DNA of 64,000 nt. It comes from Roseimicrobium gellanilyticum. GTDB lineage: Bacteria; Verrucomicrobiota; Verrucomicrobiia; Verrucomicrobiales; Verrucomicrobiaceae. Shown here in pieces: positions 1 to 64,000 of this stretch (position 1 is the stretch's first letter; every line of letters starts with the position of its first letter). The notes under the pieces are model-generated. The model was not told the DNA's origin and ran no database searches. It saw only the letters and a program-made list of their open reading frames with translations. The stretch lies in NCBI RefSeq assembly GCF_003315205.1, contig NZ_QNRR01000001.1, forward strand, positions 248,001 through 312,000, in the 5' to 3' direction. The translations under genes and the position numbers were made by a program.

Positions 1-1251
1 GACCTTTCCGACTTCACGGGACGCATCCAGTGCTACATCAACAAGAAGGAAGTGGGCGACGATGTCTTCGTGCTCATCACCGAGCTGCTCGACATTGGCG
101 ACTGGCTGGGCGTGACGGGCAAGACCTTCGTGACGAAGACGGGAGAGCCCAGTGTGCAGGTGGAAACCATGAGCGTGCAGGGCAAGTCACTGCGCCCGCT
201 GCCGGACAAGTACCACGGTGTGCAAGATCGTGAGATCAAGTACCGCCAGCGCTACCTCGATCTCATTTCAAATCCCCGCAGCCGTGACACGTTTGTGACC
301 CGCAGCCTCATCATTGCGGAAATGCGCCGCTGGATGCAGGATCGTGGTTTCCTGGAAGTGGAGACGCCCATGATGCAGGACGTGCCGGGCGGCGCGGCTG
401 CGAAGCCGTTTGAGACCTTCTTCCATGCGCTGAACCAGCCCATGTATCTGCGTATTGCACCGGAACTCTTCCTGAAGCGCCTGCTCGTGGGCGGCTTTAC
501 AAAGATTTTCGAAATGAACCGGAACTTCCGCAATGAAGGTCTGAGCCGCCGGCACAACCCGGAGTTCACCATGCTGGAGGCCTACTGGGCATTCTCCGAC
601 TTCGAGCAGATGGCGGACCTCGTGGAGAGCCTCGTATGCCACCTTGCGGAGAAGTTCTGCGGCACGCTTCTCATCGAGCACAAGGATGATGAGGGCAATG
701 TGACCCGCACCATCAATCTCGCCCGTCCGTGGAAGCGCACGCCTTTCCGCGATTTGATCCGCGGTGTGGCAGGTGACAACTGGTTCGACCTCACCACGGA
801 TGAGAAGAAGGCCCGCTGTGCCGAACTCGGTGTGGAAGTGAGCCCGCACATGGAGGACTACGAGGTCAGCCAGCAGGTGTTTGAAAAGCTGATTGAAGAG
901 AAGAGCTTCGATCCGCTCTTCGTCACGCATGTGCCGAAGGAACTCGTGCCTCTCGCGAAGCAGAACACCTCCGACGACAGCGTGGTGGATGTGTATGAAC
1001 TCGTGATCAACGGTGTGGAAATCTCACCCGGCTATAGCGAGCTGAATGATCCCATCGTGCAGCGCGATCGCTTGGAGCATCAGGCTGGTGAAGAAACACA
1101 GAAGCTGGATGAAGAGTTCCTCCTCGCCTTGGAATACGGCATGCCCTCCGCTGGCGGCATCGGGATTGGTATTGACCGTCTCGTGATGATGCTCACCGGA
1201 GCGGAGAGCATTCGTGACGTGGTGTTGTTCCCGCAATTGAAGAGGAAGTAA
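1..1251 (+). CDS. lysS: Lysyl-tRNA synthetase, class II (5' truncated by window edge)
   Basis: Charges tRNA-Lys with lysine in the cytoplasm using ATP. The reading frame is open from base 1, so the true start lies outside the window; 416 codons remain. The first residues (DLSDFTGRIQCYI) are the end of the anticodon-binding OB fold. Class II motif 2 is visible as FRNEGLSRRHNPEFTMLEAY near base 525, and motif 3 as GGIGIGIDRLVMMLT near base 1155. The end matches the usual end of bacterial LysRS. A strong hairpin follows 25 bases after the stop. Nothing appears broken. Identity is firm; only the missing N-terminus limits it. Confidence 0.97.
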   Translation, partial: DLSDFTGRIQCYINKKEVGDDVFVLITELLDIGDWLGVTGKTFVTKTGEPSVQVETMSVQGKSLRPLPDKYHGVQDREIKYRQRYLDLISNPRSRDTFVTRSLIIAEMRRWMQDRGFLEVETPMMQDVPGGAAAKPFETFFHALNQPMYLRIAPELFLKRLLVGGFTKIFEMNRNFRNEGLSRRHNPEFTMLEAYWAFSDFEQMADLVESLVCHLAEKFCGTLLIEHKDDEGNVTRTINLARPWKRTPFRDLIRGVAGDNWFDLTTDEKKARCAELGVEVSPHMEDYEVSQQVFEKLIEEKSFDPLFVTHVPKELVPLAKQNTSDDSVVDVYELVINGVEISPGYSELNDPIVQRDRLEHQAGEETQKLDEEFLLALEYGMPSAGGIGIGIDRLVMMLTGAESIRDVVLFPQLKRK

Positions 1252-1276
1252 TCGACGCGAAACTTTTTCGACAAAT

Positions 1277-1308
1277 AAAGGGCGGTCTTCGGAAGGAGAT
1301 CGCCCTTT
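1277..1308 (+). terminator. Hairpin terminator after lysS
   Basis: AAAGGGCG (1277-1284) pairs with CGCCCTTT (1301-1308), and further pairs (two of them G-T wobbles) extend the stem inwards to about 14 bp with a four-base loop. No long T-run follows the right arm, but the arm itself ends in TTT and a T-run lies on the other side, so it could work in both directions. Position right after lysS supports a terminator. Confidence 0.65.
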
Positions 1309-1589
1309 CGTATGTTAGGCACATGTGAGCCCTGGCCTCTGGCCGGCGTGTGTTGTGCAGCGAAGCAGCCGGCCAGGGGCCGGCGCTCCCAGGACCGAAA
1401 GGGCGCGGTTGCGTGTCGTCATCATTTCGTCACGCAGAAATCATCCAAGAAGGATCATATGTCCCCGTAGTGCCCATGAGCGCGGTTTTCCAGTACTTGC
1501 CAAAAACCGCGTGATCCTGATAGCCTTCCCAGAATTTACGGTCGGTTTACACAACGGGCCGGGTGTTTCCGCTACGCTTCCCCCACGCT
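1309..1589. other. Intergenic region between lysS and the giant-protein operon
   Basis: About 280 bases with no convincing gene. A short plus-strand frame through it (from 1325) has no family resemblance, runs into the next gene in another frame, and is not supported. It holds a GC-rich inverted repeat (1334-1381) and presumably the promoter of the downstream operon. The best -35-like hexamer is TTGCCA at 1497-1502, but its -10 partner (TAGCCT) is poor, so I do not call a promoter. Confidence 0.5.
1334..1381. repeat. GC-rich inverted repeat, REP-like
   Basis: GGCCTCTGGCCGGC (1334-1347) is mirrored by GCCGGCCAGGGGCC (1368-1381) with one mismatch and a 20-base loop. It resembles short dispersed palindromes of bacterial intergenic DNA, but no second copy is in this window, so its repeat status is a guess. 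Confidence 0.35.
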
Positions 1590-4500
1590 ATGATTCGCCG
1601 TCGCCTTTTCGTCATTGTAGCATCCCTGTTGAGTTTTGCTCTTGCGGTTCAATCGCAGACTGCTGCTCCCGCCACGCCGGCACCGGTGCCTGTCCCAGCC
1701 GTGCCAGCCTCCCCTCCGGTACCGACGGTAGTCGCTCCAGATGCGCCGCCTCCTTCCGTGCCGCCGGTGACGGTGCCTGAACGTCCTCGTATCAGTCCTC
1801 CTCCCGTGGACACGCCACCGGTACCAGTTCCGGTGCCTGTGAGGCCATCCAGTTCCCCTCCGGGGCGTCGGCTGAATACCGCGCCACCTTTGTCAACACC
1901 GCCCGCAAGTGCTCCCACCTCTCCCATGCCCGTGGTGCGTGAACGCGAGCGTACCATCTATGTGCCCTATGAGGAGCTGGAAAAGGTTTTCACCGATGAC
2001 GGCAAGGGGGTTTTCCTTCCCTATAAAGAGTTCCTGGAACTCTGGCAGGAACTGAATCTCAAACGTGCCAAGGATGAGACCAAGCCGCCTCAAGAAGGTG
2101 TGGTGTCCCGTGCCGAATATACCGGTATCGTGGAAGGTGAGGTGCTTACCATTGATGCGAAGATCACGGTGGAGTCCTTTAAGGAAGGATGGCTTACCAT
2201 CCCGCTGTCTCGAGGTGGAATTCTCCCGGGCGTGACGGATGTCGATGCAGGAAATGCTACGCTGTCGAATAAACCTGATGGCTACGATTTGATTGTCCCT
2301 GACAAGGGCGTGTATGAACTCAAGATGAAGCTGCACGCGAGCATTGGCCGCAGTGGAGGCAAGTCGCGGCTGAACCTCACGCTGCCTTCTGCGGCGGTGT
2401 CACGATTCACGGCGACCGTGCCGGGCAGTGGATGGGAGTTCGAAGTCAATCCTTCCGCCGCATTCACGTCGCGTCCCGCGGGGGAGAAGACGGAGTTGTC
2501 CTTCTTCTTCGGCAGCGGATCCCGCTTTGAGATCGCCTGGAGCAAGCCGGAGGCCGCTGTGGCCTTGAAGCCGCTGATCCTCGCTTCCAACAAGGTGACC
2601 AGTGAAGTGCGTGGTGGGTCCCTCGCGACAACCGCTGCCATCGACCTGCGCATCCTGCGTGCGCCGGTGAGTGAGTTTGTCATCAGCGTGCCCGCAGGGC
2701 AGTCCGTACTCTCCGTGACGGGGGATGATGTGAAGGAGTGGAAGCTCGATGGTGCGGACACACCTGCTGGCGGTGCGGCACAGAAGCTGACGATTGTGCT
2801 CAATGAAGCTGCCAAGGAGAAGTGGTCAGGAACGGTGTCCCTGGAGGTCCCGCTGCCCAAGCTTCCAGCAGATGCTCCCGTGCCGCTCATTCAAATCACC
2901 GGTGCCGCGCAGGATCGCGGCGATCTCACCGTGGTGGCTGAGCCGCAACTCGATGTGATTCCGAAGGCGGGCGAGGGGCTCATCCAGCAGACGGCTGCAG
3001 GAGATGCTGCGGCAGGTCTGGTGAATGTGTCTGCCTACCGTTACCTGAAGCATCCCGCGCAGCTCTCGCTGAACGTGAGCGAAGCCAAGGCGCAGGTGGA
3101 CGTGGAGAGCCTCACCACCTTCACCGTGGAGCGCGACCGCAGCCGGTTGGAGACAAACTTCCAATACCAGGTGCGCCGCGTGGGCATCTTTGATGCGAGA
3201 ATCCAGCTTCCCGCGGGATGGACCGGTTGGGAAGTGGTGGGAATAAATGCAGATGCCTGGGCCGTGGAGAAGAACGGAAACGTCGAGGTGCTGGCGATGA
3301 AGTTCCCCAAGCAGACACTCGGCGCGGCGAGCCTCACCTTGCGTGGACAGCAACTCCGCGCGAATCCCACCGACGACGTGACGGTACCGGTCTTCACTCC
3401 GCAGAACGTGGCGCGCCATGATGCGAAAATTGGCGTCTCCGTGCACTCCAGCCTGGAAGTGAACACCAAGGATCGTGGCTCACTCAGCCTGGAAGATGTG
3501 AATGCGTTGAGGGCGGTGATTGTCCCGAATGCGCCGCCTGATCCGTTTCGACCTGGCCAGCAAATCTCTCAACAGCAGACTCTGGTCGCACCCATCGAAG
3601 TGATGCTGGCCTTCCGCCATCGCGATGCGGTGCACACGCCCGCGACGCTTTCCTTCAAGCCCCGCCCGCCCCAGGTGAATGTGCAGGTCCTGACCCTGAC
3701 ACAGGTGAAGGAGCAGTCCACGCTGCACCAGTGGGAGTTGGTCTTCGATGTGGGCTATGCAGCCATCGACAAGTTCATCCTTGCCGTGCCGAAGGCCGTC
3801 GCAGGAGACATCCGCCTGGTGGATCCCCAGGTGAAGGAGATCCGCAAGGACTACCAGCCGCCCGCGAATCCCGCCCAACCCCCGTTGCCGAATGCGGAAA
3901 ATTATGCGCTGTGGGAAGTGGTGTTGCGCAATGAACACATGGGACAGTTTGCCCTGTCCCTCAGTCACGAGCAGCCGGGCACGGGGGCTCAGACAGCCAC
4001 GGTGGAACTCTTGCAGGTGCATGTGCCGGGAGCCTTTCAGGAGACAGGACAGGTCGCCGTGCTCAAGGATGACAATCTTGAAATCGTGAAGGCCACCGCA
4101 GACAGCATGGAGGAGATCGATCCTCGTGAATTGAGCGGGAGCTTGCAGCGTTCGGGAGTGTTCCTCGCCTACAAGTACAAGGCGCAACCGCTGGGCTTGA
4201 AGCTGGAAATTGCACGCAATGCCTACATCAGTGTGCCACAAGCGGTCATCACGCATGCAGTGCTCACCTCCGCCGTAGCCACGGATCGTGCGCAGACTAC
4301 GGAGGCGATCTACTGGGTGAAGAACAATGCCCAGCAGTTCCTTACCGTGAAGCTGCCGAAGACCGCGCGCTTGGTGAGTGATGTCTTCGTGAATGGCCAG
4401 ACGCAGCAGCCCATGAAGCGTGAAGGTGCGGATGATCTGCTGATTCGTCTGCCCTCGGATGCCGCTTCACGGCGTGCGGCCTTCCCCGTGCGTTTCGTTT

Positions 4501-5390
4501 ATGAAGTGCCCAGCGAGGAGGCCGGGAAAAAGATGGGCTGGTGGGGCGGTATTCACATCGAGCCTCCGACCCTGTTGGACGTGACGAAAGTGCTGGAGGC
4601 TCATCACGCCCTCTATCTGCCGGAGAGTCATGACTACACGGCGTTCAAGGGAGCGATGACCTTGAGCGTGCGCGATCGCGGCTGGGCGCGCTTCCGCGGC
4701 ATGGTGAATGCGCTGGTCCCTGCGTTCGGTCCCACCTTCACGCAGAGTCAGGGAGATTGGAATACGGTGCCCTCCATACCTGCGGATCAAAAGGCAGCCT
4801 TCGACTTCCAGGTGCCTGCGCAAGGACGCAACGTGGTGCTGCATCGTCTGGGCGAGCCAGCGGCCATTGACGTCTCGTTCCGTTCACGTGGCTTCTCCTA
4901 TTTCCTGGAGGGTGTGGTGTTCTTTGTGGTGCTTGCCCTCGGTGTCGCCAGATGGAAGGCGCCGCTGCGCACGAAGTTCCGTTACCTGCTCATCTTTGGT
5001 CTCGGCGGCATTTTGCTCACAGGCATCCTCAGTCCGGCGAATGGCCAGGTGGTCAAGGGATCCGTATTCGCCGCCGGCATCATGGCGCTGGCATGGACGG
5101 TTTGTGGATTCTTCCGTGGAGTAAAGAACTGGATGCAGCGTCCCAAGCATCGTCCTCCGCCTTACGGCGGCAGTGGCGGAGCGCCGCGTTCCGGTCCGCC
5201 ACCGCAGCCTGAACGGCCTGACCTTGCTCAAGCAAAGGTCCCGGTGCCCCCTGCGCCAGATGCCACCGCTGTGCCCGGCCCGTCACAGCCACCGTCCGAG
5301 GCACCGCCTGCTTCCGCTTCCGGCATCGAATTCCCCAACGTGGAGACACCTGATGCCCCGAAAGGTGGCAGTGGCTACGAGGTGAAGTGA
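1590..5390 (+). CDS. Giant periplasmic protein 1 of a three-gene paralogous operon, function unknown
   Basis: 1266 aa, no function recognised. ATG 1590 gives a clean signal peptide (MIRRRLFVIVASLLSFALAV). A proline-rich stretch of about 100 residues follows, then the anchor motif IYVPYEELEKVF...VFLPYKEFLELW (about residues 121-150), then roughly 900 residues of predicted beta-rich sequence. A segment with QFLTVKLPKTARLV (about 909-922) recurs in the next two proteins. Near the C-terminus are three hydrophobic helices (about 1102-1175) and a proline-rich tail. The likely topology is a periplasmic ectodomain anchored in the inner membrane. It sits first in a tightly packed operon with two paralogues (1-base gap, then a 4-base overlap). 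I recall the VFLPY motif from Planctomycetes and Verrucomicrobia, but know of no assigned role. Confidence 0.88.
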   Translation: MIRRRLFVIVASLLSFALAVQSQTAAPATPAPVPVPAVPASPPVPTVVAPDAPPPSVPPVTVPERPRISPPPVDTPPVPVPVPVRPSSSPPGRRLNTAPPLSTPPASAPTSPMPVVRERERTIYVPYEELEKVFTDDGKGVFLPYKEFLELWQELNLKRAKDETKPPQEGVVSRAEYTGIVEGEVLTIDAKITVESFKEGWLTIPLSRGGILPGVTDVDAGNATLSNKPDGYDLIVPDKGVYELKMKLHASIGRSGGKSRLNLTLPSAAVSRFTATVPGSGWEFEVNPSAAFTSRPAGEKTELSFFFGSGSRFEIAWSKPEAAVALKPLILASNKVTSEVRGGSLATTAAIDLRILRAPVSEFVISVPAGQSVLSVTGDDVKEWKLDGADTPAGGAAQKLTIVLNEAAKEKWSGTVSLEVPLPKLPADAPVPLIQITGAAQDRGDLTVVAEPQLDVIPKAGEGLIQQTAAGDAAAGLVNVSAYRYLKHPAQLSLNVSEAKAQVDVESLTTFTVERDRSRLETNFQYQVRRVGIFDARIQLPAGWTGWEVVGINADAWAVEKNGNVEVLAMKFPKQTLGAASLTLRGQQLRANPTDDVTVPVFTPQNVARHDAKIGVSVHSSLEVNTKDRGSLSLEDVNALRAVIVPNAPPDPFRPGQQISQQQTLVAPIEVMLAFRHRDAVHTPATLSFKPRPPQVNVQVLTLTQVKEQSTLHQWELVFDVGYAAIDKFILAVPKAVAGDIRLVDPQVKEIRKDYQPPANPAQPPLPNAENYALWEVVLRNEHMGQFALSLSHEQPGTGAQTATVELLQVHVPGAFQETGQVAVLKDDNLEIVKATADSMEEIDPRELSGSLQRSGVFLAYKYKAQPLGLKLEIARNAYISVPQAVITHAVLTSAVATDRAQTTEAIYWVKNNAQQFLTVKLPKTARLVSDVFVNGQTQQPMKREGADDLLIRLPSDAASRRAAFPVRFVYEVPSEEAGKKMGWWGGIHIEPPTLLDVTKVLEAHHALYLPESHDYTAFKGAMTLSVRDRGWARFRGMVNALVPAFGPTFTQSQGDWNTVPSIPADQKAAFDFQVPAQGRNVVLHRLGEPAAIDVSFRSRGFSYFLEGVVFFVVLALGVARWKAPLRTKFRYLLIFGLGGILLTGILSPANGQVVKGSVFAAGIMALAWTVCGFFRGVKNWMQRPKHRPPPYGGSGGAPRSGPPPQPERPDLAQAKVPVPPAPDATAVPGPSQPPSEAPPASASGIEFPNVETPDAPKGGSGYEVK

Positions 5391-5391
5391 G

Positions 5392-8300
5392 TTGAAACCC
5401 ACCAGGCCTGCCATGGGACGACACTTCACCTTCACCGGAGGCACGCTCGCGCGTGCTACGCTCGCATGCAGCGTGCTCCTTGCCGCGCCCTTGTGCGCTG
5501 AGGATACTGCGAACCAGACTCCACCAGCGCCTGCACCCACACGCCACGAGGTCTGGGTTCCCACCAAGCACCTCAAGGAGGTGCTGAAGAAGCACCCGAA
5601 TGCCGTGGTGCTGGATCGCATGCAGTATGAGGCGCTTATTCGTGATGCCGGGAGGGTGGGGCCTCTCAAGGATCAAGAGGCACCCATCAGTGCGGTCATC
5701 GAAGAGGTGAAGGTCACGGCCCGGGTGCCTGCAGGGATGACGATGGCCACGATCACCTACGAGTTCCGCATTCGGAATTTGAGGGAGGGATGGAGCGCCA
5801 TCACCGTGCCATTCGCCCTTGGCGGGATTGCGGGCGGCACGGCTTTGCCGTCGTCGCCAGCGTCATCCACGTTGCGCGATGTCATGCTTACCGACATGTC
5901 GGCGGAAAAACCAATCATGGTAACCGCGGATGAGAATGCGTGGAAGACCACGGTGCTCTCCCAGGGAAGTGGCAGGCACGTGCTGCGTTTGGTGTTTGCC
6001 GCTCCTGTATCAGCGAAGGACGGAACGCTCGGCATCTATGGCCCCGGGTTGACTGAAGTGATCTGGAAAGAGGGAACGAAGGGCAAACAACCCGCCGGCC
6101 CTGTGCCATCAGTCCCAGTGCGTCTGGAGTTGCCTGAAGGATGGAGACCCTCGTCCACGAATCCTGCCACTCAACTGGACGATGGTGCCTGGCTTGTTTC
6201 ATCCGGCACACAGTTTTGGAGCGCGCCTGCCAGGAATGCCGCACAACCGTTTCCCATGGTGAAAGTTGAGTGGGAAGCGGTGGCCGGTGTTGCCAAGGGT
6301 GATGATTCCGTCATCCAATCACAGGGCTCCACGCTCTACAGCGTCTCAGGTGATCGTGTGGCCGTCATTGCCATGCTGGGATGGTCGGGAACACAGCCGC
6401 GCGCGACCGAGACGCTTCGGGTTGCCCTGCCGAAGAATGCACAGGTCCTGCGAGCCAGCACGCTCGGCCCTGCGATGGATGCCACGGCGTGGAAACCCGT
6501 GGATGGAGGTGTGGAATTCCAATCACCTGTAGTGGCGAAGAGCAGCGGAAAGGTGTTGGTTGAATTTGAGGCGCCATGGGGTGTTGCCTCCGGTGCCGTG
6601 CAGCCGCTGGAGTTGCCAGTAGCGCGCGTGGAAGGCGCGGTGACCACCCGGTGGGACCTCGCCATTCTGGCGGAGCCGGATATCGGAGTGCGTCTCGCGA
6701 AGCTCCTGCCGACTGCGAGGCCCGTGACGGAGCTCGACAAACAGACGCTTCGCTCGCTGGCCCAGGGAGCGACGAAGGGCGTCGGCGTAGGTGCCCAGCT
6801 TCAGGCTGAGTCGCAGCGGGATCTTTTTGCTCACCCACGTTTCCTTGGCGCGTTCAGTTTCGATACGCCACCCGACCAGGCCGTGGTGGAGGTGCAGGCC
6901 GTGCCGGATCGCTTCAGCGTGGACGCAGATGCACTCGTGGAGGTGACCTCGCATGAAGTCGGGGTATTGCGTACCCTGGTGTTTCACGGGGAGGCAGGCA
7001 GCACCTCGCGCGCGGTGATCACACTGCCGGACACGGAAGTGTTTCTCGAAGTGCCCGTGACCTCCGGTGAGCAGGTGCTGTGGAAGCAGGTGGGCCGAGA
7101 TATCGAAGTGACGTGGCCCAAGGGCCTGGCCAAAGGAGGGCAGACCTCCATGACAGTGCGCACGCGGCGTGACATTCCACCGCAGGCCGCAGATGGAACT
7201 GCTGCGGAAAAGATGGTCATCGCCAGCATTCCTGTTTCAGGCGCCAGTCGTGTGTCTGGCTACGCCGCGTTGAAGTTTGACGAGTCGTGGAAGGTCAATG
7301 TCACGGATGTCACCGGTCTTGAGACTCGTGACGCGAGGGCCACTCCCGTGCGCGGTCGCATGGCGTGGTTTGGGTTGAAGGAATGGAAGCTCGGCTTTGA
7401 TTTGAGCCGCCGGGCTCCGGTGCATGATGCCACCGTCACTGCGTATGCCCTGCCTCGTGCGAAGCAGGTGGAGATTGAGGGGCAGATTGCGCTCAGTGTT
7501 TCCGGTGCGCCACTACGCAAGTTCCAGGTGAAGCTGCCAGTGGCCATCGCTCCGCTGCTGCGAGTGACCTCTCCACTCGTGGGCGAGCAGTCACTGGATA
7601 CTGCCGCGGGAGTCTGGACGCTTTCCTTGGGGCGTGAACTTATCGGCACGGCCAACGTTCGGTTCCGCATGAGCTTGCCTGCGGACAGTGCTGCGGAAGG
7701 TTCGCGCGAAGGCACCCTCACTGCAGCGCTGCCAGATATTACCCTCCCTGGAGCGCGACGCACGGCGGGACGTTGGGTGGTGGAGGCGAATACGGACACG
7801 GAGCTGGCCTTCACCACGCGTGGGGTGCAGCCGCTGGATTCACGGCGTCCGCCTGTGGTGGAGGGCTATGCGCCGCAGCATCGCATCATCGCCGCGTACA
7901 GCCATGGGGGAGGGGAGCATGAGATTCGCCTCACCGCCACACGGCATGACGCGGCATCCCTCGCGGGCATGGTATTGATTCACCTGCGCATGACCAGTGT
8001 GCTCGGGCAGGATGGCTCCGCTCGTCACGAGGCCATCTTTACACTCCGCCACAACGGGCGGCAATTCGCCACCATCCGCCTTCCGGACGGTGTGGATCTG
8101 CTCAGTACCATGGTGGATGGCAAGGTCGTGAAGCCCGTGAAAGCAGGCGCGAATGAGGTGCGACTGCCGCTGAGTTCTCGCATCGGCGACTCCGCACCCA
8201 TCGAGGTGAAAGTGATTTATGATACACCTTCCGGTGCGTGGGGAGGCAGTGGCAAGGTGGCGCTCACTCCGCCGACCCTCGGCGATGAAGTGCCGGTGAT

Positions 8301-10152
8301 GGAAACCCAGTGGAAGGTCTATAGTCCCGATGGGTTCACCCTGGCGCATGATGGCAGTGGACTGGAAGAGGACGAAAAGGTCGACTCAGCGAGGCCCCGT
8401 GGGCTCTGGAAGAGCCTGTTTGGTGGTTTCTCCTTCGCCAATGAAAGGGAATGGAAATCGCAGATGGACTTTCTTCCCGGCGGAGTACCGGCGGCGGCGA
8501 CTGTCCAGCAACAAGAAGACATCCGTTCCATCGTTGAGCGGTTGAACCGGATCGTCCTGCGGGAGGTTAAATTTCAGGGGGCAGGCTTGGAAGACGCTCT
8601 GGAGTACTTGCGCATCAAGGCAGGACAAGCGGGCGCGTCAGGAGGCGTGAACATGATCGTCAAACCCGGGACGTCACCCACATCTGCGACCATCTCCTTG
8701 GACCTCAAGGATGTTCCGTTTCTTGAAGCCCTGCGTTACGTCACGGAACTGTCTGGCACGAAGTATCAAATCAATCCCTCCCCTGGTCCGGGTATGCCTG
8801 GGGCCATTGTTATTGTGCCCATGGCGGATGCAACGACTGACCTGCATGTCCAGCAGTTCAAGCTTCCGCTGGCCCAGATGCTGGCACTGAAAGAACGAAC
8901 GCCCAGTGGGGGTGCGGTGCCGGGCACTGCGGACCCTTTTGCCACCGGGCGCGAAGTCACGGCGTCTGACATGGACATTCTGAAAGCTCAGGGCATCGCA
9001 TTCCCTCAGGGCTCCATGGTCCGCTATGATCGCGATTCGCAAACGTTGGTCATCAGTAATACCAAGCCCAATCTCGACCTTGTCGATCGCCTGGTGTCGA
9101 GTCTGAAGCCTGAGGACGATTTCGCGGATCCCATGGTAAACCTCAATGAGCCCGCCGTAGGGTTCGGCAAGGTCCATGGGGGGATGGACTACAATTTGGA
9201 GAAGATGTCCAAGCTGATCTTCCCGAAGGTGCAGTTTAACAACACATCGATCGAGGAGGCCATTGAGTTTCTTCGCATCAAGAGCAGAGACGTCGACCAT
9301 ATGGAGCGCGATCCTTCCAAGAAGGGCGTCAATCTCATTATCAAACCCGGTGCTGCACCATCCACTGCGACAATCTCCCTGGATCTCACGGACGTTCCGA
9401 TGTCGGAGGCGCTGCGCTATGTGACGGAACTTGGCGGCATGAAGTACAAGGTGGAGCCCTTTGCAGTCGTGGTGGTGCCCATCACGGATGTGGCTACTGA
9501 GATGTATACGCGGACTTTCAGGGCACCGCCGTCCCTCTGGAGTAGTGCCGAAGGTTCCGGACTTTCATCCCGGGCGACGGCCAAGGAGCAACTGGCATCC
9601 ATGGGCATTCCTTTCCCGGAAGGCTCATCTGCGGTGTTCCTCCCTGCGACGAGTCAGTTGATTGTGCGCAACACCCAGCCCTCTCTTGATCTGATTGAAT
9701 CTTATACGGACGGATTGATGGTGGTCGCCGCCACTGAACGGAGGAATGCGTCGCTGGCACGCGCGAAGTCTGGCCAGGTGCCTCTGGAGTTGGAGCTGCC
9801 CATGGCCGGTCAGGTTCTGTCCCTGGCTGGTCAGCAACGGCCGAAGGAACTCACGTTGCGCTATCTTTCATGGGAGAGGCAGATGGCACGTACGAGCCTG
9901 CTGGTGTTGCTGGGCATCGCAGTGTTCTGGACACTGGGAAGAGACCGGGTTTGGCTGACCACATTTGTGGCGGTGCTCCTGCTCACTTGTGTCCCGGTGC
10001 TTCTCCTGCCGTCGTGGAGTCTCACTTGCCATGCGCTCCTGACCGGCTGGTTACTGGCGCTGGGGGTGTGGCTGCTGTGGAAAGTGGCGTGTTGGTGGAA
10101 GCGAAGAACGGAAGTGACTGCAAATGCAAATGGCGGGGAGGTGGTGGCATGA
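5392..10152 (+). CDS. Giant periplasmic protein 2 with two STN-like repeats, function unknown
   Basis: 1586 aa, paralogous to both neighbours. I chose TTG 5392 because GAGG lies 9 bases upstream; the in-frame ATG at 5413 is an alternative and keeps the signal peptide (ATLACSVLLAAPLCA). The anchor motif reads VWVPTKHLKEVLKK near residue 60. The shared QFATIRLPDGVDLL segment lies near 890. Two tandem modules of about 230 residues (about 1045-1260 and 1276-1450) each contain an STN/secretin-N-like unit: a conserved ALRYVTEL helix preceded by ATISLDLKDVP or ATISLDLTDVP. Hydrophobic helices at about 1500-1575 anchor the C-terminus. STN domains occur in secretins and TonB-dependent receptors, which hints at a role in an envelope complex; that is inference. 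Confidence 0.87.
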   Translation: MKPTRPAMGRHFTFTGGTLARATLACSVLLAAPLCAEDTANQTPPAPAPTRHEVWVPTKHLKEVLKKHPNAVVLDRMQYEALIRDAGRVGPLKDQEAPISAVIEEVKVTARVPAGMTMATITYEFRIRNLREGWSAITVPFALGGIAGGTALPSSPASSTLRDVMLTDMSAEKPIMVTADENAWKTTVLSQGSGRHVLRLVFAAPVSAKDGTLGIYGPGLTEVIWKEGTKGKQPAGPVPSVPVRLELPEGWRPSSTNPATQLDDGAWLVSSGTQFWSAPARNAAQPFPMVKVEWEAVAGVAKGDDSVIQSQGSTLYSVSGDRVAVIAMLGWSGTQPRATETLRVALPKNAQVLRASTLGPAMDATAWKPVDGGVEFQSPVVAKSSGKVLVEFEAPWGVASGAVQPLELPVARVEGAVTTRWDLAILAEPDIGVRLAKLLPTARPVTELDKQTLRSLAQGATKGVGVGAQLQAESQRDLFAHPRFLGAFSFDTPPDQAVVEVQAVPDRFSVDADALVEVTSHEVGVLRTLVFHGEAGSTSRAVITLPDTEVFLEVPVTSGEQVLWKQVGRDIEVTWPKGLAKGGQTSMTVRTRRDIPPQAADGTAAEKMVIASIPVSGASRVSGYAALKFDESWKVNVTDVTGLETRDARATPVRGRMAWFGLKEWKLGFDLSRRAPVHDATVTAYALPRAKQVEIEGQIALSVSGAPLRKFQVKLPVAIAPLLRVTSPLVGEQSLDTAAGVWTLSLGRELIGTANVRFRMSLPADSAAEGSREGTLTAALPDITLPGARRTAGRWVVEANTDTELAFTTRGVQPLDSRRPPVVEGYAPQHRIIAAYSHGGGEHEIRLTATRHDAASLAGMVLIHLRMTSVLGQDGSARHEAIFTLRHNGRQFATIRLPDGVDLLSTMVDGKVVKPVKAGANEVRLPLSSRIGDSAPIEVKVIYDTPSGAWGGSGKVALTPPTLGDEVPVMETQWKVYSPDGFTLAHDGSGLEEDEKVDSARPRGLWKSLFGGFSFANEREWKSQMDFLPGGVPAAATVQQQEDIRSIVERLNRIVLREVKFQGAGLEDALEYLRIKAGQAGASGGVNMIVKPGTSPTSATISLDLKDVPFLEALRYVTELSGTKYQINPSPGPGMPGAIVIVPMADATTDLHVQQFKLPLAQMLALKERTPSGGAVPGTADPFATGREVTASDMDILKAQGIAFPQGSMVRYDRDSQTLVISNTKPNLDLVDRLVSSLKPEDDFADPMVNLNEPAVGFGKVHGGMDYNLEKMSKLIFPKVQFNNTSIEEAIEFLRIKSRDVDHMERDPSKKGVNLIIKPGAAPSTATISLDLTDVPMSEALRYVTELGGMKYKVEPFAVVVVPITDVATEMYTRTFRAPPSLWSSAEGSGLSSRATAKEQLASMGIPFPEGSSAVFLPATSQLIVRNTQPSLDLIESYTDGLMVVAATERRNASLARAKSGQVPLELELPMAGQVLSLAGQQRPKELTLRYLSWERQMARTSLLVLLGIAVFWTLGRDRVWLTTFVAVLLLTCVPVLLLPSWSLTCHALLTGWLLALGVWLLWKVACWWKRRTEVTANANGGEVVA

Positions 10153-13100
10153 GAACGTTCCTTGTAACAATGCTGAAGATGCTGCCGGCAGCCATGGCCG
10201 CGTGGTGCATGACGGGTGTCGCACAAGCTCAGACGCCACAGGTGCCCCCGCCAGATACCGCAGCGCACACGGTGATTGTTCCGTTTGATGCCTCGAAGCC
10301 GCTGAAGGATCAGCCGCCTGAAAAGTTCTATCTCGATTACGCCGTGTTCCAGGATCTGTGGTCGAAGGCCAAGGAACACCGTCGGCCGGAAGAGCCGGAG
10401 AAGGACACGGGCACAGGTGTCGCCGTGAATCTCGCCATGCATGACGTGGCAGTGGAAGATGCTGCGCTCACGGTGAAGAGCCGCTTTCAGATGGGATCCC
10501 GTGGCGAGTGGCAGAGCGTCAGTCTCCCGCTGGCCATTGCGGGAAATACAACGGTGGACTGGACGCTGAACGGTCGTGTTGCGTCGCGCAAGGATGGCAA
10601 GGTGCTTTTGGAAAACCCCGGAACGCATGAACTGGACGCCATGGTGACGGTGGGGCTTTCTCGTGGCTGGCAGGAGGCTGCGCTGACAATCCCCGCGGCT
10701 GCGGCGAGCTTGTTACGTGTTTCCGTTCCCCTCACGGATGGGCTGCCGGATTTTACACCCCAAAGGCAAACCACCCTGGTATCCGAAGAGGTGCGAGATG
10801 GCCGGCGTGTCTTCACCTTCGTGCTCAACACGAGCCAGGGTGGGGACCTGACGTTGAAGCGGCAGGCGATGCGTCGCTCCGTGGATCAAGCGGTTGCTGC
10901 GGTGTGTGATGTCAGGACGGACCTCACCGTGCGCCAGAAGGTGGAGCAGGTGCATGCACGCCTGGATTTCACCTTCCCCGGCGCTGAGCGTTCTATGTTT
11001 GTGGTGTCGATGGATGAAGATGTGCGCCCGGTAGGCTGGAACGTCAGCGGCATGAAGGAAGTAGTCTTGCGGCGTGAGCATGGCCGGTTGCTGGCAGAGG
11101 TGCGCCTGCTCAAGCCTGTGCGGGATGCCTTCACGGTCTCCATGGTGGCGCTCCGGACCCGTGAGACGGTCGAAGGCGAGCGCAAGGCGCCCTACGTGGG
11201 AGCTCAAGCTTCGCGGGTGGAGCGTGTCATCCAGGTGTTCGCGCCACCTGCGCTGAAGATTCATGTGACCTCAGCGGGTCCGGAGCGCATCGCAGCGGCC
11301 ACCCCTCTGGAAAGTGGGGAGCCCGTCGTTGGAGCATGGAGATTGCGTGGAGACAACACCGTTGCCTACACTGTGAGCGTGGCGGAAGATACGGCGAGTG
11401 CCGAGATGGAGGCACTGGCACAGGTCGGGGTGAGCAAGCTGGAGATCATGATTGCGGCGAAGCTTCAGGCAGGGCGTCTGCCGCTTCGTGAAACCTATCT
11501 GAGATTGCCCCAGGGATATGAAGTGCAGAGTGTGCAGGGCGCTGGTCTCCGTGATTGGCAGCGGGATGAGAGCGGCGTGTTCGTGCAGTTCGATGCGAGC
11601 GTCAGTCGCGAGGCGCGCTTTGTGTTGAACGCCGCCATGACGCGCGCTCCGGGGGAAGCGGCACCCAGTCTGCCGGTGGTATTTTTTGAGGGAATGGCAA
11701 AACAAAAGGCCCGCATGTCGGTGGCGGTGAATGCGGCCATGGATGTGCGCTTGCAGTTTGATCGTGCCTGGCGCGAAACCGATCCCGCCTCCTTTCAATC
11801 AGTCTTCACGGTCTCTCCGCCTTGGGTGACGAAACGAGCGCTGCTCTGGGAGCCTGATGCTGCATCTGCCAAGCAGCCCCCCGCCGCGCCCACGGTGACG
11901 TTGCTTGCTCAAGCTCCCAAGTTCAGCACGGACACCGTGCTCCTGGTGCGCTCGGCGGATGAGGCATTGGCCTTCTCCCAGCAGGTGGGCATTGCAGTCG
12001 AGCAGGGGGCCGTGGCAGGTTTGAAGGTGCGACTGCCTGCGAGCGCGCCGGAGGCGCGTGTAAGTGGACCGGATGTGCGTGATGTACAGGTCACTACCCG
12101 GGGAGAAGCGCGGGAATACAACGTGACTTTTCAGGGGGAGATTCTTGGCACGGCGTCTGTCACGCTGGATTGGGAGCAGCCTCCGGCCGCGGAAGCAGCG
12201 CTGCCTTTGGTGGTGGTGGACGGTGCTTCACGCTCACGGCGTTTCTTCATTCTGGAGAACAACTCTTCGCGTGAGGTGAAGGCTGCCCTCACCCAGGTGG
12301 AGAAGACCGTGGCCTCTGCCGTACCATGGCTGCCCGAGGGTCTGGCCTCAACGGACTTGTATCAGGCTCGCAGTGCCGATGCGGAGATGAAGCTCACCTT
12401 CTCCAATACCCAGGCCACGGCTGCGAATGCAGCGATCATCACGCTTGCGGAAATCACCACGGCTCTGCGGCCCAATGGTGAGCGGTGGGAGACGGTGGTG
12501 TACTCACTGGCGAACCGTTCGCTCCAGTTCCTGCCGGTTCGCCTGCCCAAAGGTGCTGAACTGGTGACCGTGATGGTCGGTGATGAAATGGTGCGCGCGG
12601 ACTGGGGCACTCCTGCTACGACTGCTGGAGCCAAGGTCGAGCCCTGCCACCTCGTGCCCCTCATCCAGATGCGTGCGGGCCAGCTCTCACAGCAGGTGCG
12701 GCTCACCTATTTTGTGCCTGCGAAGAAGGACGGCCTCATGAACGCGGAGTCGATGGATGACCCGGAGCTCGTCGGCCTCTCCGCGGAGCGCACCCTGTGG
12801 AACGTGTGGGTGCCCGAGGGCTATGAACTCGATGAGTTCGACGGGAACATGGAAGAGGTGGTCGAGGATGTCATCGAGGACGAAAAGGTGCAGCAGAAGC
12901 TCAGTGACGTGCTCCGCCTGAATCGCATTGTCTCGATGAGCAGCACCAGTGTGTACGATGCGAAGGAAGCGCTCGGCAACGCCACCAAGGCGTTGGAAGA
13001 AGTGACCAAGTACCAGGAGAGCAAGAAGGCAAAAAGCTATCGAAGCACAAGCGACAGCAAACCCACCACCAAGGGCAAGGCCGTGGGAAAGGAAGTGGAT

Positions 13101-14309
13101 GAAGAAATGCGCTTCAAGAGCAATGCTCAAGTCGAACAGCAATTGCGGCAGCAGAAGGAACTGCTCGACTCGAACACCGGCAAGCTGAGCAAGACGGGCG
13201 CTGGCACCTTGCAGCTCCAGGTGGGACAGGACCGGTACCAGATGGATAGGCCCGTCGGCAACAATTGGAACTTCAACAAGGATGCCGCCGCAGGAAAGAG
13301 CAAGGAAGGAAAGATCATGCTCCAGGGTGCCAACACCGTGATCAATGACAACGTCGCGGTGAGCAACGACTTCCTGGTGGCCAAGGATGCGCCACCGAGT
13401 CCTTCGAAACCCGCGGCCCCGGATGCCAAGAAGCCTGTGCAGGGGATGAAGGCCGCCGAGGCCATGTCAGCGCTCTCGTCCAACAGTACGCTGAATAACG
13501 CACGCGGTGCTGCAAACTTCCTGCAGGCTGATGGCAGCTCCATGGTGCCGGCTGACGAGCGCTCAGCTGGGGGAACGCCGGGCCAGCCGGGAGTTTCCCG
13601 GGGCACGATTGTGACAAGGAGCGGCCAGATGGCGGTGATACCCGAGGCGCCTGCAATGCCCGCCGGTCCAGCAGCGGCCCCAGCTGATCCTTTCGCACCT
13701 GCTGCAGCCGATCCCTTCGCGCCCGCACGAGCTGGGGGAACGTCGCCGGTTCCACCGCCTGTCAACCGGCCCGCGGAACCTGGCCGGTACGAGATGGCGG
13801 TGACTCCGAGAAAAGCAGAGGATGTTCGCAGCGTGGAGAAGAATCTGCAGATGGGTTGGAGCAACTACAACCTCGGCAACTTTGATGCCGCGAACCAATC
13901 CTTCCAGGAAGTGCTGCGTGTGGACCCCTACAACCGCGCAGCGCGTCGTGGAATGGAAGCTGCAGAACGGCAGCGCGCAGAATACTTTGACACGGCAAGG
14001 GATCACACCCGTCTCCGCATGCTCAATGAAGTGAATCGTGGATGGGAAGACCCAGTGCCGGTGGTGATGACGACCCCGCAGTTGAAGCCCCAAGGCCGTG
14101 TCTCTCTGCCCGTGGAGGTGCCGCTGACCGGTACCGTGTACCACTTCCGCAAGCTGAAGGACCACGCCACGCTGGAGCTGGACATCGACAAGCCTCTGGA
14201 GCCCGGGCGCAAGACAGCCCTGTGGCTCCTCACCGTAGGAGCGCTGGTGTTGGGGGGCATCGCTTGGGTTGGGAGAAAGCAACATCCGGGCACCCGTCCC
14301 ACCGCGTGA
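10149..14309 (+). CDS. Giant periplasmic protein 3 with TPR-like C-terminus, function unknown
   Basis: 1386 aa. ATG 10149 overlaps the previous stop (ATGA), and GGGGAGG lies just upstream. Signal peptide ends near AWCMTGVAQA. The anchor motif is VIVPFDASKPLK...FYLDYAVFQDLW (about residues 40-70), and the shared segment QFLPVRLPKGAELV lies near 792. An acidic and coiled region (about 890-1010) is followed by a low-complexity part with one strand like autotransporter repeats (KTGAGTLQL). A TPR-like pair, NYNLGNFDAANQSFQEVL then RAEYFDTARDHTRLRMLNEV (about 1238-1296), resembles the N-terminal part of verrucomicrobial PilQ-like secretins as I remember them. One membrane helix lies near the C-terminus. 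Function unknown; co-translation with the other two suggests one complex. Confidence 0.87.
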   Translation: MRTFLVTMLKMLPAAMAAWCMTGVAQAQTPQVPPPDTAAHTVIVPFDASKPLKDQPPEKFYLDYAVFQDLWSKAKEHRRPEEPEKDTGTGVAVNLAMHDVAVEDAALTVKSRFQMGSRGEWQSVSLPLAIAGNTTVDWTLNGRVASRKDGKVLLENPGTHELDAMVTVGLSRGWQEAALTIPAAAASLLRVSVPLTDGLPDFTPQRQTTLVSEEVRDGRRVFTFVLNTSQGGDLTLKRQAMRRSVDQAVAAVCDVRTDLTVRQKVEQVHARLDFTFPGAERSMFVVSMDEDVRPVGWNVSGMKEVVLRREHGRLLAEVRLLKPVRDAFTVSMVALRTRETVEGERKAPYVGAQASRVERVIQVFAPPALKIHVTSAGPERIAAATPLESGEPVVGAWRLRGDNTVAYTVSVAEDTASAEMEALAQVGVSKLEIMIAAKLQAGRLPLRETYLRLPQGYEVQSVQGAGLRDWQRDESGVFVQFDASVSREARFVLNAAMTRAPGEAAPSLPVVFFEGMAKQKARMSVAVNAAMDVRLQFDRAWRETDPASFQSVFTVSPPWVTKRALLWEPDAASAKQPPAAPTVTLLAQAPKFSTDTVLLVRSADEALAFSQQVGIAVEQGAVAGLKVRLPASAPEARVSGPDVRDVQVTTRGEAREYNVTFQGEILGTASVTLDWEQPPAAEAALPLVVVDGASRSRRFFILENNSSREVKAALTQVEKTVASAVPWLPEGLASTDLYQARSADAEMKLTFSNTQATAANAAIITLAEITTALRPNGERWETVVYSLANRSLQFLPVRLPKGAELVTVMVGDEMVRADWGTPATTAGAKVEPCHLVPLIQMRAGQLSQQVRLTYFVPAKKDGLMNAESMDDPELVGLSAERTLWNVWVPEGYELDEFDGNMEEVVEDVIEDEKVQQKLSDVLRLNRIVSMSSTSVYDAKEALGNATKALEEVTKYQESKKAKSYRSTSDSKPTTKGKAVGKEVDEEMRFKSNAQVEQQLRQQKELLDSNTGKLSKTGAGTLQLQVGQDRYQMDRPVGNNWNFNKDAAAGKSKEGKIMLQGANTVINDNVAVSNDFLVAKDAPPSPSKPAAPDAKKPVQGMKAAEAMSALSSNSTLNNARGAANFLQADGSSMVPADERSAGGTPGQPGVSRGTIVTRSGQMAVIPEAPAMPAGPAAAPADPFAPAAADPFAPARAGGTSPVPPPVNRPAEPGRYEMAVTPRKAEDVRSVEKNLQMGWSNYNLGNFDAANQSFQEVLRVDPYNRAARRGMEAAERQRAEYFDTARDHTRLRMLNEVNRGWEDPVPVVMTTPQLKPQGRVSLPVEVPLTGTVYHFRKLKDHATLELDIDKPLEPGRKTALWLLTVGALVLGGIAWVGRKQHPGTRPTA

Positions 14310-14399
14310 GGTAGCTTCTTGTCTCGCGAGGGTGGTCTCGTGCGCCGGAAAGGTTTTGCGACCCATCCGCCACTAAATGTTTGCTGCCCTCTAGTTGCC

Positions 14400-14430
14400 C
14401 CCGCATACTTTGCGGGCCGGAATTCCCGGC
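14400..14430 (+). terminator. Two small adjacent hairpins after the giant-protein operon
   Basis: CCCGCA (14400-14405) pairs with TGCGGG (14411-14416), and GCCGG (14416-14420) pairs with CCGGC (14426-14430), followed by TTTGCTT. The stems are only 5-6 bp, so a weak terminator or chance is possible. It lies in the 155-base gap before the P450 gene. Confidence 0.25.
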
Positions 14431-14464
14431 TTTGCTTCCGCTCCCGCTTTTATGTAGGCAACGC

Positions 14465-15784
14465 ATGCTGGCTCCCTCTTCCCAGACCAAACCATCGCTG
14501 GATGCGGAGCCGGATCCTCTGGGACACTTGCTGAAGATGATCCGTGAGCAGGGCGACATTGTCCGGTACCGCAGCGGCTATGGCCCGGTGCACCTTTTCA
14601 ATCACCCGGACCATGTGCAATCCATCGTGCAAAATACCAACTTCGAGAGGACGGCCTTGCTGAAGATGGTGACCGGCGATGGACTGCTCGCGAGCGACGG
14701 TCGTCGCTGGCAGTCGCAGCGCCGTCTGTTGCAGCCGCCCTTCCATGAAAAGTGCCTGCACGGGTTTCTGCCCATGATCGCGGATGCGACGATGGGAATG
14801 CTCCGGCGGTGGGAGGCACTGCCCGGTGCGACACGAAGCGTCGACATCGGGAGGGAGACCAAAAGACTGACCCTGGAGATCATTCTCAGGGTGTTGTTCG
14901 AGAAGGTGAGCCAGGATGAAGTGACTCGGATGGCGGATGCGGCGAATGTCGTGATGCAGCATTTGGGAGAGCTCTCGGATGTGGTGCTGAATGTACCGCT
15001 CGTGATGGATCCCGGACGCGAGACACGGTTCCGCGCCGCCCTTGGAACCATTGATGCCCTGGTGGCCGGGCTCACCGCCAGAGTGAGCACCGGGGCAGGG
15101 CGGACTGGGGGAGTCGTGCCCACACTTCTGGAAGCGCGGGGGAAGGGGCTCGTCACCGATCAGGAAGTGCGGGATGAGATTGTCACAATGATCATCGCCG
15201 GGCATGAGACCACGGCCATCGCGCTGGCCTGGACGTTGTATCTCCTTTCGCGACACCCCGGGACGCAAACCCAGCTGGCGGATGAAGTAGATCAAGAGCT
15301 GAACCCGCAAGTCCCAACTACTGAAGTTCTTTCCCGGTTGGGATACATGCGCATGGTGTTTGATGAAGCCATGCGGTTGTATCCGCCGGTGAGCATGGTC
15401 GTGCGGCAATCTCAAAAGGACGACACGGTTGGCGGGGTGTCGATTCCTGCCGGCGCCCTGGTTGTCCTAAGCGCGTACACCACCCATCGTCATCCTGATT
15501 TCTGGAGCGATCCGGAACGCTTTGATCCCGGTCGATTTCATCCTGACCGCAGTCACGGGCGTCATCGTTATGCCTACTTTCCTTTCTTGGGTGGACGGCA
15601 CCAGTGTCTGGGCCAGGGCCTGGTGATGCTGGAGGCTCCGGTGATTCTGGCCCTGCTCACCCGCTACGTGCGGGTGACGATCCCGGAGGGCAGTGTGGGA
15701 AGACCCCTTCCCGGCATGGCGTTGCGCGTGCGGAGCGGGTTTCCTGCCACGGTGGACTTCAGAAGTGCTCTGCCACCATGCTAG
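14465..15784 (+). CDS. Cytochrome P450
   Basis: 439 aa haem-thiolate monooxygenase. Start ATG 14465 was preferred to upstream codons because the sequence before it is not P450-like. The I-helix oxygen-binding motif AGHETTA lies at about 245-251, the ExxR motif in FDEAMRLYPP, and the haem loop FLGGRHQCLG has its ligand Cys at 381. No membrane anchor is seen, so it is a soluble bacterial type needing separate redox partners; none is encoded nearby. Its stop overlaps the start of the next gene (ATGCTAG), which points to translational coupling with a fatty acyl-AMP ligase and suggests an acyl chain or lipid-derived substrate. That substrate is inferred from context only. Confidence 0.95.
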   Translation: MLAPSSQTKPSLDAEPDPLGHLLKMIREQGDIVRYRSGYGPVHLFNHPDHVQSIVQNTNFERTALLKMVTGDGLLASDGRRWQSQRRLLQPPFHEKCLHGFLPMIADATMGMLRRWEALPGATRSVDIGRETKRLTLEIILRVLFEKVSQDEVTRMADAANVVMQHLGELSDVVLNVPLVMDPGRETRFRAALGTIDALVAGLTARVSTGAGRTGGVVPTLLEARGKGLVTDQEVRDEIVTMIIAGHETTAIALAWTLYLLSRHPGTQTQLADEVDQELNPQVPTTEVLSRLGYMRMVFDEAMRLYPPVSMVVRQSQKDDTVGGVSIPAGALVVLSAYTTHRHPDFWSDPERFDPGRFHPDRSHGRHRYAYFPFLGGRHQCLGQGLVMLEAPVILALLTRYVRVTIPEGSVGRPLPGMALRVRSGFPATVDFRSALPPC

Positions 15785-17607
15785 CCGCATCACACAGTGC
15801 CGGGCCCCGCTTCACGCCGGATTCTGATCGTCTGAGGGGAATCCCCACGGGTGCGTACACGCTGGTAGATCTGGTGCAGAGTCATTCCGCAGCACATGGG
15901 GAGGAGCGTGCCCTCACCTTCCTGTTGAATGGTGTGGATGAAGCCGGCTCTCTTACGTATGCAGAGCTGGACCGCGAGGCGCGATCCATCGCGGCATGGC
16001 TTCAGTCACAAGCGCTGGAAGGTGAGCGTGCGCTGTTGTTGTTCCCCTCAGGTCTGGAGTTCGTGACTGCGTTTCTTGGCTGCTTGTATGCAAGAGTCAT
16101 TCCCGTGCCGGTCAATCCGCCGCGATTGAACCGCAAGGCGCATCGTCTTCGCTCCATTGTGGAAGATGCTGGCGTAGCGGTGGCGCTTACCACGATGCGC
16201 ATGCAGGAGCGCATGACGCCGGTCCTGGCGGAGGCGGGAATGAACACGCTGCGGATTGTGTCCATGGATGCTCGCCCTGCGGACATGGGCAGATGCTGGC
16301 AACCTCCGCATCTCCATGGTGACTCACTTGCGTTCCTGCAATACACTTCGGGGTCTACTTCGCACCCGAAGGGCGTGATGGTCAGCCATGGGAATCTCCT
16401 CGCGAATCATCGCATGATGCAGGAGGCCTTCGGTCAGACGGGGGAGACGCGAATCGTTACCTGGCTGCCGCTGTTTCATGACATGGGTTTGATTGGCAAT
16501 GTGCTCCAGGCCCTCTATCTCGGCACGGAGTGCACGATCATGCCGCCGGAGGTGTTTCTCATGAAACCCGTGTGCTGGCTGCAGGCGATGTCGCAGCGTC
16601 GCGCCACGTTCAGCGGTGCTCCCAACTTTGCCTACGAACTGTGTGCACAAAAGGTCACGGAGGAGCAGCGTCGCGGCCTTGACCTCAGTGGCTGGGAGAC
16701 GGCGTTTTGCGGCGCGGAACCAGTACACCACACCACCATGGAGCGGTTTGCGACGGCATTCGCCTCGTGTGGTTTCGGGCGGCAGGCGTTGTATCCCTGC
16801 TATGGGCTTGCGGAGGCGACGTTGTTTGTTTCTGGGGCCGGCAAGTTCGCGGGGGCGCGGAGTGCGCGCTTCAGCAAATCCGAATTGGAAAATCGCCGTG
16901 TTGTGGAGGTGACAGGTTCGGACTCTCTTGTTCCTTCGCGCATGCTTGTCAGTTGCGGGCATACATGGGAACAGCAGGAGGTGGTGATCGTGGATCCAGA
17001 CTCTGGTGTCCGCTGCGCTCAGGGGGAGGTTGGGGAAATCTGGATATCGGGGCCGCATGTGGCGCAGGGATATTGGAGCGGAGGAGGAAGGACGACGCAT
17101 GCCTTTGATGCCTTGTTGCCAGACATGGAAGGGACGCGCTTCCTGCGTACTGGCGATCTGGGCTTCATCCACCATGGTGGCCTGTACATCTCCGGCCGGA
17201 TCAAGGATCTGATCATCATTGCCGGTCGCAATCATGACCCTGCTGATATCGAGCACACGGTCGGTTCCTCCCATGTGTCGATCCGCTCCTCAGGTTGCGC
17301 GGCATTCCAGACGGAGGTGGAAGAAGAGACCAAACTGGTCATCGCGGTGGAACTGGAACGGACCATTGAAGGTTCGCCGGGAAACAGCGTTGCTGCTGCG
17401 CAGGATGGTGACATCGCTTCTGCCCTGCATGATATCGTGAAAAACATTCGCGAAGCGGTTTCGGCGCTCCATGATTTGTCCGTTCATGAAGTGGTCTTAC
17501 TGCGGCCGGCAGCGCTGCCGAAAACATCGAGTGGCAAAATTCAACGGCATGCTGCAAAGGCGGCATGGATGGAGCGAACTTTGAAGCTATGGCAACCAAG
17601 GAAGTGA
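15778..17607 (+). CDS. Fatty acyl-AMP ligase (FAAL family)
   Basis: 609 aa adenylate-forming enzyme. FAALs activate a fatty acid with ATP and pass the acyl group to an acyl carrier protein. Seen here: the phosphate-binding loop LQYTSGSTSHPKGVMVSH (about 186-203), LPLFHDMGLIGNV typical of the family, YGLAEATLFVSG, the hinge region with RTGDLGF and IKDLIIIAGRNHDPADIE, and the C-terminal catalytic lysine context LPKTSSGKIQRHA. Start ATG 15778 overlaps the P450 stop by 7 bases. The next gene starts inside the 3' end and supplies a carrier protein, so the pair fits a loading step. Long-chain acyl-CoA ligase is the alternative, but the HDMGLIG and hinge sequences favour FAAL. Confidence 0.92.
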   Translation: MLAASHSAGPRFTPDSDRLRGIPTGAYTLVDLVQSHSAAHGEERALTFLLNGVDEAGSLTYAELDREARSIAAWLQSQALEGERALLLFPSGLEFVTAFLGCLYARVIPVPVNPPRLNRKAHRLRSIVEDAGVAVALTTMRMQERMTPVLAEAGMNTLRIVSMDARPADMGRCWQPPHLHGDSLAFLQYTSGSTSHPKGVMVSHGNLLANHRMMQEAFGQTGETRIVTWLPLFHDMGLIGNVLQALYLGTECTIMPPEVFLMKPVCWLQAMSQRRATFSGAPNFAYELCAQKVTEEQRRGLDLSGWETAFCGAEPVHHTTMERFATAFASCGFGRQALYPCYGLAEATLFVSGAGKFAGARSARFSKSELENRRVVEVTGSDSLVPSRMLVSCGHTWEQQEVVIVDPDSGVRCAQGEVGEIWISGPHVAQGYWSGGGRTTHAFDALLPDMEGTRFLRTGDLGFIHHGGLYISGRIKDLIIIAGRNHDPADIEHTVGSSHVSIRSSGCAAFQTEVEEETKLVIAVELERTIEGSPGNSVAAAQDGDIASALHDIVKNIREAVSALHDLSVHEVVLLRPAALPKTSSGKIQRHAAKAAWMERTLKLWQPRK

Positions 17608-19238
17608 CTCAGAGCGACATCCGGGACTGGCTCATCGAGAAAGTTGCTGAGACGCTGAAGTGTTCCCCAGAAGACATCGGGTTGGAAGAGCCTTTCACCA
17701 GCCTGGGATTGGATTCCCTTTCGATGCTGATGCTCACGGGCGACCTTGCAGCCTGGTTGGGGCGTGATTTGCAGGCCACCCTGCTGCTCAAGCATCCGAC
17801 GATCGAAGAAGTGGCCGAGTTGATGGCAAGGTCGGAGCCGGGAGATCTTGAATTGCAGATGCCTAGTCCATCCCGTGAACGTCCGCTGCCTGCCACATTG
17901 GCCCAAGAACGTCTCCTGAGGCATGCCAATCTGCCGCCCGGCCTCGATGCCAATCTGGTGAATCCCCGGTTCGTCATCAGGGGAGCGCTTGATCTGAATG
18001 CGCTTCGGGGTGCACTCGCGGAAATGGTCCGGCGGCATGAGATGCTCCGCACCACGTTTGGGGTGCACGCAGGCAGCTATGTGCAGATTGTGCATCCCAC
18101 CGGTTCCGTGGTTGTGGAGGAAGTGGACTGGACGACGGACGTGGCATTACAGTCCGAGGACCAGATGCTCACGCGAGCCCGCCAGATGGTGATGAAGCCG
18201 ATGGACGTGGGCGTCCTCCCCCTGTTTCATACTTCGATCATCAAGGTGGCGGAGCAGGACTACCGGGTGATGCTGGTCTTTCATCATCTGCTTTGCGATG
18301 CGGATGCCTTGCGTGTGTTTTTTGCAGAATTGACCCGGCTGTATTCCGCCCTTTGCAAGGGGTATCCGCCCGCCCTGGAACCGTTGGAATGGCAGCTCGC
18401 GGACTTTGCCGTGTGGGAGCGTGACTGGCTGCGGCGTGATGCCGCTCCGTATCAGGAGCGGCTCGCATGGTGGCGGGAGTACTGGCATGCGCCGCCTCCC
18501 ATTCCCCGCTTTCCGTTTGTTTTGAAGGAACCGCTTTCCGCCGTTGCCTCCTCTGCCTCCACCAGGCACGCGTTCGTTGCGTTGGACATCGCCCGGCAGT
18601 CAGAGCTTCTCGCCCGGCAATCGAAGTGCACACTGTACACTTTGTTTTTTGCCGCGTTCAGCTCCTATCTTCTTGGGCACATCCCGGAGCGTGAGGTTGC
18701 CATCGGCACCTACGTGTCGGATCGCAAGCGCATGGCTGCTGGAGGGTTGCTGGGGATGTTTGTCAGCATGGTGCCGGTGCGGGTGAAGAGTCCGCCGGAC
18801 AGCACCTTCCGTGAGTTCGTGCAGCGAGTGCGGCTGGAATTGGACCAAGTTTCGTTGCGCCGGGAGCTTCCGTTCGAGGAGGTCACCGAGCATCTCAGGG
18901 GAGCGGGGAAAGAGGTTCCGGAAGTGCTGGTGTTGTTTCAGCACATGCATCTCCCCGGGGATGCCCTTTCCCTGGAGGGAACGCAGACGACCCGCTGGCT
19001 TGAGCACGGACAAAGGCTGGAGACCTCAGGATTGAGCTTTTCCACGGTGAGCGCTCGTGATGAGCTGGCGGTGTGGGTGAGCTTTGATGGAAGTCTCTAC
19101 GACGCTGCCGAAGTGGAGGGCTTTTTGAATGGCTTCGTTGCGTACCTCGGGGCCCTGATGAGCGAGCCCGATCAAAAACTGACGCGGGAGAAGCCCGTAG
19201 AAGTGTCTGGCTGGGATAGCCTCTTCGGCCCGGGTTGA
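17565..19238 (+). CDS. Acyl carrier protein-condensation domain didomain (NRPS-like)
   Basis: 557 aa. Residues about 15-95 form a carrier domain with the phosphopantetheine site FTSLGLDSLSML (Ser51). From about residue 105 a full condensation domain follows, with active-site motif HHLLCDA at 240-246 (HHxxxDG with Gly replaced by Ala) and late conserved motifs such as GLLGMFVSMVPVR. There is no adenylation or thioesterase domain, so the protein probably receives an acyl chain from the upstream FAAL and joins it to an amine or alcohol that is not carrier-bound here. ATG 17565 has AAGG just upstream; ATG 17589 is an alternative. Overlaps the FAAL gene by 43 bases. No phosphopantetheinyl transferase is in the window. 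Confidence 0.9.
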   Translation: MDGANFEAMATKEVTQSDIRDWLIEKVAETLKCSPEDIGLEEPFTSLGLDSLSMLMLTGDLAAWLGRDLQATLLLKHPTIEEVAELMARSEPGDLELQMPSPSRERPLPATLAQERLLRHANLPPGLDANLVNPRFVIRGALDLNALRGALAEMVRRHEMLRTTFGVHAGSYVQIVHPTGSVVVEEVDWTTDVALQSEDQMLTRARQMVMKPMDVGVLPLFHTSIIKVAEQDYRVMLVFHHLLCDADALRVFFAELTRLYSALCKGYPPALEPLEWQLADFAVWERDWLRRDAAPYQERLAWWREYWHAPPPIPRFPFVLKEPLSAVASSASTRHAFVALDIARQSELLARQSKCTLYTLFFAAFSSYLLGHIPEREVAIGTYVSDRKRMAAGGLLGMFVSMVPVRVKSPPDSTFREFVQRVRLELDQVSLRRELPFEEVTEHLRGAGKEVPEVLVLFQHMHLPGDALSLEGTQTTRWLEHGQRLETSGLSFSTVSARDELAVWVSFDGSLYDAAEVEGFLNGFVAYLGALMSEPDQKLTREKPVEVSGWDSLFGPG

Positions 19239-19326
19239 CCTGACCGGGCAGGCTGCACGCCAACAGGCGGATCGCGGTGGTCCGGTCTTGCATGGACCCC
19301 TACTCTGCGGCATAGCCTTCCCTCTC

Positions 19327-21333
19327 ATGGCACGCACGGGTTTCGGCAAGAACATCTCGCGTGCGGGGCAGTATCTGGTCTACCTGCTGTTCCGCGCGGT
19401 GGAGGGTGTGCTTGGACTCATGCCACTGATGGCGTGTGCTTTTGTGGGCCGGGTATTTGGGCTGGTCGCGCATGCGTTCTTCCCCAGCTATCGCAAGCTG
19501 GCCCAGGCGAATTTGCGCATCGCGTTTGGCCGGGAGAAGGATGAGGCGTGGATCCGTGCTACCGCTCGCGAGCACTTCGCCTCCTTGGGGCAGAATTTCC
19601 TCTGTGGCCTGAAGCTGCCGCTGATGTCCCAGAAGGATGTCGAGTCTCGGGTCACGGTGGAGGGCATGCATCATGCGGATGCGGTGGCCGCGGCGGGGAA
19701 ACCACTGCTCTATGCCGTTTGCCATTTGAGTTGTTGGGAGCTCTTCACTCAAGTGCCTTCCCTGTTCACCAGTGGCCTTGTGAAGCCCGCCAGTGTTTTC
19801 CAGCCCCTGGGCAATGCCTTTCTGAACGAGCACGTGAAGCGCCGCCGGGAGAAACTGGGCTATACGCTCTTCGATCGCAGCCAGGGATTCAGCGGCCCCA
19901 TCCAGCACATGCGTGCCTACAAGGGAGCTATGGGCGTGCTGGTGGATCAGCATGCCGGGGACAAGGGCGTTTGGTGTCCGTTCTTTGATAGGCTGGCCAG
20001 CACCTCCAGCCTGGCCGCGCTCATGTCCTTGCGGGTGGAGACGCCGCTGGTACCCATCGCAATGTACAATGACGGCCTGGCGCGCTGGCGCATGGTCTGC
20101 TATCCGCCCGTCAACAGCGGGGAAAAGAAGACAACCGCGGAAGGCCTCACGGCGATGCTCAACATCGCGATCGAGATCGTCATCCGTCGTGCCCCGGAAA
20201 ACTGGTTCTGGGTGCACAACCGCTGGAAGACGCCGCAGCCGGACTTCCTGCTCGCCAAGTACCGCCGAGGTGTCGTGCTGCCAGTCGGGTATGACATCAA
20301 CCGGCTTCAAAAATTCAACCTGCTGGTACGCTCGCCGAACTGGCTGGGGGATGCCTGCATGACACTGCCGGCCATCCGCGCACTGAAGCGAGGTCGCCCG
20401 GACCTGCGCCTCACCATTCTCGCACCATCGAAACTCGCCGAACTCTGGAAGGCCATCCCGGAAGTTGATGACATCATCGGCAAGGAGAAGGGGGATGGCA
20501 TCCGTGATGTGGCCCGGAAGGTGCGTGAGCGTGGCGGCTACGATGCCGCCATCCTGTTCACGAACAGCACGCGCTCCACGCTGGAATTGTGGCATGCGGA
20601 CATCCCACGCCTGGTGGGTTATCGTGGTTCCCTTCGTTCCCGTTTGCTGCATCAGATCGTGCCCGAACCCAAGCAGGTGGGCCCGCCCGAGCACCATGCG
20701 GAGCGCTATCTGCGCCTCGCCGCGAACTGCGGCGCGAAGACGGAGGACTCATCTCTCTTCGATGTGCCTGGTGGGGTGGATGCCGGAGCGACAAAGACGA
20801 TTGGCATCTGTGCCGGCGCCGAGTACGGACCCGCGAAACGGTGGCCGCTGGAACGCTTTGCCGAGGTGGCACGGCGGCTCTCGGCCACATGGCCAGACGT
20901 GGAGTGGATCTTCTTTGGTGCGCCCAATGAAAAGGCGATGGGCGAGGAACTCAGCCGCCTGCTGACCGGGGTGAAGCACACCAACCTCGTCGGCAAGACG
21001 AGCCTGTCGGAGCTGATCGCTCAACTTCGTGCCTGCAGCCTCCTGCTTACCAACGACACTGGCACCATGCACCTGGCGGCTTCTCTCGGAGTGCCGACCG
21101 TAAGCATCTTTGGCAGCACGGAGCCGGTGCTGACGGGCCCATTGGGAGCGCAACATCGCGTGGTGCGCTACCACGTGCCGTGCAGTCCCTGCTTTCGCCG
21201 CGAGTGTCCCTTTGGTCACTATGATTGCATGACCAAGGTCACTCCGGAACGGGTGGAGCGTGTCATGCGAGAGGCGCTGCCGGAGTTTTCCCAAGCCCCT
21301 CAAATCCCGCCGCAGCCGCAGACGGTCATGTGA
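19327..21333 (+). CDS. LpxL-type lipid A acyltransferase fused to WaaF-type heptosyltransferase
   Basis: 668 aa fusion. Residues about 1-315 match the LpxL/HtrB acyltransferase family: an N-terminal membrane segment, the HxxxxE catalytic motif as HLSCWE (133-138), and DQHAGDKGVWCPFF. From about residue 328 (FNLLVRSPNWLGDACMTLPAI) to 640 the sequence is an ADP-heptose:LPS heptosyltransferase of glycosyltransferase family 9, with GAEYGPAKRWP and LTNDTGTMHLAASLGVP. In enterobacteria these are two proteins acting on lipid A and inner core at the cytoplasmic face of the inner membrane. ATG 19327 was chosen over TTG 19288 because residues before it are not family-like. Ends 8 bases inside a convergent gene. 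Confidence 0.93.
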   Translation: MARTGFGKNISRAGQYLVYLLFRAVEGVLGLMPLMACAFVGRVFGLVAHAFFPSYRKLAQANLRIAFGREKDEAWIRATAREHFASLGQNFLCGLKLPLMSQKDVESRVTVEGMHHADAVAAAGKPLLYAVCHLSCWELFTQVPSLFTSGLVKPASVFQPLGNAFLNEHVKRRREKLGYTLFDRSQGFSGPIQHMRAYKGAMGVLVDQHAGDKGVWCPFFDRLASTSSLAALMSLRVETPLVPIAMYNDGLARWRMVCYPPVNSGEKKTTAEGLTAMLNIAIEIVIRRAPENWFWVHNRWKTPQPDFLLAKYRRGVVLPVGYDINRLQKFNLLVRSPNWLGDACMTLPAIRALKRGRPDLRLTILAPSKLAELWKAIPEVDDIIGKEKGDGIRDVARKVRERGGYDAAILFTNSTRSTLELWHADIPRLVGYRGSLRSRLLHQIVPEPKQVGPPEHHAERYLRLAANCGAKTEDSSLFDVPGGVDAGATKTIGICAGAEYGPAKRWPLERFAEVARRLSATWPDVEWIFFGAPNEKAMGEELSRLLTGVKHTNLVGKTSLSELIAQLRACSLLLTNDTGTMHLAASLGVPTVSIFGSTEPVLTGPLGAQHRVVRYHVPCSPCFRRECPFGHYDCMTKVTPERVERVMREALPEFSQAPQIPPQPQTVM

Positions 21334-21820
21334 CCTTGGCTCGCGGTACGCTCTTCTTGATGTTGCGGTGGAAGACTTCCGCCTCCTTCATGTGCAGCCA
21401 GAGGGAAAAGGTGAAGGCCATCGCGCAGCCGGCCATAAGGAGGATGTTCAGCCAGGTGCCGAGTTTCCCGCCGCTGACCAGCGCGAGTACCGCCAGTCCG
21501 GCAGTGGTGTAGTAAACCCACATGGTGTCCTGGCGCAGTTTCGTCTGTTCCTTGATGAAAGGAGCCTGGGTGATCTCGCACCCTTGTAGAATGCGGGGCA
21601 TCGCCTTTTGGCGGAGTTCAGCTCCGTACACGGCGCTGCCGCAGGCCAGGAGGATGACCGCCAGTGCCACGATGCGGCATTTATCCTCGCGAAGGTACAG
21701 GCCGACCGCGAAGAACAGCAGGCCGAACAGCAGCCCGTAGACCGGGAGCTGTTCCAACAGCAGGTGCGCGTACTCGGCGTCACGCAGCCTTTGGAAAAGG
21801 ATGTTCAGGTTGGTCAGCAT
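21326..21820 (-). CDS. Four-helix membrane protein, unknown function
   Basis: 164 aa. Four predicted membrane helices: near residues 25-45, 50-72, 100-118 and 122-145, with a hydrophilic segment between helices 2 and 3 (LRQKAMPRILQGCEI). I do not recognise a family. It lies 35 bases downstream of ruvB on the same strand and so is probably co-transcribed with it. Its 3' end overlaps the end of the LpxL-WaaF gene by 8 bases in convergent orientation. The reading frame is intact and its hydrophobic pattern is regular, which makes it a real gene, but nothing assigns a role. Confidence 0.75.
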   Translation of the reverse strand: MLTNLNILFQRLRDAEYAHLLLEQLPVYGLLFGLLFFAVGLYLREDKCRIVALAVILLACGSAVYGAELRQKAMPRILQGCEITQAPFIKEQTKLRQDTMWVYYTTAGLAVLALVSGGKLGTWLNILLMAGCAMAFTFSLWLHMKEAEVFHRNIKKSVPRAKVT

Positions 21821-21855
21821 GCACGAAACGGAATGAGATCCCTCAACACGGGAGT

Positions 21856-22989
21856 TCAGCCAAAGAGCTCGCCTTGCGGATCGCGAGACGTGATGGGGAC
21901 GGGGAGGCCGAGTTTCTTGTAGGCTGCCGGCATGGCTACGCGGCCACGCGGGGTGCGTTTCACATAGCCCTGCATCACAAGGTAAGGCTCATGCACGTCC
22001 TCCAGCGTACTGGCGTCTTCATGCACAGCCACCGCCACGGAGTTCAGACCCACGGGGCCACCGTTGAATTTGTTGATGATGGCGTCGAGAATGCGCTTGT
22101 CCATCTCGTCGAGGCCGTCCTCGTCGATGTCCAGCATGGTCAGTGCGGCAGCGCCCACCTCGCCGGTGATGATGTTCTGGGCGCGTACTTGAGCGTAGTC
22201 CCGCACCCAGCGGAGGAGATGGTTTGCCACACGAGGGGTGCCACGGGAACGCCGGGCCACCTCTGCTGCACCCTCGGGGCGCATATCCACCTGCATGAGC
22301 CCGGCGGAGCGCATGAGGATGCCCTTCAGCTCGTCCACCGTGTAGTAGTCGAGCCGGTTCGGGATGCCGAAGCGTCCGCGCATGGGTGCCGTGAGCATGC
22401 CGGCACGGGTGGTGGCGCCCACCAGAGTGAAAGGCGGTAGGTCCAGCCGGATGGTGCGGGCCTTGGGTCCCTGGTCAATGATGATGTCCAGCCGGAAATC
22501 CTCCATGGCCGGGTAGAGGTATTCCTCAATGCTGGGATGCAGGCGGTGGATCTCATCAATGAAGAGGATGTCCCGCTCTTGAAGGTTCGTCAGGATGCCT
22601 GCGAGGTCCCCGGCGCGCTCAATCTGGGGGCCGCTGGCGCTGTGGAGCTTAGACCCCATGGCCGTGGCCAGGATATGGGCGAGGGTGGTCTTGCCCAAGC
22701 CAGGAGGTCCGCAGAGCAGCACGTGGGTGAGAGTCTCACCCCGCTGCCGGGCGGCCTCCACCATGAGCATGAGCCGCTCCTTAACCCGCTCTTGCCCGGC
22801 AAACTCGGAGAAGTCTGGCGGGCGCAGGGCCACATCGAACGGGGAGTCCGGTGTGGCAGCGGTCTGGTCGTAGAAATTCGAGCTCAAGGCGGTGAACTTG
22901 GATGCATCACTCCCGTGTCGCAAGCGGCACAAGAGCAGGCATGAAGGATGCTGCGATCGGGCCGCGATCAACCGTTCTGTACCCATCAT
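21856..22989 (-). CDS. ruvB: Holliday junction branch migration helicase RuvB
   Basis: AAA+ motor of the RuvABC complex that drives branch migration of Holliday junctions. Walker A is GPPGLGKTT, Walker B is [12 protein letters not shown], sensor 1 is LVGATTRAG, and the C-terminal winged helix ends in [20 protein letters not shown]. Start ATG 22989 (or 22986) gives the family-like beginning [11 protein letters not shown]; the frame stays open further upstream but that part lies in AT-rich promoter-like DNA. At 377 aa it is slightly longer than typical RuvB (about 340), because of some 30 extra residues between the first helix and the AAA+ core. ruvA and ruvC are not adjacent. Divergent from bamA. 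Confidence 0.95.
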
Positions 22990-23144
22990 AACTCGTTCCA
23001 CGGTCCATGTAATAACAATTTTAGTAATGTTAACTATTTGCTTTGCCAGTGCTGGTGAAATCCTGTATTTCAAGCTTGACGATTCATGGCCACAGACGCC
23101 ATATGCCAGCCTCCCTACTCCCACCTGAAAACACACGGTTTGCC
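22990..23144. promoter_or_regulatory. Divergent ruvB/bamA promoter region
   Basis: 155 bases between two divergent starts with a clearly AT-rich core at about 23005-23042, unlike the GC-rich surroundings. A possible bamA promoter is TTGCCA (23043-23048) with TATTTC 17 bases on (23066-23071), which matches the -10 poorly. On the minus strand TAAAAT lies near 23010. I support the region as regulatory but not any exact hexamer. Confidence 0.4.
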
Positions 23145-25439
23145 ATGACATTTTCCAGACTCATTCACTTCACATTAGCGGTACTGATCGCCGGTACGTT
23201 TTCAGCCAGAAGTTTCGGGCAGGCTGAGGCTGCGCTTCCGGCAAAGAAAGTCGTCCGCAGCGTGCAGGTGATCTCCGCAGGCGGTGCTCAGATCGATGAG
23301 AACCGCATCAAGGCAAACATGGGCACGCGCGCAGGTGCACCCTTCGAAGAGGAAGTGGTAGAGCGGGACATCAAGAACCTCTATGCCACCGGGTTGGTGG
23401 AAAGCGTGGACATCACCACCCAGGATGCAGCGGGTGGCGTGAACGTGATTGTGAAGGTGACCGGTCGCGGTGCCATCGGGGAGGTGGCTTTCACCGGCAA
23501 TACCGTTTATGACGCTGACCGTCTCCGCAAGGAAGTGGAAGTGAAAATCAATGAGCCCGTGGAAGAGAGCAAGCTCTTCACCGGCGCGAACAAGATCCGC
23601 GAGTTGTACAACAAGAAGGGCTTCGCAGACGTGGGCGTGGAGTACAAGCTCGAGTCGCTTCCCACCGCCGGATTCGTCCGCGTGGTGTATCACATCAATG
23701 AAGGTTCCCGCGGCATCATCCATGACATCCGCTTCGAAGGCCTGACCGCCGTGAAGGAAAGCGCGCTGCGCTCCAAGCTGAAGCTCAAGGAAAAGCGCAT
23801 CTGGCACCTCTGGGGCAAGGCTGGCAAGCTCAACAACGATGACCTTCAGGAAGACATCCGCACCGTGGAGCGCGCCGTTCAGGACCGCGGCTATGTGTAT
23901 GCCAAGGTGGTGCAGGTCCGTCGCGAGCCCGTTGGCGGCGACAAGATCGACCTCGTGTACGTGGTGGATGAAGGCAAGCAGTACAGCGTTTCCGACGTGG
24001 CCATCGAAGGCAACACGGTCTTCACCTCGGATGAGCTCAATCCCGCTCTCATCATGGAAGGCGGCGCGGCCTACTCCGCGACGGACATCTCCGCTGACGA
24101 GAAGATGCTCAGCGAGTACTACGGCTCCCGTGGCTATGCTGATGCCCGCATCGACACCAGCGTGATTCCCGCCGGCGCGGATTCCGTGAAGATCCTCTAC
24201 CGCATCACGGAAGGCGAGAAGTCCTACATCCGGAAGATCAATATTGAAGGCAACACCAAGACGCAGGACCGCGTCATCCGTCGTGAGCTTGCCTTCGCCC
24301 CTGGTGAAGAGTTCAACACGGTCCGCATCGAGCGCAGCCGCAGCCGCCTTACCAACATGGGTTACTTCAGCGCGGTCGACTTCCGCAACAACCCGACCGG
24401 CACTCCTGGCTACAAGGACATCGACATCACCGTGACTGAGCAGTCCACCGGTTCCATCAACGTGGGCGCCGGCTTCAGCTCCATCGACAGCTTGGTGGGC
24501 TTCTTCTCCCTGACCCAGACGAACTTCGACATCACCAACTGGCCGAACTTCACCGGCGGTGGTGAGCGTTTCAACATCGACATCCGTGCCGGTGACAAGC
24601 GCCGCGACTTCAGCATCAGCTGGGTGCAGCCCTGGCTCTTTGGTCACCGTCTTTCCTTCGGTGTGGACCTCTTCTATCGCGACCTCTACTACCTGAGCGA
24701 CGTGTACGACCAGCGTGAATACGGTGCCTCGTTCAATCTGCGCAAGCCCATTGGCGAGCACGCCTATGTGGAAGGTGTCTTTACCTCCCGCCAGGTCGAG
24801 ATCATGGATGTGGATGACGATGCCTCCCAAATCATCAAGGATGAAGAGGGTGAGTATTTCCAGAACAAGATCGATTTCAGCCTCGTTCATGACACCCGTG
24901 ACTCCGTCTACCTGACCACCAAGGGTCACAAGGTGCAGCTCGGTGCCATGGTTTCCGCTGGCGGTGACGTGGATGCCTACGGCTTCAGCCTCGAAGGCGC
25001 GCAGTACTTCAGCCTGCCTTACAACATGATCTTCAGCCTCGAAGGTGCTCTCCGTGCGGTGGATGGCGACGATGTGCCCATCTTTGAGCGCCTCTTCCTC
25101 GGTGGCGCCAACAACCTGCGTGGCTTCGACTATCGTGATGTGGGTCCGAAGGATGAAAACGGCGAGCCAATCGGTGGCCTCACCTCCGCCTACATGTCTG
25201 CCGAACTTACCTTCCCCATCATCGAGAAGGTGCGTGGCGCTGTCTTCTATGACGTCGGCATGGTCAGTGGCGACAGCTACGACTGGGGTGGCGATGTGAA
25301 CTCCGACGTGGGTATCGGCCTTCGTCTCTACTTCCTGCCGACCGGCCCCATCCGTCTTGACTTCGGTATCCCGGTTCAGGCTGACGAAGACAACGACTCC
25401 AGCGGCCAGTTCAACTTCAATCTTGGCTATCGTTTCTAA
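23145..25439 (+). CDS. bamA: Outer membrane protein assembly factor BamA
   Basis: 764 aa. Inserts beta-barrel proteins into the outer membrane. ATG 23145 begins a signal peptide ([20 protein letters not shown]). Five POTRA domains follow (about residues 38-415), recognisable by repeated units such as [20 protein letters not shown] and [20 protein letters not shown]. The C-terminal half is a 16-strand barrel of the Omp85 family with the conserved loop-6 motif LRGFDYRD (about 658-665), and the protein ends in FNLGYRF with the terminal aromatic expected of barrel proteins. The skp gene follows after 53 bases, as in many Gram-negative bacteria. The four lipoproteins BamB-E are not here. Confidence 0.96.
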
Positions 25440-25492
25440 TCTTCTGGAGACACTGGCCCATACCCCCAAGCTCCGTTCTCGTTCCATTCCTC

Positions 25493-26128
25493 ATGAAATA
25501 TCTCTCCGCGATTCTCGCCGCATTGTCCCTTACGGCTGCCACCCACGCTGCTGATCTCAAGATCGGCGTCGTGGACATGGGCCGCGTCCTTGATGAGTAC
25601 CACGAAACCGCAGCCGCCAAGAACTTGCTGGGCCAGAACAAGGCCCGCATGGACAGCGAAATGCAGGAGATGCTTGAGAAGCTGAAGAAGCTGGACGGCG
25701 AAGCCAAGCAGCTCATGAAGGAAGCCCGCGACCCGGTGCTGAGTGAGCAAATCCGCGCCAAGAAGGCCTCGGAATTTGAAGCCAAAGCCAACGAACTGCG
25801 TTCCCTCTCCGAGCAACTCGAAAAGGAGCGTCGCCGTCGTGAACAGCAGCTTCAGACCGAAGCTGGCCAGCAGCGCCAGAAAATCTATGGCAAGGTGGTC
25901 GGAGCGGTCGCCGAGAAGGCCAAGGCTGATGGCTATGACATGGTCTTCGACAAGTCCTCCGTGGGCGTGACTGGTTTCCCCGTGCTGCTTCATGCCAAGG
26001 AAGGCGTGATGCAGGACTTCACTTCCGAAGTGATTGTGCAGCTCAACAAGGACGCTCCTGCTGGCGCAGCCACGGCACCGGCTCCCGCTCCTGCTGAACC
26101 TGTGAAGGAAAAGAAGGGCAAGAAATAA
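25493..26128 (+). CDS. skp: Periplasmic chaperone Skp/OmpH
   Basis: 211 aa. Skp trimers hold unfolded outer-membrane proteins in the periplasm for BamA. The N-terminus is a signal peptide (MKYLSAILAALSLTAATHAA). The mature part starts with DLKIGVVDMGRVLDEYHETA, the usual Skp beginning, then a long charged coiled coil (about 40-145) forms the tentacles, and the fold returns with KADGYDMVFDKSS. The C-terminal 30 residues are Ala/Pro-rich with a lysine tail (VKEKKGKK), an addition to the usual Skp length. It lies directly downstream of bamA and upstream of lpxD, the classical arrangement, with a strong terminator after it. Confidence 0.94.
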   Translation: MKYLSAILAALSLTAATHAADLKIGVVDMGRVLDEYHETAAAKNLLGQNKARMDSEMQEMLEKLKKLDGEAKQLMKEARDPVLSEQIRAKKASEFEAKANELRSLSEQLEKERRRREQQLQTEAGQQRQKIYGKVVGAVAEKAKADGYDMVFDKSSVGVTGFPVLLHAKEGVMQDFTSEVIVQLNKDAPAGAATAPAPAPAEPVKEKKGKK

Positions 26129-26160
26129 GCAGTTCTCCTTCGGTAACTCCGATCGTTCTG

Positions 26161-26204
26161 AAATCCCTGCCTTGATGTTGCATTCAAGGCAGGGATTTGC
26201 ATTT
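26161..26204 (+). terminator. Strong Rho-independent terminator between skp and lpxD
   Basis: A perfect 15-bp stem: AAATCCCTGCCTTGA (26161-26175) pairs with TCAAGGCAGGGATTT (26184-26198), with an 8-base loop, followed by GCATTTT. It lies 32 bases after the skp stop and 15 bases before lpxD, so lpxD is either expressed by read-through or has a promoter overlapping the hairpin. Confidence 0.85.
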
Positions 26205-26219
26205 TCTCCCGGCCAACCC

Positions 26220-27305
26220 ATGAACACCTCACTCAACAAGATTGCCCTGCTCCTGGAAGGCGAAATCGCCGCCGGTGATCCGGATCTCGTCGTTACTGGT
26301 TTCAATTCCATCCAGGAGGCTGAGCCTGGTGAAATCACGTTCTTGGGGAATCCCCGCTATGCCGCCGCGCTGAAAAAGAGCAATGCCAGTGCGGTGATTG
26401 TCGACCGCCAGTTCACCGATGTGCCTCCTGCGATGGCGGTCATACGGGTGGACAATCCGACGCTGAAGTTCTCCACCATCATCCAGCGTTTCGGGCCGCC
26501 CAAGCAGACATTCGACCCTGGCGTGCATCCCACGGCGATCGTCAGCCCGAACGCGCAGTTGAACATGGACATGACCTATGTGGGGCCTCATGTGGTGATC
26601 GAGGAGGGTGCCATCATTGGCGATGGTTCCTTCATTCATGCCGGGGCGTACATCGGACGGAACACGCGTCTGGGCGCCAAATGCGTGATCCATGCGCACG
26701 CAGTGGTCAAGGAACGCTGCAAACTGGGCAATCGCGTGATCATTCATAGCGGTGCCATCATCGGCACGGATGGATTTGGCTACGAGTTCAGCGAAGGCAA
26801 ACATCTCAAGATCGATCAGGTGGGCATTGTCCAGCTCGACGATGATGTAGAGGTCGGTTCCTGCACCACGATTGATCGCGCGCGATTCGGGCGCACCTGG
26901 ATCGGTGAAGGTACCAAAATCGATAACTTGGTGCAGATTGCGCACAACTGCGTCATCGGAAAGCACTGCGTCATTGTCGCGCAGGTGGGCATCTCAGGCA
27001 GCACACGCCTTGGCAATTTCGTGACCATGGCCGGACAGGTGGGCGTGGCAGGCCACCTGACCATTGGCAATCAGGTGACTTTCCTCGCGAAGTCCGGTGT
27101 GACCAAAGACTATCCCACTCCCGGTGCCTACACCGGGTATCCTGCGAAGCCCCTCATTGAGGGCCGCCGCATGCTTACCTATCCCGCTCGTGTACCAGAA
27201 CTTCTGGATCGTGTGAAGGAACTCGAAGAGCGACTCGCGGCGCTCGATGGAAAGAAGCCGTCGAAGCGGAAAAAGAGCAAAGCAGACGCGAGTGCCGAGC
27301 AATGA
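26220..27305 (+). CDS. lpxD: UDP-3-O-(3-hydroxyacyl)glucosamine N-acyltransferase LpxD
   Basis: 361 aa. Third step of lipid A synthesis: adds an amide-linked 3-hydroxyacyl chain from ACP. The N-terminal uridine-binding domain includes GEITFLGNPRYAAALKKSNA, and the middle is a left-handed beta helix of hexapeptide repeats (about 105-320) with the family signature GTDGFGYEF and the block QIAHNCVIGKHCVIVAQVG. ATG 26220 was chosen because the longer open frame upstream (from 26172) lies inside the terminator hairpin. The C-terminus carries a lysine-rich tail (KKPSKRKKSK) beyond the usual end. Neighbours bamA and skp fit. Confidence 0.95.
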   Translation: MNTSLNKIALLLEGEIAAGDPDLVVTGFNSIQEAEPGEITFLGNPRYAAALKKSNASAVIVDRQFTDVPPAMAVIRVDNPTLKFSTIIQRFGPPKQTFDPGVHPTAIVSPNAQLNMDMTYVGPHVVIEEGAIIGDGSFIHAGAYIGRNTRLGAKCVIHAHAVVKERCKLGNRVIIHSGAIIGTDGFGYEFSEGKHLKIDQVGIVQLDDDVEVGSCTTIDRARFGRTWIGEGTKIDNLVQIAHNCVIGKHCVIVAQVGISGSTRLGNFVTMAGQVGVAGHLTIGNQVTFLAKSGVTKDYPTPGAYTGYPAKPLIEGRRMLTYPARVPELLDRVKELEERLAALDGKKPSKRKKSKADASAEQ

Positions 27306-27334
27306 TGCTCGGGTGTCCGGGGGGCACGTGTTGC

Positions 27335-28126
27335 TCAGGGGTTCTTCTTCAACAGCATGAAGAACCCTGTGAACTCATAACCACTGCGGTCCAGGCGATC
27401 CTTCCGTAGCAGACGGCGACCTGACAGCGGTTCGCCGACGATGTAGTGCTCCGGCGTTTCCCCGATGATGGCGATGAAGTGCCCGGCGCGTGCGCCCAGA
27501 CGCACACCGGCAATGGCCGGGTAGAGCAGGTCAGAGGATCCCGGAGCACGCAAAACATAGGAACAATCAATGCCGCGGCGCTGGAGGGCGTGGTTCAGAT
27601 ACCAGTTCTCCGTGCCGCTGCTCGTGGTGAAGGCTTCGGTGGCGAGTTCCTTTTCCGTCACTTCGATACCCATCGACTTCAGGAGCGTGGCAGCGCTGGC
27701 CGGCCCACATGTGGAAGTAGTGCTCTGCATGCACACACCATCCTTCCATTTCTCATGAAGCTGGTCCTTCCGAAGCGGGCTGATGAGCTGCTTGAGGTAA
27801 GGAACAGACAGCCAGAGCAAGAAGAAACAGGAAACGAAACCGAGCGACCCTGCGAAGCGCCTGGGCAGATGCCAGTGGAACCATCCCACGAGCAGCCCGC
27901 CCAAGGCAGCCAGCAGTTCCGCGCCGGGAACTGCACGCAACTGGTAGAGCCAGATCGGTTCGTCCCAAAGACGTGCATAATACAGCCCGTAAACCGCGCA
28001 CGGAATGGCCAGCACCATGAGCGGTGCCGCCATCCACCATTGCCCGGGAAACTTTCGCGCCAGCCACGATCCACACCAGCAGCAGGCCGCGCCCAGGATG
28101 TACACACCGAATTGCAGGACGTTCAT
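27335..28126 (-). CDS. Membrane protein with C39-like cysteine peptidase domain
   Basis: 263 aa. The first 115 residues hold about four hydrophobic helices. The C-terminal half resembles the C39 (double-glycine leader) peptidase fold: nucleophile in QSTTSTCGPASAATLL (Cys140), histidine in GHFIAIIG (His216), and an acidic residue in HYIVGEP (Glu232, where Asp is usual). Unlike classic C39 proteins it carries no ABC transporter. The active site would face the membrane or periplasm. It lies 19 bases downstream of a DUF5009-type acyltransferase on the same strand, so the two form an operon. The substrate is unknown; a bacteriocin role is not supported because no precursor peptide is seen nearby. 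Confidence 0.8.
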   Translation of the reverse strand: MNVLQFGVYILGAACCWCGSWLARKFPGQWWMAAPLMVLAIPCAVYGLYYARLWDEPIWLYQLRAVPGAELLAALGGLLVGWFHWHLPRRFAGSLGFVSCFFLLWLSVPYLKQLISPLRKDQLHEKWKDGVCMQSTTSTCGPASAATLLKSMGIEVTEKELATEAFTTSSGTENWYLNHALQRRGIDCSYVLRAPGSSDLLYPAIAGVRLGARAGHFIAIIGETPEHYIVGEPLSGRRLLRKDRLDRSGYEFTGFFMLLKKNP

Positions 28127-28145
28127 GAGTCAGTCACTCCATCAC

Positions 28146-29396
28146 TCAGATCCGCAGGTACAATTTCCGGCGGTGCATCCAAAGGAGAATCAACCACAGG
28201 ATCAGGAGCACGGCGCCGCCTTCCAGCACGGGCGCAATGCCTTCCCCAAGTACCTTGAAGACCCCGGTGCCGAGGTGGGTATGCAGCGCCTCGCGGAAGA
28301 AGTCTGATGTCGTGTGCACCAGCACATACATGGCGATGGAGTTCATGCCGATCACCAGCAATGGGAAAGCCCAGCGCTTCCACTCCTGCACTTCGGTGAT
28401 GAAATAGAATCCCGCGAGGATGAGGAAACACCAGCCTCCACTGAAGAGCGTCCATGCAGGGGTCCAGATCTTCTTCACCACCGGGCAGACGCCGGTGACA
28501 TGCAGCGCCCATCCCAATGCGAGACAGATGATGCCCGCATAGATCAAGCGCAGCGTGGCTGCCATGGCCGGAGTATCCTCGGTCCCCTTTTCCGCGCTCA
28601 CCTCCTTCGCTGGCTTCAGTCCCGAGTCATCAGACGCGCTCTTCAGCCAAGCTCCCGCAATCAGGCCCAGAATCATCGTGCCAAGCGTCGGGACGAAGCT
28701 CAGCGTGGCGTAGCCTCCACGATTTCCGGTGAAGAACACTTCGCGCGGGAACAGGTTGAGAAACCACACGTCAAAGGCCCAGGCGGCGTTGCTGTTGATG
28801 TTCCAGTGCGCGAGGAAGCCCTCGAAGTGATGTGGCCAGTCCGGCCTCACATTGGTGGCAGGATAGTTGAAGTCTGCCGGGGGCAGGGGGAAGAGCGCGA
28901 AGGCCAGCCAGTAGCCGACGAGCACGAAGGCCAGTGCTGCCCAACGAGCTTTGCTTCCTACGAAACCGAGGAGAAAAAGGAAGGGATACCCCAATCCGAT
29001 TTGCGAGAGCGTATCCTCGAACGTCCAATAGGTGATGGGCGCATCGATGCTCCTCAGAAAGACGCCGAGCAGGACCAGCAGTAACGAGCGCCACAAAGCG
29101 TGCCACCACAGTTGCGCGGGGCGTTGACCTTTTGCGAGCCGGCCGGCAATAGAAAAGGGCAATGCCACACCCACGAGGAAGCTGAAGCCGGGTTGGATGA
29201 GGTCATGCAGCGAGCACCCAGTCCACTCCACGTGGCTGGTGTGGCGGCCAATGATTTGCCAGAAGCTGCTGTCCGGGAACTGCCGGGCCACGTGAGCCAG
29301 TTCCATGAGTTCCGCCGCCATCAGGAACATCACGAACCCGCGAAATACGTCGATGGCCGTGAGGCGGTTGGGACGAAGGTCTGTGGGTGGCAGCAT
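28146..29396 (-). CDS. DUF5009 / HGSNAT-like membrane acyltransferase
   Basis: 416 aa polytopic membrane protein with about ten helices. N-terminal RLTAIDVFRGFVMFLMAAEL is the hallmark of the DUF5009/DUF1624 group related to heparan-alpha-glucosaminide N-acetyltransferase (NagX-like), and WTGCSLHDLIQPGFSFLVGVALPFS matches the conserved second region. Members move acetyl groups across a membrane onto glucosamine-type acceptors or are uncharacterised. ATG 29396 was chosen: upstream codons code for a non-hydrophobic, family-unlike stretch. A hydrophilic loop at about 235-260 separates the two helix bundles. Followed closely by the C39-like gene. The acceptor is unknown; peptidoglycan or surface glycan is an inference. 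Confidence 0.85.
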   Translation of the reverse strand: MLPPTDLRPNRLTAIDVFRGFVMFLMAAELMELAHVARQFPDSSFWQIIGRHTSHVEWTGCSLHDLIQPGFSFLVGVALPFSIAGRLAKGQRPAQLWWHALWRSLLLVLLGVFLRSIDAPITYWTFEDTLSQIGLGYPFLFLLGFVGSKARWAALAFVLVGYWLAFALFPLPPADFNYPATNVRPDWPHHFEGFLAHWNINSNAAWAFDVWFLNLFPREVFFTGNRGGYATLSFVPTLGTMILGLIAGAWLKSASDDSGLKPAKEVSAEKGTEDTPAMAATLRLIYAGIICLALGWALHVTGVCPVVKKIWTPAWTLFSGGWCFLILAGFYFITEVQEWKRWAFPLLVIGMNSIAMYVLVHTTSDFFREALHTHLGTGVFKVLGEGIAPVLEGGAVLLILWLILLWMHRRKLYLRI

Positions 29397-29604
29397 GGCG
29401 CCATGACACCGAAAGCCAGGGGGGGAGTCAAGCGTGCCGGTGGGGCCCAGAGGACATTTGCTCTGAATCCACCCGCCGTCCCCAGACGCAAATAGTTGTG
29501 TGACCGCCTCTCCGCTGCTAAAGCTCTCGCACACTTCGGTTCAGCTTGCGGTGCTCGCACCCCAGACTGGGTCGCGCATGGTGCGCGCATCCCGAAGCTA
29601 CTGC

Positions 29605-30171
29605 ATGGAGGAGGAAACCGACGAAGCCATTCTGCAACGTGTCGCCACGGGGAACGAGGCTGCGTTTGCCGAGCTGTACGATCGCTTCTCCGGTCCACTC
29701 TACGCGCTCGCCCGCCGCATCTTGAATGACGATCAGGAGGCCCGCGACGCCCTGCAAGAAGGCTTTCTCTACCTTTGGGACCGCGCCCGCGACTACGATG
29801 CCTCCAAGAGCAAGGCGTTCACCTGGGCGGTCATCATCTTCCGTCACAAGGCCATCGATCGCCTGCGCTCAGCGCGCCGTCGTGCCAAGCTGGTGGAGGA
29901 TGCCACCGTGGAACTGCTGCCCACTCTGGATGGTTCCAATGTGGAACGAGCGGACCGTGCGGCGGATCGTGCAGAACGCGCCGGCATTGTCCGACGTGCC
30001 CTGGAGTCTCTGCCGGAGGCTCAGCGCCGGTGCATTGAGTGGGCCTTCTTGAAAGGGTTGACCCATTACCAATTGTCCGAGAAATTTGATGAGCCTCTGG
30101 GAACGGTGAAGACCAATATCCGGCGTGGCCTGCTCAGGCTGCGCGATATTCTGAAAGGAGGTGACGCATGA
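29605..30171 (+). CDS. ECF-type RNA polymerase sigma factor (RskA-partnered)
   Basis: 188 aa. Region 2 runs from about residue 20 (AFAELYDRFSGPLYALARRIL) with the -10 recognition part AFTWAVIIFRHKAIDRLR; region 4 is QRRCIEWAFLKGLTHYQLSEKF...GTVKTNIRRGLLRLRDIL. No extra domains. ATG 29605 was preferred; an in-frame ATG 27 bases upstream would add nine unremarkable residues. The stop overlaps the start of an RskA-type anti-sigma gene (ATGA), so both are made together and the sigma factor is presumably held inactive at the membrane until a signal arrives. The linked downstream genes, including a membrane esterase, are candidate targets, but no promoter motif was established. Confidence 0.93.
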   Translation: MEEETDEAILQRVATGNEAAFAELYDRFSGPLYALARRILNDDQEARDALQEGFLYLWDRARDYDASKSKAFTWAVIIFRHKAIDRLRSARRRAKLVEDATVELLPTLDGSNVERADRAADRAERAGIVRRALESLPEAQRRCIEWAFLKGLTHYQLSEKFDEPLGTVKTNIRRGLLRLRDILKGGDA

Positions 30172-31013
30172 CGGATCGGCAGCAGGAACAAATCGCCTTG
30201 CACGCGCTCGATGCACTCACGCCTGAAGAGGTGCGGGTACTGGAGAGTGAGTGGCGCTATGAGGCGCGCCTGAGAGAGGAGTACGCGGAGTTGTCCGAGG
30301 TGGCAGCTGAGATTGCGCATCTCATGCCCGCTGAGACACCGCCCGCAGACGTGCGTGAGCAGCTTCTCGCCACGCTGAAGCGTCAGCGCCGGGCCAAGGT
30401 CACGCCGATCTCCATCGCGTGGAAAGTCGTGCGCAGTCCGTGGGTTGCCTGGGCTGCCGCCGCCGTGATTGCCGTTTCCGCGACGGGGCTCTGGACTGCC
30501 AATCGCGAACTCAACAACCGCGTCACCACCCTGGTGATGAGCGAGACTGCTGCACAGGGCGAAGTGGCTGACGCGCGGAAGGCGCAGGACTTGCTCAAGA
30601 CGCAGGTCGCTGATGCAGATGCACGCTATGCGAAACTTCTGACCGAGGCTGAGCAGCTGCGTAAAGGCATCGCTGTGGCCAGCATGGAGGTGTCCATGCT
30701 GCGCGCCAGTGTGAAGCGGTATGAAGAGGGTGAAGTACTCGTGGTCTGGGATCAAACCAAGCAGGAGGGCCTTATCAAGCTGGCCCACATGCCCAGCGTG
30801 CAACCCGGCAAGGACTACCAGCTCTGGGTCATTTGCAAGCGACAGCAAACTCCGGTGAATGCCGGCGTGGTGAAGGTGAACGAAAAGGGCGAAGCCACGG
30901 TGGTCTTCCACCCGAGCAAGCATATCGCAGAAGTCTCCAAGTTCGCCGTGAGCCTGGAGAAGGAAGGCGGCGCGCCAGAGGTGGAAGGACCGGTCATCCT
31001 CGCGAGCAAATAG
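30168..31013 (+). CDS. Membrane-anchored anti-sigma factor, RskA family
   Basis: 281 aa. The cytoplasmic N-terminus (about 1-80) begins QIALHALDALTPEEVRVLE, typical of the RskA sigma-binding domain without the zinc HxxxCxxC motif. A single membrane helix lies at about 89-111 (SPWVAWAAAAVIAVSATGLW), followed by a periplasmic coiled coil (about 112-185) and a C-terminal beta domain (DYQLWVICKRQQTPVNAGVV...) found in RskA proteins. Overlaps the ECF gene by 4 bases. Release probably requires proteolysis, as known for RskA; no site-1 protease is next to it. Confidence 0.92.
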   Translation: MTDRQQEQIALHALDALTPEEVRVLESEWRYEARLREEYAELSEVAAEIAHLMPAETPPADVREQLLATLKRQRRAKVTPISIAWKVVRSPWVAWAAAAVIAVSATGLWTANRELNNRVTTLVMSETAAQGEVADARKAQDLLKTQVADADARYAKLLTEAEQLRKGIAVASMEVSMLRASVKRYEEGEVLVVWDQTKQEGLIKLAHMPSVQPGKDYQLWVICKRQQTPVNAGVVKVNEKGEATVVFHPSKHIAEVSKFAVSLEKEGGAPEVEGPVILASK

Positions 31014-31055
31014 CGCGGGCGGGTTCTGCATGGTGCGCAAGTTGTCCCACCTCGC

Positions 31056-32210
31056 ATGCTGACGATCTGGGTTCGCCTCCGCCTGATGATGGCGATCCTG
31101 TGCGCGCTTCTCGCGCTGCACGTCGTCGTGCTCATCGATACCCGGTTGAACTGGCAGCTTACCCTGCTGGCCACGGAGTATGGCCATCGCATTGCGGTCC
31201 TGGCCATCGTGCTCGCGTGCACTGGCATGTTCATTCGTCGCCGGGATGAACTGGCGGGCACGGCGCTGCTTCTGGGATCTGCATTCGTCTTGCTGACGCC
31301 GGTGTGGCAGATGGCGGGCATCTCGGGGCGATTGGCTGGAGAGATGCGAGCCGCCTTTGGTGAGAAGGCTGCGCGCCACCCGCACTCCGTGCCGTTCACC
31401 TCGCTGTGGCTTGGCTTGAAAAAGCCAGCGTGGAAGGGTGCGGAGGAGTTTGTCTATACTGACTCAACGGCGACCCAGCCTCTACGGGTCCACTTCTTCC
31501 GCGCCGAGCATCGTGCTCATGCCCCATGCATCATCGTCATCCACGGAGGCGGCTGGGAGAATGGCGCCGCCACCGAGTTTCCAGCGTGGAGTGCCTATTG
31601 GTCTGCCCGGGGCTATGCCGTCGCGTGTGTGGAGTATCGCCTGGCTCCCACGCACCAGTGGCCCGCACCGCTGGCGGACATGCAGCAGGCTATTGCCTGG
31701 CTGAAGGCGCACTCGGACGAACTCAACATCGATCCCGCCCGCTTCGTCCTCCTCGGTCGCAGCGCCGGCGGGCAGATTGCAAGTGCCTGCGCGGTCAGCC
31801 TGCGCGATCCGATGATCCGTGGTTGCATCGCCATCTATGCTCCGCACGACATGTTCTTCGCGCGACGCTTCGCCTTTGCAGAGGATGTGCTGGATTCCCG
31901 GCGGCTGCTTCGAAACTATCTTGGAGGTGATCCAGACGAGGCTGCCGAAAACTACCGCACGGCCTCGGCCTTCATGCTCGCCAGCAGCGACACCTGCCCC
32001 ACGTTACTCCTCCACGGCACAAGGGATACATTCGTCTGGAACATGCAGAGCCGGCGTTATGCGCAGCGACTCGAGCAGCTCGGCGTGAAGCATCACGTGA
32101 TCGAGATGCCCTGGGCGGTGCACGGGTTTGACTGGCCTTTTGATGGACCCGGTGGCCAGATCACCCGGGCAGCGGTCGACGGCTTCCTGAATGCCGTGGT
32201 GGGGGATTGA
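31056..32210 (+). CDS. Membrane-anchored alpha/beta hydrolase (esterase/lipase)
   Basis: 384 aa. Three or four N-terminal hydrophobic helices (about 5-100) precede an alpha/beta-hydrolase domain. The oxyanion motif HGGGW starts at His163, the nucleophile elbow is GRSAGG (Ser236), the acid is in HGTRDTFV, and the histidine in AVHGFD near the C-terminus, so the triad is complete. The closest type is the HSL/BD-FAE esterase group, which cleaves small esters or acetylated sugars. The catalytic part probably faces the periplasm, but the even or odd number of helices is uncertain. It follows the anti-sigma gene by 42 bases and may share its transcript. Natural substrate unknown. Confidence 0.9.
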   Translation: MLTIWVRLRLMMAILCALLALHVVVLIDTRLNWQLTLLATEYGHRIAVLAIVLACTGMFIRRRDELAGTALLLGSAFVLLTPVWQMAGISGRLAGEMRAAFGEKAARHPHSVPFTSLWLGLKKPAWKGAEEFVYTDSTATQPLRVHFFRAEHRAHAPCIIVIHGGGWENGAATEFPAWSAYWSARGYAVACVEYRLAPTHQWPAPLADMQQAIAWLKAHSDELNIDPARFVLLGRSAGGQIASACAVSLRDPMIRGCIAIYAPHDMFFARRFAFAEDVLDSRRLLRNYLGGDPDEAAENYRTASAFMLASSDTCPTLLLHGTRDTFVWNMQSRRYAQRLEQLGVKHHVIEMPWAVHGFDWPFDGPGGQITRAAVDGFLNAVVGD

Positions 32211-32264
32211 TGGCGCAGAAATGCGTGCGTGCCTTCTGCGGTTTCCATGTCATCATGCGGAGAC

Positions 32265-33671
32265 ATGGATCATCACGAGCAACCGCCCCGGCGCGAGCCC
32301 CACGAGCGGTGGCTGGATGAGGAGGATGACCTCCCTCAACCGCCGCCGATGCGACGTGGCGGCCTCAATGAGCGGCGGTCCGAGACAGTGAGGCGCAGCA
32401 CGCAGGTGATGACCTTCCTGCTGCTCGGCGTGCTGGTGCTGATGGTGCTGGCCTACACCTACCTGAAGGATGAACCCCGCCCGTGGGAGGATGACCTGAA
32501 ACGATCTTCGATGACGGAGGAGAGCCAGGATCTCTCGGCTCCGAGTCGCATGAAGTACATGCTGATGGCGGGTTCCAAAATCCGGCTCATTGAATATCCC
32601 AATACGCCTCCATGGGAGTGGGATACACCATCACTCGCCCAAGCCCTCGATGACAATGGGATGGTGCTCGACAACCTCCGCGACCTGCTGGAGGAGAAGA
32701 CGGAGGAATGGAGCCCGCGCAACCTGCTCTGGATGGTCGAGGACTTCGGGGCCGATTCCGCGTGGCATGCTGTCATGAAGCTGAAGCAGGCAGAGTCTGC
32801 CTACCTCAGCCGGAGCGGTCGGGAGGAGGCAGCCTTTCTCGCTGCGATGGACCTCGCCCGACTGGGCCATTTGCTGGAGCAACTTGATGCCTGGCCTTCC
32901 TTCATGGACCGCTCGCTGGATCTGCACCAAGCCAGTGCCCAGTCCCTGGCCATGCTGTTGCGCCGCACCCAGCTCGATGCGCAGACGCTCCGCCGCCTGC
33001 AGGAGGAGGTCTATCGTCCGTGGGCTCCTTCTGCCACCGCCTTGCGCGAGGCGATGAGTGGATTCTACGGGTTTGAGCGGAAGCTGCTGGTCGGGCCAGA
33101 GGATGGTGAGCCGCCCCTGCCTGAGGGATACATCCCGGTGCGTACAGACTGGCTTCTCTTCAAACCCAACGCCACGCTGCATCTCTTTGCAGACAGCTTT
33201 CGCGAACTAAAAAGCGAATCATCGGCAACGGTTATGGCACGGCAAAACCAAATTGGCTTCCGCATGCGCCAACGGGCCAAGGGGGGCATGCTCATTCCGG
33301 ATGGAAATGCCACGGGCGAGGAATACTTTGCCACGCGCATCCAGCCCTACTTCGCCCTGCCGGACCGGCACGGCCTCGCACGTGCACAGCATGCCTCCAT
33401 CATGACACTCTTTGCGGTGCGCCGGTTCCTGCTCGTGGAAGCGCGCGTGCCGAAGGACGCCGGTGAATTGACCGCAGCCTACCTTCCGGAAGACGTGGTG
33501 GATCCTTTCACCGGCGCACGACTGCGCATCAATCTTGCTTCCGGTCTGATCTACTCTGTTGGCACGGACATGCGGGATGATGGCGGACGCGTCTCGCCTC
33601 TGCCGCTGGACGACCCCACGGAGCCGACACTGGAAATCGGAGTCTCCGTGGCGAAGCCCGCATCGTCCTAG
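32265..33671 (+). CDS. Single-pass membrane protein, unknown function
   Basis: About 468 aa; no family recognised. A hydrophilic, acidic and proline-rich N-terminus (MDHHEQPPRREPHERW) leads to one membrane helix (about 48-68, VMTFLLLGVLVLMVLAYTYL). The rest is a mostly helical soluble domain, likely periplasmic, ending in a beta-type region (DPFTGARLRINLASGLIYSVGTD) that resembles pseudopilin-like endings of other verrucomicrobial proteins. Starts at 32247 (ATG) and 32229 (GTG) are also possible because none has a good ribosome-binding site. Located 54 bases after the esterase on the same strand. Convergent with the VOC gene, 7 bases apart. Confidence 0.75.
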   Translation: MDHHEQPPRREPHERWLDEEDDLPQPPPMRRGGLNERRSETVRRSTQVMTFLLLGVLVLMVLAYTYLKDEPRPWEDDLKRSSMTEESQDLSAPSRMKYMLMAGSKIRLIEYPNTPPWEWDTPSLAQALDDNGMVLDNLRDLLEEKTEEWSPRNLLWMVEDFGADSAWHAVMKLKQAESAYLSRSGREEAAFLAAMDLARLGHLLEQLDAWPSFMDRSLDLHQASAQSLAMLLRRTQLDAQTLRRLQEEVYRPWAPSATALREAMSGFYGFERKLLVGPEDGEPPLPEGYIPVRTDWLLFKPNATLHLFADSFRELKSESSATVMARQNQIGFRMRQRAKGGMLIPDGNATGEEYFATRIQPYFALPDRHGLARAQHASIMTLFAVRRFLLVEARVPKDAGELTAAYLPEDVVDPFTGARLRINLASGLIYSVGTDMRDDGGRVSPLPLDDPTEPTLEIGVSVAKPASS

Positions 33672-33678
33672 CTGGGGC

Positions 33679-34053
33679 TCAGGAGTCCGTCTGCGAGTGC
33701 AGAGCAATGCGATTGCCCTCGCTATCCAGCACGATGGCCCGGAATCCCCACGGTCCGATCGGTTCCACATCCGTTCGCATCTTGCCGCCGTTGGCCTTCA
33801 CCGCTTCCACGGCGGCGCGCAGCCTGCCATCCACGTTGAAGTATTGCATGGTGCCCTGGTCGGTGGGGGAGGATTCATCCGACTTGTAGAGACAACCACC
33901 CAGGACATTTTCCTCACCCGGGAGCATTCCCATCACAAAGCCACCACCCATGTCCACCTTGTTCACCGGCTCACCGAGCACGGCGCTGTAGAAGGAGATG
34001 GCGCGATCCAGATCGTTCACGGGGATGTCAAACCAGACAATGAGCTTCTTCAT
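33679..34053 (-). CDS. VOC/glyoxalase-fold protein
   Basis: 124 aa. Starts MKKLIVWFDIPVNDLDRAISFYSAVLG, the usual first repeat of vicinal-oxygen-chelate proteins of the PhnB/YkcA kind, and ends with GFRAIVLDSEGNRIALHS, the second repeat. Family members include glyoxalases, dioxygenases and resistance proteins; this one is close to small, generic members whose substrate is unknown. The open frame extends far upstream of ATG 34053, but that part is not family-like and runs antisense to the nitrilase start, so it was excluded. Convergent with the preceding membrane-protein gene and divergent from the nitrilase gene. Confidence 0.9.
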   Translation of the reverse strand: MKKLIVWFDIPVNDLDRAISFYSAVLGEPVNKVDMGGGFVMGMLPGEENVLGGCLYKSDESSPTDQGTMQYFNVDGRLRAAVEAVKANGGKMRTDVEPIGPWGFRAIVLDSEGNRIALHSQTDS

Positions 34054-34183
34054 GGCGCAAGTGTGATGGGGCGGGAAAATTCTGGCAACGGGCAAGTTCG
34101 TCACCCGATGATGGCTTCTGGGAGTATGGAAAGGTGTCGTTTTCGGATTGTAGAGACTTGGGATTGTGCGGCAGACTGACCCC

Positions 34184-35023
34184 ATGCGCATTGCCCATTG
34201 CCAGTACGAATCGTGGGTTGGTGACTTCGAACACAATCTCAAGCGTGTGGAAGAGGGACTTGCCCGGGCGGACCGGGAGCAGGTGGAGATTGTCTCCTTC
34301 CCGGAGTGTTTTCTTTCAGGGTATCCGGATACGGAGGAAGAAGCACGACGTGGCGCCTTTGCGATGGATTCACCCCAGCTTGCCAAGGTGCTGGACCTGA
34401 CGAGCCGGTTTGAACCCACCCTCATTGTTGGCTTCAATGAGAAACGTGGCTCAGACCTGTACAATTCGGTGGTGGTGGCCCATCGAGGACATGTGCTCGG
34501 TGTGTACAGCAAGTGCGCTGCGTACCAGAAGTTTCACAAGCAGGGGCGCGAGTTTCCCATCTTCGAGCGTGGAGGAGTGAAGTTCGGCGTCATCATTTGC
34601 GCGGATGGCGGCTACATCGAGCCTGCGCGTATTCTTGCCGCGAAGGGCGCTCGCATCATCTTTGCGCCGCACTTCAACTACATCCGCGACACCGGGCTCA
34701 TCAGCCATTTCATGAAGGTGCGCGCGGACCACACGGCGCGCGCCATTGAGAACAGCGTGTATCTCGTACGTGGCAACAATGTGGTGCTGGACACCGCGAA
34801 AAGCGGCATCACCCGCACGTCAGGCGTGGGCTATGGAGACAGCTACGTCATCGACCCAGGAGGCGAGATCCTGGTGCGCAGCCGGAGACATGCGGAAGAC
34901 TTCATCTCCATCGATCTGGAGGTGAGCAAGGGGCCGGACCAGTCCTTCGGCATGAGCAGGTCTGCGTGGAGCTTCCGAGAGTTTGGGGGGATTCTTGAAG
35001 AGGCGCTGAGAAGTTCAAAGTAG
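34184..35023 (+). CDS. Carbon-nitrogen hydrolase (nitrilase superfamily)
   Basis: 279 aa. The catalytic triad is visible: Glu41 in FPECFLSGYP, Lys110 in GVYSKCAAYQ, Cys139 in GVIICADGGYIEPARILAAKGA. These enzymes hydrolyse amides or nitriles, or act on N-carbamoyl compounds; the exact branch is not clear from sequence. ATG 34184 gives MRIAHCQYESWVGD, a normal family start; the GTG at 34166 is less likely. No signal peptide, so cytoplasmic. The stop codon lies inside the left arm of a perfect 32-nt inverted repeat, so the 3' end of the message would fold. No partner genes suggest a pathway. Confidence 0.92.
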   Translation: MRIAHCQYESWVGDFEHNLKRVEEGLARADREQVEIVSFPECFLSGYPDTEEEARRGAFAMDSPQLAKVLDLTSRFEPTLIVGFNEKRGSDLYNSVVVAHRGHVLGVYSKCAAYQKFHKQGREFPIFERGGVKFGVIICADGGYIEPARILAAKGARIIFAPHFNYIRDTGLISHFMKVRADHTARAIENSVYLVRGNNVVLDTAKSGITRTSGVGYGDSYVIDPGGEILVRSRRHAEDFISIDLEVSKGPDQSFGMSRSAWSFREFGGILEEALRSSK

Positions 35024-35171
35024 AAGGCTTCTCCAGAAGCCTTTCACCATGGCCCTGCCCACGCCTGCATTTTTTCACTTGGTCTGAAGTCCCTTTGCAT
35101 CATCCTGTGCCGACAGAAACTCCTCGACCTGTGGGAGCCGTGAAAGGCTTCTGGAGAAGCCTTCTACTTTG
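35016..35171. repeat. Perfect 32-nt inverted repeat with palindromic cores
   Basis: Left arm 35016-35047 and right arm 35140-35171 are exact reverse complements, 92 bases apart. Each arm contains its own 18-nt hairpin, AGGCTTCTCCAGAAGCCT or its complement (8-bp stem, 2-base loop). The left arm includes the stop codon of the nitrilase gene. The layout is that of a paired REP/BIME or a small MITE-like element; it could also end transcription. No open frame of note lies between the arms. Confidence 0.8.
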
Positions 35172-35259
35172 CAGCGCATGTCCGATTTCGCACAAACATT
35201 GTCCGCTAGAGCCCTGATGTCCTCCCGTAGCCTCACCCTCGCTCCAACGCATTCTCGCC

Positions 35260-38200
35260 ATGCACTCCTCACGTCTCACCCTGCCGCTGATGATGGCGGC
35301 TCTGGCCAGCTTGGCCCCGGTCCCCACGGCCTCTGCTGAATCCTTGATCCGATGGGAAAAGCGCGTGCTGGAAACGCGTTTTTTCAGCGAAGGCGCCGCC
35401 TTCGGCGACCTGAACAACGACGGAAAAAACGACATTGTCTACGGGCCCTATTACTGGCTCGGTCCGGATTTCAAGACACCAGTGTCCTTCTACAAACAGG
35501 ACGAATTCAACATCAATGGCTACTCCAACAACTTCTTCTCCTATGTCCACGATGTGGATGGAGATGGCTTCAAGGATGTGCTGGTACTTGGATTCCCCGG
35601 GAAGGATGCCCGCTGGTACCGCAATCCCGGCAAGACTCCCTCAGCAGAGTGGCAGGCCTTTCAGGTGGCGGACATCGTCGATAACGAATCGCCCGAGTTC
35701 ACGGACGTCACCGGCGATGGCAAGCCAGAAGTCGTCTGCTCGCGCGAAGGCCGCTTTGGCTACTACTCCGCTGACGGGGGCGATGTAACCAAGACGTGGC
35801 AGTGGCATCCTCTCACGGAAGACGTGAAGGTGGGCAAATTCACCCACGGCATGGGCATTGGCGATGTGAATGGTGATGGACGCCTGGATTTCCTCGAGGC
35901 GAAGCGCTGGTGGGAGGCCCCTGCGTCCGGGAATGCATGGAAGCAGCACACCTTCAATCTCACCGGCGGTGGCGGTGCGCAGATGTTCGCCTACGACTTC
36001 AATGGTGACGGTCGCAATGACATCATCACCTCGTTGAACGCGCACCAGTATGGCGTGGCCTGGTTTGAGAACAAGGGGGGGCAGGACGGTGCGGCATGGG
36101 AGAAGCGTCTCATCGTGGGATCGCAGCCTTGGGAGAATGAATACGGCGTCCGCTTCAGCCAGCCGCACGCGCTTGCGTTGCAGGACGTTGATGGCGATGG
36201 ACTGAAGGACCTGATCACCGGCAAACGCTACTGGGCGCACAATGGACATGATCCGAACGAGCGCGATCCTCGCGTGCTCTACTGGTTCCAGACGAAGCGT
36301 GGCAAGGATGGCAAGGTCGAGTTCATCCCCCATATGATCGATGGTGACACCGGCGTGGGTACGCAGCTCACCACGGGCGATATCGATGGCGATGGACTGC
36401 TCGATGTGGTTGTGGGCAACAAGTATGGTTGTCGTGTGCTTCTGCAGCGTCGTGAGCAGGTGAGCGCGGAGCGCTTTGCGCAGTTCCAGCCCCGCAAATT
36501 CTATGGACCGGAGTCCATGCCATCCTCGAAATATGCCGGCGGTCTGAGCCCGCAGGAAGCGGTGAAGGCGATGACGCTGCCTGCAGGTTTCAAGGCAGAG
36601 TTGGTGACGGCGGAGCCTGATCTCGTGCAACCGATTGCCATGTGCTGGGACGAGCGTGGCCGCCTCTGGGTGGTGGAAGGCAATACCTATCCCCAACGCG
36701 CTCCGGAAGGGGAGGGCAAGGACCGCATCCTCATCTTCGCGGATGAAGATGGCAACGGCAGCTTCGAGACCCGCAAGGTGTTCCTCGAAAACCTCAACCT
36801 CGTGTCCGGCATCGAGGTTGGCTTTGGTGGTGTCTGGGTCGGTGCGGCGCCGAACTTCCTCTTCATCCCAGACAAGGATCGCGATGACAAGCCGGATGGA
36901 CCCGCGCAGGTGCTGCTGGATGGCTGGGGGTATCAGGACACGCACGAAACGCTCAACAGCTTCATCTGGGGACCTGATGGCTGGCTCTATGGTTGCCATG
37001 GTGTCTTCACCCACTCGCGTGTGGGCAAACCAGGCACTCCAGACGAGCAGCGCACTCCGCTGAATTGCGCTGTATGGCGCTACCATCCGGTGAAGCACGA
37101 GTTCGAAGTCTTCGCGCACGGTACCAGCAATCCTTGGGGATTGGACTACAATGACCAGGGCGAGTTCTTCGTGACCGCGTGCGTCATCCAGCATCTGTAT
37201 CACATTGTGCCGGGTGGCCGCTATCACCGCCAGGCTGGCCAGCACTTCAATCCTCATACCTATGAGGACATCAAGACCATGGCGGACCATGTGCACTACG
37301 CGGGCAGCGTCGGTGAGAATGCGCACTGGGGGCCGCGTGCCGGTCAGGTGAATCTCCCCGTCAGCAATGACACCGATCACGCTGGTGGCGGTCATGCGCA
37401 CTGTGGACTGGCGATTTACAACGGTGACAATTTCCCGGTCGAGTACAGAGGTGAACTGCTCTTCAGCAATCTTCATGGCCATCGCCTGGTGCAGGATCAT
37501 GCGGACCCAATTGCCAGCTCGTATGTGGGCCAGCATCGCGCGGACTTCATGCGCAGCAACGACCACTCCTTCATCTCGGTCACGCAAAAGGTCGGTCCAG
37601 ATGGCGCTTTGTACATCAGCGACTGGTCGGACAAGCAGACCTGCCATCATCGCGATGTGAAGGCGTGGGACCGCAGCAACGGGCGTATCTATCGCATCGT
37701 GTATGACACGCACAAGCCGTGGAAGGGAGACCTCGCGAAGCTGGGCGATGCCGAACTCGCGAAGATGGCCGTGGAGAGCACGAATGGATGGTTCGAGCGC
37801 ATGGCACGCCGCGTCCTCATGGAGCGTGCGGCCTCTGGCAAGCTGGAAAAAGATGCCTCAGGCAATCCCGTCGCGCCGATGAAACTCATGGAGTGGTATG
37901 TGATGAACTCCGCTCCGAACAAGGAGAGTGTGCCCAATGGCAGATTGAAGTCCCAATGGGCGTTGCAAGTGATCGGGGCTGCGGAGCAGGATGTCGTGGG
38001 AACTCCACCCGCAGACACGGATGAGAGCGTGAACGTTTTCGCGATTCGTACTCTCCAGGGCAAGGGCTTGAGTGCTGAATCCATCGGTCACCTCAACACG
38101 GCGGCGAAAGCCACCAAGTCGCCGGTGGTGCGCCGCGAACTCGCGTCGCTTCTCCAGCGCCTTCCTATTGCCCAGCGTGAGGGTATTGCCATGGCCCTCA

Positions 38201-39945
38201 TCTCCCGCAAGGAAGACGCGGCGGATCCCATGATTCCCTTGTTGGTATGGTATGGCATCGAACCCCTCGTCGCGGAAGATCCTGCCAAGGGTATTGCGCT
38301 CGCCAATGTCAGCCAGATGGACAAGGTCACGGGCTTCATCTATCGCCGTCTCTCGGGTGATCCTGCGGGCCGTGAGGCGTTGCTTTCCGCTGTCGTCAGC
38401 ATGAAGGACGCGGCACAACAGAAGAAGACGTTGACCATGTTGGTCGATGCAGCGCGCACGGCTGGAAAGCTCTCGACACCTCAGAACTGGTCTACAACTT
38501 CCGCATCACTGCGCTCCGTGGACGCCACTGCCGTGGATGAGCTTTCCGCGCTCTTCGGCGATGCTGCTGCCATCAAGGCTTTCCGCGAAGAGCTTGCGAA
38601 TGCCTCTGCGTCGCCGCAGAAGCGCGAAGCCGCTCTGCGTGTTCTTTTGCAGGTGCGTGACGTGGCTTCCGCCAAGCCCTGCCAAGAAATCATTGCAGGT
38701 GCTGCGTCGCCACTACGCCGCAAGGCCATTCAAGCGCTTGCCGGTCTGCCCGATGTAGGCAATGCCCCCGCGTTGGTGGTTGTGTACGCATCTCTCTCCA
38801 ACGAGGAGAAGAGTGATGCCATCTCCGTGCTCGCATCCACGAAGGAAGGTGCAGTCGCCTTGCTCAAGGCTGTGGAGGGCAAGACGGTATCGAGGGATGC
38901 GCTCACGCCGTTCCTCATCCGCCAGCTCCAAACGCTCAAGGACAAGAACGTGGACGCGCTTGTCGCTCAGGTATGGGGGACAGTGAATCAGTCGAAAGCA
39001 GATCTGCCGCAGCGTGTGGCGAAGTTCAAAGCGATGCTCTCCGCGGATAAGCTCAAGGGCGCGGATCTTGTGAATGGCAAACTGGTCTACACCAGCACCT
39101 GCGGCACGTGCCACAAGCTCCTGGGCGAAGGCGCCAGCGTGGGCCCGGATCTCACGGGTTCGAATCGCGGCAGCCTCGACTACCTTCTGGAGAACGTGCT
39201 CGACCCGAACGCCATCATCGGAAAGGCCTACCAGCTCAATCTCTTCTCCATGAAGGACGGTCGCGTACTCAGCGGCATCGTGAAGGAGGAAACGGATGAT
39301 GCCTATCGCGTGGTCATGCCCGGTGGTGTGGAGTTCACTCTCACCAAGGCCGAGGTCGCGACGCGTGAAATCTCGAAGTTCAGCACCATGCCCGAGGGGC
39401 AGTTCGAGGCATTGCCAGCCGATATGGTCATCAACCTCGTCGCGTATCTGCAGAGCAACGTCTCCAAGCCCGCGACACCTGCCGCTGCCGGAGGGAATGC
39501 TCGCTGGGTGGAAGGTGCCATCGAAGGTGAGTCCTTGAGAGTGCTCAGCACCAGTGGTGGCAGTGCGCGTCCGCAGGCCATGGGTGGATTCGGCCCGCAG
39601 TGGAGCGGTGGACAGCACCTCTGGTGGACCGGTGCCAAGGCTGGCGACACGCTCACGGTGTCTCTCCCCGCGGAAAAGGCTGGCAAGTACGCGCTCAAGC
39701 TCGCCCTTACCAAGGCCCGCGACTATGGCATGATTGAAGCCACGCTCAACGAGACTCCCGTCTCAGCGGCAAAACTGGATCTCTACAACACACCGAACGT
39801 GATCCACACCGGAGAACTCGACTGGGGCACGTACGACTTGCCTGCTGGGGAGAACAAACTCACCATCAAGATTACCGGAGCCAATGCCGCTGCGGTGCAA
39901 AAGTTCATGGTCGGCATCGATTATGTGAAGCTGGAGAAGAGGTGA
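35260..39945 (+). CDS. PVC-type membrane-bound dehydrogenase with FG-GAP repeats, HEAT repeats and cytochrome c domain
   Basis: 1561 aa, exported (signal peptide MHSSRLTLPLMMAALASLAP). Residues about 40-400 contain seven FG-GAP/VCBS calcium-type repeats such as GDLNNDGKNDIVYG, DVDGDGFKDVLVLG and DIDGDGLLDVVVGN, forming a propeller. Residues about 430-830 match the PVC-superphylum membrane-bound dehydrogenase propeller (TIGR02604-like, FKAELVTAEPDLVQPIAMCWD). A HEAT-like helical part (about 850-1250) precedes a haem-binding domain with CGTCH (1281-1285) and the TIGR02603-like ending. The last 150 residues look like a carbohydrate-binding or DUF beta domain. Such proteins are thought to oxidise sugars or alcohols in the periplasm; the substrate is not known. 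Confidence 0.92.
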   Translation: MHSSRLTLPLMMAALASLAPVPTASAESLIRWEKRVLETRFFSEGAAFGDLNNDGKNDIVYGPYYWLGPDFKTPVSFYKQDEFNINGYSNNFFSYVHDVDGDGFKDVLVLGFPGKDARWYRNPGKTPSAEWQAFQVADIVDNESPEFTDVTGDGKPEVVCSREGRFGYYSADGGDVTKTWQWHPLTEDVKVGKFTHGMGIGDVNGDGRLDFLEAKRWWEAPASGNAWKQHTFNLTGGGGAQMFAYDFNGDGRNDIITSLNAHQYGVAWFENKGGQDGAAWEKRLIVGSQPWENEYGVRFSQPHALALQDVDGDGLKDLITGKRYWAHNGHDPNERDPRVLYWFQTKRGKDGKVEFIPHMIDGDTGVGTQLTTGDIDGDGLLDVVVGNKYGCRVLLQRREQVSAERFAQFQPRKFYGPESMPSSKYAGGLSPQEAVKAMTLPAGFKAELVTAEPDLVQPIAMCWDERGRLWVVEGNTYPQRAPEGEGKDRILIFADEDGNGSFETRKVFLENLNLVSGIEVGFGGVWVGAAPNFLFIPDKDRDDKPDGPAQVLLDGWGYQDTHETLNSFIWGPDGWLYGCHGVFTHSRVGKPGTPDEQRTPLNCAVWRYHPVKHEFEVFAHGTSNPWGLDYNDQGEFFVTACVIQHLYHIVPGGRYHRQAGQHFNPHTYEDIKTMADHVHYAGSVGENAHWGPRAGQVNLPVSNDTDHAGGGHAHCGLAIYNGDNFPVEYRGELLFSNLHGHRLVQDHADPIASSYVGQHRADFMRSNDHSFISVTQKVGPDGALYISDWSDKQTCHHRDVKAWDRSNGRIYRIVYDTHKPWKGDLAKLGDAELAKMAVESTNGWFERMARRVLMERAASGKLEKDASGNPVAPMKLMEWYVMNSAPNKESVPNGRLKSQWALQVIGAAEQDVVGTPPADTDESVNVFAIRTLQGKGLSAESIGHLNTAAKATKSPVVRRELASLLQRLPIAQREGIAMALISRKEDAADPMIPLLVWYGIEPLVAEDPAKGIALANVSQMDKVTGFIYRRLSGDPAGREALLSAVVSMKDAAQQKKTLTMLVDAARTAGKLSTPQNWSTTSASLRSVDATAVDELSALFGDAAAIKAFREELANASASPQKREAALRVLLQVRDVASAKPCQEIIAGAASPLRRKAIQALAGLPDVGNAPALVVVYASLSNEEKSDAISVLASTKEGAVALLKAVEGKTVSRDALTPFLIRQLQTLKDKNVDALVAQVWGTVNQSKADLPQRVAKFKAMLSADKLKGADLVNGKLVYTSTCGTCHKLLGEGASVGPDLTGSNRGSLDYLLENVLDPNAIIGKAYQLNLFSMKDGRVLSGIVKEETDDAYRVVMPGGVEFTLTKAEVATREISKFSTMPEGQFEALPADMVINLVAYLQSNVSKPATPAAAGGNARWVEGAIEGESLRVLSTSGGSARPQAMGGFGPQWSGGQHLWWTGAKAGDTLTVSLPAEKAGKYALKLALTKARDYGMIEATLNETPVSAAKLDLYNTPNVIHTGELDWGTYDLPAGENKLTIKITGANAAAVQKFMVGIDYVKLEKR

Positions 39946-40012
39946 GGCCCGCCACGCGGGCAACACATTGCTCGGTGATGAATTCATTCGTAGCTGCGCC
40001 ATAAAGGGGGCC

Positions 40013-40033
40013 TTGCAGCCTTTCAGGCTGCAA
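40013..40033 (+). terminator. Hairpin after the dehydrogenase gene
   Basis: TTGCAGCCT (40013-40021) and AGGCTGCAA (40025-40033) form a 9-bp stem with a three-base loop, 68 bases after the dehydrogenase stop. There is no T-run, so it may be a REP-like palindrome or an RNA-stabilising hairpin instead of a true terminator. The rest of the 179-base gap shows nothing clear. Confidence 0.4.
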
Positions 40034-40124
40034 CTTCGGTTGGGGTTGGGCGTGTGCTTCACGACATCTGAAAAATTGACTTCCCTCACACAAGCATTCC
40101 GCCCTGCGTCGTTGTCATAGATGC

Positions 40125-40718
40125 ATGGCATTCATCCCATCTGGCAACGGGGACTCCCCACCCGGCGACAGCGGCGAGCGCGAGTACATCTCCGCTTCCG
40201 TCACCGCCGAGGCTGCAGAGGCTGTCCCCTGGCGCCAGTGGTATGAGTCCCATGCCTCGCGTCTGCTGCTCTACGTCCGCCAGTGGCTGCCTCGCCGGCA
40301 GGACGCGGAGGACGCGGTGCAGGCGGGTTTTGTGAAGTTCTGGAAGCACCGGCCCGAGCCGGTGACCGAGGACACGCCGCTGCTGTATGCCACGGTGCGG
40401 TGTGCGGCTCTGGATCTCCTCAAATCCCAAATGCGTGCCGCGAAGCGGGAATCGGATGCAGGGAAGGAATGGGACGATCGCTGGTGGGACGCTCCGACTC
40501 TGGAGGAGCAGGAGCGTGCCCAGGTCCTGCAGAAGGCCATGCAGCGCCTCTCCGAGGATCACCGCGAAGTCCTGCTGCTGAAGATCTGGGCAGAAATGAC
40601 CTTTGCCGAAATTGCCCAAACCCTGAACGAGAACCCGAACACCGTGGCCGCGAGGTACCGCTACGCGCTGGCCAGCTTGAAGAAACTTCTGCCTGAAGAT
40701 TGTCATGAACGAGTCTGA
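40125..40718 (+). CDS. ECF-type sigma factor
   Basis: 197 aa. Region 2 includes WRQWYESHASRLLLYVRQWL...QDAEDAVQAGFVKFWKH and ATVRCAALDLLKSQMRAAKRES; region 4 is LSEDHREVLLLKIWAEMTFAEIAQTL and NPNTVAARYRYALASLKKLL. A 35-residue polar N-terminal extension precedes region 2. Start ATG 40125 has no clear ribosome-binding site. Its 3' end overlaps the next gene by 14 bases, and that gene looks like its anti-sigma partner. Sigma factors of this type with a linked small membrane protein are common in Planctomycetes and Verrucomicrobia. Target promoters unknown. Confidence 0.92.
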   Translation: MAFIPSGNGDSPPGDSGEREYISASVTAEAAEAVPWRQWYESHASRLLLYVRQWLPRRQDAEDAVQAGFVKFWKHRPEPVTEDTPLLYATVRCAALDLLKSQMRAAKRESDAGKEWDDRWWDAPTLEEQERAQVLQKAMQRLSEDHREVLLLKIWAEMTFAEIAQTLNENPNTVAARYRYALASLKKLLPEDCHERV

Positions 40719-41217
40719 ATTCGAATCCGGCCTGCGTCGCTTCACGCCGGTGAAGCCATCGCCCGACCTGGCGCAGGGTATTGCCACTGCTTTGGAGCGA
40801 CATGTTCCTGCTCCCACTCCGGTGTCACGGCGGGTATCTGCGACTTCGGAACCTTCACTTCTCTGGGTCTGGCTTGATCGCCTGCTGTGGTCTGCGCTCG
40901 GCGCGACGGCGGCGATCGCCGTCACCATGGCCATGCGTCCAGCGCCGGCCCCTGATTCTGTGCTCACCGTCACGCAGCATGACCCTGTGACGGCGGTTCC
41001 GGGCGCAGTTCCTGAATTCCAGAAGGTGCTGACCAGCAACGAAGCGCTCGATTGGAAGGATGAGGGCATCCATTTCGACAGCAGTGGCCAGCCTGTGCTG
41101 AAGCTGCAGCGCACCGCCGTGGAGCACCAGGCTTGGGCGGACCTCCAGAATGCCGGGGTCGTGCAGGTGGAAGTGCCCCGCCAGGAGGTCATGTACGTGC
41201 CCGTCCAACTTCACTAG
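40705..41217 (+). CDS. Putative anti-sigma factor, single-pass membrane protein
   Basis: 170 aa. The N-terminal 45 residues (NESEFESGLRRFTPVKPSPDLAQGIATAL) resemble the start of anti-sigma proteins linked to ECF genes in PVC bacteria, followed by one membrane helix (about 52-75, WVWLDRLLWSALGATAAIAVTMAM) and a short periplasmic domain ending VEVPRQEVMYVPVQLH. There is no zinc-binding motif. The role is inferred from its overlap with the sigma gene and from this topology; sequence similarity alone would not suffice. The PDZ-domain gene 44 bases downstream may be part of the same sensing unit. Confidence 0.72.
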   Translation: MNESEFESGLRRFTPVKPSPDLAQGIATALERHVPAPTPVSRRVSATSEPSLLWVWLDRLLWSALGATAAIAVTMAMRPAPAPDSVLTVTQHDPVTAVPGAVPEFQKVLTSNEALDWKDEGIHFDSSGQPVLKLQRTAVEHQAWADLQNAGVVQVEVPRQEVMYVPVQLH

Positions 41218-41261
41218 TGAATCGCGCAAAGAGACCAAAACATTCCAACTCAACTATCTTC

Positions 41262-42467
41262 ATGAAATCGAATCGACGGAAACAAGCGCTGATATGCGCA
41301 ACCCTGCTGTCCTCAGCTCTGGTGCCAGGCGGCATGTTGAAGGCACAAGACGAAAAGGACCCGGCCGCTGAGAAGAAGGAGCTGCTGGAAAAGGACCTGA
41401 AGAAGCTCAAGGAGTACAAGCTTGAAAGGCAGTTCGATGCCAAAGCTCCTGAAGCCAGAGAGTCTGGCCCCGCTTTGAGGAAGATGCTTTTCAAAAAGGA
41501 GGTGAAGCCAGGGACGAAGGTGCCATTCCTGGGAGTGGTCTTGGGTCCGGTGGATGAATCCCTCGGCTCACAGCTTGGCTTGTCTCGTGGTGTCGGTATT
41601 CTGGTGCGTGCTGTGATGGATGACAGCCCAGCTGCGAAATCGGGTGTGATGGAGCATGATGTCCTGCATTATTTCAATGACCAGCTCCTGGTGAATGAGC
41701 CCCAGTTGCAAGCGCTGGTACAGCAGGCTGGCATCGGCAATGAGGTGAAGCTCACCCTGTTCCGGAAAGGCAAAGTGGAAGCCATCCAGGTGAAGCTGGG
41801 CGAGATCGTGGCCAGTGAAGAGCGTGAAGTGACGGACGGCCCACGCCTGTTTCATCAGTTCGATGGTCCCGGTCGTGGAGTCATGGAGCGTCCGCTAGTT
41901 TGGGCTGCTCCGGTGAGGAGCCCTGAGGCTTACGAGCGTGAGGTGCGTGAGTTCCAGGAGCGCATGCACAAGCTGCAGGGGAATGCGGAGGAGATTCGCA
42001 AGGAGATTGAGCGTTTTACCTCCCGCATGCAGGATGCTGCGAAGCTTGAGGCCGGAAAGAAAAAAGGTGTCCTGTACTACCAGGACAAGGATGCCGGTGA
42101 GCCCAAAGTCCGTGTTCAGGTTCTTACGGGTGGGGAGGATGGAAAAGGCGCGGTGGCCTCAGCCATTTCCAGTGCCGTGGGCAAGGACGGCACGACCTAC
42201 ATCACGCACAACAACGTGATGGTCACGAAATGGAAGAACGAGCAGGGCAGCGGAGAGTTGAAGGTGGAGAACGGGCGCAAGCACCTCACCGTGAGGGATG
42301 CTGGGGGGAAGGAGCTTTTCTCCGGCCCGGTTGATACTCCCGAACAACGTGAAAAACTCTCCCCGGAGGTGCGTGAGCAAGTGGAGCGGATTGAAAAGGG
42401 GGTAAAGGTCGACGTCCGCTCCATCGACACCCCAGCGCCGGATGTCAAAAAGCCGGAGGGAGATTGA
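41262..42467 (+). CDS. Exported PDZ-domain protein
   Basis: 401 aa. ATG 41262 starts a signal peptide (MKSNRRKQALICATLLSSAL). A charged stretch (AAEKKELLEKDLKKLKEYKL) precedes a PDZ domain at about 83-180 with the carboxylate-binding region FLGVVLGPV and the typical GVMEHDVLHYFND. No protease domain is present. A coiled segment (REFQERMHKLQGNAEEIRKEIERF) and a beta region follow. It lies downstream of an ECF sigma and anti-sigma pair. By analogy to DegS/RseP systems, it may bind exposed C-termini of misfolded outer-membrane proteins and signal to the anti-sigma factor; this is inference. Confidence 0.88.
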   Translation: MKSNRRKQALICATLLSSALVPGGMLKAQDEKDPAAEKKELLEKDLKKLKEYKLERQFDAKAPEARESGPALRKMLFKKEVKPGTKVPFLGVVLGPVDESLGSQLGLSRGVGILVRAVMDDSPAAKSGVMEHDVLHYFNDQLLVNEPQLQALVQQAGIGNEVKLTLFRKGKVEAIQVKLGEIVASEEREVTDGPRLFHQFDGPGRGVMERPLVWAAPVRSPEAYEREVREFQERMHKLQGNAEEIRKEIERFTSRMQDAAKLEAGKKKGVLYYQDKDAGEPKVRVQVLTGGEDGKGAVASAISSAVGKDGTTYITHNNVMVTKWKNEQGSGELKVENGRKHLTVRDAGGKELFSGPVDTPEQREKLSPEVREQVERIEKGVKVDVRSIDTPAPDVKKPEGD

Positions 42468-42511
42468 TTCGCGCGACCCTATTCAACGGGAACGAGGGCC
42501 GGTGCATCTAA

Positions 42512-42534
42512 GGGAATGGGAGACCCCCATTCCC
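42512..42534 (+). promoter_or_regulatory. Hairpin abutting a start codon
   Basis: GGGAATGGG (42512-42520) pairs with CCCATTCCC (42526-42534), a 9-bp stem with a five-base loop that ends one base before ATG 42536. It would bury the only purine-rich stretch upstream of that start. It could be a translational control element or the end of the PDZ transcript; no T-run follows. Confidence 0.4.
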
Positions 42535-42535
42535 T

Positions 42536-42760
42536 ATGAGCACACGAACCTTTGCCGGCCCCAAGCCGGACTCCGTACCGTCCCTGGCATCTGACGGTCT
42601 GCCCGACAAATCCGACTCAGGACAAAGTCACGGCCGACGGCGGCGACACACCCCGGAGCACCATCAAGATCGCTTCCTCCGTATCGTGTCGCGCGTTCTG
42701 GTGATCATGGGGGGACTGATGATGATCTGGCTCCTGCTGAGAGCTTTGGGTTGGGTGTGA
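42536..42760 (+). CDS. Small single-pass membrane protein, unknown
   Basis: 74 aa. A hydrophilic, basic N-terminal part (SHGRRRRHTPEHHQDRFLR) leads into one membrane helix at the C-terminus (IVSRVLVIMGGLMMIWLLLRALGWV). The positive residues before the helix predict an N-in orientation. No family recognised. It lies between the PDZ gene and another exported protein on the same strand, so it may belong to the same transcript. The hairpin touching its start codon is unusual. Coding status is plausible from the sensible topology but not certain. Confidence 0.6.
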   Translation: MSTRTFAGPKPDSVPSLASDGLPDKSDSGQSHGRRRRHTPEHHQDRFLRIVSRVLVIMGGLMMIWLLLRALGWV

Positions 42761-42847
42761 CGCGCCTCATTCTGCAATCACGGCCAAGTTCCTGAGTTTC
42801 TGCAACCAGGATGGACAATGGTGGTTCAAATGCCTACCATCTCTCCC

Positions 42848-43528
42848 ATGCGCTCCCTCTCACGCATCGTTCCCGCCCTGTGCCTGCTTGGTTTTTCCCT
42901 CCTTTGCGGCGGGCTCCATGCCCAGACGACCACGACTTCAACGGGCCCTGTGGCTGTGTACCGGCTGTCGTTTGAGGAGACCGGGGACAGCGTGAACTAC
43001 CGCCCCTACCAGAACGGCTTTTACATCGCCCCCATCAATGGTGGCAGTGGTTCCCTCATCCTGACACTCATCACGGGCAACCAGAAGCAATATTTCGCCT
43101 ATGAGGCCTTCGGCGAACTCTTCGTAGCCGTCGATGGCAAGGAGAAGAAAATGGTCCTCAGTGCCACCGCCGCCAATGATGTGAGCACCACGGTCTTCTA
43201 CGCCATCGGCAAGACTGAAAAGGAGATCGAAGTGGAGAGCCGCAACGCGGTGAGCAAGGTGAAGGTCGCTGAAAAGATGACGGGCTATGCCGTGAGCGCG
43301 GATAGCGAGAAGGATCTTCCGTTCGCAGGTGCCGGCACCTCCGTGGGTGTGGCTGGGGTGAGCATTCTCACCGCGAAGTTTGACCAGACTCTCACGAACG
43401 CCGCCATCCGCGACAATGCGAGCGTGGCCACTGAGGTGGATGAGATCATCGCTACGCTGACGGCTTCTGGATACGTCGACGGCAGGCCGCAGAACGCTGG
43501 CAACGGAAATCAGGCGACTGGCAACTAG
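42848..43528 (+). CDS. Exported protein of unknown function
   Basis: 226 aa from ATG 42848, which begins a signal peptide (MRSLSRIVPALCLLGFSLLCGGLHAQ). Starts at 42818 and 42830 are in frame; the first has AGGATGG upstream and would lengthen the n-region. The mature protein is beta-rich at first (YRLSFEETGDSVNYRPYQNGF, then SLILTLITGNQKQYFAYEAF), and then contains alternating Ala/Val/Thr-rich helices, ending in an asparagine/glycine-rich tail. No domain recognised. It ends 7 bases before the end of the convergent glycosyltransferase gene. Probably periplasmic or surface. Confidence 0.75.
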   Translation: MRSLSRIVPALCLLGFSLLCGGLHAQTTTTSTGPVAVYRLSFEETGDSVNYRPYQNGFYIAPINGGSGSLILTLITGNQKQYFAYEAFGELFVAVDGKEKKMVLSATAANDVSTTVFYAIGKTEKEIEVESRNAVSKVKVAEKMTGYAVSADSEKDLPFAGAGTSVGVAGVSILTAKFDQTLTNAAIRDNASVATEVDEIIATLTASGYVDGRPQNAGNGNQATGN

Positions 43529-43535
43529 GCTGGGT

Positions 43536-44819
43536 CTAGTGCCTGAGGGCGATTTGCGCGTATCTGCGCTCCATCTGCTCTCCGCGCACGGAGGCGGTGT
43601 AGGTGTTCAGGCAGCGCTCGCGTGCAGCTGCGCCTCGTTTGTGACGTTCTTCAGGGGAGTCGGCAAACGCCCTCAAGGCGTGAGCCAGCTCCTCCACGGT
43701 CTGGTCGGGTGTATCAGCTTCTATCACCCAGCCGCAGTCTTCATTCACAAAGAGTCCCGGGCCACCCAGGTTCAGGCAGATGACCGGAAGGCCGGCCGCC
43801 ATGGCTTCGATGACGGCATAACCACCGGAGTCATGGAGCGAGGGGAAAAGCAGACCCGCCGCATTTGTGGTGGCCCTCAGAGCCTCTTCGCGGGGCACGC
43901 TCCCGCTGAACTGCACGCGGTCCGCGACGCTCAAATTCTTTGCAAGCTGTTCCAGGTATCCCCGCTCTGGTCCGTCGCCGAGCACGCGGAGATGCAGGTG
44001 GGAACGATCGCTCTGCGCCAGTGCGCGGATGGCGAGGTGAATACCCTTCCAGGCCAGCAGCCGTCCGGTGAAGAGCAGGGTGAGTTTTTCATTCTCGCCC
44101 GCGGACGGGTGACGCGGTAGGGCTGCAAGGGCCTGCGCTTCCTCATCCGGCAGAGAGATGGCCGGCAGCACGTCGGGATTCGGTGATCCGATGGCACGCA
44201 GCTCTTCGGCGGACTCGCGCGTCACACCCAGACTCAGGGCGGCACGTTTCACACAGGCGCGCAGCCAGGGGTCTGATCGCGCCAGGCGCACGTGCAGCAG
44301 GCGCAGGGATTCAGCGAGTCGTGTCTTCCACCCAAACTCTGCGTAGAAGCTTCCATGAGGCGCCTTCTCCGCACCGCCGACTGGTCCGAAGAGGAAGGGA
44401 ATGCCCAGCTTGTGCAGATGGCTGGGTACGCTGTGTTTGCCAAAGGTGACGTGATGCGCCAAATCAAAGCGATGCTCCGCATGCAGGCGGCGGGCTTCAC
44501 GAAGTGCGGCGAGCTGCCAGAGGTAGTAGTACGCCAGCCACCCGAGGCCATTGTTGAGCGGGCCGCCATCCACGAGCTTGTCCAGTGTCGGGATGCGCAC
44601 CCAGACGAAGTGGACGTTGGGGTGTCTGGCCGGGTCGAATTTGCCGCCCATGCGCTCCTGCCAGCCAGCTTCCGTCAGCACCCAGACCTCATGATGCCGC
44701 GAGGCCTGCTCCACGGTGTTCCACCCGATGCCTGGTTCCGAACCCCAGCCGGGTCCGCAACTGAAGGCCGAGAGCAGGAGTTTCATTCCGTGGGTGCAGG
44801 AGGGTGTATCACGAGACAT
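43536..44819 (-). CDS. Glycosyltransferase family 4
   Basis: 427 aa from ATG 44819, which has GAGGG just upstream; ATG 44786 (MKLLLSAFSCGPGWGSEPGIGW) is the more usual family start. GT-B fold: the N-terminal domain contains HHVTFGKHSVPSHLHKLGIPFLFGPVGG, and the C-terminal nucleotide-binding domain holds LLFTGRLLAWKGIHLAIRAL and the EX7E-like region SLHDSGGYAVIEAMAAGLPVIC. No signal peptide or membrane helix. It probably transfers a sugar from a nucleotide donor onto a surface glycan or lipid. No other glycan genes lie beside it except, farther off, the decayed O-acetylation cassette. Confidence 0.93.
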   Translation of the reverse strand: MSRDTPSCTHGMKLLLSAFSCGPGWGSEPGIGWNTVEQASRHHEVWVLTEAGWQERMGGKFDPARHPNVHFVWVRIPTLDKLVDGGPLNNGLGWLAYYYLWQLAALREARRLHAEHRFDLAHHVTFGKHSVPSHLHKLGIPFLFGPVGGAEKAPHGSFYAEFGWKTRLAESLRLLHVRLARSDPWLRACVKRAALSLGVTRESAEELRAIGSPNPDVLPAISLPDEEAQALAALPRHPSAGENEKLTLLFTGRLLAWKGIHLAIRALAQSDRSHLHLRVLGDGPERGYLEQLAKNLSVADRVQFSGSVPREEALRATTNAAGLLFPSLHDSGGYAVIEAMAAGLPVICLNLGGPGLFVNEDCGWVIEADTPDQTVEELAHALRAFADSPEERHKRGAAARERCLNTYTASVRGEQMERRYAQIALRH

Positions 44820-44853
44820 TCAACCCTCACGCCGGACACCCATTCATGCAAAA

Positions 44854-44886
44854 CAAAACCTCCGCCCGGTGGGGACGGAGGTTTTG
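44854..44886 (-). terminator. Rho-independent terminator of the proline-rich lipoprotein gene
   Basis: CAAAACCTCCG (44854-44864) and CGGAGGTTTTG (44876-44886) form an 11-bp stem with an 11-base loop. Read on the minus strand it is followed by TTTTG and lies about 30 bases after the stop at 44917, so it ends that transcript. Confidence 0.8.
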
Positions 44887-44916
44887 CGAAAACAGAATCG
44901 GAATGCGGTGGGGAAG

Positions 44917-45981
44917 TTACTTCTTCTGCGGCTTGTCCTGCGGAGAGGCCAGGGGCGGCACCGTTTCCACGGGCTTGCTGGAGGCCATGTCCTGCATGGG
45001 CACGCGGAAGAGCTTGCCGGTATAGGGACATTTCACTTCCATGCCGGCTGGCAGACCGGTCACATCCACGAGCTGGTGTTTGGCGGCGTACGGGCTGTTC
45101 ACAAAGCCGGGGCGACCGGCAATGGCTTCGCCGTACGGAATCTCCTGCACCGGCTTCGGCGCTGGAGGCGTCGGAGCTGCGACTACCGGCGGGGAGGGCT
45201 TCACCGGAGGCGTGTTCTTTGCCACGTTGGGCGTGGGAGTGGGCTTCGTGGGAGCAATCTCCTTCGCCGCAGCGGGAGCCTTCGTCGGAGCGGAAAGTGC
45301 AGGGGCTGGCGAGCTGGCCACGGTGGGAGCGCTGGGCGTCGTCACCGGGTTGTTTTCGATCGGCTTCGTGGGAGCGGGCGCCGGAGGGGTGGGGGTGGAG
45401 ACAGGTTTGTCATTGAGCACCACACGCGGAGCTTCAGCCTCCTGCTTAACAGGAGGGGCGGTGCGTTCTGGTGCCTGCACGCGGCTCGTGTCCTGCGCCA
45501 GCATGGTGCTTGGGGTGGGTACGGCTCCATTCGCGCCGGGCACAATGAACTTCCGGTGCGTATAGGGGCACACCATCGTGGTGCCGGAGGGCACGCCACG
45601 CACGTCCACGAGGCGCGGCGGGTTCGTGTACGGAGAGCGGACGTAGCCGGGAAGGGCCGGCACGCTGAAGGCCGTCAGCGGCGTGCGGGACTCCTCATTC
45701 TTCATCGACTCCACGAAGTTCCTCTGGGCGAGCACCATTTCGCCGGAGCGGGAACTGCCTGGCGTGGCCCTGGTGGGGGACACTGGCGTGGCAGGAGCAG
45801 GCGCTGTGGTCGGGGCACCGTGACGAGGCGTCTCAAGCTCGTACTTGATGTAGGCGATCAAGCCGTCATCTTGAATCTTGCGCCAAGCCTCACGTGGTGG
45901 CAGAGCACAGGAGGAAAGGGCTATGGTGGATGCCACACCCAAGAGCGCGGCACGTGACAGGTTTCGTGGGAGTGTGGCCAT
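44917..45981 (-). CDS. Proline-rich lipoprotein with duplicated CPYT motif
   Basis: 354 aa. ATG 45981 begins a lipoprotein signal with lipobox ALSSC (Cys25). Two copies of a 38-residue motif frame a long Ala/Pro/Thr-rich linker: one at about 108-145 (SPYTNPPRLVDVRGVPSG, CPYTHRKFIVP) and one at about 289-326 (SPYAAKHQLVDVTGLPAG, CPYTGKLFRVP). The conserved core is LVDVxGxPxGxxxxCPYTxxxFxVP. I do not recognise the family. The layout, an anchor, a flexible spacer and two small domains, suggests that it tethers the outer membrane to something, but this is only a guess. A good promoter lies 27 bases upstream, and a terminator follows. Confidence 0.82.
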   Translation of the reverse strand: MATLPRNLSRAALLGVASTIALSSCALPPREAWRKIQDDGLIAYIKYELETPRHGAPTTAPAPATPVSPTRATPGSSRSGEMVLAQRNFVESMKNEESRTPLTAFSVPALPGYVRSPYTNPPRLVDVRGVPSGTTMVCPYTHRKFIVPGANGAVPTPSTMLAQDTSRVQAPERTAPPVKQEAEAPRVVLNDKPVSTPTPPAPAPTKPIENNPVTTPSAPTVASSPAPALSAPTKAPAAAKEIAPTKPTPTPNVAKNTPPVKPSPPVVAAPTPPAPKPVQEIPYGEAIAGRPGFVNSPYAAKHQLVDVTGLPAGMEVKCPYTGKLFRVPMQDMASSKPVETVPPLASPQDKPQKK

Positions 45982-46007
45982 AGACGCGGGAGTTGAGACT
46001 AATCCAA

Positions 46008-46036
46008 AGTTTATGTTTTTTACAGCAATCTTGCAA
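46008..46036 (-). promoter_or_regulatory. Sigma-70-type promoter of the proline-rich lipoprotein gene
   Basis: On the minus strand TTGCAA (46036-46031) and TAAACT (46013-46008) are spaced by exactly 17 bases, in an AT-rich stretch, with the expected start of transcription about 20 bases before ATG 45981. Each hexamer matches the consensus at four of six positions. Confidence 0.5.
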
Positions 46037-46102
46037 GGCAAGTTAGAGAAAATTCTCAAAAAAGATTGTTCAGTGAGGCGGATTTTTTAGACCGATTGAC
46101 TC

Positions 46103-46543
46103 ATGAAGTGGCAGATCATCGTTGTAGGCAAGCCTTCCCTCCCTTGGGCCAAGCAGGGAATGGAGGACTATGCCGGGCGCCTTCGACACAAGGCCTCGGT
46201 GGAAATCGTCCATTTGCGGGAGGGGCCGTCCGCCCAAGTCGGGCAGAAAGCGCTGGAAGCCAGCGAAGGTGCCTGGCGCATTGTCCTCGACGAGAGGGGG
46301 AAACAGATGTCCAGTGTGGCTCTGGCGCAGTGGATAGAGAAGCAGGAGCTTTCCGGAAGGAAGCGCGTCTCTCTGTTGATTGGCGGGGCTGACGGCCACC
46401 CGCCGGAGGTGCGAAATGCGGCGGACGAGCTCTGGTCCCTCTCCGCCATGACCCTCCAGCACGAGTTGGCCCTCGTCGTGCTCATGGAGCAGATCTACCG
46501 TGCCATCAGCATCAATCGCGGGGAGCCTTACCATAGGGTGTGA
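46103..46543 (+). CDS. rlmH: 23S rRNA pseudouridine-1915 N3-methyltransferase RlmH
   Basis: 146 aa SPOUT-class methyltransferase acting on the 70S ribosome near the A-site of 23S rRNA. The match covers the whole family length: KWQIIVVGKPSLPWAKQGMEDYAGRL at the start, IVLDERGKQMSSVALAQWI, the SAM-binding loop LLIGGADGHPPEV, and the C-terminal signature MTLQHELALVVLMEQIYRA then GEPYHRV. Intact and typical. Divergent from the proline-rich lipoprotein gene across an AT-rich 121-base gap. In many genomes rlmH sits beside rsfS; here it stands alone. Confidence 0.97.
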   Translation: MKWQIIVVGKPSLPWAKQGMEDYAGRLRHKASVEIVHLREGPSAQVGQKALEASEGAWRIVLDERGKQMSSVALAQWIEKQELSGRKRVSLLIGGADGHPPEVRNAADELWSLSAMTLQHELALVVLMEQIYRAISINRGEPYHRV

Positions 46544-46558
46544 TACACCTGATTAATT

Positions 46559-46587
46559 TTCACAACGCGGGCGATGGTGGCTATAAT
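46559..46587 (+). promoter_or_regulatory. Near-consensus sigma-70 promoter of the PAS kinase gene
   Basis: TTCACA (46559-46564) and a perfect TATAAT (46582-46587) are separated by 17 bases. Transcription should start near 46594, leaving a leader of about 130 bases before ATG 46724. The whole gap after rlmH is AT-richer than its surroundings. It is the best consensus promoter I can see in the window. Confidence 0.75.
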
Positions 46588-46723
46588 ACTTGGCGTCACA
46601 TCCGGAAACCCGGAATCGATGGTAAAAATGTTTTTGAAAAAGAGTTCAGCGTCCGGCTTTTGTCTTGCTTGCGAAGCATGACAAAATTAATTATCACCCC
46701 TGAGATTCAGGGGAGCTTAAGCT

Positions 46724-49700
46724 ATGGGGAACAGCCAGTTTTCACTACTGCGTCACGTCATCGAAAGCCAGGCCGACCAGCCCGGAGAGACTCCTGCGTC
46801 ACCACCTCCCGCTCCTGACCTTTCGAGTTCGTTTCCGTCCGCCGGCACTCCGGTCATGCCTCATAGCAGTGCGGCGGATACGGTGGGTGCTGCACCGCGC
46901 GCCGCATTGGCTGGTCCAGCTCCACGCACGGCTGCCCACTCGGGGCACATGAAATTGCTGTTCGACAATGCGCCGGTTGCCATGGCCATGTTCGACACGG
47001 ACATGCGCTATCTCCTCGCCAACCGCCGTTGGCTGGAGGACTTCAAGCTTTCGAAAGTCGACGTCACCGGTCGCAGCCAGTACGACCTCTTCCCTTCCCT
47101 GCATCCCGGCTGGCGCCATGTGTACAATCGCGCTCTCGGCGGGCAGGTCGTGCGCAGCGATCGCGACGCCATCACGCAGGACGGCAAGCGTGTGGTCTAT
47201 CGCTGGGAGGTTCGCCCCTGGCGGCACATGGATACCACCATCGGTGGCGTCACCATTTCCTGCGAGCGTCTTTATCAAAGCGGCGCTCCTGCAGATGCGG
47301 TGGACAAGTCTGCCTCCCAGGAGGAAAGCCTTTGGAAGACGAAGATGCCGCTGCTTGCGCTCACCGCCACGGGGCGCATCCTGCGTGTGAGCGAGGGACT
47401 GGCGGGTACGATTCCCGATTGCTCGAAAGAAGAGGAACCCGTATTCTTCTGGGACGCTTTTGCGGAGCCGGAAATGCATCCTCCGGTGAGGCGTGCCACC
47501 CTCGTGGCTTTGGATGCGGTGTTGAGCAGCGGGGAATCGCAGGCTTCCATTTTCACCTATCCCATCCAGGAGAACGAAGACGTACTCGTCGCCTCTGCTC
47601 CCATCCAGTGGCTGGTGTCGAAGCTCCGCAGCGGATTGCCTGATGTGGAGGGAGATGTGGCGCTGGTAGTGGGCCTGCATGGAGCGGTGCCGGCTGCAAA
47701 GGTGGAGCCCGTCGCCGAGAATGCCGCAGCGCAGGGAGCAAGCAGCCAGGAATGGGATCAATTCACGGCGGAGATCGGCCGCCTCCGTCAGGCGCACAAG
47801 GAGGCGCTGGACGCTGCAGCTCTTTCCCGTCAGCGGGAGACCCGCCTGCGTGCCGTGCTGGAGCTCGCTCCGTGCGGACTCATGGTCATCGATGAGCACG
47901 CCTGTGCCATCTATCAGAATGCGCAGGTGCCCGGATTGCTGGGTCGCGTGGTGCCAGAGGGTCAGCCCATGCACGAGTGGCTGGCCGAGGGCGCGCGTGA
48001 TGAGCAGCATCGCGCAGAAAGCATCCGCCTCTGGACTGAGGAGATCTGGAGAAAGCGCAGCATCATTCCCATGCCCCTCACCGGCGCGGACGGACTCCAT
48101 CGCGAGGTGGAGATGCGCCCCGTGCCTCTTCCTGGTGGGGGACTCCTGCTCATGCTGCAGGATGTGACCGAGTCCCGCCGCAGCGAGGAAATGTTGCGCT
48201 CCACCGAGGCGAAGTTCCGCACGCTGGTGCATGAGAATCCGCTGCCGGTTGTGCTGGCAGACCGCTCCGGCGCAGTCTTCGACGTGAATCCCGCATGCGA
48301 GCAGTTGCTTGGCCACACGCGTGCTGAGATGCGCCGCATGCCCATCGAGCGCTGGCTGGACATGGAGAGCTTTTCGCGTCGTGCGGCTGTGTTGGAGGAG
48401 ATGACGAAGCGTGGTGAGCGCTACGCAGAGTTCCCCGTGCAGGTCATCCACGCGACAGAGTATGTCTTCCCCGTGCAGTTGCGTCTGGCGGTGGTGCCAG
48501 ACACGAGTGGCCAGCCGATGTTCACGCTGCACTTCTTCTCGCCGGTGCCTCAACTCGCAGCGAGCAGCCAGGTCGCACCCTCCGCTACTCCTGCAGCAGA
48601 GCCTGCCCACGAGTCGGCCTATCCCGCCCAGGTGGGTGAAGGCGAAGTGGAAGCTGCTGTCATGAAGACGTCCGCCGCGCTGGCTGACGCCGCAGCACGC
48701 ATGAAGGCTTTCGCGCCCACGCCGCTGGAGAAGGCTCCTGCGGACCCGGTGACTGAGGACAGCGTCGCTCCGCCGACGGTTGCCGAAGCGCCAGCGCCGC
48801 CTCTCTTTGCTGAAACGGCTCCGGTTCCCGATTCGCCCAGTGTGTCCGCATACGATCCGGTGCTGAGCGAACCGCCCCCTGCCACCGAGCAGGAGGCGAT
48901 GGCTCAGGATCCGTGGAGTGCGTCAACGGCAGTTCCTGCACCGGCGGAGTCGCATCGTGCCTTCGATCCCTGGAAAGCTTCCCAGCTGGCGGAGCCTGTC
49001 TCTCCGGCAGATCCTTGGAGCGCTCCGCAGGCCCAATCGTTTGCCTCCGCAGGGCTGGATCCCTGGGCGACGCCTGCACCTGCACCTCAGGTGGAACCTG
49101 AGCCTGCGACTGAAGTCAGCCAGCAGGCTGAATCCTTGTCGGAAACTATGCCAGCGGAAGCGGATATCCCCGTTTCCAGCGTCGAAGCCGCGCCTGCCGA
49201 GCCCGTGCCGCCCCCCGCTACTACACCAGTGCTGGAGGAGGCTGTCCCCATCGAGGAGATTCCCGCTTCCGTCCGTCCCGTCGCTCCTCTTGAAGAAGTG
49301 CGCGCCGTGGCTTTGCTCTCCACGGATTTTCACGGTCGCATCACGGCATGGACAAGCGAAGCCGAGACGCGCTTTGGTTTCTCACAAGTCGAAATGCTGG
49401 GACGCGGGTTGCACAGCCTGTTCCGTCCTTCGGATTCCACGGGGTTGCATATCGAAATCCTGGCACTGCCCGGGTGGGTATCAGCTTCTTCGTCCGCAGT
49501 GACGTGGAACTTTTTCCACAAGATGGAAGGACGTCAGGAGGCGACGTTCACGCTGATTCCTCTGGAGCAGGGTGGACTCGCCCTCATCATGCAGGAAGAA
49601 CAGCGTGTCGCCATCCCGCAGAGTGCGCCGGAACTTCAGCCGGAGACTTCTCCAGAGCCAGCGTCGATCGTGGAAGACGCGCCCGTGCAGATGGAAGTGG

Positions 49701-50944
49701 CTGAGCCCATCATCGCACCCCAGGAATTCTCGCACGCGGTCCCGTTTGAAGCACCGCCAGCACCTGCAAGCGAGCCGCCCGTTCCCGGGGTTGCGGTCGT
49801 GGAGACTGCGCCTGAGAACGCAGCGGAGCCGAAGATCGCCGAAGACGAAGCGATGGTGCCGCCGCCTCTCTTGCTCGACGAGCACGAGGCGCCTGAGGAG
49901 TGGCCGGCGGTGCCCGCGAACTTGCTGGATGAGAGTCTTGCTCCTTCGATCTCCGCCGCGACTCCTGTGCCTCTGGCCTTCATTGCGGAGACCTTTGTGC
50001 AGAAGACAGTCGTGCCGGACGCGCCGGTGGCCCCGCTGACGCTGGCCCCTCCGCAGCGTATGTTTGCAGACACACCTCCCGCGGCGCCCAAGCCCTTGAG
50101 CCTCGCGCCGCCGCAGTCCCTGTACAAGGACACGACTGCCGCAGCTTCCGTGGAGGCGGGATTGACCGTGGCATATCAGGCAGCTCCTGTTTCTCCTCCT
50201 GTTCCGGCTCCAACTCCCCAGTCAGAGCTGCCACCGGAGCTGCCGGCACCTGAGAGCGCGCCTCCAGCTCCCACAACGCCCCAGCAGCGTCCTTCGTTTG
50301 AGGAGCTGCAGCGCGAGCGCGTGCTTCTCGGCGAGACGCACCACCGGGTGAAGAATCACCTGCAGATCATCACGTCGATGCTCAATCTGCAGATGAGCAC
50401 GCTGCATAACGAAGAGGCTCGCGATGCCCTGCGCTCCAGCCAGAATCGCGTGCGTTCGATCGCGGCTCTGCACCAGCATCTTTATTTACTCACCACAGGT
50501 GAGACCGCGGACTTCCGCGCCTTTGCCACGGGACTCATCAGTCACCTGCGCGAGTGTTATCACGTTCCGTCGGATCGTGTGGTGCTTGGACTGGATATTC
50601 CCGAGCAGGCAATGCCCGATGAATGGCTCATGCCACTGGCCTTGGCGCTGAACGAGATGGTGTCCAATGCATTCAAGCATGCCTGGCCCGATGGACAGCC
50701 CGGCTTCATGCGCATCTGTCTCATGACTGGCAAGACCCCGGAAGGTACCCCGCACGGCCGGCTCACCGTGGCCGACGATGGCATCGGACTGCCTCCGGAT
50801 TTTGAGCAGCGCGACCATCTCGGCATGGGGATGAAGATCCTTCGCGTGTTTGCCGGCCAGTTGGGCGGTGAAGTACGCACCCGCACTGGCAATGCCCAGG
50901 GGCGCGGCGTGTCTTTCGACCTCGTGTTTCCCACGGCGCGGTAA
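46724..50944 (+). CDS. Soluble multi-PAS histidine kinase with long disordered linkers (HisKA_2 type)
   Basis: 1406 aa; start ATG 46724 has GGGGAG 8 bases upstream. PAS-like sensor domains lie at about 75-190 (LLFDNAPVAMAMFDTDMRYL), 374-480 (VLELAPCGLMVIDEHACAI), 495-600 (LVHENPLPVVLADRSGAVF) and 860-960 (LLSTDFHGRITAWTSEAETR). Two Ala/Pro/Glu-rich linkers of over 200 residues separate the third and fourth PAS and the fourth PAS from the kinase; the first has four DPW motifs. The kinase core is the HisKA_2 class: GETHHRVKNHLQIITSMLN (about 1203-1221) with the phospho-accepting histidine, and an ATPase domain with NEMVSNAFKHAWPDG and VADDGIGLPPDF. No membrane helix or neighbouring receiver gene. 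Confidence 0.92.
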   Translation: MGNSQFSLLRHVIESQADQPGETPASPPPAPDLSSSFPSAGTPVMPHSSAADTVGAAPRAALAGPAPRTAAHSGHMKLLFDNAPVAMAMFDTDMRYLLANRRWLEDFKLSKVDVTGRSQYDLFPSLHPGWRHVYNRALGGQVVRSDRDAITQDGKRVVYRWEVRPWRHMDTTIGGVTISCERLYQSGAPADAVDKSASQEESLWKTKMPLLALTATGRILRVSEGLAGTIPDCSKEEEPVFFWDAFAEPEMHPPVRRATLVALDAVLSSGESQASIFTYPIQENEDVLVASAPIQWLVSKLRSGLPDVEGDVALVVGLHGAVPAAKVEPVAENAAAQGASSQEWDQFTAEIGRLRQAHKEALDAAALSRQRETRLRAVLELAPCGLMVIDEHACAIYQNAQVPGLLGRVVPEGQPMHEWLAEGARDEQHRAESIRLWTEEIWRKRSIIPMPLTGADGLHREVEMRPVPLPGGGLLLMLQDVTESRRSEEMLRSTEAKFRTLVHENPLPVVLADRSGAVFDVNPACEQLLGHTRAEMRRMPIERWLDMESFSRRAAVLEEMTKRGERYAEFPVQVIHATEYVFPVQLRLAVVPDTSGQPMFTLHFFSPVPQLAASSQVAPSATPAAEPAHESAYPAQVGEGEVEAAVMKTSAALADAAARMKAFAPTPLEKAPADPVTEDSVAPPTVAEAPAPPLFAETAPVPDSPSVSAYDPVLSEPPPATEQEAMAQDPWSASTAVPAPAESHRAFDPWKASQLAEPVSPADPWSAPQAQSFASAGLDPWATPAPAPQVEPEPATEVSQQAESLSETMPAEADIPVSSVEAAPAEPVPPPATTPVLEEAVPIEEIPASVRPVAPLEEVRAVALLSTDFHGRITAWTSEAETRFGFSQVEMLGRGLHSLFRPSDSTGLHIEILALPGWVSASSSAVTWNFFHKMEGRQEATFTLIPLEQGGLALIMQEEQRVAIPQSAPELQPETSPEPASIVEDAPVQMEVAEPIIAPQEFSHAVPFEAPPAPASEPPVPGVAVVETAPENAAEPKIAEDEAMVPPPLLLDEHEAPEEWPAVPANLLDESLAPSISAATPVPLAFIAETFVQKTVVPDAPVAPLTLAPPQRMFADTPPAAPKPLSLAPPQSLYKDTTAAASVEAGLTVAYQAAPVSPPVPAPTPQSELPPELPAPESAPPAPTTPQQRPSFEELQRERVLLGETHHRVKNHLQIITSMLNLQMSTLHNEEARDALRSSQNRVRSIAALHQHLYLLTTGETADFRAFATGLISHLRECYHVPSDRVVLGLDIPEQAMPDEWLMPLALALNEMVSNAFKHAWPDGQPGFMRICLMTGKTPEGTPHGRLTVADDGIGLPPDFEQRDHLGMGMKILRVFAGQLGGEVRTRTGNAQGRGVSFDLVFPTAR

Positions 50945-51167
50945 GCCGCGATAAAGGCGAAGGCGCCTAAGCAAGTAACTGGCTGTTTCCTACAGTTGGT
51001 TCACTGGCGCTTCGCTGCTCTCGTAGCAGCCGGATGGCCGAGACCACCAGAGATCCTGTGTGAAGAGCACCAGGATGGGGAAAATGAAGACGAAAGGTGC
51101 TTGCAATTGTTTGGCAAAAGGACATGCACACACGCCTGTGCACAAGTGATCCTGCGGCTGTCTTGAG
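50945..51167. other. Gap between PAS kinase and MBOAT genes
   Basis: 223 bases without a gene. It contains an inverted repeat TGCACA-N6-TGTGCA (51125-51142) 25 bases before the MBOAT start, which might be an operator; a similar TGCACA-N8-TGTGCA occurs at 56489-56508. No clear promoter hexamers. Confidence 0.35.
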
Positions 51168-52375
51168 ATGCTTTTCCTCACCTATTGGTTCGTCATCTTT
51201 GCCGTGGCATTTTATGTCCTCTACTGGAGCATTCCCGTGGCCAGGGTCCGTGTGGGGTTGCTGCTGGTGGCATGCGTCGTATTCCACACGCATTTCGCGG
51301 GACCGGCTGGCGTGGTGCCCGTTTTGCTCCTGGGGCTGATCACGTATCTCGCGGCGCGCTCCCAGAACAAGAAAGCGTGCTTGGCGGCGATCGCGGTTTG
51401 TGCATTCGCGCTGGTCTTCTACAAGTATTCCAGTTTCATTCTCACGTCGGCGCTCTCACCCATCTCGCCTGAGATGGCAAAGACGGTCACAGAATGGGTG
51501 CAGGAGCACCTCCTTCCCGTAGCGCCACCTCTAGCCATCAGCTTCTTTGTCTTTGAGTTTGTGCATTATCTTTATGACGTCCGGAAGGGAACAGCGCCCC
51601 TGAAAAGCCCGGTGGAGTTTGGAGCCTTTGCCGTCTTCTGGCCCTCCATCGTCGCCGGCCCAATCAAGCGGTACGAGCAGTTCGTGCCAGCGATGCATGA
51701 AGGCGCGCGCAGCGTGAGCCAGCATGACGTGGCCATTGGACTCATCCGTGTCACGATCGGCCTCGTGAAGAAGTACGTGGCGGACAATCTCACCGCGTAC
51801 ATCACTTACTCAGTCTCTCTCTACGATACCCTTCCTTTGGCTACCCGGTGGTGGATTTTCATCGCGCTGGGATTGAGAATCCTCCTCGACTTCAGCGGCT
51901 ACAGTGACATGGCCATCGGCTTCGCCCGGATGATGGGCATCGCGTTGCCTGAAAACTTCCGGTGGCCCTACCTTGCTGCTAACATCAACGAGTTCTGGAG
52001 GCGCTGGCACATCTCCCTCAGCACCTGGTCCGTGACTACATCTACATCCCCATCGGTGGAAACAGGTTCGGAGTCGCTCGCAGGATCTTCAATGGGTTGG
52101 TTGCCTTTGCCCTCTGCGGTCTCTGGCATGGCGCCGCGTGGAACTTCGTGCTGTGGGGCCTCTACCATGGGGTGGGATTGGCCATCAGCGGAAACTACCG
52201 CACGTTGCTGGGGCGGCCGGGACGCATGCTCGCCTTCTGGCTTTCACGAAACCGGATTTTTGCCTGGCTCCTCACCATGATGTTTGTGCACGTAGGCTGG
52301 CTCTTGTTTTTTTATCCCATACCACAAGCCATGAAGATGTTCTGCGGACTCTTTGCAACTGGGGGAACTCCATGA
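51168..52375 (+). pseudogene. MBOAT-family O-acyltransferase (AlgI-like), frameshifted
   Basis: Membrane-bound O-acyltransferase that would move acetyl groups across the inner membrane onto a polysaccharide. The frame from ATG 51168 is normal through NEFWRRWHISLSTW (ending 52028), with typical IVAGPIKRYEQF and DFSGYSDMAIGFARMMGI. There one base is missing: the conserved continuation RDYIYIPIGGNRFG is found in the next frame from 52031 and runs to the stop at 52375. The catalytic histidine (CGLWHGAAWNFVLWG) lies after the break, so the product as sequenced would be inactive. Joined length would be about 402 aa. The stop overlaps the next gene (ATGA). Either a recent mutation or a sequencing error. 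Confidence 0.88.
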
Positions 52376-53603
52376 AACGACGCATCGAAACGGGTGCGAA
52401 TCCCTGCATCATCCCATGGGCTTTGTTCTTGGGAGTGGCATGCGGTTTTGTCGCCTGCTGCATGGCTGGCAGGAAGACAACCGAGATCCACCAGCTGACC
52501 GAGGTGAATCGGTTCCATCAGTTGATCACACCCGAGGCCTTGTTTTATCCCACGGCGTCACAGGTGAAACAGCTGGCTCTGTACCGTACGAAGAAGGCAA
52601 AGATCAATGTGATCATCGGGGGAGTTCCATTCTCAATGGTTCCGGTCAGCAGGCTCACGAGTTGTGGTCAGGCAAATTGGCCAGGCTGCTTGGCCCGGAG
52701 TACAAGGTTGTCAATTTGGGCTTCCGTGCGGCCACCATGGGAGAGGTGGGCGCTCTCGGTGCAGAAATGATCATGGACCGTCGCAAGGTGATTTTCATCA
52801 CCGACATGCGACCCGGTGGGAATCCTGCTCACCCTGACGGAGTCCGCTTCCGATACTTTTTTTGGGATGCCTGGTACAAGAAGCTGATTGATCGAAATAA
52901 CCTCGCACGCAACGCCAGCCTTGCAGAGACCCAGAACCTGCGCAGGGGGGATGTCACCTTTGCAGATTTGCGCGCCGGCGCCCGGCTCGACTCTCGGTTT
53001 TACTTCAATGACTTGTGGAACTCCCTGGCGTACCACCACGGGGGAACCATCTGGAACCGGATTCATTGCTCCAAGTCCTTCACACCATTGAAACTGTTGC
53101 CGGACAATGAGCCGCAGCCACCACCGCCGGATGTCCGGCATGCGAGCCCAGACTATCTGGCCACAATCGACCCGTGCGTGAAACGGTTGGATCCTTCAGG
53201 ACTGGAGAAGGAAGCTGATGGCCAGTGGACGGTGCCACCAGCCATGGTGCAACAGATCCAGAAAAAGTTGGAGGTTTCCCTGCCCAAAGATGAGTTGCGC
53301 CGTCGCACCATCGTCATTGAAACTACTTACGAACCTTTCGTCATGGCACGCATGCCGCCGGACCAACATCAGAAGCTGGCGGTTTTATCCAGTTGTACTG
53401 AAAAAGAAATCCAGGCGGCAGGGATGCGATGCTTGAATACTTTTGGAAAGTTCACTGACGAAGATTTCGCCGACCATGTGCACTTTACTGGGGCCGGTGG
53501 AGCAAAACTCGCTGCAGATCTCGCCCCTCTCGTTCGCGCCCTGGCCGCAGATCTCGGATACACAAAACAACAACAACAACCATCGGAGGGCCAAAAGAAG
53601 TAG
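52372..53603 (+). pseudogene. SGNH/GDSL-type hydrolase of the O-acetylation cassette, frameshifted
   Basis: ATG 52372 overlaps the MBOAT stop. The first frame gives an N-terminal membrane anchor (IIPWALFLGVACGFVACCM) and runs to INVIIGG. A run of five G at 52618-52622 appears to lack one base: adding a G restores the SGNH block I (IIGGSSILNGSGQQ), and the rest reads in the other frame to the stop at 53603, with the C-terminal catalytic block FADHVHFTGAGGAKLAADLAP. Joined length is about 410 aa. AlgJ/AlgX-like SGNH proteins act after an MBOAT to acetylate glycans in the periplasm. This is the second single-base lesion within 600 bases. Confidence 0.85.
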
Positions 53604-53732
53604 ATGTCCATGAAGAAGGCTCTCCGCATCCTGCTGTCATTCATCATTGGCTGTATCATTGGTGTCGTTGGCCACTACACATTGTACCGCATCGGCCTGC
53701 CGGTGGAGCCTTTCATCTACATGGCATTCTGA
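53604..53732 (+). CDS. 42-aa single-helix membrane protein at the end of the O-acetylation cassette
   Basis: MSMKKALRILLSFIIGCIIG begins a short protein with one membrane helix (about 7-25) and the C-terminal motif GLPVEPFIYMAF. ATG 53604 touches the previous stop (TAGATG) and GGAGGG lies about 18 bases upstream. Its intact frame and immediate contact suggest a real subunit. I recall similar tiny proteins next to MBOAT genes in other Verrucomicrobia, with no known role. A second ATG two codons in is also possible. Confidence 0.65.
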   Translation: MSMKKALRILLSFIIGCIIGVVGHYTLYRIGLPVEPFIYMAF

Positions 53733-53771
53733 TCCCGGGCCTCCTTTTCCTGGATGCCGTTCGAAGGCAGT

Positions 53772-54788
53772 TCATTCGGCCATGAGAAGGCCGGGCAGCT
53801 TTTTCACCGCGAACTGTTGCAGCATCTCCACCTGTGTTGACCAGTAGGCAGCGATGCTGTCTGGATCGGGCGTAGTTTCCGGAGCGCCGGACTCTCCATC
53901 GGCTGGGACGTCCGGCACTTCGATCATCAAGGGCTTGAGAGCTTCCAGAAGATCCGTGGAGCGTCCGGAGAGAAAGTCACTGAGCTGACAGGCCACTCCC
54001 ACGGCGTTGCCAGGAAATGGCAACCGCAGGTGAAGGGGAGCTGTGAAGTTCAGGAGTCCTGCCGGGTACTCCGAAAGGGGCAGCTGAGGGTGATGCAGCC
54101 GCATGACACATCGGCATAGGGCCGCATGGATGGAACGCGGCAGGGCGAATGCTGGTGAGGCATCGGGCGTGTGGGCCTCTGTCAGGAGATGCTGGGAAGC
54201 CTCTGCCGCAGAGTCATCCAGCAAAGGAAGTGGGGGATGCAGAGAACGCGCAGGCGCGTGGACAGGCGAAACGATGGTGGTCACAGAGGACTCATCGGAT
54301 GGCGCATCCACAGCAGGATTTCCCTCACGAGTCAGCGAGAGATGAAGGTGTTCACCTCTGACGGTGATGCGCAGATACCACGGCGGCGGTTGCCAGGTGC
54401 CGGCGCGGTTGAAGGGTGGGCGATGCTCAAGCAACAACACCCGCTCCAGTTCGATGGCGGCCCCGGCAGACTCGCAGGTCTGCCATTCGATTCGAGCGAT
54501 GCGGTGCACCAGACGCAGGATGCGGCGGGGATGCCTCTCTGGGCTCACGTGACGATAGGAGGTGACTCGTGCGCGGAGATTGAGCGACTGTCCGATGTAG
54601 AGCAGCTTTCCCGTGAGATCGTAGAAGAAGTAGACCCCGGGGCACTGGGGCAGTCCCGCGAAGACCTCCGCACCCACACGCGTGGTGATGGGATTGGTGA
54701 CCTGAAACAAGCGCATCTGACGTGGCCGCACTACAGAGGCGGACATTCCGGTCGCTATCTCGGTCGGATCTGGCGGCTTCATGCTCAC
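53772..54788 (-). CDS. GIY-YIG domain protein (UvrC/Cho N-terminal type) with long C-terminal extension
   Basis: 338 aa from GTG 54788, which has GGGAG 8 bases upstream; ATG 54782 is an alternative. Residues about 40-130 form a GIY-YIG nuclease domain: CPGVYFFYDLTGKLLYIGQS, the arginine in LNLRARVTSY, and the metal-binding glutamate in AAIELERVLLLEHRPPFNRAG. This is the UvrC/Cho type that cuts 3' to DNA damage, but the UvrC C-terminal RNase H-like domain is absent. The remaining 200 residues are not recognised. It might be a stand-alone repair or structure-specific nuclease. Not in an operon; the DNA before it contains a terminator for the next gene. Confidence 0.85.
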   Translation of the reverse strand: MSMKPPDPTEIATGMSASVVRPRQMRLFQVTNPITTRVGAEVFAGLPQCPGVYFFYDLTGKLLYIGQSLNLRARVTSYRHVSPERHPRRILRLVHRIARIEWQTCESAGAAIELERVLLLEHRPPFNRAGTWQPPPWYLRITVRGEHLHLSLTREGNPAVDAPSDESSVTTIVSPVHAPARSLHPPLPLLDDSAAEASQHLLTEAHTPDASPAFALPRSIHAALCRCVMRLHHPQLPLSEYPAGLLNFTAPLHLRLPFPGNAVGVACQLSDFLSGRSTDLLEALKPLMIEVPDVPADGESGAPETTPDPDSIAAYWSTQVEMLQQFAVKKLPGLLMAE

Positions 54789-54845
54789 GATGTGGACTCC
54801 CGTAGCTCGTCGGGAGAATCGTATGTTACCGCCGGGTCAAAAAGC

Positions 54846-54878
54846 AAGCGAGCGCGGACATCGCGTCCGTGCTCGCTT
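54846..54878 (-). terminator. Terminator of the small stress lipoprotein gene
   Basis: A 14-bp stem (54846-54859 with 54865-54878, one G-T pair, five-base loop) lies 75 bases after the stop at 54953. On the minus strand the stem is followed by a TTTTT run (54839-54843), as expected of a Rho-independent terminator ending the minus-strand stress genes. Confidence 0.8.
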
Positions 54879-54952
54879 TGAGTTCCTCAAGGGAGGCGGA
54901 GACCGGTTTCAGTCTGTCCGTCTCCTATCTCCGGTGAAAAGGAATGCGAATG

Positions 54953-55195
54953 CTAGTTCGTTGCGTCTTTGACCGCATCCTTGGTTTCTTCTGCCGCGTC
55001 TTTGACGGCGTCCTTCACATCCTCACCGGCATCCTTGAGTCCTTCCGCGGGACGGCGATCCAAGGCGTCGTCCACGCCTTCTTTCAGTGACTTGTCGCGT
55101 TCACAACTCGTCATCGTGAGGGGGAGCATAGCCGAGGTGGCGACCAGACACAGGGAAATGCCGGCAGCCTTCAGGGTGTGGATTGCAGATTTCAT
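54953..55195 (-). CDS. Small lipoprotein with LEA-like KDAVKDA repeats
   Basis: 80 aa. The signal peptide ends in the lipobox LTMTSC (Cys31). The mature part is one amphipathic helix with a repeated seven-residue pattern: EDVKDAVKDAAEETKDAVKDAT. Such repeats resemble LEA-type and apolipoprotein-like helices that stay unfolded in water and form helices on membranes or upon drying. Family not assigned. It is the last of four small minus-strand genes (DUF892, CsbD, DUF1328, this one) that are all typical of general stress responses; the sigma-54 promoter at 56444 may drive all of them. Its leader is rich in A and C and lacks a ribosome-binding site. Confidence 0.85.
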   Translation of the reverse strand: MKSAIHTLKAAGISLCLVATSAMLPLTMTSCERDKSLKEGVDDALDRRPAEGLKDAGEDVKDAVKDAAEETKDAVKDATN

Positions 55196-55341
55196 GGTTC
55201 TTTTGGGTTGTGGTTGTTGCGGGTTGTTGAGGGGGAGACGGATTCGTGAATGGATGCAACCCGATCACGAATCGGGCTGGCTCCGGCAGCCGCCATCCTC
55301 ATGGTGATGAGGTGGCCGGCATGCCGAAACTCAGGTTGGCG

Positions 55342-55518
55342 CTAGACGGCAGGTCTGCCGCGACCACCCCGACCGGTGAGGATCGAGATGAGGAAGAGCA
55401 CCAGGAACACAACGAAGAGCACCTGGGCGATCCAAGCAGCAGTGCCCGCGACGCCGCCGAATCCGAGGACGCCCGCAATGAGGGCGACCACGAGGAAGAT
55501 GATGGCATAGTGGAGCAT
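55342..55518 (-). CDS. DUF1328 membrane protein (YtjA-like)
   Basis: 58 aa. [20 protein letters not shown] and a second helix ([20 protein letters not shown]) with the connecting [11 protein letters not shown] are the full DUF1328 signature; the family length is 50-60 aa. Found widely in proteobacteria and PVC bacteria, often beside CsbD-type and other stress genes; the molecular role is unknown. Start ATG 55518 is preceded by a leader that is nearly free of G. It lies 105 bases downstream of the CsbD gene on the same strand. Confidence 0.92.
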
Positions 55519-55570
55519 GGCTTAGTTGGGGTTTGGGGTTTTGGTTTGGGTGATTTTGGGGGGGAAGTGT

Positions 55571-55589
55571 CCCGCCACGTTGCGGCGGG
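55571..55589 (-). other. Hairpin between CsbD and DUF1328 genes
   Basis: CCCGCC (55571-55576) and GGCGGG (55584-55589) form a 6-bp GC stem with a seven-base loop, about 35 bases after the CsbD stop. Without a T-run it is likelier an RNA-stabilising or attenuating element than a full terminator. Confidence 0.35.
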
Positions 55590-55623
55590 TTGGGGTTCTC
55601 AGGAAGGCAGCAGAGAGAGGTTC

Positions 55624-55809
55624 CTAGAGCTTCGCGATGAAGCTGCGGATGTTCTCCTTGGTCTCACCGGTGCGTTGCTGGATGCGACCGATCACTTCTT
55701 CCTCTTTTCCTTCTTCGAAGAGAAGATCGTCATCGGTGAGTTGGGCATACTTCTGTTTGATTTTGCCCTTCAGGGTGTTCCACCTGCCTTTAAAAGAGAG
55801 CTCTGTCAT
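55624..55809 (-). CDS. CsbD family stress protein
   Basis: 61 aa. FKGRWNTLKGKIKQKYAQLTDDDLLFEEGKEEEVIGRIQQRTG-type sequence is the complete CsbD domain (shown here in part: GRWNTLKGKIKQKYAQLTDD). CsbD was found as a sigma-B dependent protein of Bacillus subtilis, and relatives such as E. coli YjbJ are abundant in stationary phase; the biochemical role is unknown. Small, acidic-basic and soluble. It lies 87 bases downstream of the DUF892 gene on the same strand and may be on its sigma-54 transcript. Leader again A/C-rich. Confidence 0.95.
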   Translation of the reverse strand: MTELSFKGRWNTLKGKIKQKYAQLTDDDLLFEEGKEEEVIGRIQQRTGETKENIRSFIAKL

Positions 55810-55896
55810 GGCTTTTTGGGGGTTGGGTTTTGGTTTCGTTTCAGAGTTTGGAAATCATCACAAACACCACGGATGAATCGCGGCTCGCGGGGTGGC

Positions 55897-56412
55897 TCAG
55901 TGTGAGGTGCTTCCCTCAATGGCCTCCTGATTGACGCCGGTGCTGAACCATCCGCCCGTGGCGATGTAGGACAGCATCTTGTCATGATCACCGGCGCGTG
56001 AAGCCAGCTTGCCCAGCAAGGTCGCTGCCTCACTCTTGCCCAGGCACCGGGCAAAGGCCTTCGCGGTGCCGAAGCCCGCGATTTCATAGTGGGCGATTCG
56101 TTGCGCATTGGCGATCAGACAGGCGTCGATGGTGGCTGTGTCCCCCTGCCCGCCCGTCGTTTGAGTGGTCTCCCGGATGAGCCCTCGCATGGCTTCGCAG
56201 GTGACACCGGTGGGAGCCGTCTCCAGAAGTTGGCAGACCTCCTGGAGTTGGGTGATGTTTTCGAGCGTGTTTTCAGAAATGTCGGAAAGCCCCTGACGCA
56301 GATCCGTGCTGGTCGCCTTCTCAATCATATCGGGGAGCATGGCGCTGAACTGGATTTCTGCGTCGAAGAGGTCCTTCAGTTGATCCTTGAGCAATTCATG
56401 GAGGGAGTGCAT
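55897..56412 (-). CDS. DUF892 ferritin-like protein (YciE/YciF family)
   Basis: 171 aa. SLHELLKDQLKDLFDAEIQF is the standard start of DUF892, and the four-helix bundle continues with the metal-ligand pattern (Glu/His in NAQRIAHYEIAGFGTAKAF). Relatives YciE and YciF of enterobacteria are dimeric ferritin-like proteins induced by stress; metal binding is expected, but their reaction is unknown. A near-perfect sigma-54 promoter lies 32 bases upstream of ATG 56412, which gives a leader of about 20 bases without a ribosome-binding site. It is the first gene of the leftward stress group. Confidence 0.94.
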   Translation of the reverse strand: MHSLHELLKDQLKDLFDAEIQFSAMLPDMIEKATSTDLRQGLSDISENTLENITQLQEVCQLLETAPTGVTCEAMRGLIRETTQTTGGQGDTATIDACLIANAQRIAHYEIAGFGTAKAFARCLGKSEAATLLGKLASRAGDHDKMLSYIATGGWFSTGVNQEAIEGSTSH

Positions 56413-56443
56413 GGGAGGGAGCAGGGTTGTGCCCCACTAAGGG

Positions 56444-56459
56444 GCAATACCCGTGCCAA
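56444..56459 (-). promoter_or_regulatory. Sigma-54 (-24/-12) promoter of the DUF892 stress group
   Basis: The minus strand reads TTGGCACGGGTATTGC (56459 down to 56444), which fits the consensus TTGGCACG-N4-TTGC throughout: GG and GC elements are exactly ten bases apart. Transcription would start near 56432. The palindrome-rich stretch 56489-56575 upstream (TGCACA-N8-TGTGCA; ATGCG-N5-CGCAT) could hold activator sites. Confidence 0.85.
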
Positions 56460-56681
56460 TTTTGCGAGCTGTCATCGCAACATGTTGATGCACAGGTGTA
56501 TATGTGCAGTTGGGAGCTTTTTGGTGCCTGCTAAAATTCCACCTGTTCGTGGCGAAATGCATGCGTATTGCGCATGGCGGTCAGCATTCTGCAATGTTCT
56601 TCCGTCCAAGGTGGAGTCGGCCGGAGATTAACTGGTGCTTGATCCCATCGTGACTTCTCCCTCATCTTAGCAGTCCCCCCG

Positions 56682-58814
56682 ATGCGACTCCGGCAGCAAA
56701 CCCCCAGGTCGATGCTCGTGCTTTTTGCAGGAGCCATGATTTTGAGCGCCTTCGTGCTCTCCGTTATTGTCTGGGTCCGTCTCAATTCAAGTGTGTCCAA
56801 ACGGATGGAGGTGCGGACTGTCGCCATTGAGTGGGAGAAGCTGGTGTCCATGCTCAAGGACGCAGAGACAGGCCAGCGTGGCTTCCTCATCACCGGAGAT
56901 GACAAGCACTTGCAGCCCTTCCATGCCGCTGCCGGCGCGCTGCCGGCCCAGTTTCAGAAACTGACGGAACTGGAGGCGCTGCAGGAGGATCAATATGGTG
57001 AGAATGAATTGCTCTCCTTCCAGCAGCTGACCGACCGGAGAATGGAAGAACTCCGCGACACCATTCTGGTACGGCGGCGTGAGGGTGCGGAAGCTGCGGC
57101 AACGCTCGTGAAGCAAGGTGCGGGCAAGGCCATCATGGACGAGATCCGTCTGAAGGCTGGCCGGAGAATGGGTGAGCTCGATGCCAAGGTCGAGCGGTAC
57201 AACAAGATCATGGAAGGCGACCTGAGGTGGGGGTTCTACAGCGTGGCCGGCACCTCCCTTGCCAGCTTCCTCGCAGGCGTGCTCGCGTGGCGGCTTTTGC
57301 GTGAGTCCGAGCAGCAGGCGCGCCGTGAAGAACGTCTCGCGATCGAGAAGCGTCGCGCGGAACAGTCCGACCGCGAGAAAAGCATTTTCCTGGCGACGAT
57401 GAGCCATGAAATTCGCACGCCCATGAATGCCATCCTCGGATTTGGTGAGCTGATGGTGGGGGAGGCGAAGACTGACAAGGAGCGTCGCTACGCGCAATCC
57501 ATCGTCCGCAGCGGGCATTCCCTCCTGCAGATCATCAATGACATCCTGGATCTCTCCAAGATAGAAGCCGGCATGATGGAGATCCATGCCACGCCCACGG
57601 ACGTGCGTGAGCAGGCGGCCTTTGTGCAGCAGCTTTTCAACACACAGGCAAATGCCAGGGGAGTGGAGATGCGGGTGGAGATTGCGCAGGACGTGCCACA
57701 TTCCTTGATGCTGGACAGCACCCGTCTGCGGCAGGTGTTGATCAACCTCACCGGAAACGCTTTCAAGTTTACAGAAAAGGGGAGGGTGACCCTGCGGTTT
57801 GGCGGAAATCGGGAAGGGGATACGCGCCCCCTTTACCGACTGGTGGTGGAGGTCGCCGATACGGGCGTGGGCATTCCACCCGAGCGGCAGGCGGAAATCT
57901 TCAAGCCCTTCGTGCAGGCGAAGGTGAAGCGTGATGCGGAAAACCGGGGCACGGGTCTGGGCCTGGCCATTGTGCGACGACTCGCGGACCTCATGCGGGG
58001 CAGCGTTTCCGTGCAGAGCAAGGTGGGAGAGGGCAGCACCTTCCGCCTTGATCTGCCAGGAGTGGAAATCTCAGCGCGCCTGCCCCAGACTTCCATGCCG
58101 GAAGAACCTGCGGTGGACTTCAATGACTTGGTGCCATCCGAGATTCTCGTGGTGGATGACAACCCGGTGAACCGCGAGCTGGTACGCGGCTTCTTTGACA
58201 CCACCCATCACCGCATCCGCGAGGCCTCTGATGGACGAGAGGCGCTGGACGTGCTGCGCGAGCGCAGACCCGACGTGGTGCTCATGGACATCCGCATGCC
58301 TGTCATGGACGGACGCACCGCGTTGCGGACGCTTCGTGAAAGCAAGGAGATGGATCCCTTGCCGGTGATTGCGGTCACTGCATCCAGTCTGGCAGGGGAG
58401 GAGGCCAGCTTGCGCCAGGCGTTCGACGGCTTTGTGCGCAAACCCTTTTCTCGCGCCCAACTCTTCCGGGAGCTCGCGCAATTCATCCCGAGGTACAAGG
58501 CGGTCAACGCCCCGCAATCCGGCTTGGGGGAGGTGCAGCCCACCCCGGCATGGAAAGAGCTGATCGAAAAATTGCACGATCTGGAGGCGAGCAGCTGGCC
58601 GGTGGTGCGCGATGGAATGGTGATTTCTGAGGTCAGCGCATTCGCGACGCGGTTGCGTGACCTCGCCGAGAAATACGCCTGCCCACCGCTCGACCTGTAT
58701 GCATCCAATCTCATCACCCAATGCCAAAGCTTTTCACCAGGGGAACTTGATAAACTGATGGAATCCTTTCCACGTGTGATTGCCAAGATTGAGGAACGAC
58801 TCGCCGCGACATGA
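56682..58814 (+). CDS. Hybrid histidine kinase with CHASE3 sensor and receiver domain
   Basis: 710 aa. Two membrane helices (about 11-31 and 187-207) enclose a CHASE3 periplasmic domain (KDAETGQRGFLITGDDKHL). Then come the dimerisation domain with phospho-histidine in ATMSHEIRTPMNAILGF (about residue 243), the ATPase domain (INLTGNAFKFTEKG, VADTGVGIPP, GTGLGLAIVRRL), and a receiver domain (about 485-605) with the aspartate in VVLMDIRMPVMDG, and a helical tail that is not recognisably an HPt domain. A weak -24/-12-like element (TGGCGAAATGCATGC at 56550-56564) precedes it. First gene of an operon with a receiver-kinase and an NtrC-type regulator; overlaps the next gene by 4 bases. Confidence 0.95.
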   Translation: MRLRQQTPRSMLVLFAGAMILSAFVLSVIVWVRLNSSVSKRMEVRTVAIEWEKLVSMLKDAETGQRGFLITGDDKHLQPFHAAAGALPAQFQKLTELEALQEDQYGENELLSFQQLTDRRMEELRDTILVRRREGAEAAATLVKQGAGKAIMDEIRLKAGRRMGELDAKVERYNKIMEGDLRWGFYSVAGTSLASFLAGVLAWRLLRESEQQARREERLAIEKRRAEQSDREKSIFLATMSHEIRTPMNAILGFGELMVGEAKTDKERRYAQSIVRSGHSLLQIINDILDLSKIEAGMMEIHATPTDVREQAAFVQQLFNTQANARGVEMRVEIAQDVPHSLMLDSTRLRQVLINLTGNAFKFTEKGRVTLRFGGNREGDTRPLYRLVVEVADTGVGIPPERQAEIFKPFVQAKVKRDAENRGTGLGLAIVRRLADLMRGSVSVQSKVGEGSTFRLDLPGVEISARLPQTSMPEEPAVDFNDLVPSEILVVDDNPVNRELVRGFFDTTHHRIREASDGREALDVLRERRPDVVLMDIRMPVMDGRTALRTLRESKEMDPLPVIAVTASSLAGEEASLRQAFDGFVRKPFSRAQLFRELAQFIPRYKAVNAPQSGLGEVQPTPAWKELIEKLHDLEASSWPVVRDGMVISEVSAFATRLRDLAEKYACPPLDLYASNLITQCQSFSPGELDKLMESFPRVIAKIEERLAAT

Positions 58815-59974
58815 CCCAGCCCCCTGCGCAAACCATATTGATCGTTGATGATCAGGAAGAGAATCTCCGGCTGGTCGGCACGGTGCTTTCGATGATGAAC
58901 TACGACATCATCCTGGCCAGCAGCGCGGAGCAGGCCTTCAAGCGCCTGACATCGCGACTGCCGGATTTGATTTTGCTGGATGTATTGATGCCAGAGACGG
59001 ACGGGCTCTCCACCTGCCGGCAGATTAAGGCCGAGCCGAAGTGGTCGGACATTCCCGTAATCTTTCTCTCAGCGGCGGATGACAAGAATCTCATTGTGCA
59101 GGCTCTCGAGGCGGGTGGGGTGGACTATGTGACGAAGCCCTTCAACATGGCCGAGCTTGTCTCCCGCGTGCGCACGCAGCTTTCCCTGAAGCAGGCGCGT
59201 GACCAGTTGCGGACCCTGGCAGAGGACAAGGATGAGATTCTGGGCATCCTCGCACACGACCTCAAGAACACGCTGGCGGGCATGAAGCTGAGCGCCGGAC
59301 TGCTGCAGGGGCGCTCCGGGGATCTGCCTCCAAGGTGCATGGCACTGGTGGACAACATCGCCAACTCCACCGAGCGCATGCTTTCTTTCGTGAAGGAGTT
59401 CCTCGCGAACCAGCATGCGGAGCGCCTGCAGTTGAAGAAGCAGAGGCTGAATCTCGGTGACTTCGTCACACTGCTCACTGCAAATCATCAGGCAGCGGCG
59501 CAAGCCAAGCGGATCACCCTGGTCTCGCAGATTCCCGGCACATCTGTGCAGGTGGAGGGCGATCGCGAGGCCATGACCCAGGTGTTGGAAAATCTCGTCT
59601 CGAACGCCCTGAAGTTCACCCCCCAGGGAGGCAACGTGGAGGTGATCGTGGAGCCGCCCGTGGCTGGCATGGCGAAGTGCATCGTGCGGGACAACGGACC
59701 CGGCTTCACTGAGCAGGACCGCGGAAAGATGTTCCGCCGTTATGGACGCCTGAGTGCGCGCCCTACCGGCGACGAGCCCTCCACGGGGCTGGGCCTCTCC
59801 ATCGTAAAAAGGCTGCTCGATGCCATGGGTGGAACCATCGTCCTTGCGGAAGGTGGCGGACCCGGTGCAGAATTCATTGTGTCACTTCCCATCGCAACCA
59901 CTCCGGAGCCCGCCGAAGTGCCCGCCGTGGCACAGGCTGCGGCCGATGCCCCCACGGAGCGCTCGCAATCCTAG
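58811..59974 (+). CDS. Receiver-histidine kinase protein
   Basis: 387 aa, soluble. An N-terminal receiver domain (1-125; LIVDDQEENLRL, aspartate in LILLDVLMPETDG about residue 58, lysine in DYVTKPF) is followed by a coiled linker, a kinase dimerisation domain with histidine in ILAHDLKNTLAGMKLSAG (about 150), and an ATPase domain (NLVSNALKFTPQGG, DNGPGFTEQDRG, STGLGLSIVKRLLDAMGG). An Ala/Pro-rich tail ends the protein. Start overlaps the upstream hybrid kinase stop (ATGA). It probably receives phosphate from the membrane kinase and relays it to the NtrC-type regulator 21 bases downstream. Confidence 0.94.
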   Translation: MTQPPAQTILIVDDQEENLRLVGTVLSMMNYDIILASSAEQAFKRLTSRLPDLILLDVLMPETDGLSTCRQIKAEPKWSDIPVIFLSAADDKNLIVQALEAGGVDYVTKPFNMAELVSRVRTQLSLKQARDQLRTLAEDKDEILGILAHDLKNTLAGMKLSAGLLQGRSGDLPPRCMALVDNIANSTERMLSFVKEFLANQHAERLQLKKQRLNLGDFVTLLTANHQAAAQAKRITLVSQIPGTSVQVEGDREAMTQVLENLVSNALKFTPQGGNVEVIVEPPVAGMAKCIVRDNGPGFTEQDRGKMFRRYGRLSARPTGDEPSTGLGLSIVKRLLDAMGGTIVLAEGGGPGAEFIVSLPIATTPEPAEVPAVAQAAADAPTERSQS

Positions 59975-59995
59975 TCACGCCTTCGCTCCCTCAGA

Positions 59996-61363
59996 ATGGA
60001 CATTCTCATCATCGACGACGAAAAGATCATCCGCGACGCCACCACCCAGCTAGTTGAGGACGCAGGGCACTACGCAGAGACTGCGACAGACAGCTCTACC
60101 GCCTTGCAGGCGCTGAAGGAATCTCCCTTCCACCTGGCACTGCTGGATGTGAATCTGGGCCGCGAGAACGGTCTCGATTTGCTCGCGGAAATCCAGAGGC
60201 AGCATCCGCAGCTGCCCGTGGTGGTGTTCACTGCGGCAGCAACCATCAAGACGGCGGTGGAGGCCATGCGTCGGGGTGCGCTCGACTTCCTGGAAAAGCC
60301 CTTCTCCGAAGCACAGCTCAGCATCGTGCTCTCCCGTGTGCAAAAGCATCGGAAGCTCGCGGAGCGCGTGGTGGAACTGCAAACTCAGGTGGCCAGCCAG
60401 TCCCCCGAGCCCGTGTTCGACTCGGCGAGTCCCGCGGTGAAAGAAGTGCTGGAGGTGCTCTTCCGCGCCGCCAGCACCCCGGCCTCCGTTCTGATCCTTG
60501 GTGAAAGCGGCACCGGCAAGAGCGTGGCGGCACGCGCGGTGCATCTGCGGAGCGCACGTGCGGAGAAACCTTTCGTCACCGTGAACTGCCCGAGCCTCTC
60601 CAAGGAATTGCTCGAGAGCGAACTCTTCGGTCACACGAAGGGTGCCTTCACTGGCGCGGTGCGGGATCACTGGGGCAAGGTGAAGGCCGCGGAGGGAGGC
60701 ACCTTGTTTCTGGATGAAATTGGCGAGCTTCCCCTGGAACTGCAGCCCAAACTCCTGCGCCTGCTCCAGGATCGTGAATACGAACGCGTGGGCGAGAATA
60801 CAACCCGCGCGGCGGATGTACGCATCATTGCGGCAACCAACCGCGACCTGAGAAAGTCCGTCGAGGCCGGCACCTTCCGCGAGGACCTCTACTACCGCCT
60901 GAACGTGATCACCGTGGAGATGCCATCGCTGCGCCGCAGGCCGGATGATCTGCTGCTCTTCGCTGACAAGTTCCGCGAGTTCTTTGCTTCACAATTCGGC
61001 CGCCCCGTGCGGAGCTTCTCCGCACCAGCCCGGCATCAGATTCTCGCCCATGGCTGGCCCGGCAATCTTCGCGAGCTCCGCAATGCCGTGGAGCGCGCTG
61101 TGATCCTCGCGCATGGAAAGGAAATTGCCGCGACCGATCTCCCATCTCCCAGCGCCAATGGCGTGGTCGGTGGCGTCGGTGGAGATGTCGCAACTGCTGG
61201 AAATGTCCCCATGGTGGGCACCGCAGTTTCGCTTGAGGAGCTGGAAAGTGCGCACATCAAAGCGCTTCTCAAGACCTTGCCGAATCTTGCTGACGTGGCG
61301 CGTGTCCTGGGAATCGACCAGGCCACCCTCTACCGGAAACGCAAGAAGCTCGGTCTTGATTGA
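59996..61363 (+). CDS. NtrC-family sigma-54-dependent response regulator (AlgB-like)
   Basis: 455 aa. A receiver domain (1-115; aspartate in [13 protein letters not shown], lysine in [10 protein letters not shown]) is followed by an AAA+ domain (about 135-370) with Walker [13 protein letters not shown], the sigma-54-contacting loop GAFTGAV (about residue 218) and Walker [13 protein letters not shown], and a Fis-type helix-turn-helix at the end ([23 protein letters not shown]). The intact GAFTGA loop means it can activate sigma-54 polymerase. Third gene of the operon, closed by a strong terminator. Two sigma-54-type promoters flank the operon, which makes it the natural regulator of both stress groups; rpoN itself is not in the window. 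Confidence 0.96.
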
Positions 61364-61394
61364 CAGAAGGCCGGGCTTGCAGATTGGAAATTGG

Positions 61395-61424
61395 ATGGCG
61401 GGTTTTTCCACCCGCCATTTTTTT
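61395..61424 (+). terminator. Rho-independent terminator of the regulator operon
   Basis: ATGGCGGGT (61395-61403) and ACCCGCCAT (61410-61418) form a 9-bp GC-rich stem with a six-base loop, directly followed by a run of seven T (61418-61424). It lies 31 bases after the regulator stop. Confidence 0.93.
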
Positions 61425-61654
61425 GATTGACGCGAATTGTTCCGACTACGGAATCGGAGTGGAGCAAAAGTTGCGCCACGAAGTGTCATAAGCCATGCGT
61501 GCCTCATTCCATGAATGTTGTGCATGATTTGTTTGCAACCTGCATAGCAACTTCGACCCAGGACATGCACATTGCATGAGGAATGAGGCGGTTGCGATGT
61601 GGTGTGAATTTGCAAAGGGTTGGGAATGAGGATGAAATCGTAACACCATCCCGA
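61425..61654. other. Upstream region of the right sigma-54 promoter, with repeats
   Basis: No convincing gene in these 230 bases. The 9-mer GGAATGAGG occurs three times: inverted at 61503-61511 (CCTCATTCC), direct at 61581-61589 and 61623-61631. An inverted repeat CATGCA-N3-TGCATG lies at 61565-61579, and TGCAT recurs at about 61522 and 61541. The spacing, 30-150 bases upstream of the -24 element, fits activator-binding sites. Which of them binds the regulator is unknown. Confidence 0.45.
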
Positions 61655-61670
61655 TGGCACGCGGCATGCG
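61655..61670 (+). promoter_or_regulatory. Sigma-54-type (-24/-12) promoter of the YqjD/YqjE stress group
   Basis: TGGCACGCGGCATGCG at 61655-61670: a perfect -24 block TGGCACG and GG-N10-GC spacing, with one change in the -12 block (ATGC for TTGC). It follows the terminator of a sigma-54 activator operon and precedes five plus-strand genes. Transcription would start near 61681. Confidence 0.65.
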
Positions 61671-61673
61671 CTT

Positions 61674-61880
61674 ATGGATCGCATGGCAACCCTACTTTAT
61701 TTTCCTGCACAAGACTGCTCCGAGGTGCCACGTCATCGCGGGCGTAGCCGGCACAGCAGTCACCTTGCTGCAGCCTTTGCAGCACTCAGTACGGCGCATG
61801 AGGACAACGTCGACCTCCGCCTTCTCGAGCATCTGGTCTCCATGGACGAAGACGAAAACGATGAGCCCCATGCTGCCTAG
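61674..61880 (+). CDS. Possible small protein of 65-68 aa
   Basis: Open frame from ATG 61674 or 61683 (MATLLYFPAQDCSEV) to 61880. The protein is His/Arg-rich in the middle and ends in a strongly acidic tail (LVSMDEDENDEPHAA). No family recognised. The predicted transcription start (about 61681) lies between the two ATG codons, so translation would have to be leaderless from 61683. It may also be an untranslated leader of the DUF883 gene, 65 bases downstream. Confidence 0.35.
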   Translation: MDRMATLLYFPAQDCSEVPRHRGRSRHSSHLAAAFAALSTAHEDNVDLRLLEHLVSMDEDENDEPHAA

Positions 61881-61945
61881 CCGCACCTCGCTCCAGACTT
61901 TCAAAGAAGCAAACCCCAACAAGAACATCCATACCCCCTCTTACC

Positions 61946-62266
61946 ATGAGCACTTCCGGACCCTCCGTTGATACCCTCAAGCGCGATGTGCGCACTCTCG
62001 CTGACGACACCATGAAGATGGCGCAGAATCGCTTTGTCGAACCCGCCATGGACGCGGCGCAGCGTGCGAGCGTGCAAGCGCGCAAGGCTTTGGAGCAATC
62101 CCGTGATCGCATGAACCAACAGCTCGCTGTGGCGGAAAGATATGCCGCACGCGGCTACGACCAGACTACCACCTGGATCTCTGCGAACCCGCTGGCTGCC
62201 GTGGGCATTGCGGTAGGCGCCGGCCTGCTGTTGTCCTCCATCTTCCGCCTGTCCTCACGCCGATAG
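61946..62266 (+). CDS. DUF883 family protein (ElaB/YqjD-like)
   Basis: 106 aa. A long charged helix (DTLKRDVRTLADDTMKMAQN...) leads to a C-terminal membrane segment with the family signature TTTWISANPLAAVGIAVGAGLLLSSIF. E. coli relatives ElaB and YqjD are stationary-phase inner-membrane proteins anchored by this C-terminus, and YqjD binds ribosomes. Start ATG 61946 is preceded by an A/C-rich leader without a ribosome-binding site, like those of the leftward stress genes. First clear member of the rightward sigma-54 group and followed by a YqjE-like gene, the same order as in yqjD-yqjE of E. coli. Confidence 0.9.
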   Translation: MSTSGPSVDTLKRDVRTLADDTMKMAQNRFVEPAMDAAQRASVQARKALEQSRDRMNQQLAVAERYAARGYDQTTTWISANPLAAVGIAVGAGLLLSSIFRLSSRR

Positions 62267-62332
62267 CCGCGAGCGCCTGGCAGACCTTTTTGACCCGCAT
62301 GGCCGTCATGAAATCTCCCACCACTTGTGAAC

Positions 62333-62767
62333 ATGCACGCCTCCTCGCCTCCCTCGTGGTCATCACATCTTGATCGCGGAAACAGCCTGTCGGATTCCGT
62401 CCGCACGTTGCTTTCCTCGCTGGTGACCTATCTGGAGACGCGGTGGAAGCTGTTTAAGGTGGAATCGGGAGAGGCCATGCGGCTGGGAATCCAGGTGGCT
62501 GTGGTCACCCTGTTCGCTCTCGCGTGCGCCTTCGTGATGTACGTGTGCGCCATGGTCGGCGTGACCTTGTGGATCGCTCACCAATGGTGGGACGGCGCGG
62601 TGATGCCCGCTGCGTTCATCATGGCAGGAGTGCATCTCCTCCTCCTGCTCAGTTGCGCGGGATTCATCATCTGGTCCCTGCGCGGACGAAAGCTCTTTCA
62701 CGATACGAGAACAGAATTCAAGGAGGACAAGCGATGGCTGCACCTGCAAACGACATCCAACGTCTGA
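62333..62767 (+). CDS. YqjE-like membrane protein (DUF1469 / phage holin family)
   Basis: 144 aa. An amphipathic N-terminal segment (LSDSVRTLLSSLVTYLETRWKLFKVESGEA) precedes two membrane helices (about 50-72, VAVVTLFALACAFVMYVCAMVG; and 85-107, AAFIMAGVHLLLLLSCAGFII), then a cytoplasmic tail. This is the DUF1469 pattern, often labelled phage holin family though chromosomal and not lytic. ATG 62333 was preferred over GTG 62327. Located 66 bases after the DUF883 gene; its end overlaps the next gene by 34 bases. Function unknown; linked to envelope stress in enterobacteria. Confidence 0.86.
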   Translation: MHASSPPSWSSHLDRGNSLSDSVRTLLSSLVTYLETRWKLFKVESGEAMRLGIQVAVVTLFALACAFVMYVCAMVGVTLWIAHQWWDGAVMPAAFIMAGVHLLLLLSCAGFIIWSLRGRKLFHDTRTEFKEDKRWLHLQTTSNV

Positions 62768-63177
62768 GAACCCAGCTCGAATCCAGTCGCTGGCAGATGC
62801 ACAGCGGCATCCAGCGGATCGAGGATCAGCTCAATGTCTCGAAGCGTGTGCGCACTGAGTTCAAGGAGCACCCGTTGAAGTGGGTGGCCATCAGTGCGGG
62901 AGTGGGACTGGTCGCAGCGAAGTTGATTCCACTCCTGCTCGGGAGCAGGAAGCGTGGCGTCATGGGTCGCATGCTCACGCCTCTCGTGCGTGCCGGTGCC
63001 GCAGCGGCAATGCCCATTGTGGCTCACCAGGTTTCCAATTGGATGGCCCAGAAAGGTCTGAGTATTCCAGGTCTTGCTCCGATGCCCATGCCCGAGCCCC
63101 ACCCCATCTCCCAGGTGCCTCCGCCTGTCGTGGGATCTGCCCCGGTATCACCTGCTCAGGAGGCGTATCCCGAATGA
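62734..63177 (+). CDS. YqjK-position membrane-associated protein, unknown
   Basis: 147 aa. ATG 62734 has a perfect AAGGAGG ribosome-binding site 7 bases upstream (62720-62726), the best in the window, and lies within the end of the previous gene. A helical N-terminus (RLRTQLESSRWQMHSGIQRIEDQL) precedes a hydrophobic stretch (about 47-65, KWVAISAGVGLVAAKLIPLLLG), a second weaker one (about 78-95), and a Pro/Met-rich tail. Position after DUF883 and DUF1469 genes matches yqjK of the E. coli yqjDEK group, but sequence identity to it is not evident. Overlaps the next gene (ATGA). Confidence 0.8.
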   Translation: MAAPANDIQRLRTQLESSRWQMHSGIQRIEDQLNVSKRVRTEFKEHPLKWVAISAGVGLVAAKLIPLLLGSRKRGVMGRMLTPLVRAGAAAAMPIVAHQVSNWMAQKGLSIPGLAPMPMPEPHPISQVPPPVVGSAPVSPAQEAYPE

Positions 63178-64000
63178 ACCCCTTCTCCTTACAGGACCGC
63201 ACCATGGTGCTCGCCGCCAGATTTGTGATTGCGGCTCTCACGTGCGGTCTCCTGTATTGGGGGAGGGAAGTGCTCATGCCGCTGGCGCTGGCCACGTTGA
63301 TTGCCTTCATGCTGCATCCACTCGCGGTGCGACTGCAGCGCATCCGGGTGCCCCGACTGATTTCTGTAGGGTCAGTAATGCTTCTGGCCACGGGACTGAT
63401 CGTGACGGCTGTCTGGTTTATCACCGTGCAGGTGGCCAGTTTCACAAACGAACTGCCCTCCTATCAAAAGAACATCAGTCAGAAAATCGGTCAGGTGCAG
63501 GGCTCCATGCGAGGCGGCGCCTTGGAGAAGTTGCAGAAGGTTTTCCATTCTCTCGAGAGGGAGGCAAAGGCCAGGGAAGAAGCTGTTGCTCCTGCTTCCA
63601 TTTCCAATGAGCCCATGCCTGTGGTGATTGAATCGAAGGAGCGCTGGTTCGACTTCAGTCTGACAAATGCCGCGATTCCCCTGATGGAACCCCTGGTCAC
63701 CGGAGGCCTCATCTTTGTGCTCGTGGCACTCATGCTCCTGCGCTGGGAAGACCTGCGCGCGCGGCTGGTAAGCGTGATGAATCAGAATATCACGCGTACC
63801 ACGCGAGCCATCGATGATGCTGGCAAGAGGATCGCGCGTTACCTCGCGGCGCAGATGTTCATCAACGGCAGCTTCGGCCTTGTCATCGGGCTGGGATTGT
63901 GGGCGCTGGGCGTGCCCTATGCCGGGTTGTGGGGCTTGTGTGCCGCCATGTTTCGCTATGTGCCTTATCTCGGTCCTCTGGTGGCCGCCGCATTGCCCAT
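63174..64000 (+). CDS. AI-2E family transporter (3' truncated by window edge)
   Basis: 275 codons are present and the frame is open at the window end. ATG 63174 overlaps the previous stop (ATGA). Features of the AI-2E (PF01594) family: two early membrane helices (RFVIAALTCGLLYWGREVLM, PLALATLIAFMLHPLAVRLQ), a large extracytoplasmic loop with a coiled part (EKLQKVFHSLEREAKAREEA), then the conserved PLVTGGLIFVLVALMLLRWEDL and the helix-rich core GLWGLCAAMFRYVPYLGPLVAA. Family members export small molecules or exchange cations; a role in quorum signalling is proven for only a few. End of the rightward stress group in this window. Confidence 0.93.
   Translation, partial: MNPFSLQDRTMVLAARFVIAALTCGLLYWGREVLMPLALATLIAFMLHPLAVRLQRIRVPRLISVGSVMLLATGLIVTAVWFITVQVASFTNELPSYQKNISQKIGQVQGSMRGGALEKLQKVFHSLEREAKAREEAVAPASISNEPMPVVIESKERWFDFSLTNAAIPLMEPLVTGGLIFVLVALMLLRWEDLRARLVSVMNQNITRTTRAIDDAGKRIARYLAAQMFINGSFGLVIGLGLWALGVPYAGLWGLCAAMFRYVPYLGPLVAAALP

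Follow-up and report, generated by a model that had tools for sequence, protein, structure and literature searches.

Giant paralogous envelope proteins of Roseimicrobium gellanilyticum that hold periplasmic domains of a pilus-type secretin

What might three adjacent giant genes, each encoding a predicted exported protein, accomplish together at the bacterial inner membrane? The question arises in a 64,000-nucleotide stretch of the genome of Roseimicrobium gellanilyticum, a member of the Verrucomicrobiota (contig NZ_QNRR01000001.1, forward-strand positions 248,001 to 312,000), here called the window. Secretins are outer-membrane pores common to type IV pili and to type II and type III secretion. 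Two of the three proteins contain secretin domains, and our findings suggest that the trio is a machine, not described before, whose task is either to dock to the secretin pore or to monitor it.

Three paralogous proteins in a tight array

Three adjacent plus-strand ORFs occupy positions 1590-14309 of the window, with products of 1266, 1586, and 1386 aa; all features given below lie on the plus strand. Gene 1 (1590..5390; ORF calls, sequence, hydropathy, structure model) encodes P0001, which comprises a signal-like stretch, a proline-rich stretch, a tandem beta-sandwich ectodomain, three C-terminal membrane helices, and a proline-rich tail. Gene 2 (5392..10152; ORF, profile match, hydropathy, model) specifies P0002, 1586 aa when read from a TTG codon, in which a core ectodomain is followed by a secretin-derived insert, a terminal hairpin, and three membrane helices. 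Gene 3 (10149..14309; ORF, profile match, hydropathy) specifies P0003, 1386 aa, with a core ectodomain, a slot containing a secretin TPR module, a terminal hairpin, and one membrane helix. These coordinates agree with a sequence-only reading that had described three giant genes of 1266-1586 aa in a tight array. The 1-base gap that it gave follows from the TTG start of P0002 (an alternative ATG at 5413 makes the gap 22 bases), and its 4-base overlap of genes 2 and 3 is ATGA.

The proposal that the genes are paralogues is borne out by BLASTP comparisons of proteins 1 and 2 (E 5e-24), 2 and 3 (E 2e-14), and 1 and 3 (E 6e-10); judged by sequence, their paralogy is beyond chance. Most of the shared blocks described earlier are likewise present. 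A block of the form QF..V.LP....LV occurs in all three proteins with small changes, at residues 916 of P0001, 891 of P0002, and 793 of P0003; in protein 1 it reads QFLTVKLPKTARLVSDVFV (4335..4391; sequence, alignment). The P-x-x-G block near the end is PAQG, PMAG, and PLTG in proteins 1, 2, and 3, respectively. The early VP...LW motif stands in part: aligned sequences end in LW in protein 1 (VPYEELEKVF...FLPYKEFLELW, 1953..2057) and protein 3 (VPFDASK...FQDLW, 10272..10361), but protein 2 ends in ...YEALI.

Hydropathy also gives candidates for the proposed signal peptides, as hydrophobic signal-like N-terminal stretches in all three proteins (in protein 3 only at a laxer threshold), and the C-terminal membrane helices. 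Specifically, three helices are predicted in protein 1 at residues 1102-1172 (4893..5105; model 1001-1087), three in protein 2, where together with the terminal hairpin bearing the P-x-x-G block they span residues 1459-1562 (9766..10077; hydropathy, model), and one in protein 3 at residues 1357-1375 (14217..14273). By these predictions, all three proteins are probably anchored in the inner membrane.

P0001 has no significant family match in Pfam, NCBIfam, and PDB sequence searches. Structure predictions cover protein 1 and, in protein 2, the C-terminal portion; the remaining ectodomain is assigned by homology. The ectodomain of protein 1 is a predicted chain of beta-sandwiches of the M1-aminopeptidase-N-domain/ribophorin-I type ahead of the C-terminal membrane helices, and sandwiches of the same type are predicted at the membrane-proximal end of protein 2. 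The modeled parts have one predicted fold in common; on this point, as on gene order (below), the check that the earlier reading had set for itself did not refute it. Because whole-chain pTM is low (0.42 and 0.37 in the two models), the arrangement of the domains is uncertain. By sequence, profile comparison finds only ectodomain domains 2, 3, and 4-5 alike, and domains 1 and 6 have no match to the other repeats.

The three genes stay together in many relatives, the point that the earlier reading had asked to check. Relatives were searched with a 237-aa segment of P0001 as the query. Of 37 named related loci, 20 carry genes 1, 2, and 3 in order and 7 carry gene 1 ahead of a single very long ORF in which genes 2 and 3 are joined; at 9 the contig stops before the whole cluster, and 1 (L062) is unclear. 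Where the sequence continues past gene 2 (28 named loci), the order is conserved in 27, L062 being the unclear one. We do not count L062 as a gene 2+3 fusion, as its open 3776-aa ORF scores just 182 bits for gene 2 and 27 bits for gene 3. Two more distant genomes with weak matches (G031 and G035) have other gene arrangements. No conserved flanking gene was found: across 39 stretches (38 loci plus the window, some genomes being included twice), the largest non-operon cluster reaches 4. At all seven fusion joints, the three helices of protein 2 are retained and the former signal sequence of protein 3 follows as a fourth hydrophobic stretch, so both ectodomains can stay on one side of the membrane. 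The fusions suggest, without proving, physical association.

Secretin modules and their origin

The sequence-only reading had described STN-like repeats in protein 2 and a TPR-like part in protein 3. The parts exist, repeated in the former and present in the latter, but the Pfam STN and TPR models fall below their cut-offs and the model that fits is NCBIfam NF042912. Both represent segments of the periplasmic portion of the bacterium's own type IV pilus-type secretin, of the Amuc_1098 family. Protein 2 matches NF042912 twice (protein E 2.7e-87; best stretch, profile positions 247-453) and protein 3 once (positions 136-237, E 9e-36). At 293.6 and 123.2 bits, respectively, both remain under the curated cut-off of 750 bits, and protein 1 has no match. 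Periplasmic TPR and STN/N modules of this secretin family are present in proteins 2 and 3 only. P0001-P0003 have no match to the secretin beta-barrel (B) domain, of which shards of about 25-65 aa occur in some relatives only.

The modules of protein 2 occupy an acceptor slot, residues 985-1461 (8344..9774), a predicted loop of the last beta-sandwich before the final hairpin. That sandwich is M1-N-like (Z 13.5, rmsd 2.7, 140 aligned residues; model range 171-802, which spans the insert), and the same model resembles the N-domains of the secretin XcpQ (E 2.1e-4). The first secretin-type N + N2 module, residues 1046-1240 (8527..9111), matches NF042912 positions 242-457 and is the more diverged of the two copies. 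The second, residues 1266-1442 (9187..9717; profile match, BLASTP, tree), is 78% identical in its N part to the genome's own secretin over 123 aa by BLASTP and 71% over the whole 136-aa stretch. In protein 3, alignment places the slot at residues 899-1317 (12843..14099). It holds a secretin TPR ("T") module at residues 1224-1306 (13818..14066; profile match, BLASTP) that is 82% identical to the own secretin over 80 aa by BLASTP and 76% over the whole 87-aa stretch. The genome's donor-type secretin adjoins genes of the Amuc_1100, Amuc_1101 (PilM-like), and Amuc_1102 families.

How did the modules get there? The earlier view that the proteins diverged by adding modules is half right. The core segments of genes 1, 2, and 3 separate by gene, with those of gene 2 forming one clade, in a quick tree with one support value, built from segments covering at least 95 profile positions and including 8 gene 3 rows; a long gene 1 repeat of L071 strays outside its clade. 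The inserts, however, group with the secretin of the same genus more than with each other. A single clade of operon modules is rejected (AU p 0.0003, 0.0002, and 3e-52), and none of 11 second-copy N modules lies among the 13 rows forming the other secretin paralogue's clade. Only hits at E 1e-10 that span 75% or more of the profile entered these module trees, along with 51 secretin rows, a subset of the secretin copies. From the N-module tree, 10 of 70 rows (8 operon modules of the first copy and 2 secretins on long branches) were dropped after the first tree, and the undropped 70-row tree gives the same verdict. In the N-module tree, support for the G011 nest is weaker (90/88) and the G024 module lies away from its own secretin. 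One of the nine operon rows in the T-module tree (G031, L039) comes from an ORF that no core profile recognizes, beside a gene 1-like ORF. On these trees, in which label changes do not distinguish gain from loss, the pattern looks like repeated capture or replacement of the modules, each lineage drawing on its own pilus secretin.

Substitution ratios show the modules to be under purifying selection, as far as sequence pairs reveal it: dN/dS is 0.11-0.25 for modules (10 operon pairs) vs 0.08-0.14 for the gene 2 core (4 pairs), with 2 further pairs giving no ratio at saturated dS. Very recent gene conversion was considered but finds no support, operon modules and their own secretin being far diverged at four-fold sites (24/48 and 18/31 identical, as examples). 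Module replacement within a genus may still have occurred, judging from a small number of pairs. In comparisons of G002, G012, and G018, dS of the second-copy module (0.60-0.85) is higher than that of the core (0.24-0.28); of the first-copy pairs, one has the core value (0.28) and the other two differ from it (0.63 and 0.84). Between G000 and G001, module dS (1.00) is below core dS (1.36).

A proposed pore partner and its alternatives

We tentatively favor, as a reading that could well prove correct, an inner-membrane complex that would use matching N-domains to dock to the secretin or to sense it. Three anciently diverged paralogues, for which both export and anchoring in the inner membrane are predicted, would most likely form one hetero-complex. 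The bulk of each protein would be a rod of M1-aminopeptidase N-domain/ribophorin-I type beta-sandwiches, predicted in part and otherwise assigned by homology. An acceptor loop in the membrane-proximal sandwich of protein 2 would be the region filled by secretin TPR and STN/N domains, and the same region of protein 3 would be filled by secretin domains to a lesser extent. The complex would thereby hold secretin-like N-domains at the inner membrane. We infer that their likeliest use is a putative docking, by N-domain/N-domain contact, to the ring formed in the periplasm by the N-domains of the outer-membrane secretin, which would either link the pore to a platform in the inner membrane or report the assembly state of the pore. 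STN domains reportedly make contact with one another, with other secretins, and with proteins of the inner membrane (PMC11637429). Co-occurrence with the secretin was dropped as functional evidence: the Amuc_1098-family secretin is universal in the sample (38 of 38 relatives match, 37 above the cut-off), with or without the operon, whose segment is found in 20 of the 38.

A second notion, possible but on balance unlikely, is that the trio is the receptor arm of a trans-envelope signaling system, in which the STN modules would relay a signal as in FecA-FecR. Gene 1 segment matches occur in 47 of 288 genomes of the phylum, and a two-unit relative there mostly adjoins a zinc-finger anti-sigma/VWA gene (18 of 20 neighborhoods) and often a sigma gene (12 of 20). 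Family matches corroborate these neighbors: zf-HC2 in 15 and YfbK_C in 19 of 20 anti-sigma rows, and Sigma70_r4_2 in 13 of 13 sigma rows. Of the 20 anti-sigma rows, 6 also show matches to the Amuc_1098 secretin family, and in the genome of R. gellanilyticum itself a BlaI-like gene is followed by one for a BlaR1-like receptor that includes secretin pieces. In 38 loci and 30 kb of the window, however, the operon has no sigma or anti-sigma neighbor like those of the wider phylum, the comparison giving three weak sigma hits, at 22-25% identity, to two ORFs. The operon proteins match no anti-sigma family in Pfam and NCBIfam, and among the 28 gene 2 or fused rows a single one matches FecR_C (E 0.0007). 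Moreover, the giant units of the wider phylum and the segments of genes 1-3 fall in separate parts of the tree, except for two L148 ORFs on long branches on the operon side, which leaves descent of one from the other unsupported. In this reading, the arm is represented in the wider phylum by the two-unit relative beside sigma and anti-sigma genes, and in the taxonomic family of the window it would stand as three genes apart from any sigma locus.

We consider unlikely a further reading, self-mimicry of the pore, in which the periplasmic domains of the own secretin would be copied repeatedly into inner-membrane receptor-like proteins, where unassembled or unoccupied secretin would be bound and sensed. 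The copies in this reading are those in the trio, in the anti-sigma/VWA proteins, and in the BlaR1-like receptor, with the copies in the trio kept matched to the secretin in each lineage.

It is also rather unlikely that the secretin pieces are passive cargo in a recombination-prone, tolerant loop, with the beta-sandwich rods by themselves carrying the function, perhaps that of a scaffold in the periplasm or of a ribophorin I-like client-binding arm. The slot varies in length, measuring 49 to 972 aa in the gene 2 or fused rows (28 aligned) and 230 to 443 aa in those of gene 3 (19 aligned), and it is short in some orthologues. In relatives, the gene 3 slot holds TPR modules, autotransporter-type repeats, or short secretin-barrel shards; such shards, which would be unable to serve as N-domains, also lie in the slot of at least one gene 2 row besides several of gene 3, and they fit a passive recombination hotspot. 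It also counts against the docking reading that some gene 2 rows (L045, L063, L071, L073, L076, and L080, for example) have no secretin N or TPR module, so the module is dispensable for core function. Exchange also reaches beyond the operon, as the T module of the second secretin of R. gellanilyticum groups with the first secretin of that genome. Against passive cargo stand the module dN/dS values given above, the recurrence of N-half modules in gene 2 with the native A-T-N-N2 order preserved, and the frequency of family matches: 19 of 28 gene 2 or fused rows match the secretin family, vs 1 of 28 for the Pfam autotransporter repeat. The secretin family is matched by 7 of 19 gene 3 rows and 0 of 32 gene 1 rows; PATR repeats occur in 5 of 19 gene 3 rows, and ShdA and EprS are single-row matches. 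P0001-P0003 match no autotransporter family in Pfam and NCBIfam and have C-terminal helices where an autotransporter has its barrel; among the matches listed for the relatives there is no barrel family.

Finally, that the three proteins act separately at the surface or in the periplasm and merely share an operon accords with unconserved flanks, but is highly improbable given the conserved gene order and the repeated fusion of genes 2 and 3.

Relation to known systems

In the open-licence literature, we found no earlier description of the trio. A conserved trio that recurrently takes up the periplasmic domains of a secretin would represent an undescribed pore partner or sensor in a large phylum whose envelope is poorly understood. 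Several apparent captures at one structural site provide a natural experiment in functional domain capture vs recombination noise, and the wider tie of the ectodomain to sigma/anti-sigma loci makes a signaling role directly testable.

The closest likeness to the Amuc_1098-family secretin (NF042912; PilQ of Akkermansia) lies in the TPR module of protein 3 and the STN/N modules of protein 2; the modules of the window differ in residing, barrel-less, within an ectodomain that bears C-terminal membrane helices. Ribophorin I/Ost1 resembles the trio in its tandem beta-sandwiches, predicted here, ahead of C-terminal membrane helices (Ost1: Z 13.3, rmsd 19.5 over 304 residues, the domains being posed differently; LTA4 hydrolase: Z 12.1, rmsd 3.6 over 160). 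Two similar luminal beta domains are described for Ost1 (PMC7226087). With Ost1 and the M1 aminopeptidases alike, the likeness is one of fold only, at about 10% identity; no peptidase family is matched in Pfam and NCBIfam, so that the M1 N-domain fold appears here without a zinc metallopeptidase catalytic domain.

FecA-FecR and PupB-PupR share with the trio STN-type domains on inner-membrane proteins, and the wider relatives of the trio adjoin sigma and anti-sigma genes. The operon differs in having no such neighbors and in N-domains derived from a pilus secretin; a FecR/PupR-type cytoplasmic anti-sigma factor with a cognate ECF sigma factor is found only among the neighbors of the distant phylum relatives.

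GspC and PilP-PilN-PilO are inner-membrane-anchored periplasmic partners of secretins. No operon protein matches the GspC or PilP family by sequence (Pfam, NCBIfam). Like these partners, the trio would putatively meet secretin N-domains from the inner membrane; unlike them, it is distinguished by its size, its fold, and its use of the secretin's own domains.

A conserved operon of three paralogs

The three ORFs at window 1590-14309, encoding proteins 1, 2, and 3 (1266, 1586, and 1386 amino acids), are genuine and lie where the sequence-only reading placed them. BLASTP relates every pair, supporting the paralogy that this reading proposed; export and inner-membrane anchoring are predicted for the trio. 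Protein 1, searched singly or as a profile, has no significant family match among Pfam, NCBIfam, or PDB sequences. For proteins 2 and 3, the best-scoring Pfam or NCBIfam family is the periplasmic half of the Amuc_1098 type IV pilus-type secretin family (NF042912). Specifically, protein 2 has two matching stretches, the better at profile positions 247-453, and protein 3 has one, at profile positions 136-237. Beyond this, they hit secretin, STN, and TPR models weakly and some families at chance level; the STN-like and TPR-like parts noted earlier match the secretin family, and Pfam's STN and TPR models score them below cut-off. One gene 3 ortholog (alignment A7) matches PSCyt1, a planctomycete cytochrome C domain (E 6.9e-14).

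Immediately following the operon, window 14381-19238 contains genes resembling a compact biosynthetic cluster, which encode a cytochrome P450, a fatty acyl-AMP ligase, and a protein with carrier and condensation domains. A 681-aa ORF at window 19288-21333, its first half resembling lipid A acyltransferase and its second LPS heptosyltransferase II, is an apparent fusion of the two.

A 237-aa piece of protein 1 matches 20 of 38 genomes sampled as relatives, R. gellanilyticum included, with two or three hits in 18 of the 20, several of these split across contigs. Scanning the contigs of genomes for two peptide patterns yielded 37 named loci, each labeled Verrucomicrobiota (L074 and L079 share one isolate name), whose genes were assigned by core profiles of the three proteins. 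Twenty loci have the order gene 1-gene 2-gene 3. In eight, gene 1 precedes a single very long ORF; seven of these ORFs score at least 880 bits with both the gene 2 and gene 3 cores, and one (L062) is ambiguous. The others show genes 1 and 2 and then the contig end (five), gene 1 alone (three), or gene 1 split into two ORFs near a contig end (one). No different gene was seen to follow gene 1 in any of the 37. Trio genes mostly abut; in L049, 724 bases lie between gene 2 and gene 3 as called. Other arrangements occur in G031 and G035 (loci L039 and L040), relatives at the order level whose hits are weak. The synteny on which the sequence-only reading had staked its proposal of one machine is therefore found in relatives, and gene order and fusions are supported. 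At the joint of the seven fused ORFs, three hydrophobic helices of protein 2 precede the former protein 3 signal sequence; thus, both ectodomains can share one side of the membrane.

Predicted fold and predicted acceptor loop

An AlphaFold2 model of protein 1 (residues 100-1200, 31 homologs) has a mean pLDDT of 81.1 but a pTM of 0.42; thus, many domains are confident, but their arrangement is not. Among PDB structures, it best matches ribophorin I/Ost1 (Foldseek E 2e-8; VIA Z 13.3, with an rmsd of 19.5 across 304 residues) and the N-terminal domain shared by M1 aminopeptidases and LTA4 hydrolase (Z 12.1, rmsd 3.6, 160 residues aligned). Foldseek also places integrin alpha chains high, with low TM-scores. 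Profile comparison finds domains 2, 3, and 4-5 mutually similar (2 versus 3, 98.7% probability; 2 versus 4-5, 98.0%; 3 versus 4-5, 94.9%). In the protein 2 model (residues 690-1586; pLDDT 77.9, pTM 0.37), the last beta-sandwich resembles the M1 N-domain of tricorn factor F3 (Z 13.5, rmsd 2.7, 140 residues), an alignment that draws on residues 171 to 802 of the model. The secretin-type modules fall within that span, ahead of the sandwich's final hairpin, and so read as a predicted loop insertion. A further match of this model is to the N-domains of the secretin XcpQ (5ngi, E 2.1e-4).

Using in-house profiles for five secretin regions (modules A, T, N, and N2 and barrel B), we find all four modules at one place, in native order, in gene 2 proteins, mainly T in gene 3 proteins, and none in gene 1 proteins. 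The slot that holds them, a loop in the protein 2 model, spans 59-73 aa in gene 1 proteins (0 in one truncated row), 49-972 aa in rows of gene 2 or the fusion, and 230-443 aa in gene 3. The NCBIfam secretin family is found in 19/28 gene 2 or fused rows, 7/19 gene 3 rows, and 0/32 gene 1 rows.

Origin of the modules

An N-module tree of 70 rows (51 secretin, 19 operon) rejects a single operon clade (AU p 0.0003); at least 8 label changes are required on it, and well-supported branches force 6 of them. A 60-row N tree rejects it again (p 0.0002), with nests that follow genus: genomes G000/G001 (support 99/98), G006 (100/100), G002/G012/G018 (95/81), G022 (98/85), G009/G016 (99/87), and, more weakly, G011 (90/88); the G024 operon module does not group with its own secretin. 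The T-module tree (60 rows, 9 operon) agrees (p 3e-52; 7 label changes, 5 forced), although label changes by themselves do not separate gain from loss. By contrast, a quick tree built from 85 core segments puts gene 2 (19 rows) and gene 3 (8 rows) each in a clade of its own (support 99) and 19 of 20 gene 1 segments in another (98), the twentieth being a long stray repeat. Thus, judging from these sequences, the cores appear to have descended vertically, and the modules appear to have been captured or replaced several times. Origin from secretin is supported.

In the 60-row tree, the second secretin paralog forms a 13-row clade that contains no operon N module. The first, donor-type paralog adjoins Amuc_1100, 1101, and 1102 family genes in R. 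gellanilyticum; Amuc_1098 is described in one report as the most prominent Akkermansia outer-membrane protein (PMC4960237). The T module of this genome's second secretin (L003, contig C13) groups with its own first secretin, not with the second-paralog secretins of G002/G012/G018, a hint of exchange among secretin genes as well.

Sigma and anti-sigma neighbors of wider relatives, and possible function

A gene 1 segment profile matches 47 of 288 phylum genomes. Outside the window's family, most matches fall in ORFs about 2060-2370 aa long, six of which contain two hits. Among 20 neighborhoods fetched from these genomes (the L156 giant ORF is missing from the picked ORFs), 18 contain a zinc-finger anti-sigma/YfbK-type VWA gene and 12 a sigma gene cluster. 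Pfam confirms the anti-sigma rows (zf-HC2 15/20, YfbK_C 19/20) and sigma rows (Sigma70_r4_2 13/13), and NF042912 matches 6/20 anti-sigma rows. In L141-L147 and L149-L159, the anti-sigma/VWA gene, often with a sigma gene, lies by a two-ectodomain-unit ORF of about 2100-2300 aa; at L154:1076-6274 and L158:4151-7660, the anti-sigma/VWA protein itself has secretin modules (A, N, or N2). L148:1189-12453, a gene 1-like 1171-aa ORF adjoining a 2578-aa ORF with no anti-sigma neighbor, is a possible intermediate.

We tentatively favor a reading, drawn from sequences and models, in which the trio would act as one complex that docks to, or senses, the secretin via N-domains. Two reports describe STN domains contacting one another and inner-membrane proteins (PMC11637429) and PupR anti-sigma requiring its STN subdomain and that subdomain's neighbor to bind the PupB STN-like signaling domain (PMC7186176). 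That the trio is a signaling receptor, as the phylum-wide neighbors could suggest, seems somewhat less likely than docking or coupling, although the two are not exclusive; across the compared stretches, no anti-sigma/VWA or sigma gene of the phylum type flanks the trio. R. gellanilyticum has a YfbK-type protein elsewhere in its genome. Less probable still, the secretin pieces may be passive cargo, a notion favored by several gene 2 rows without a secretin module, autotransporter-type repeats in the slots of some relatives, and short pieces of the secretin barrel (about 25-65 aa) that cannot represent whole domains (gene 3 slots of L045, L049, L050, and L057; gene 2 slot of L046), and opposed by within-genus dN/dS of 0.11-0.25 for operon modules (10 pairs), close to that of the gene 2 core (0.08-0.14, 4 pairs) and looser than secretin (0.03-0.05, 3 pairs), which supports constraint on the modules.

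At L160:8627-12519, near 1226.6-1230.5 kb on R. gellanilyticum contig C1, lie genes for a BlaI-like repressor, for a 333-aa protein bearing a secretin N module, and for an M56 receptor of the BlaR1-like type that has two N modules as well as a secretin-domain match; by sequence, the last is another inner-membrane receptor carrying secretin pieces.

We found no description of such a system in searches of open-licence literature, and Amuc_1098-family secretins, FecR/PupR anti-sigma proteins, M1 aminopeptidases, and autotransporters each have at least one tested defining feature that the trio lacks. GspC/PilP-type secretin partners gave no sequence-family match to the trio, and its likeness to ribophorin I/Ost1 is one of predicted fold. 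The parts are known, and, as far as we have checked, their combination and recurrent capture at one site have not been described.
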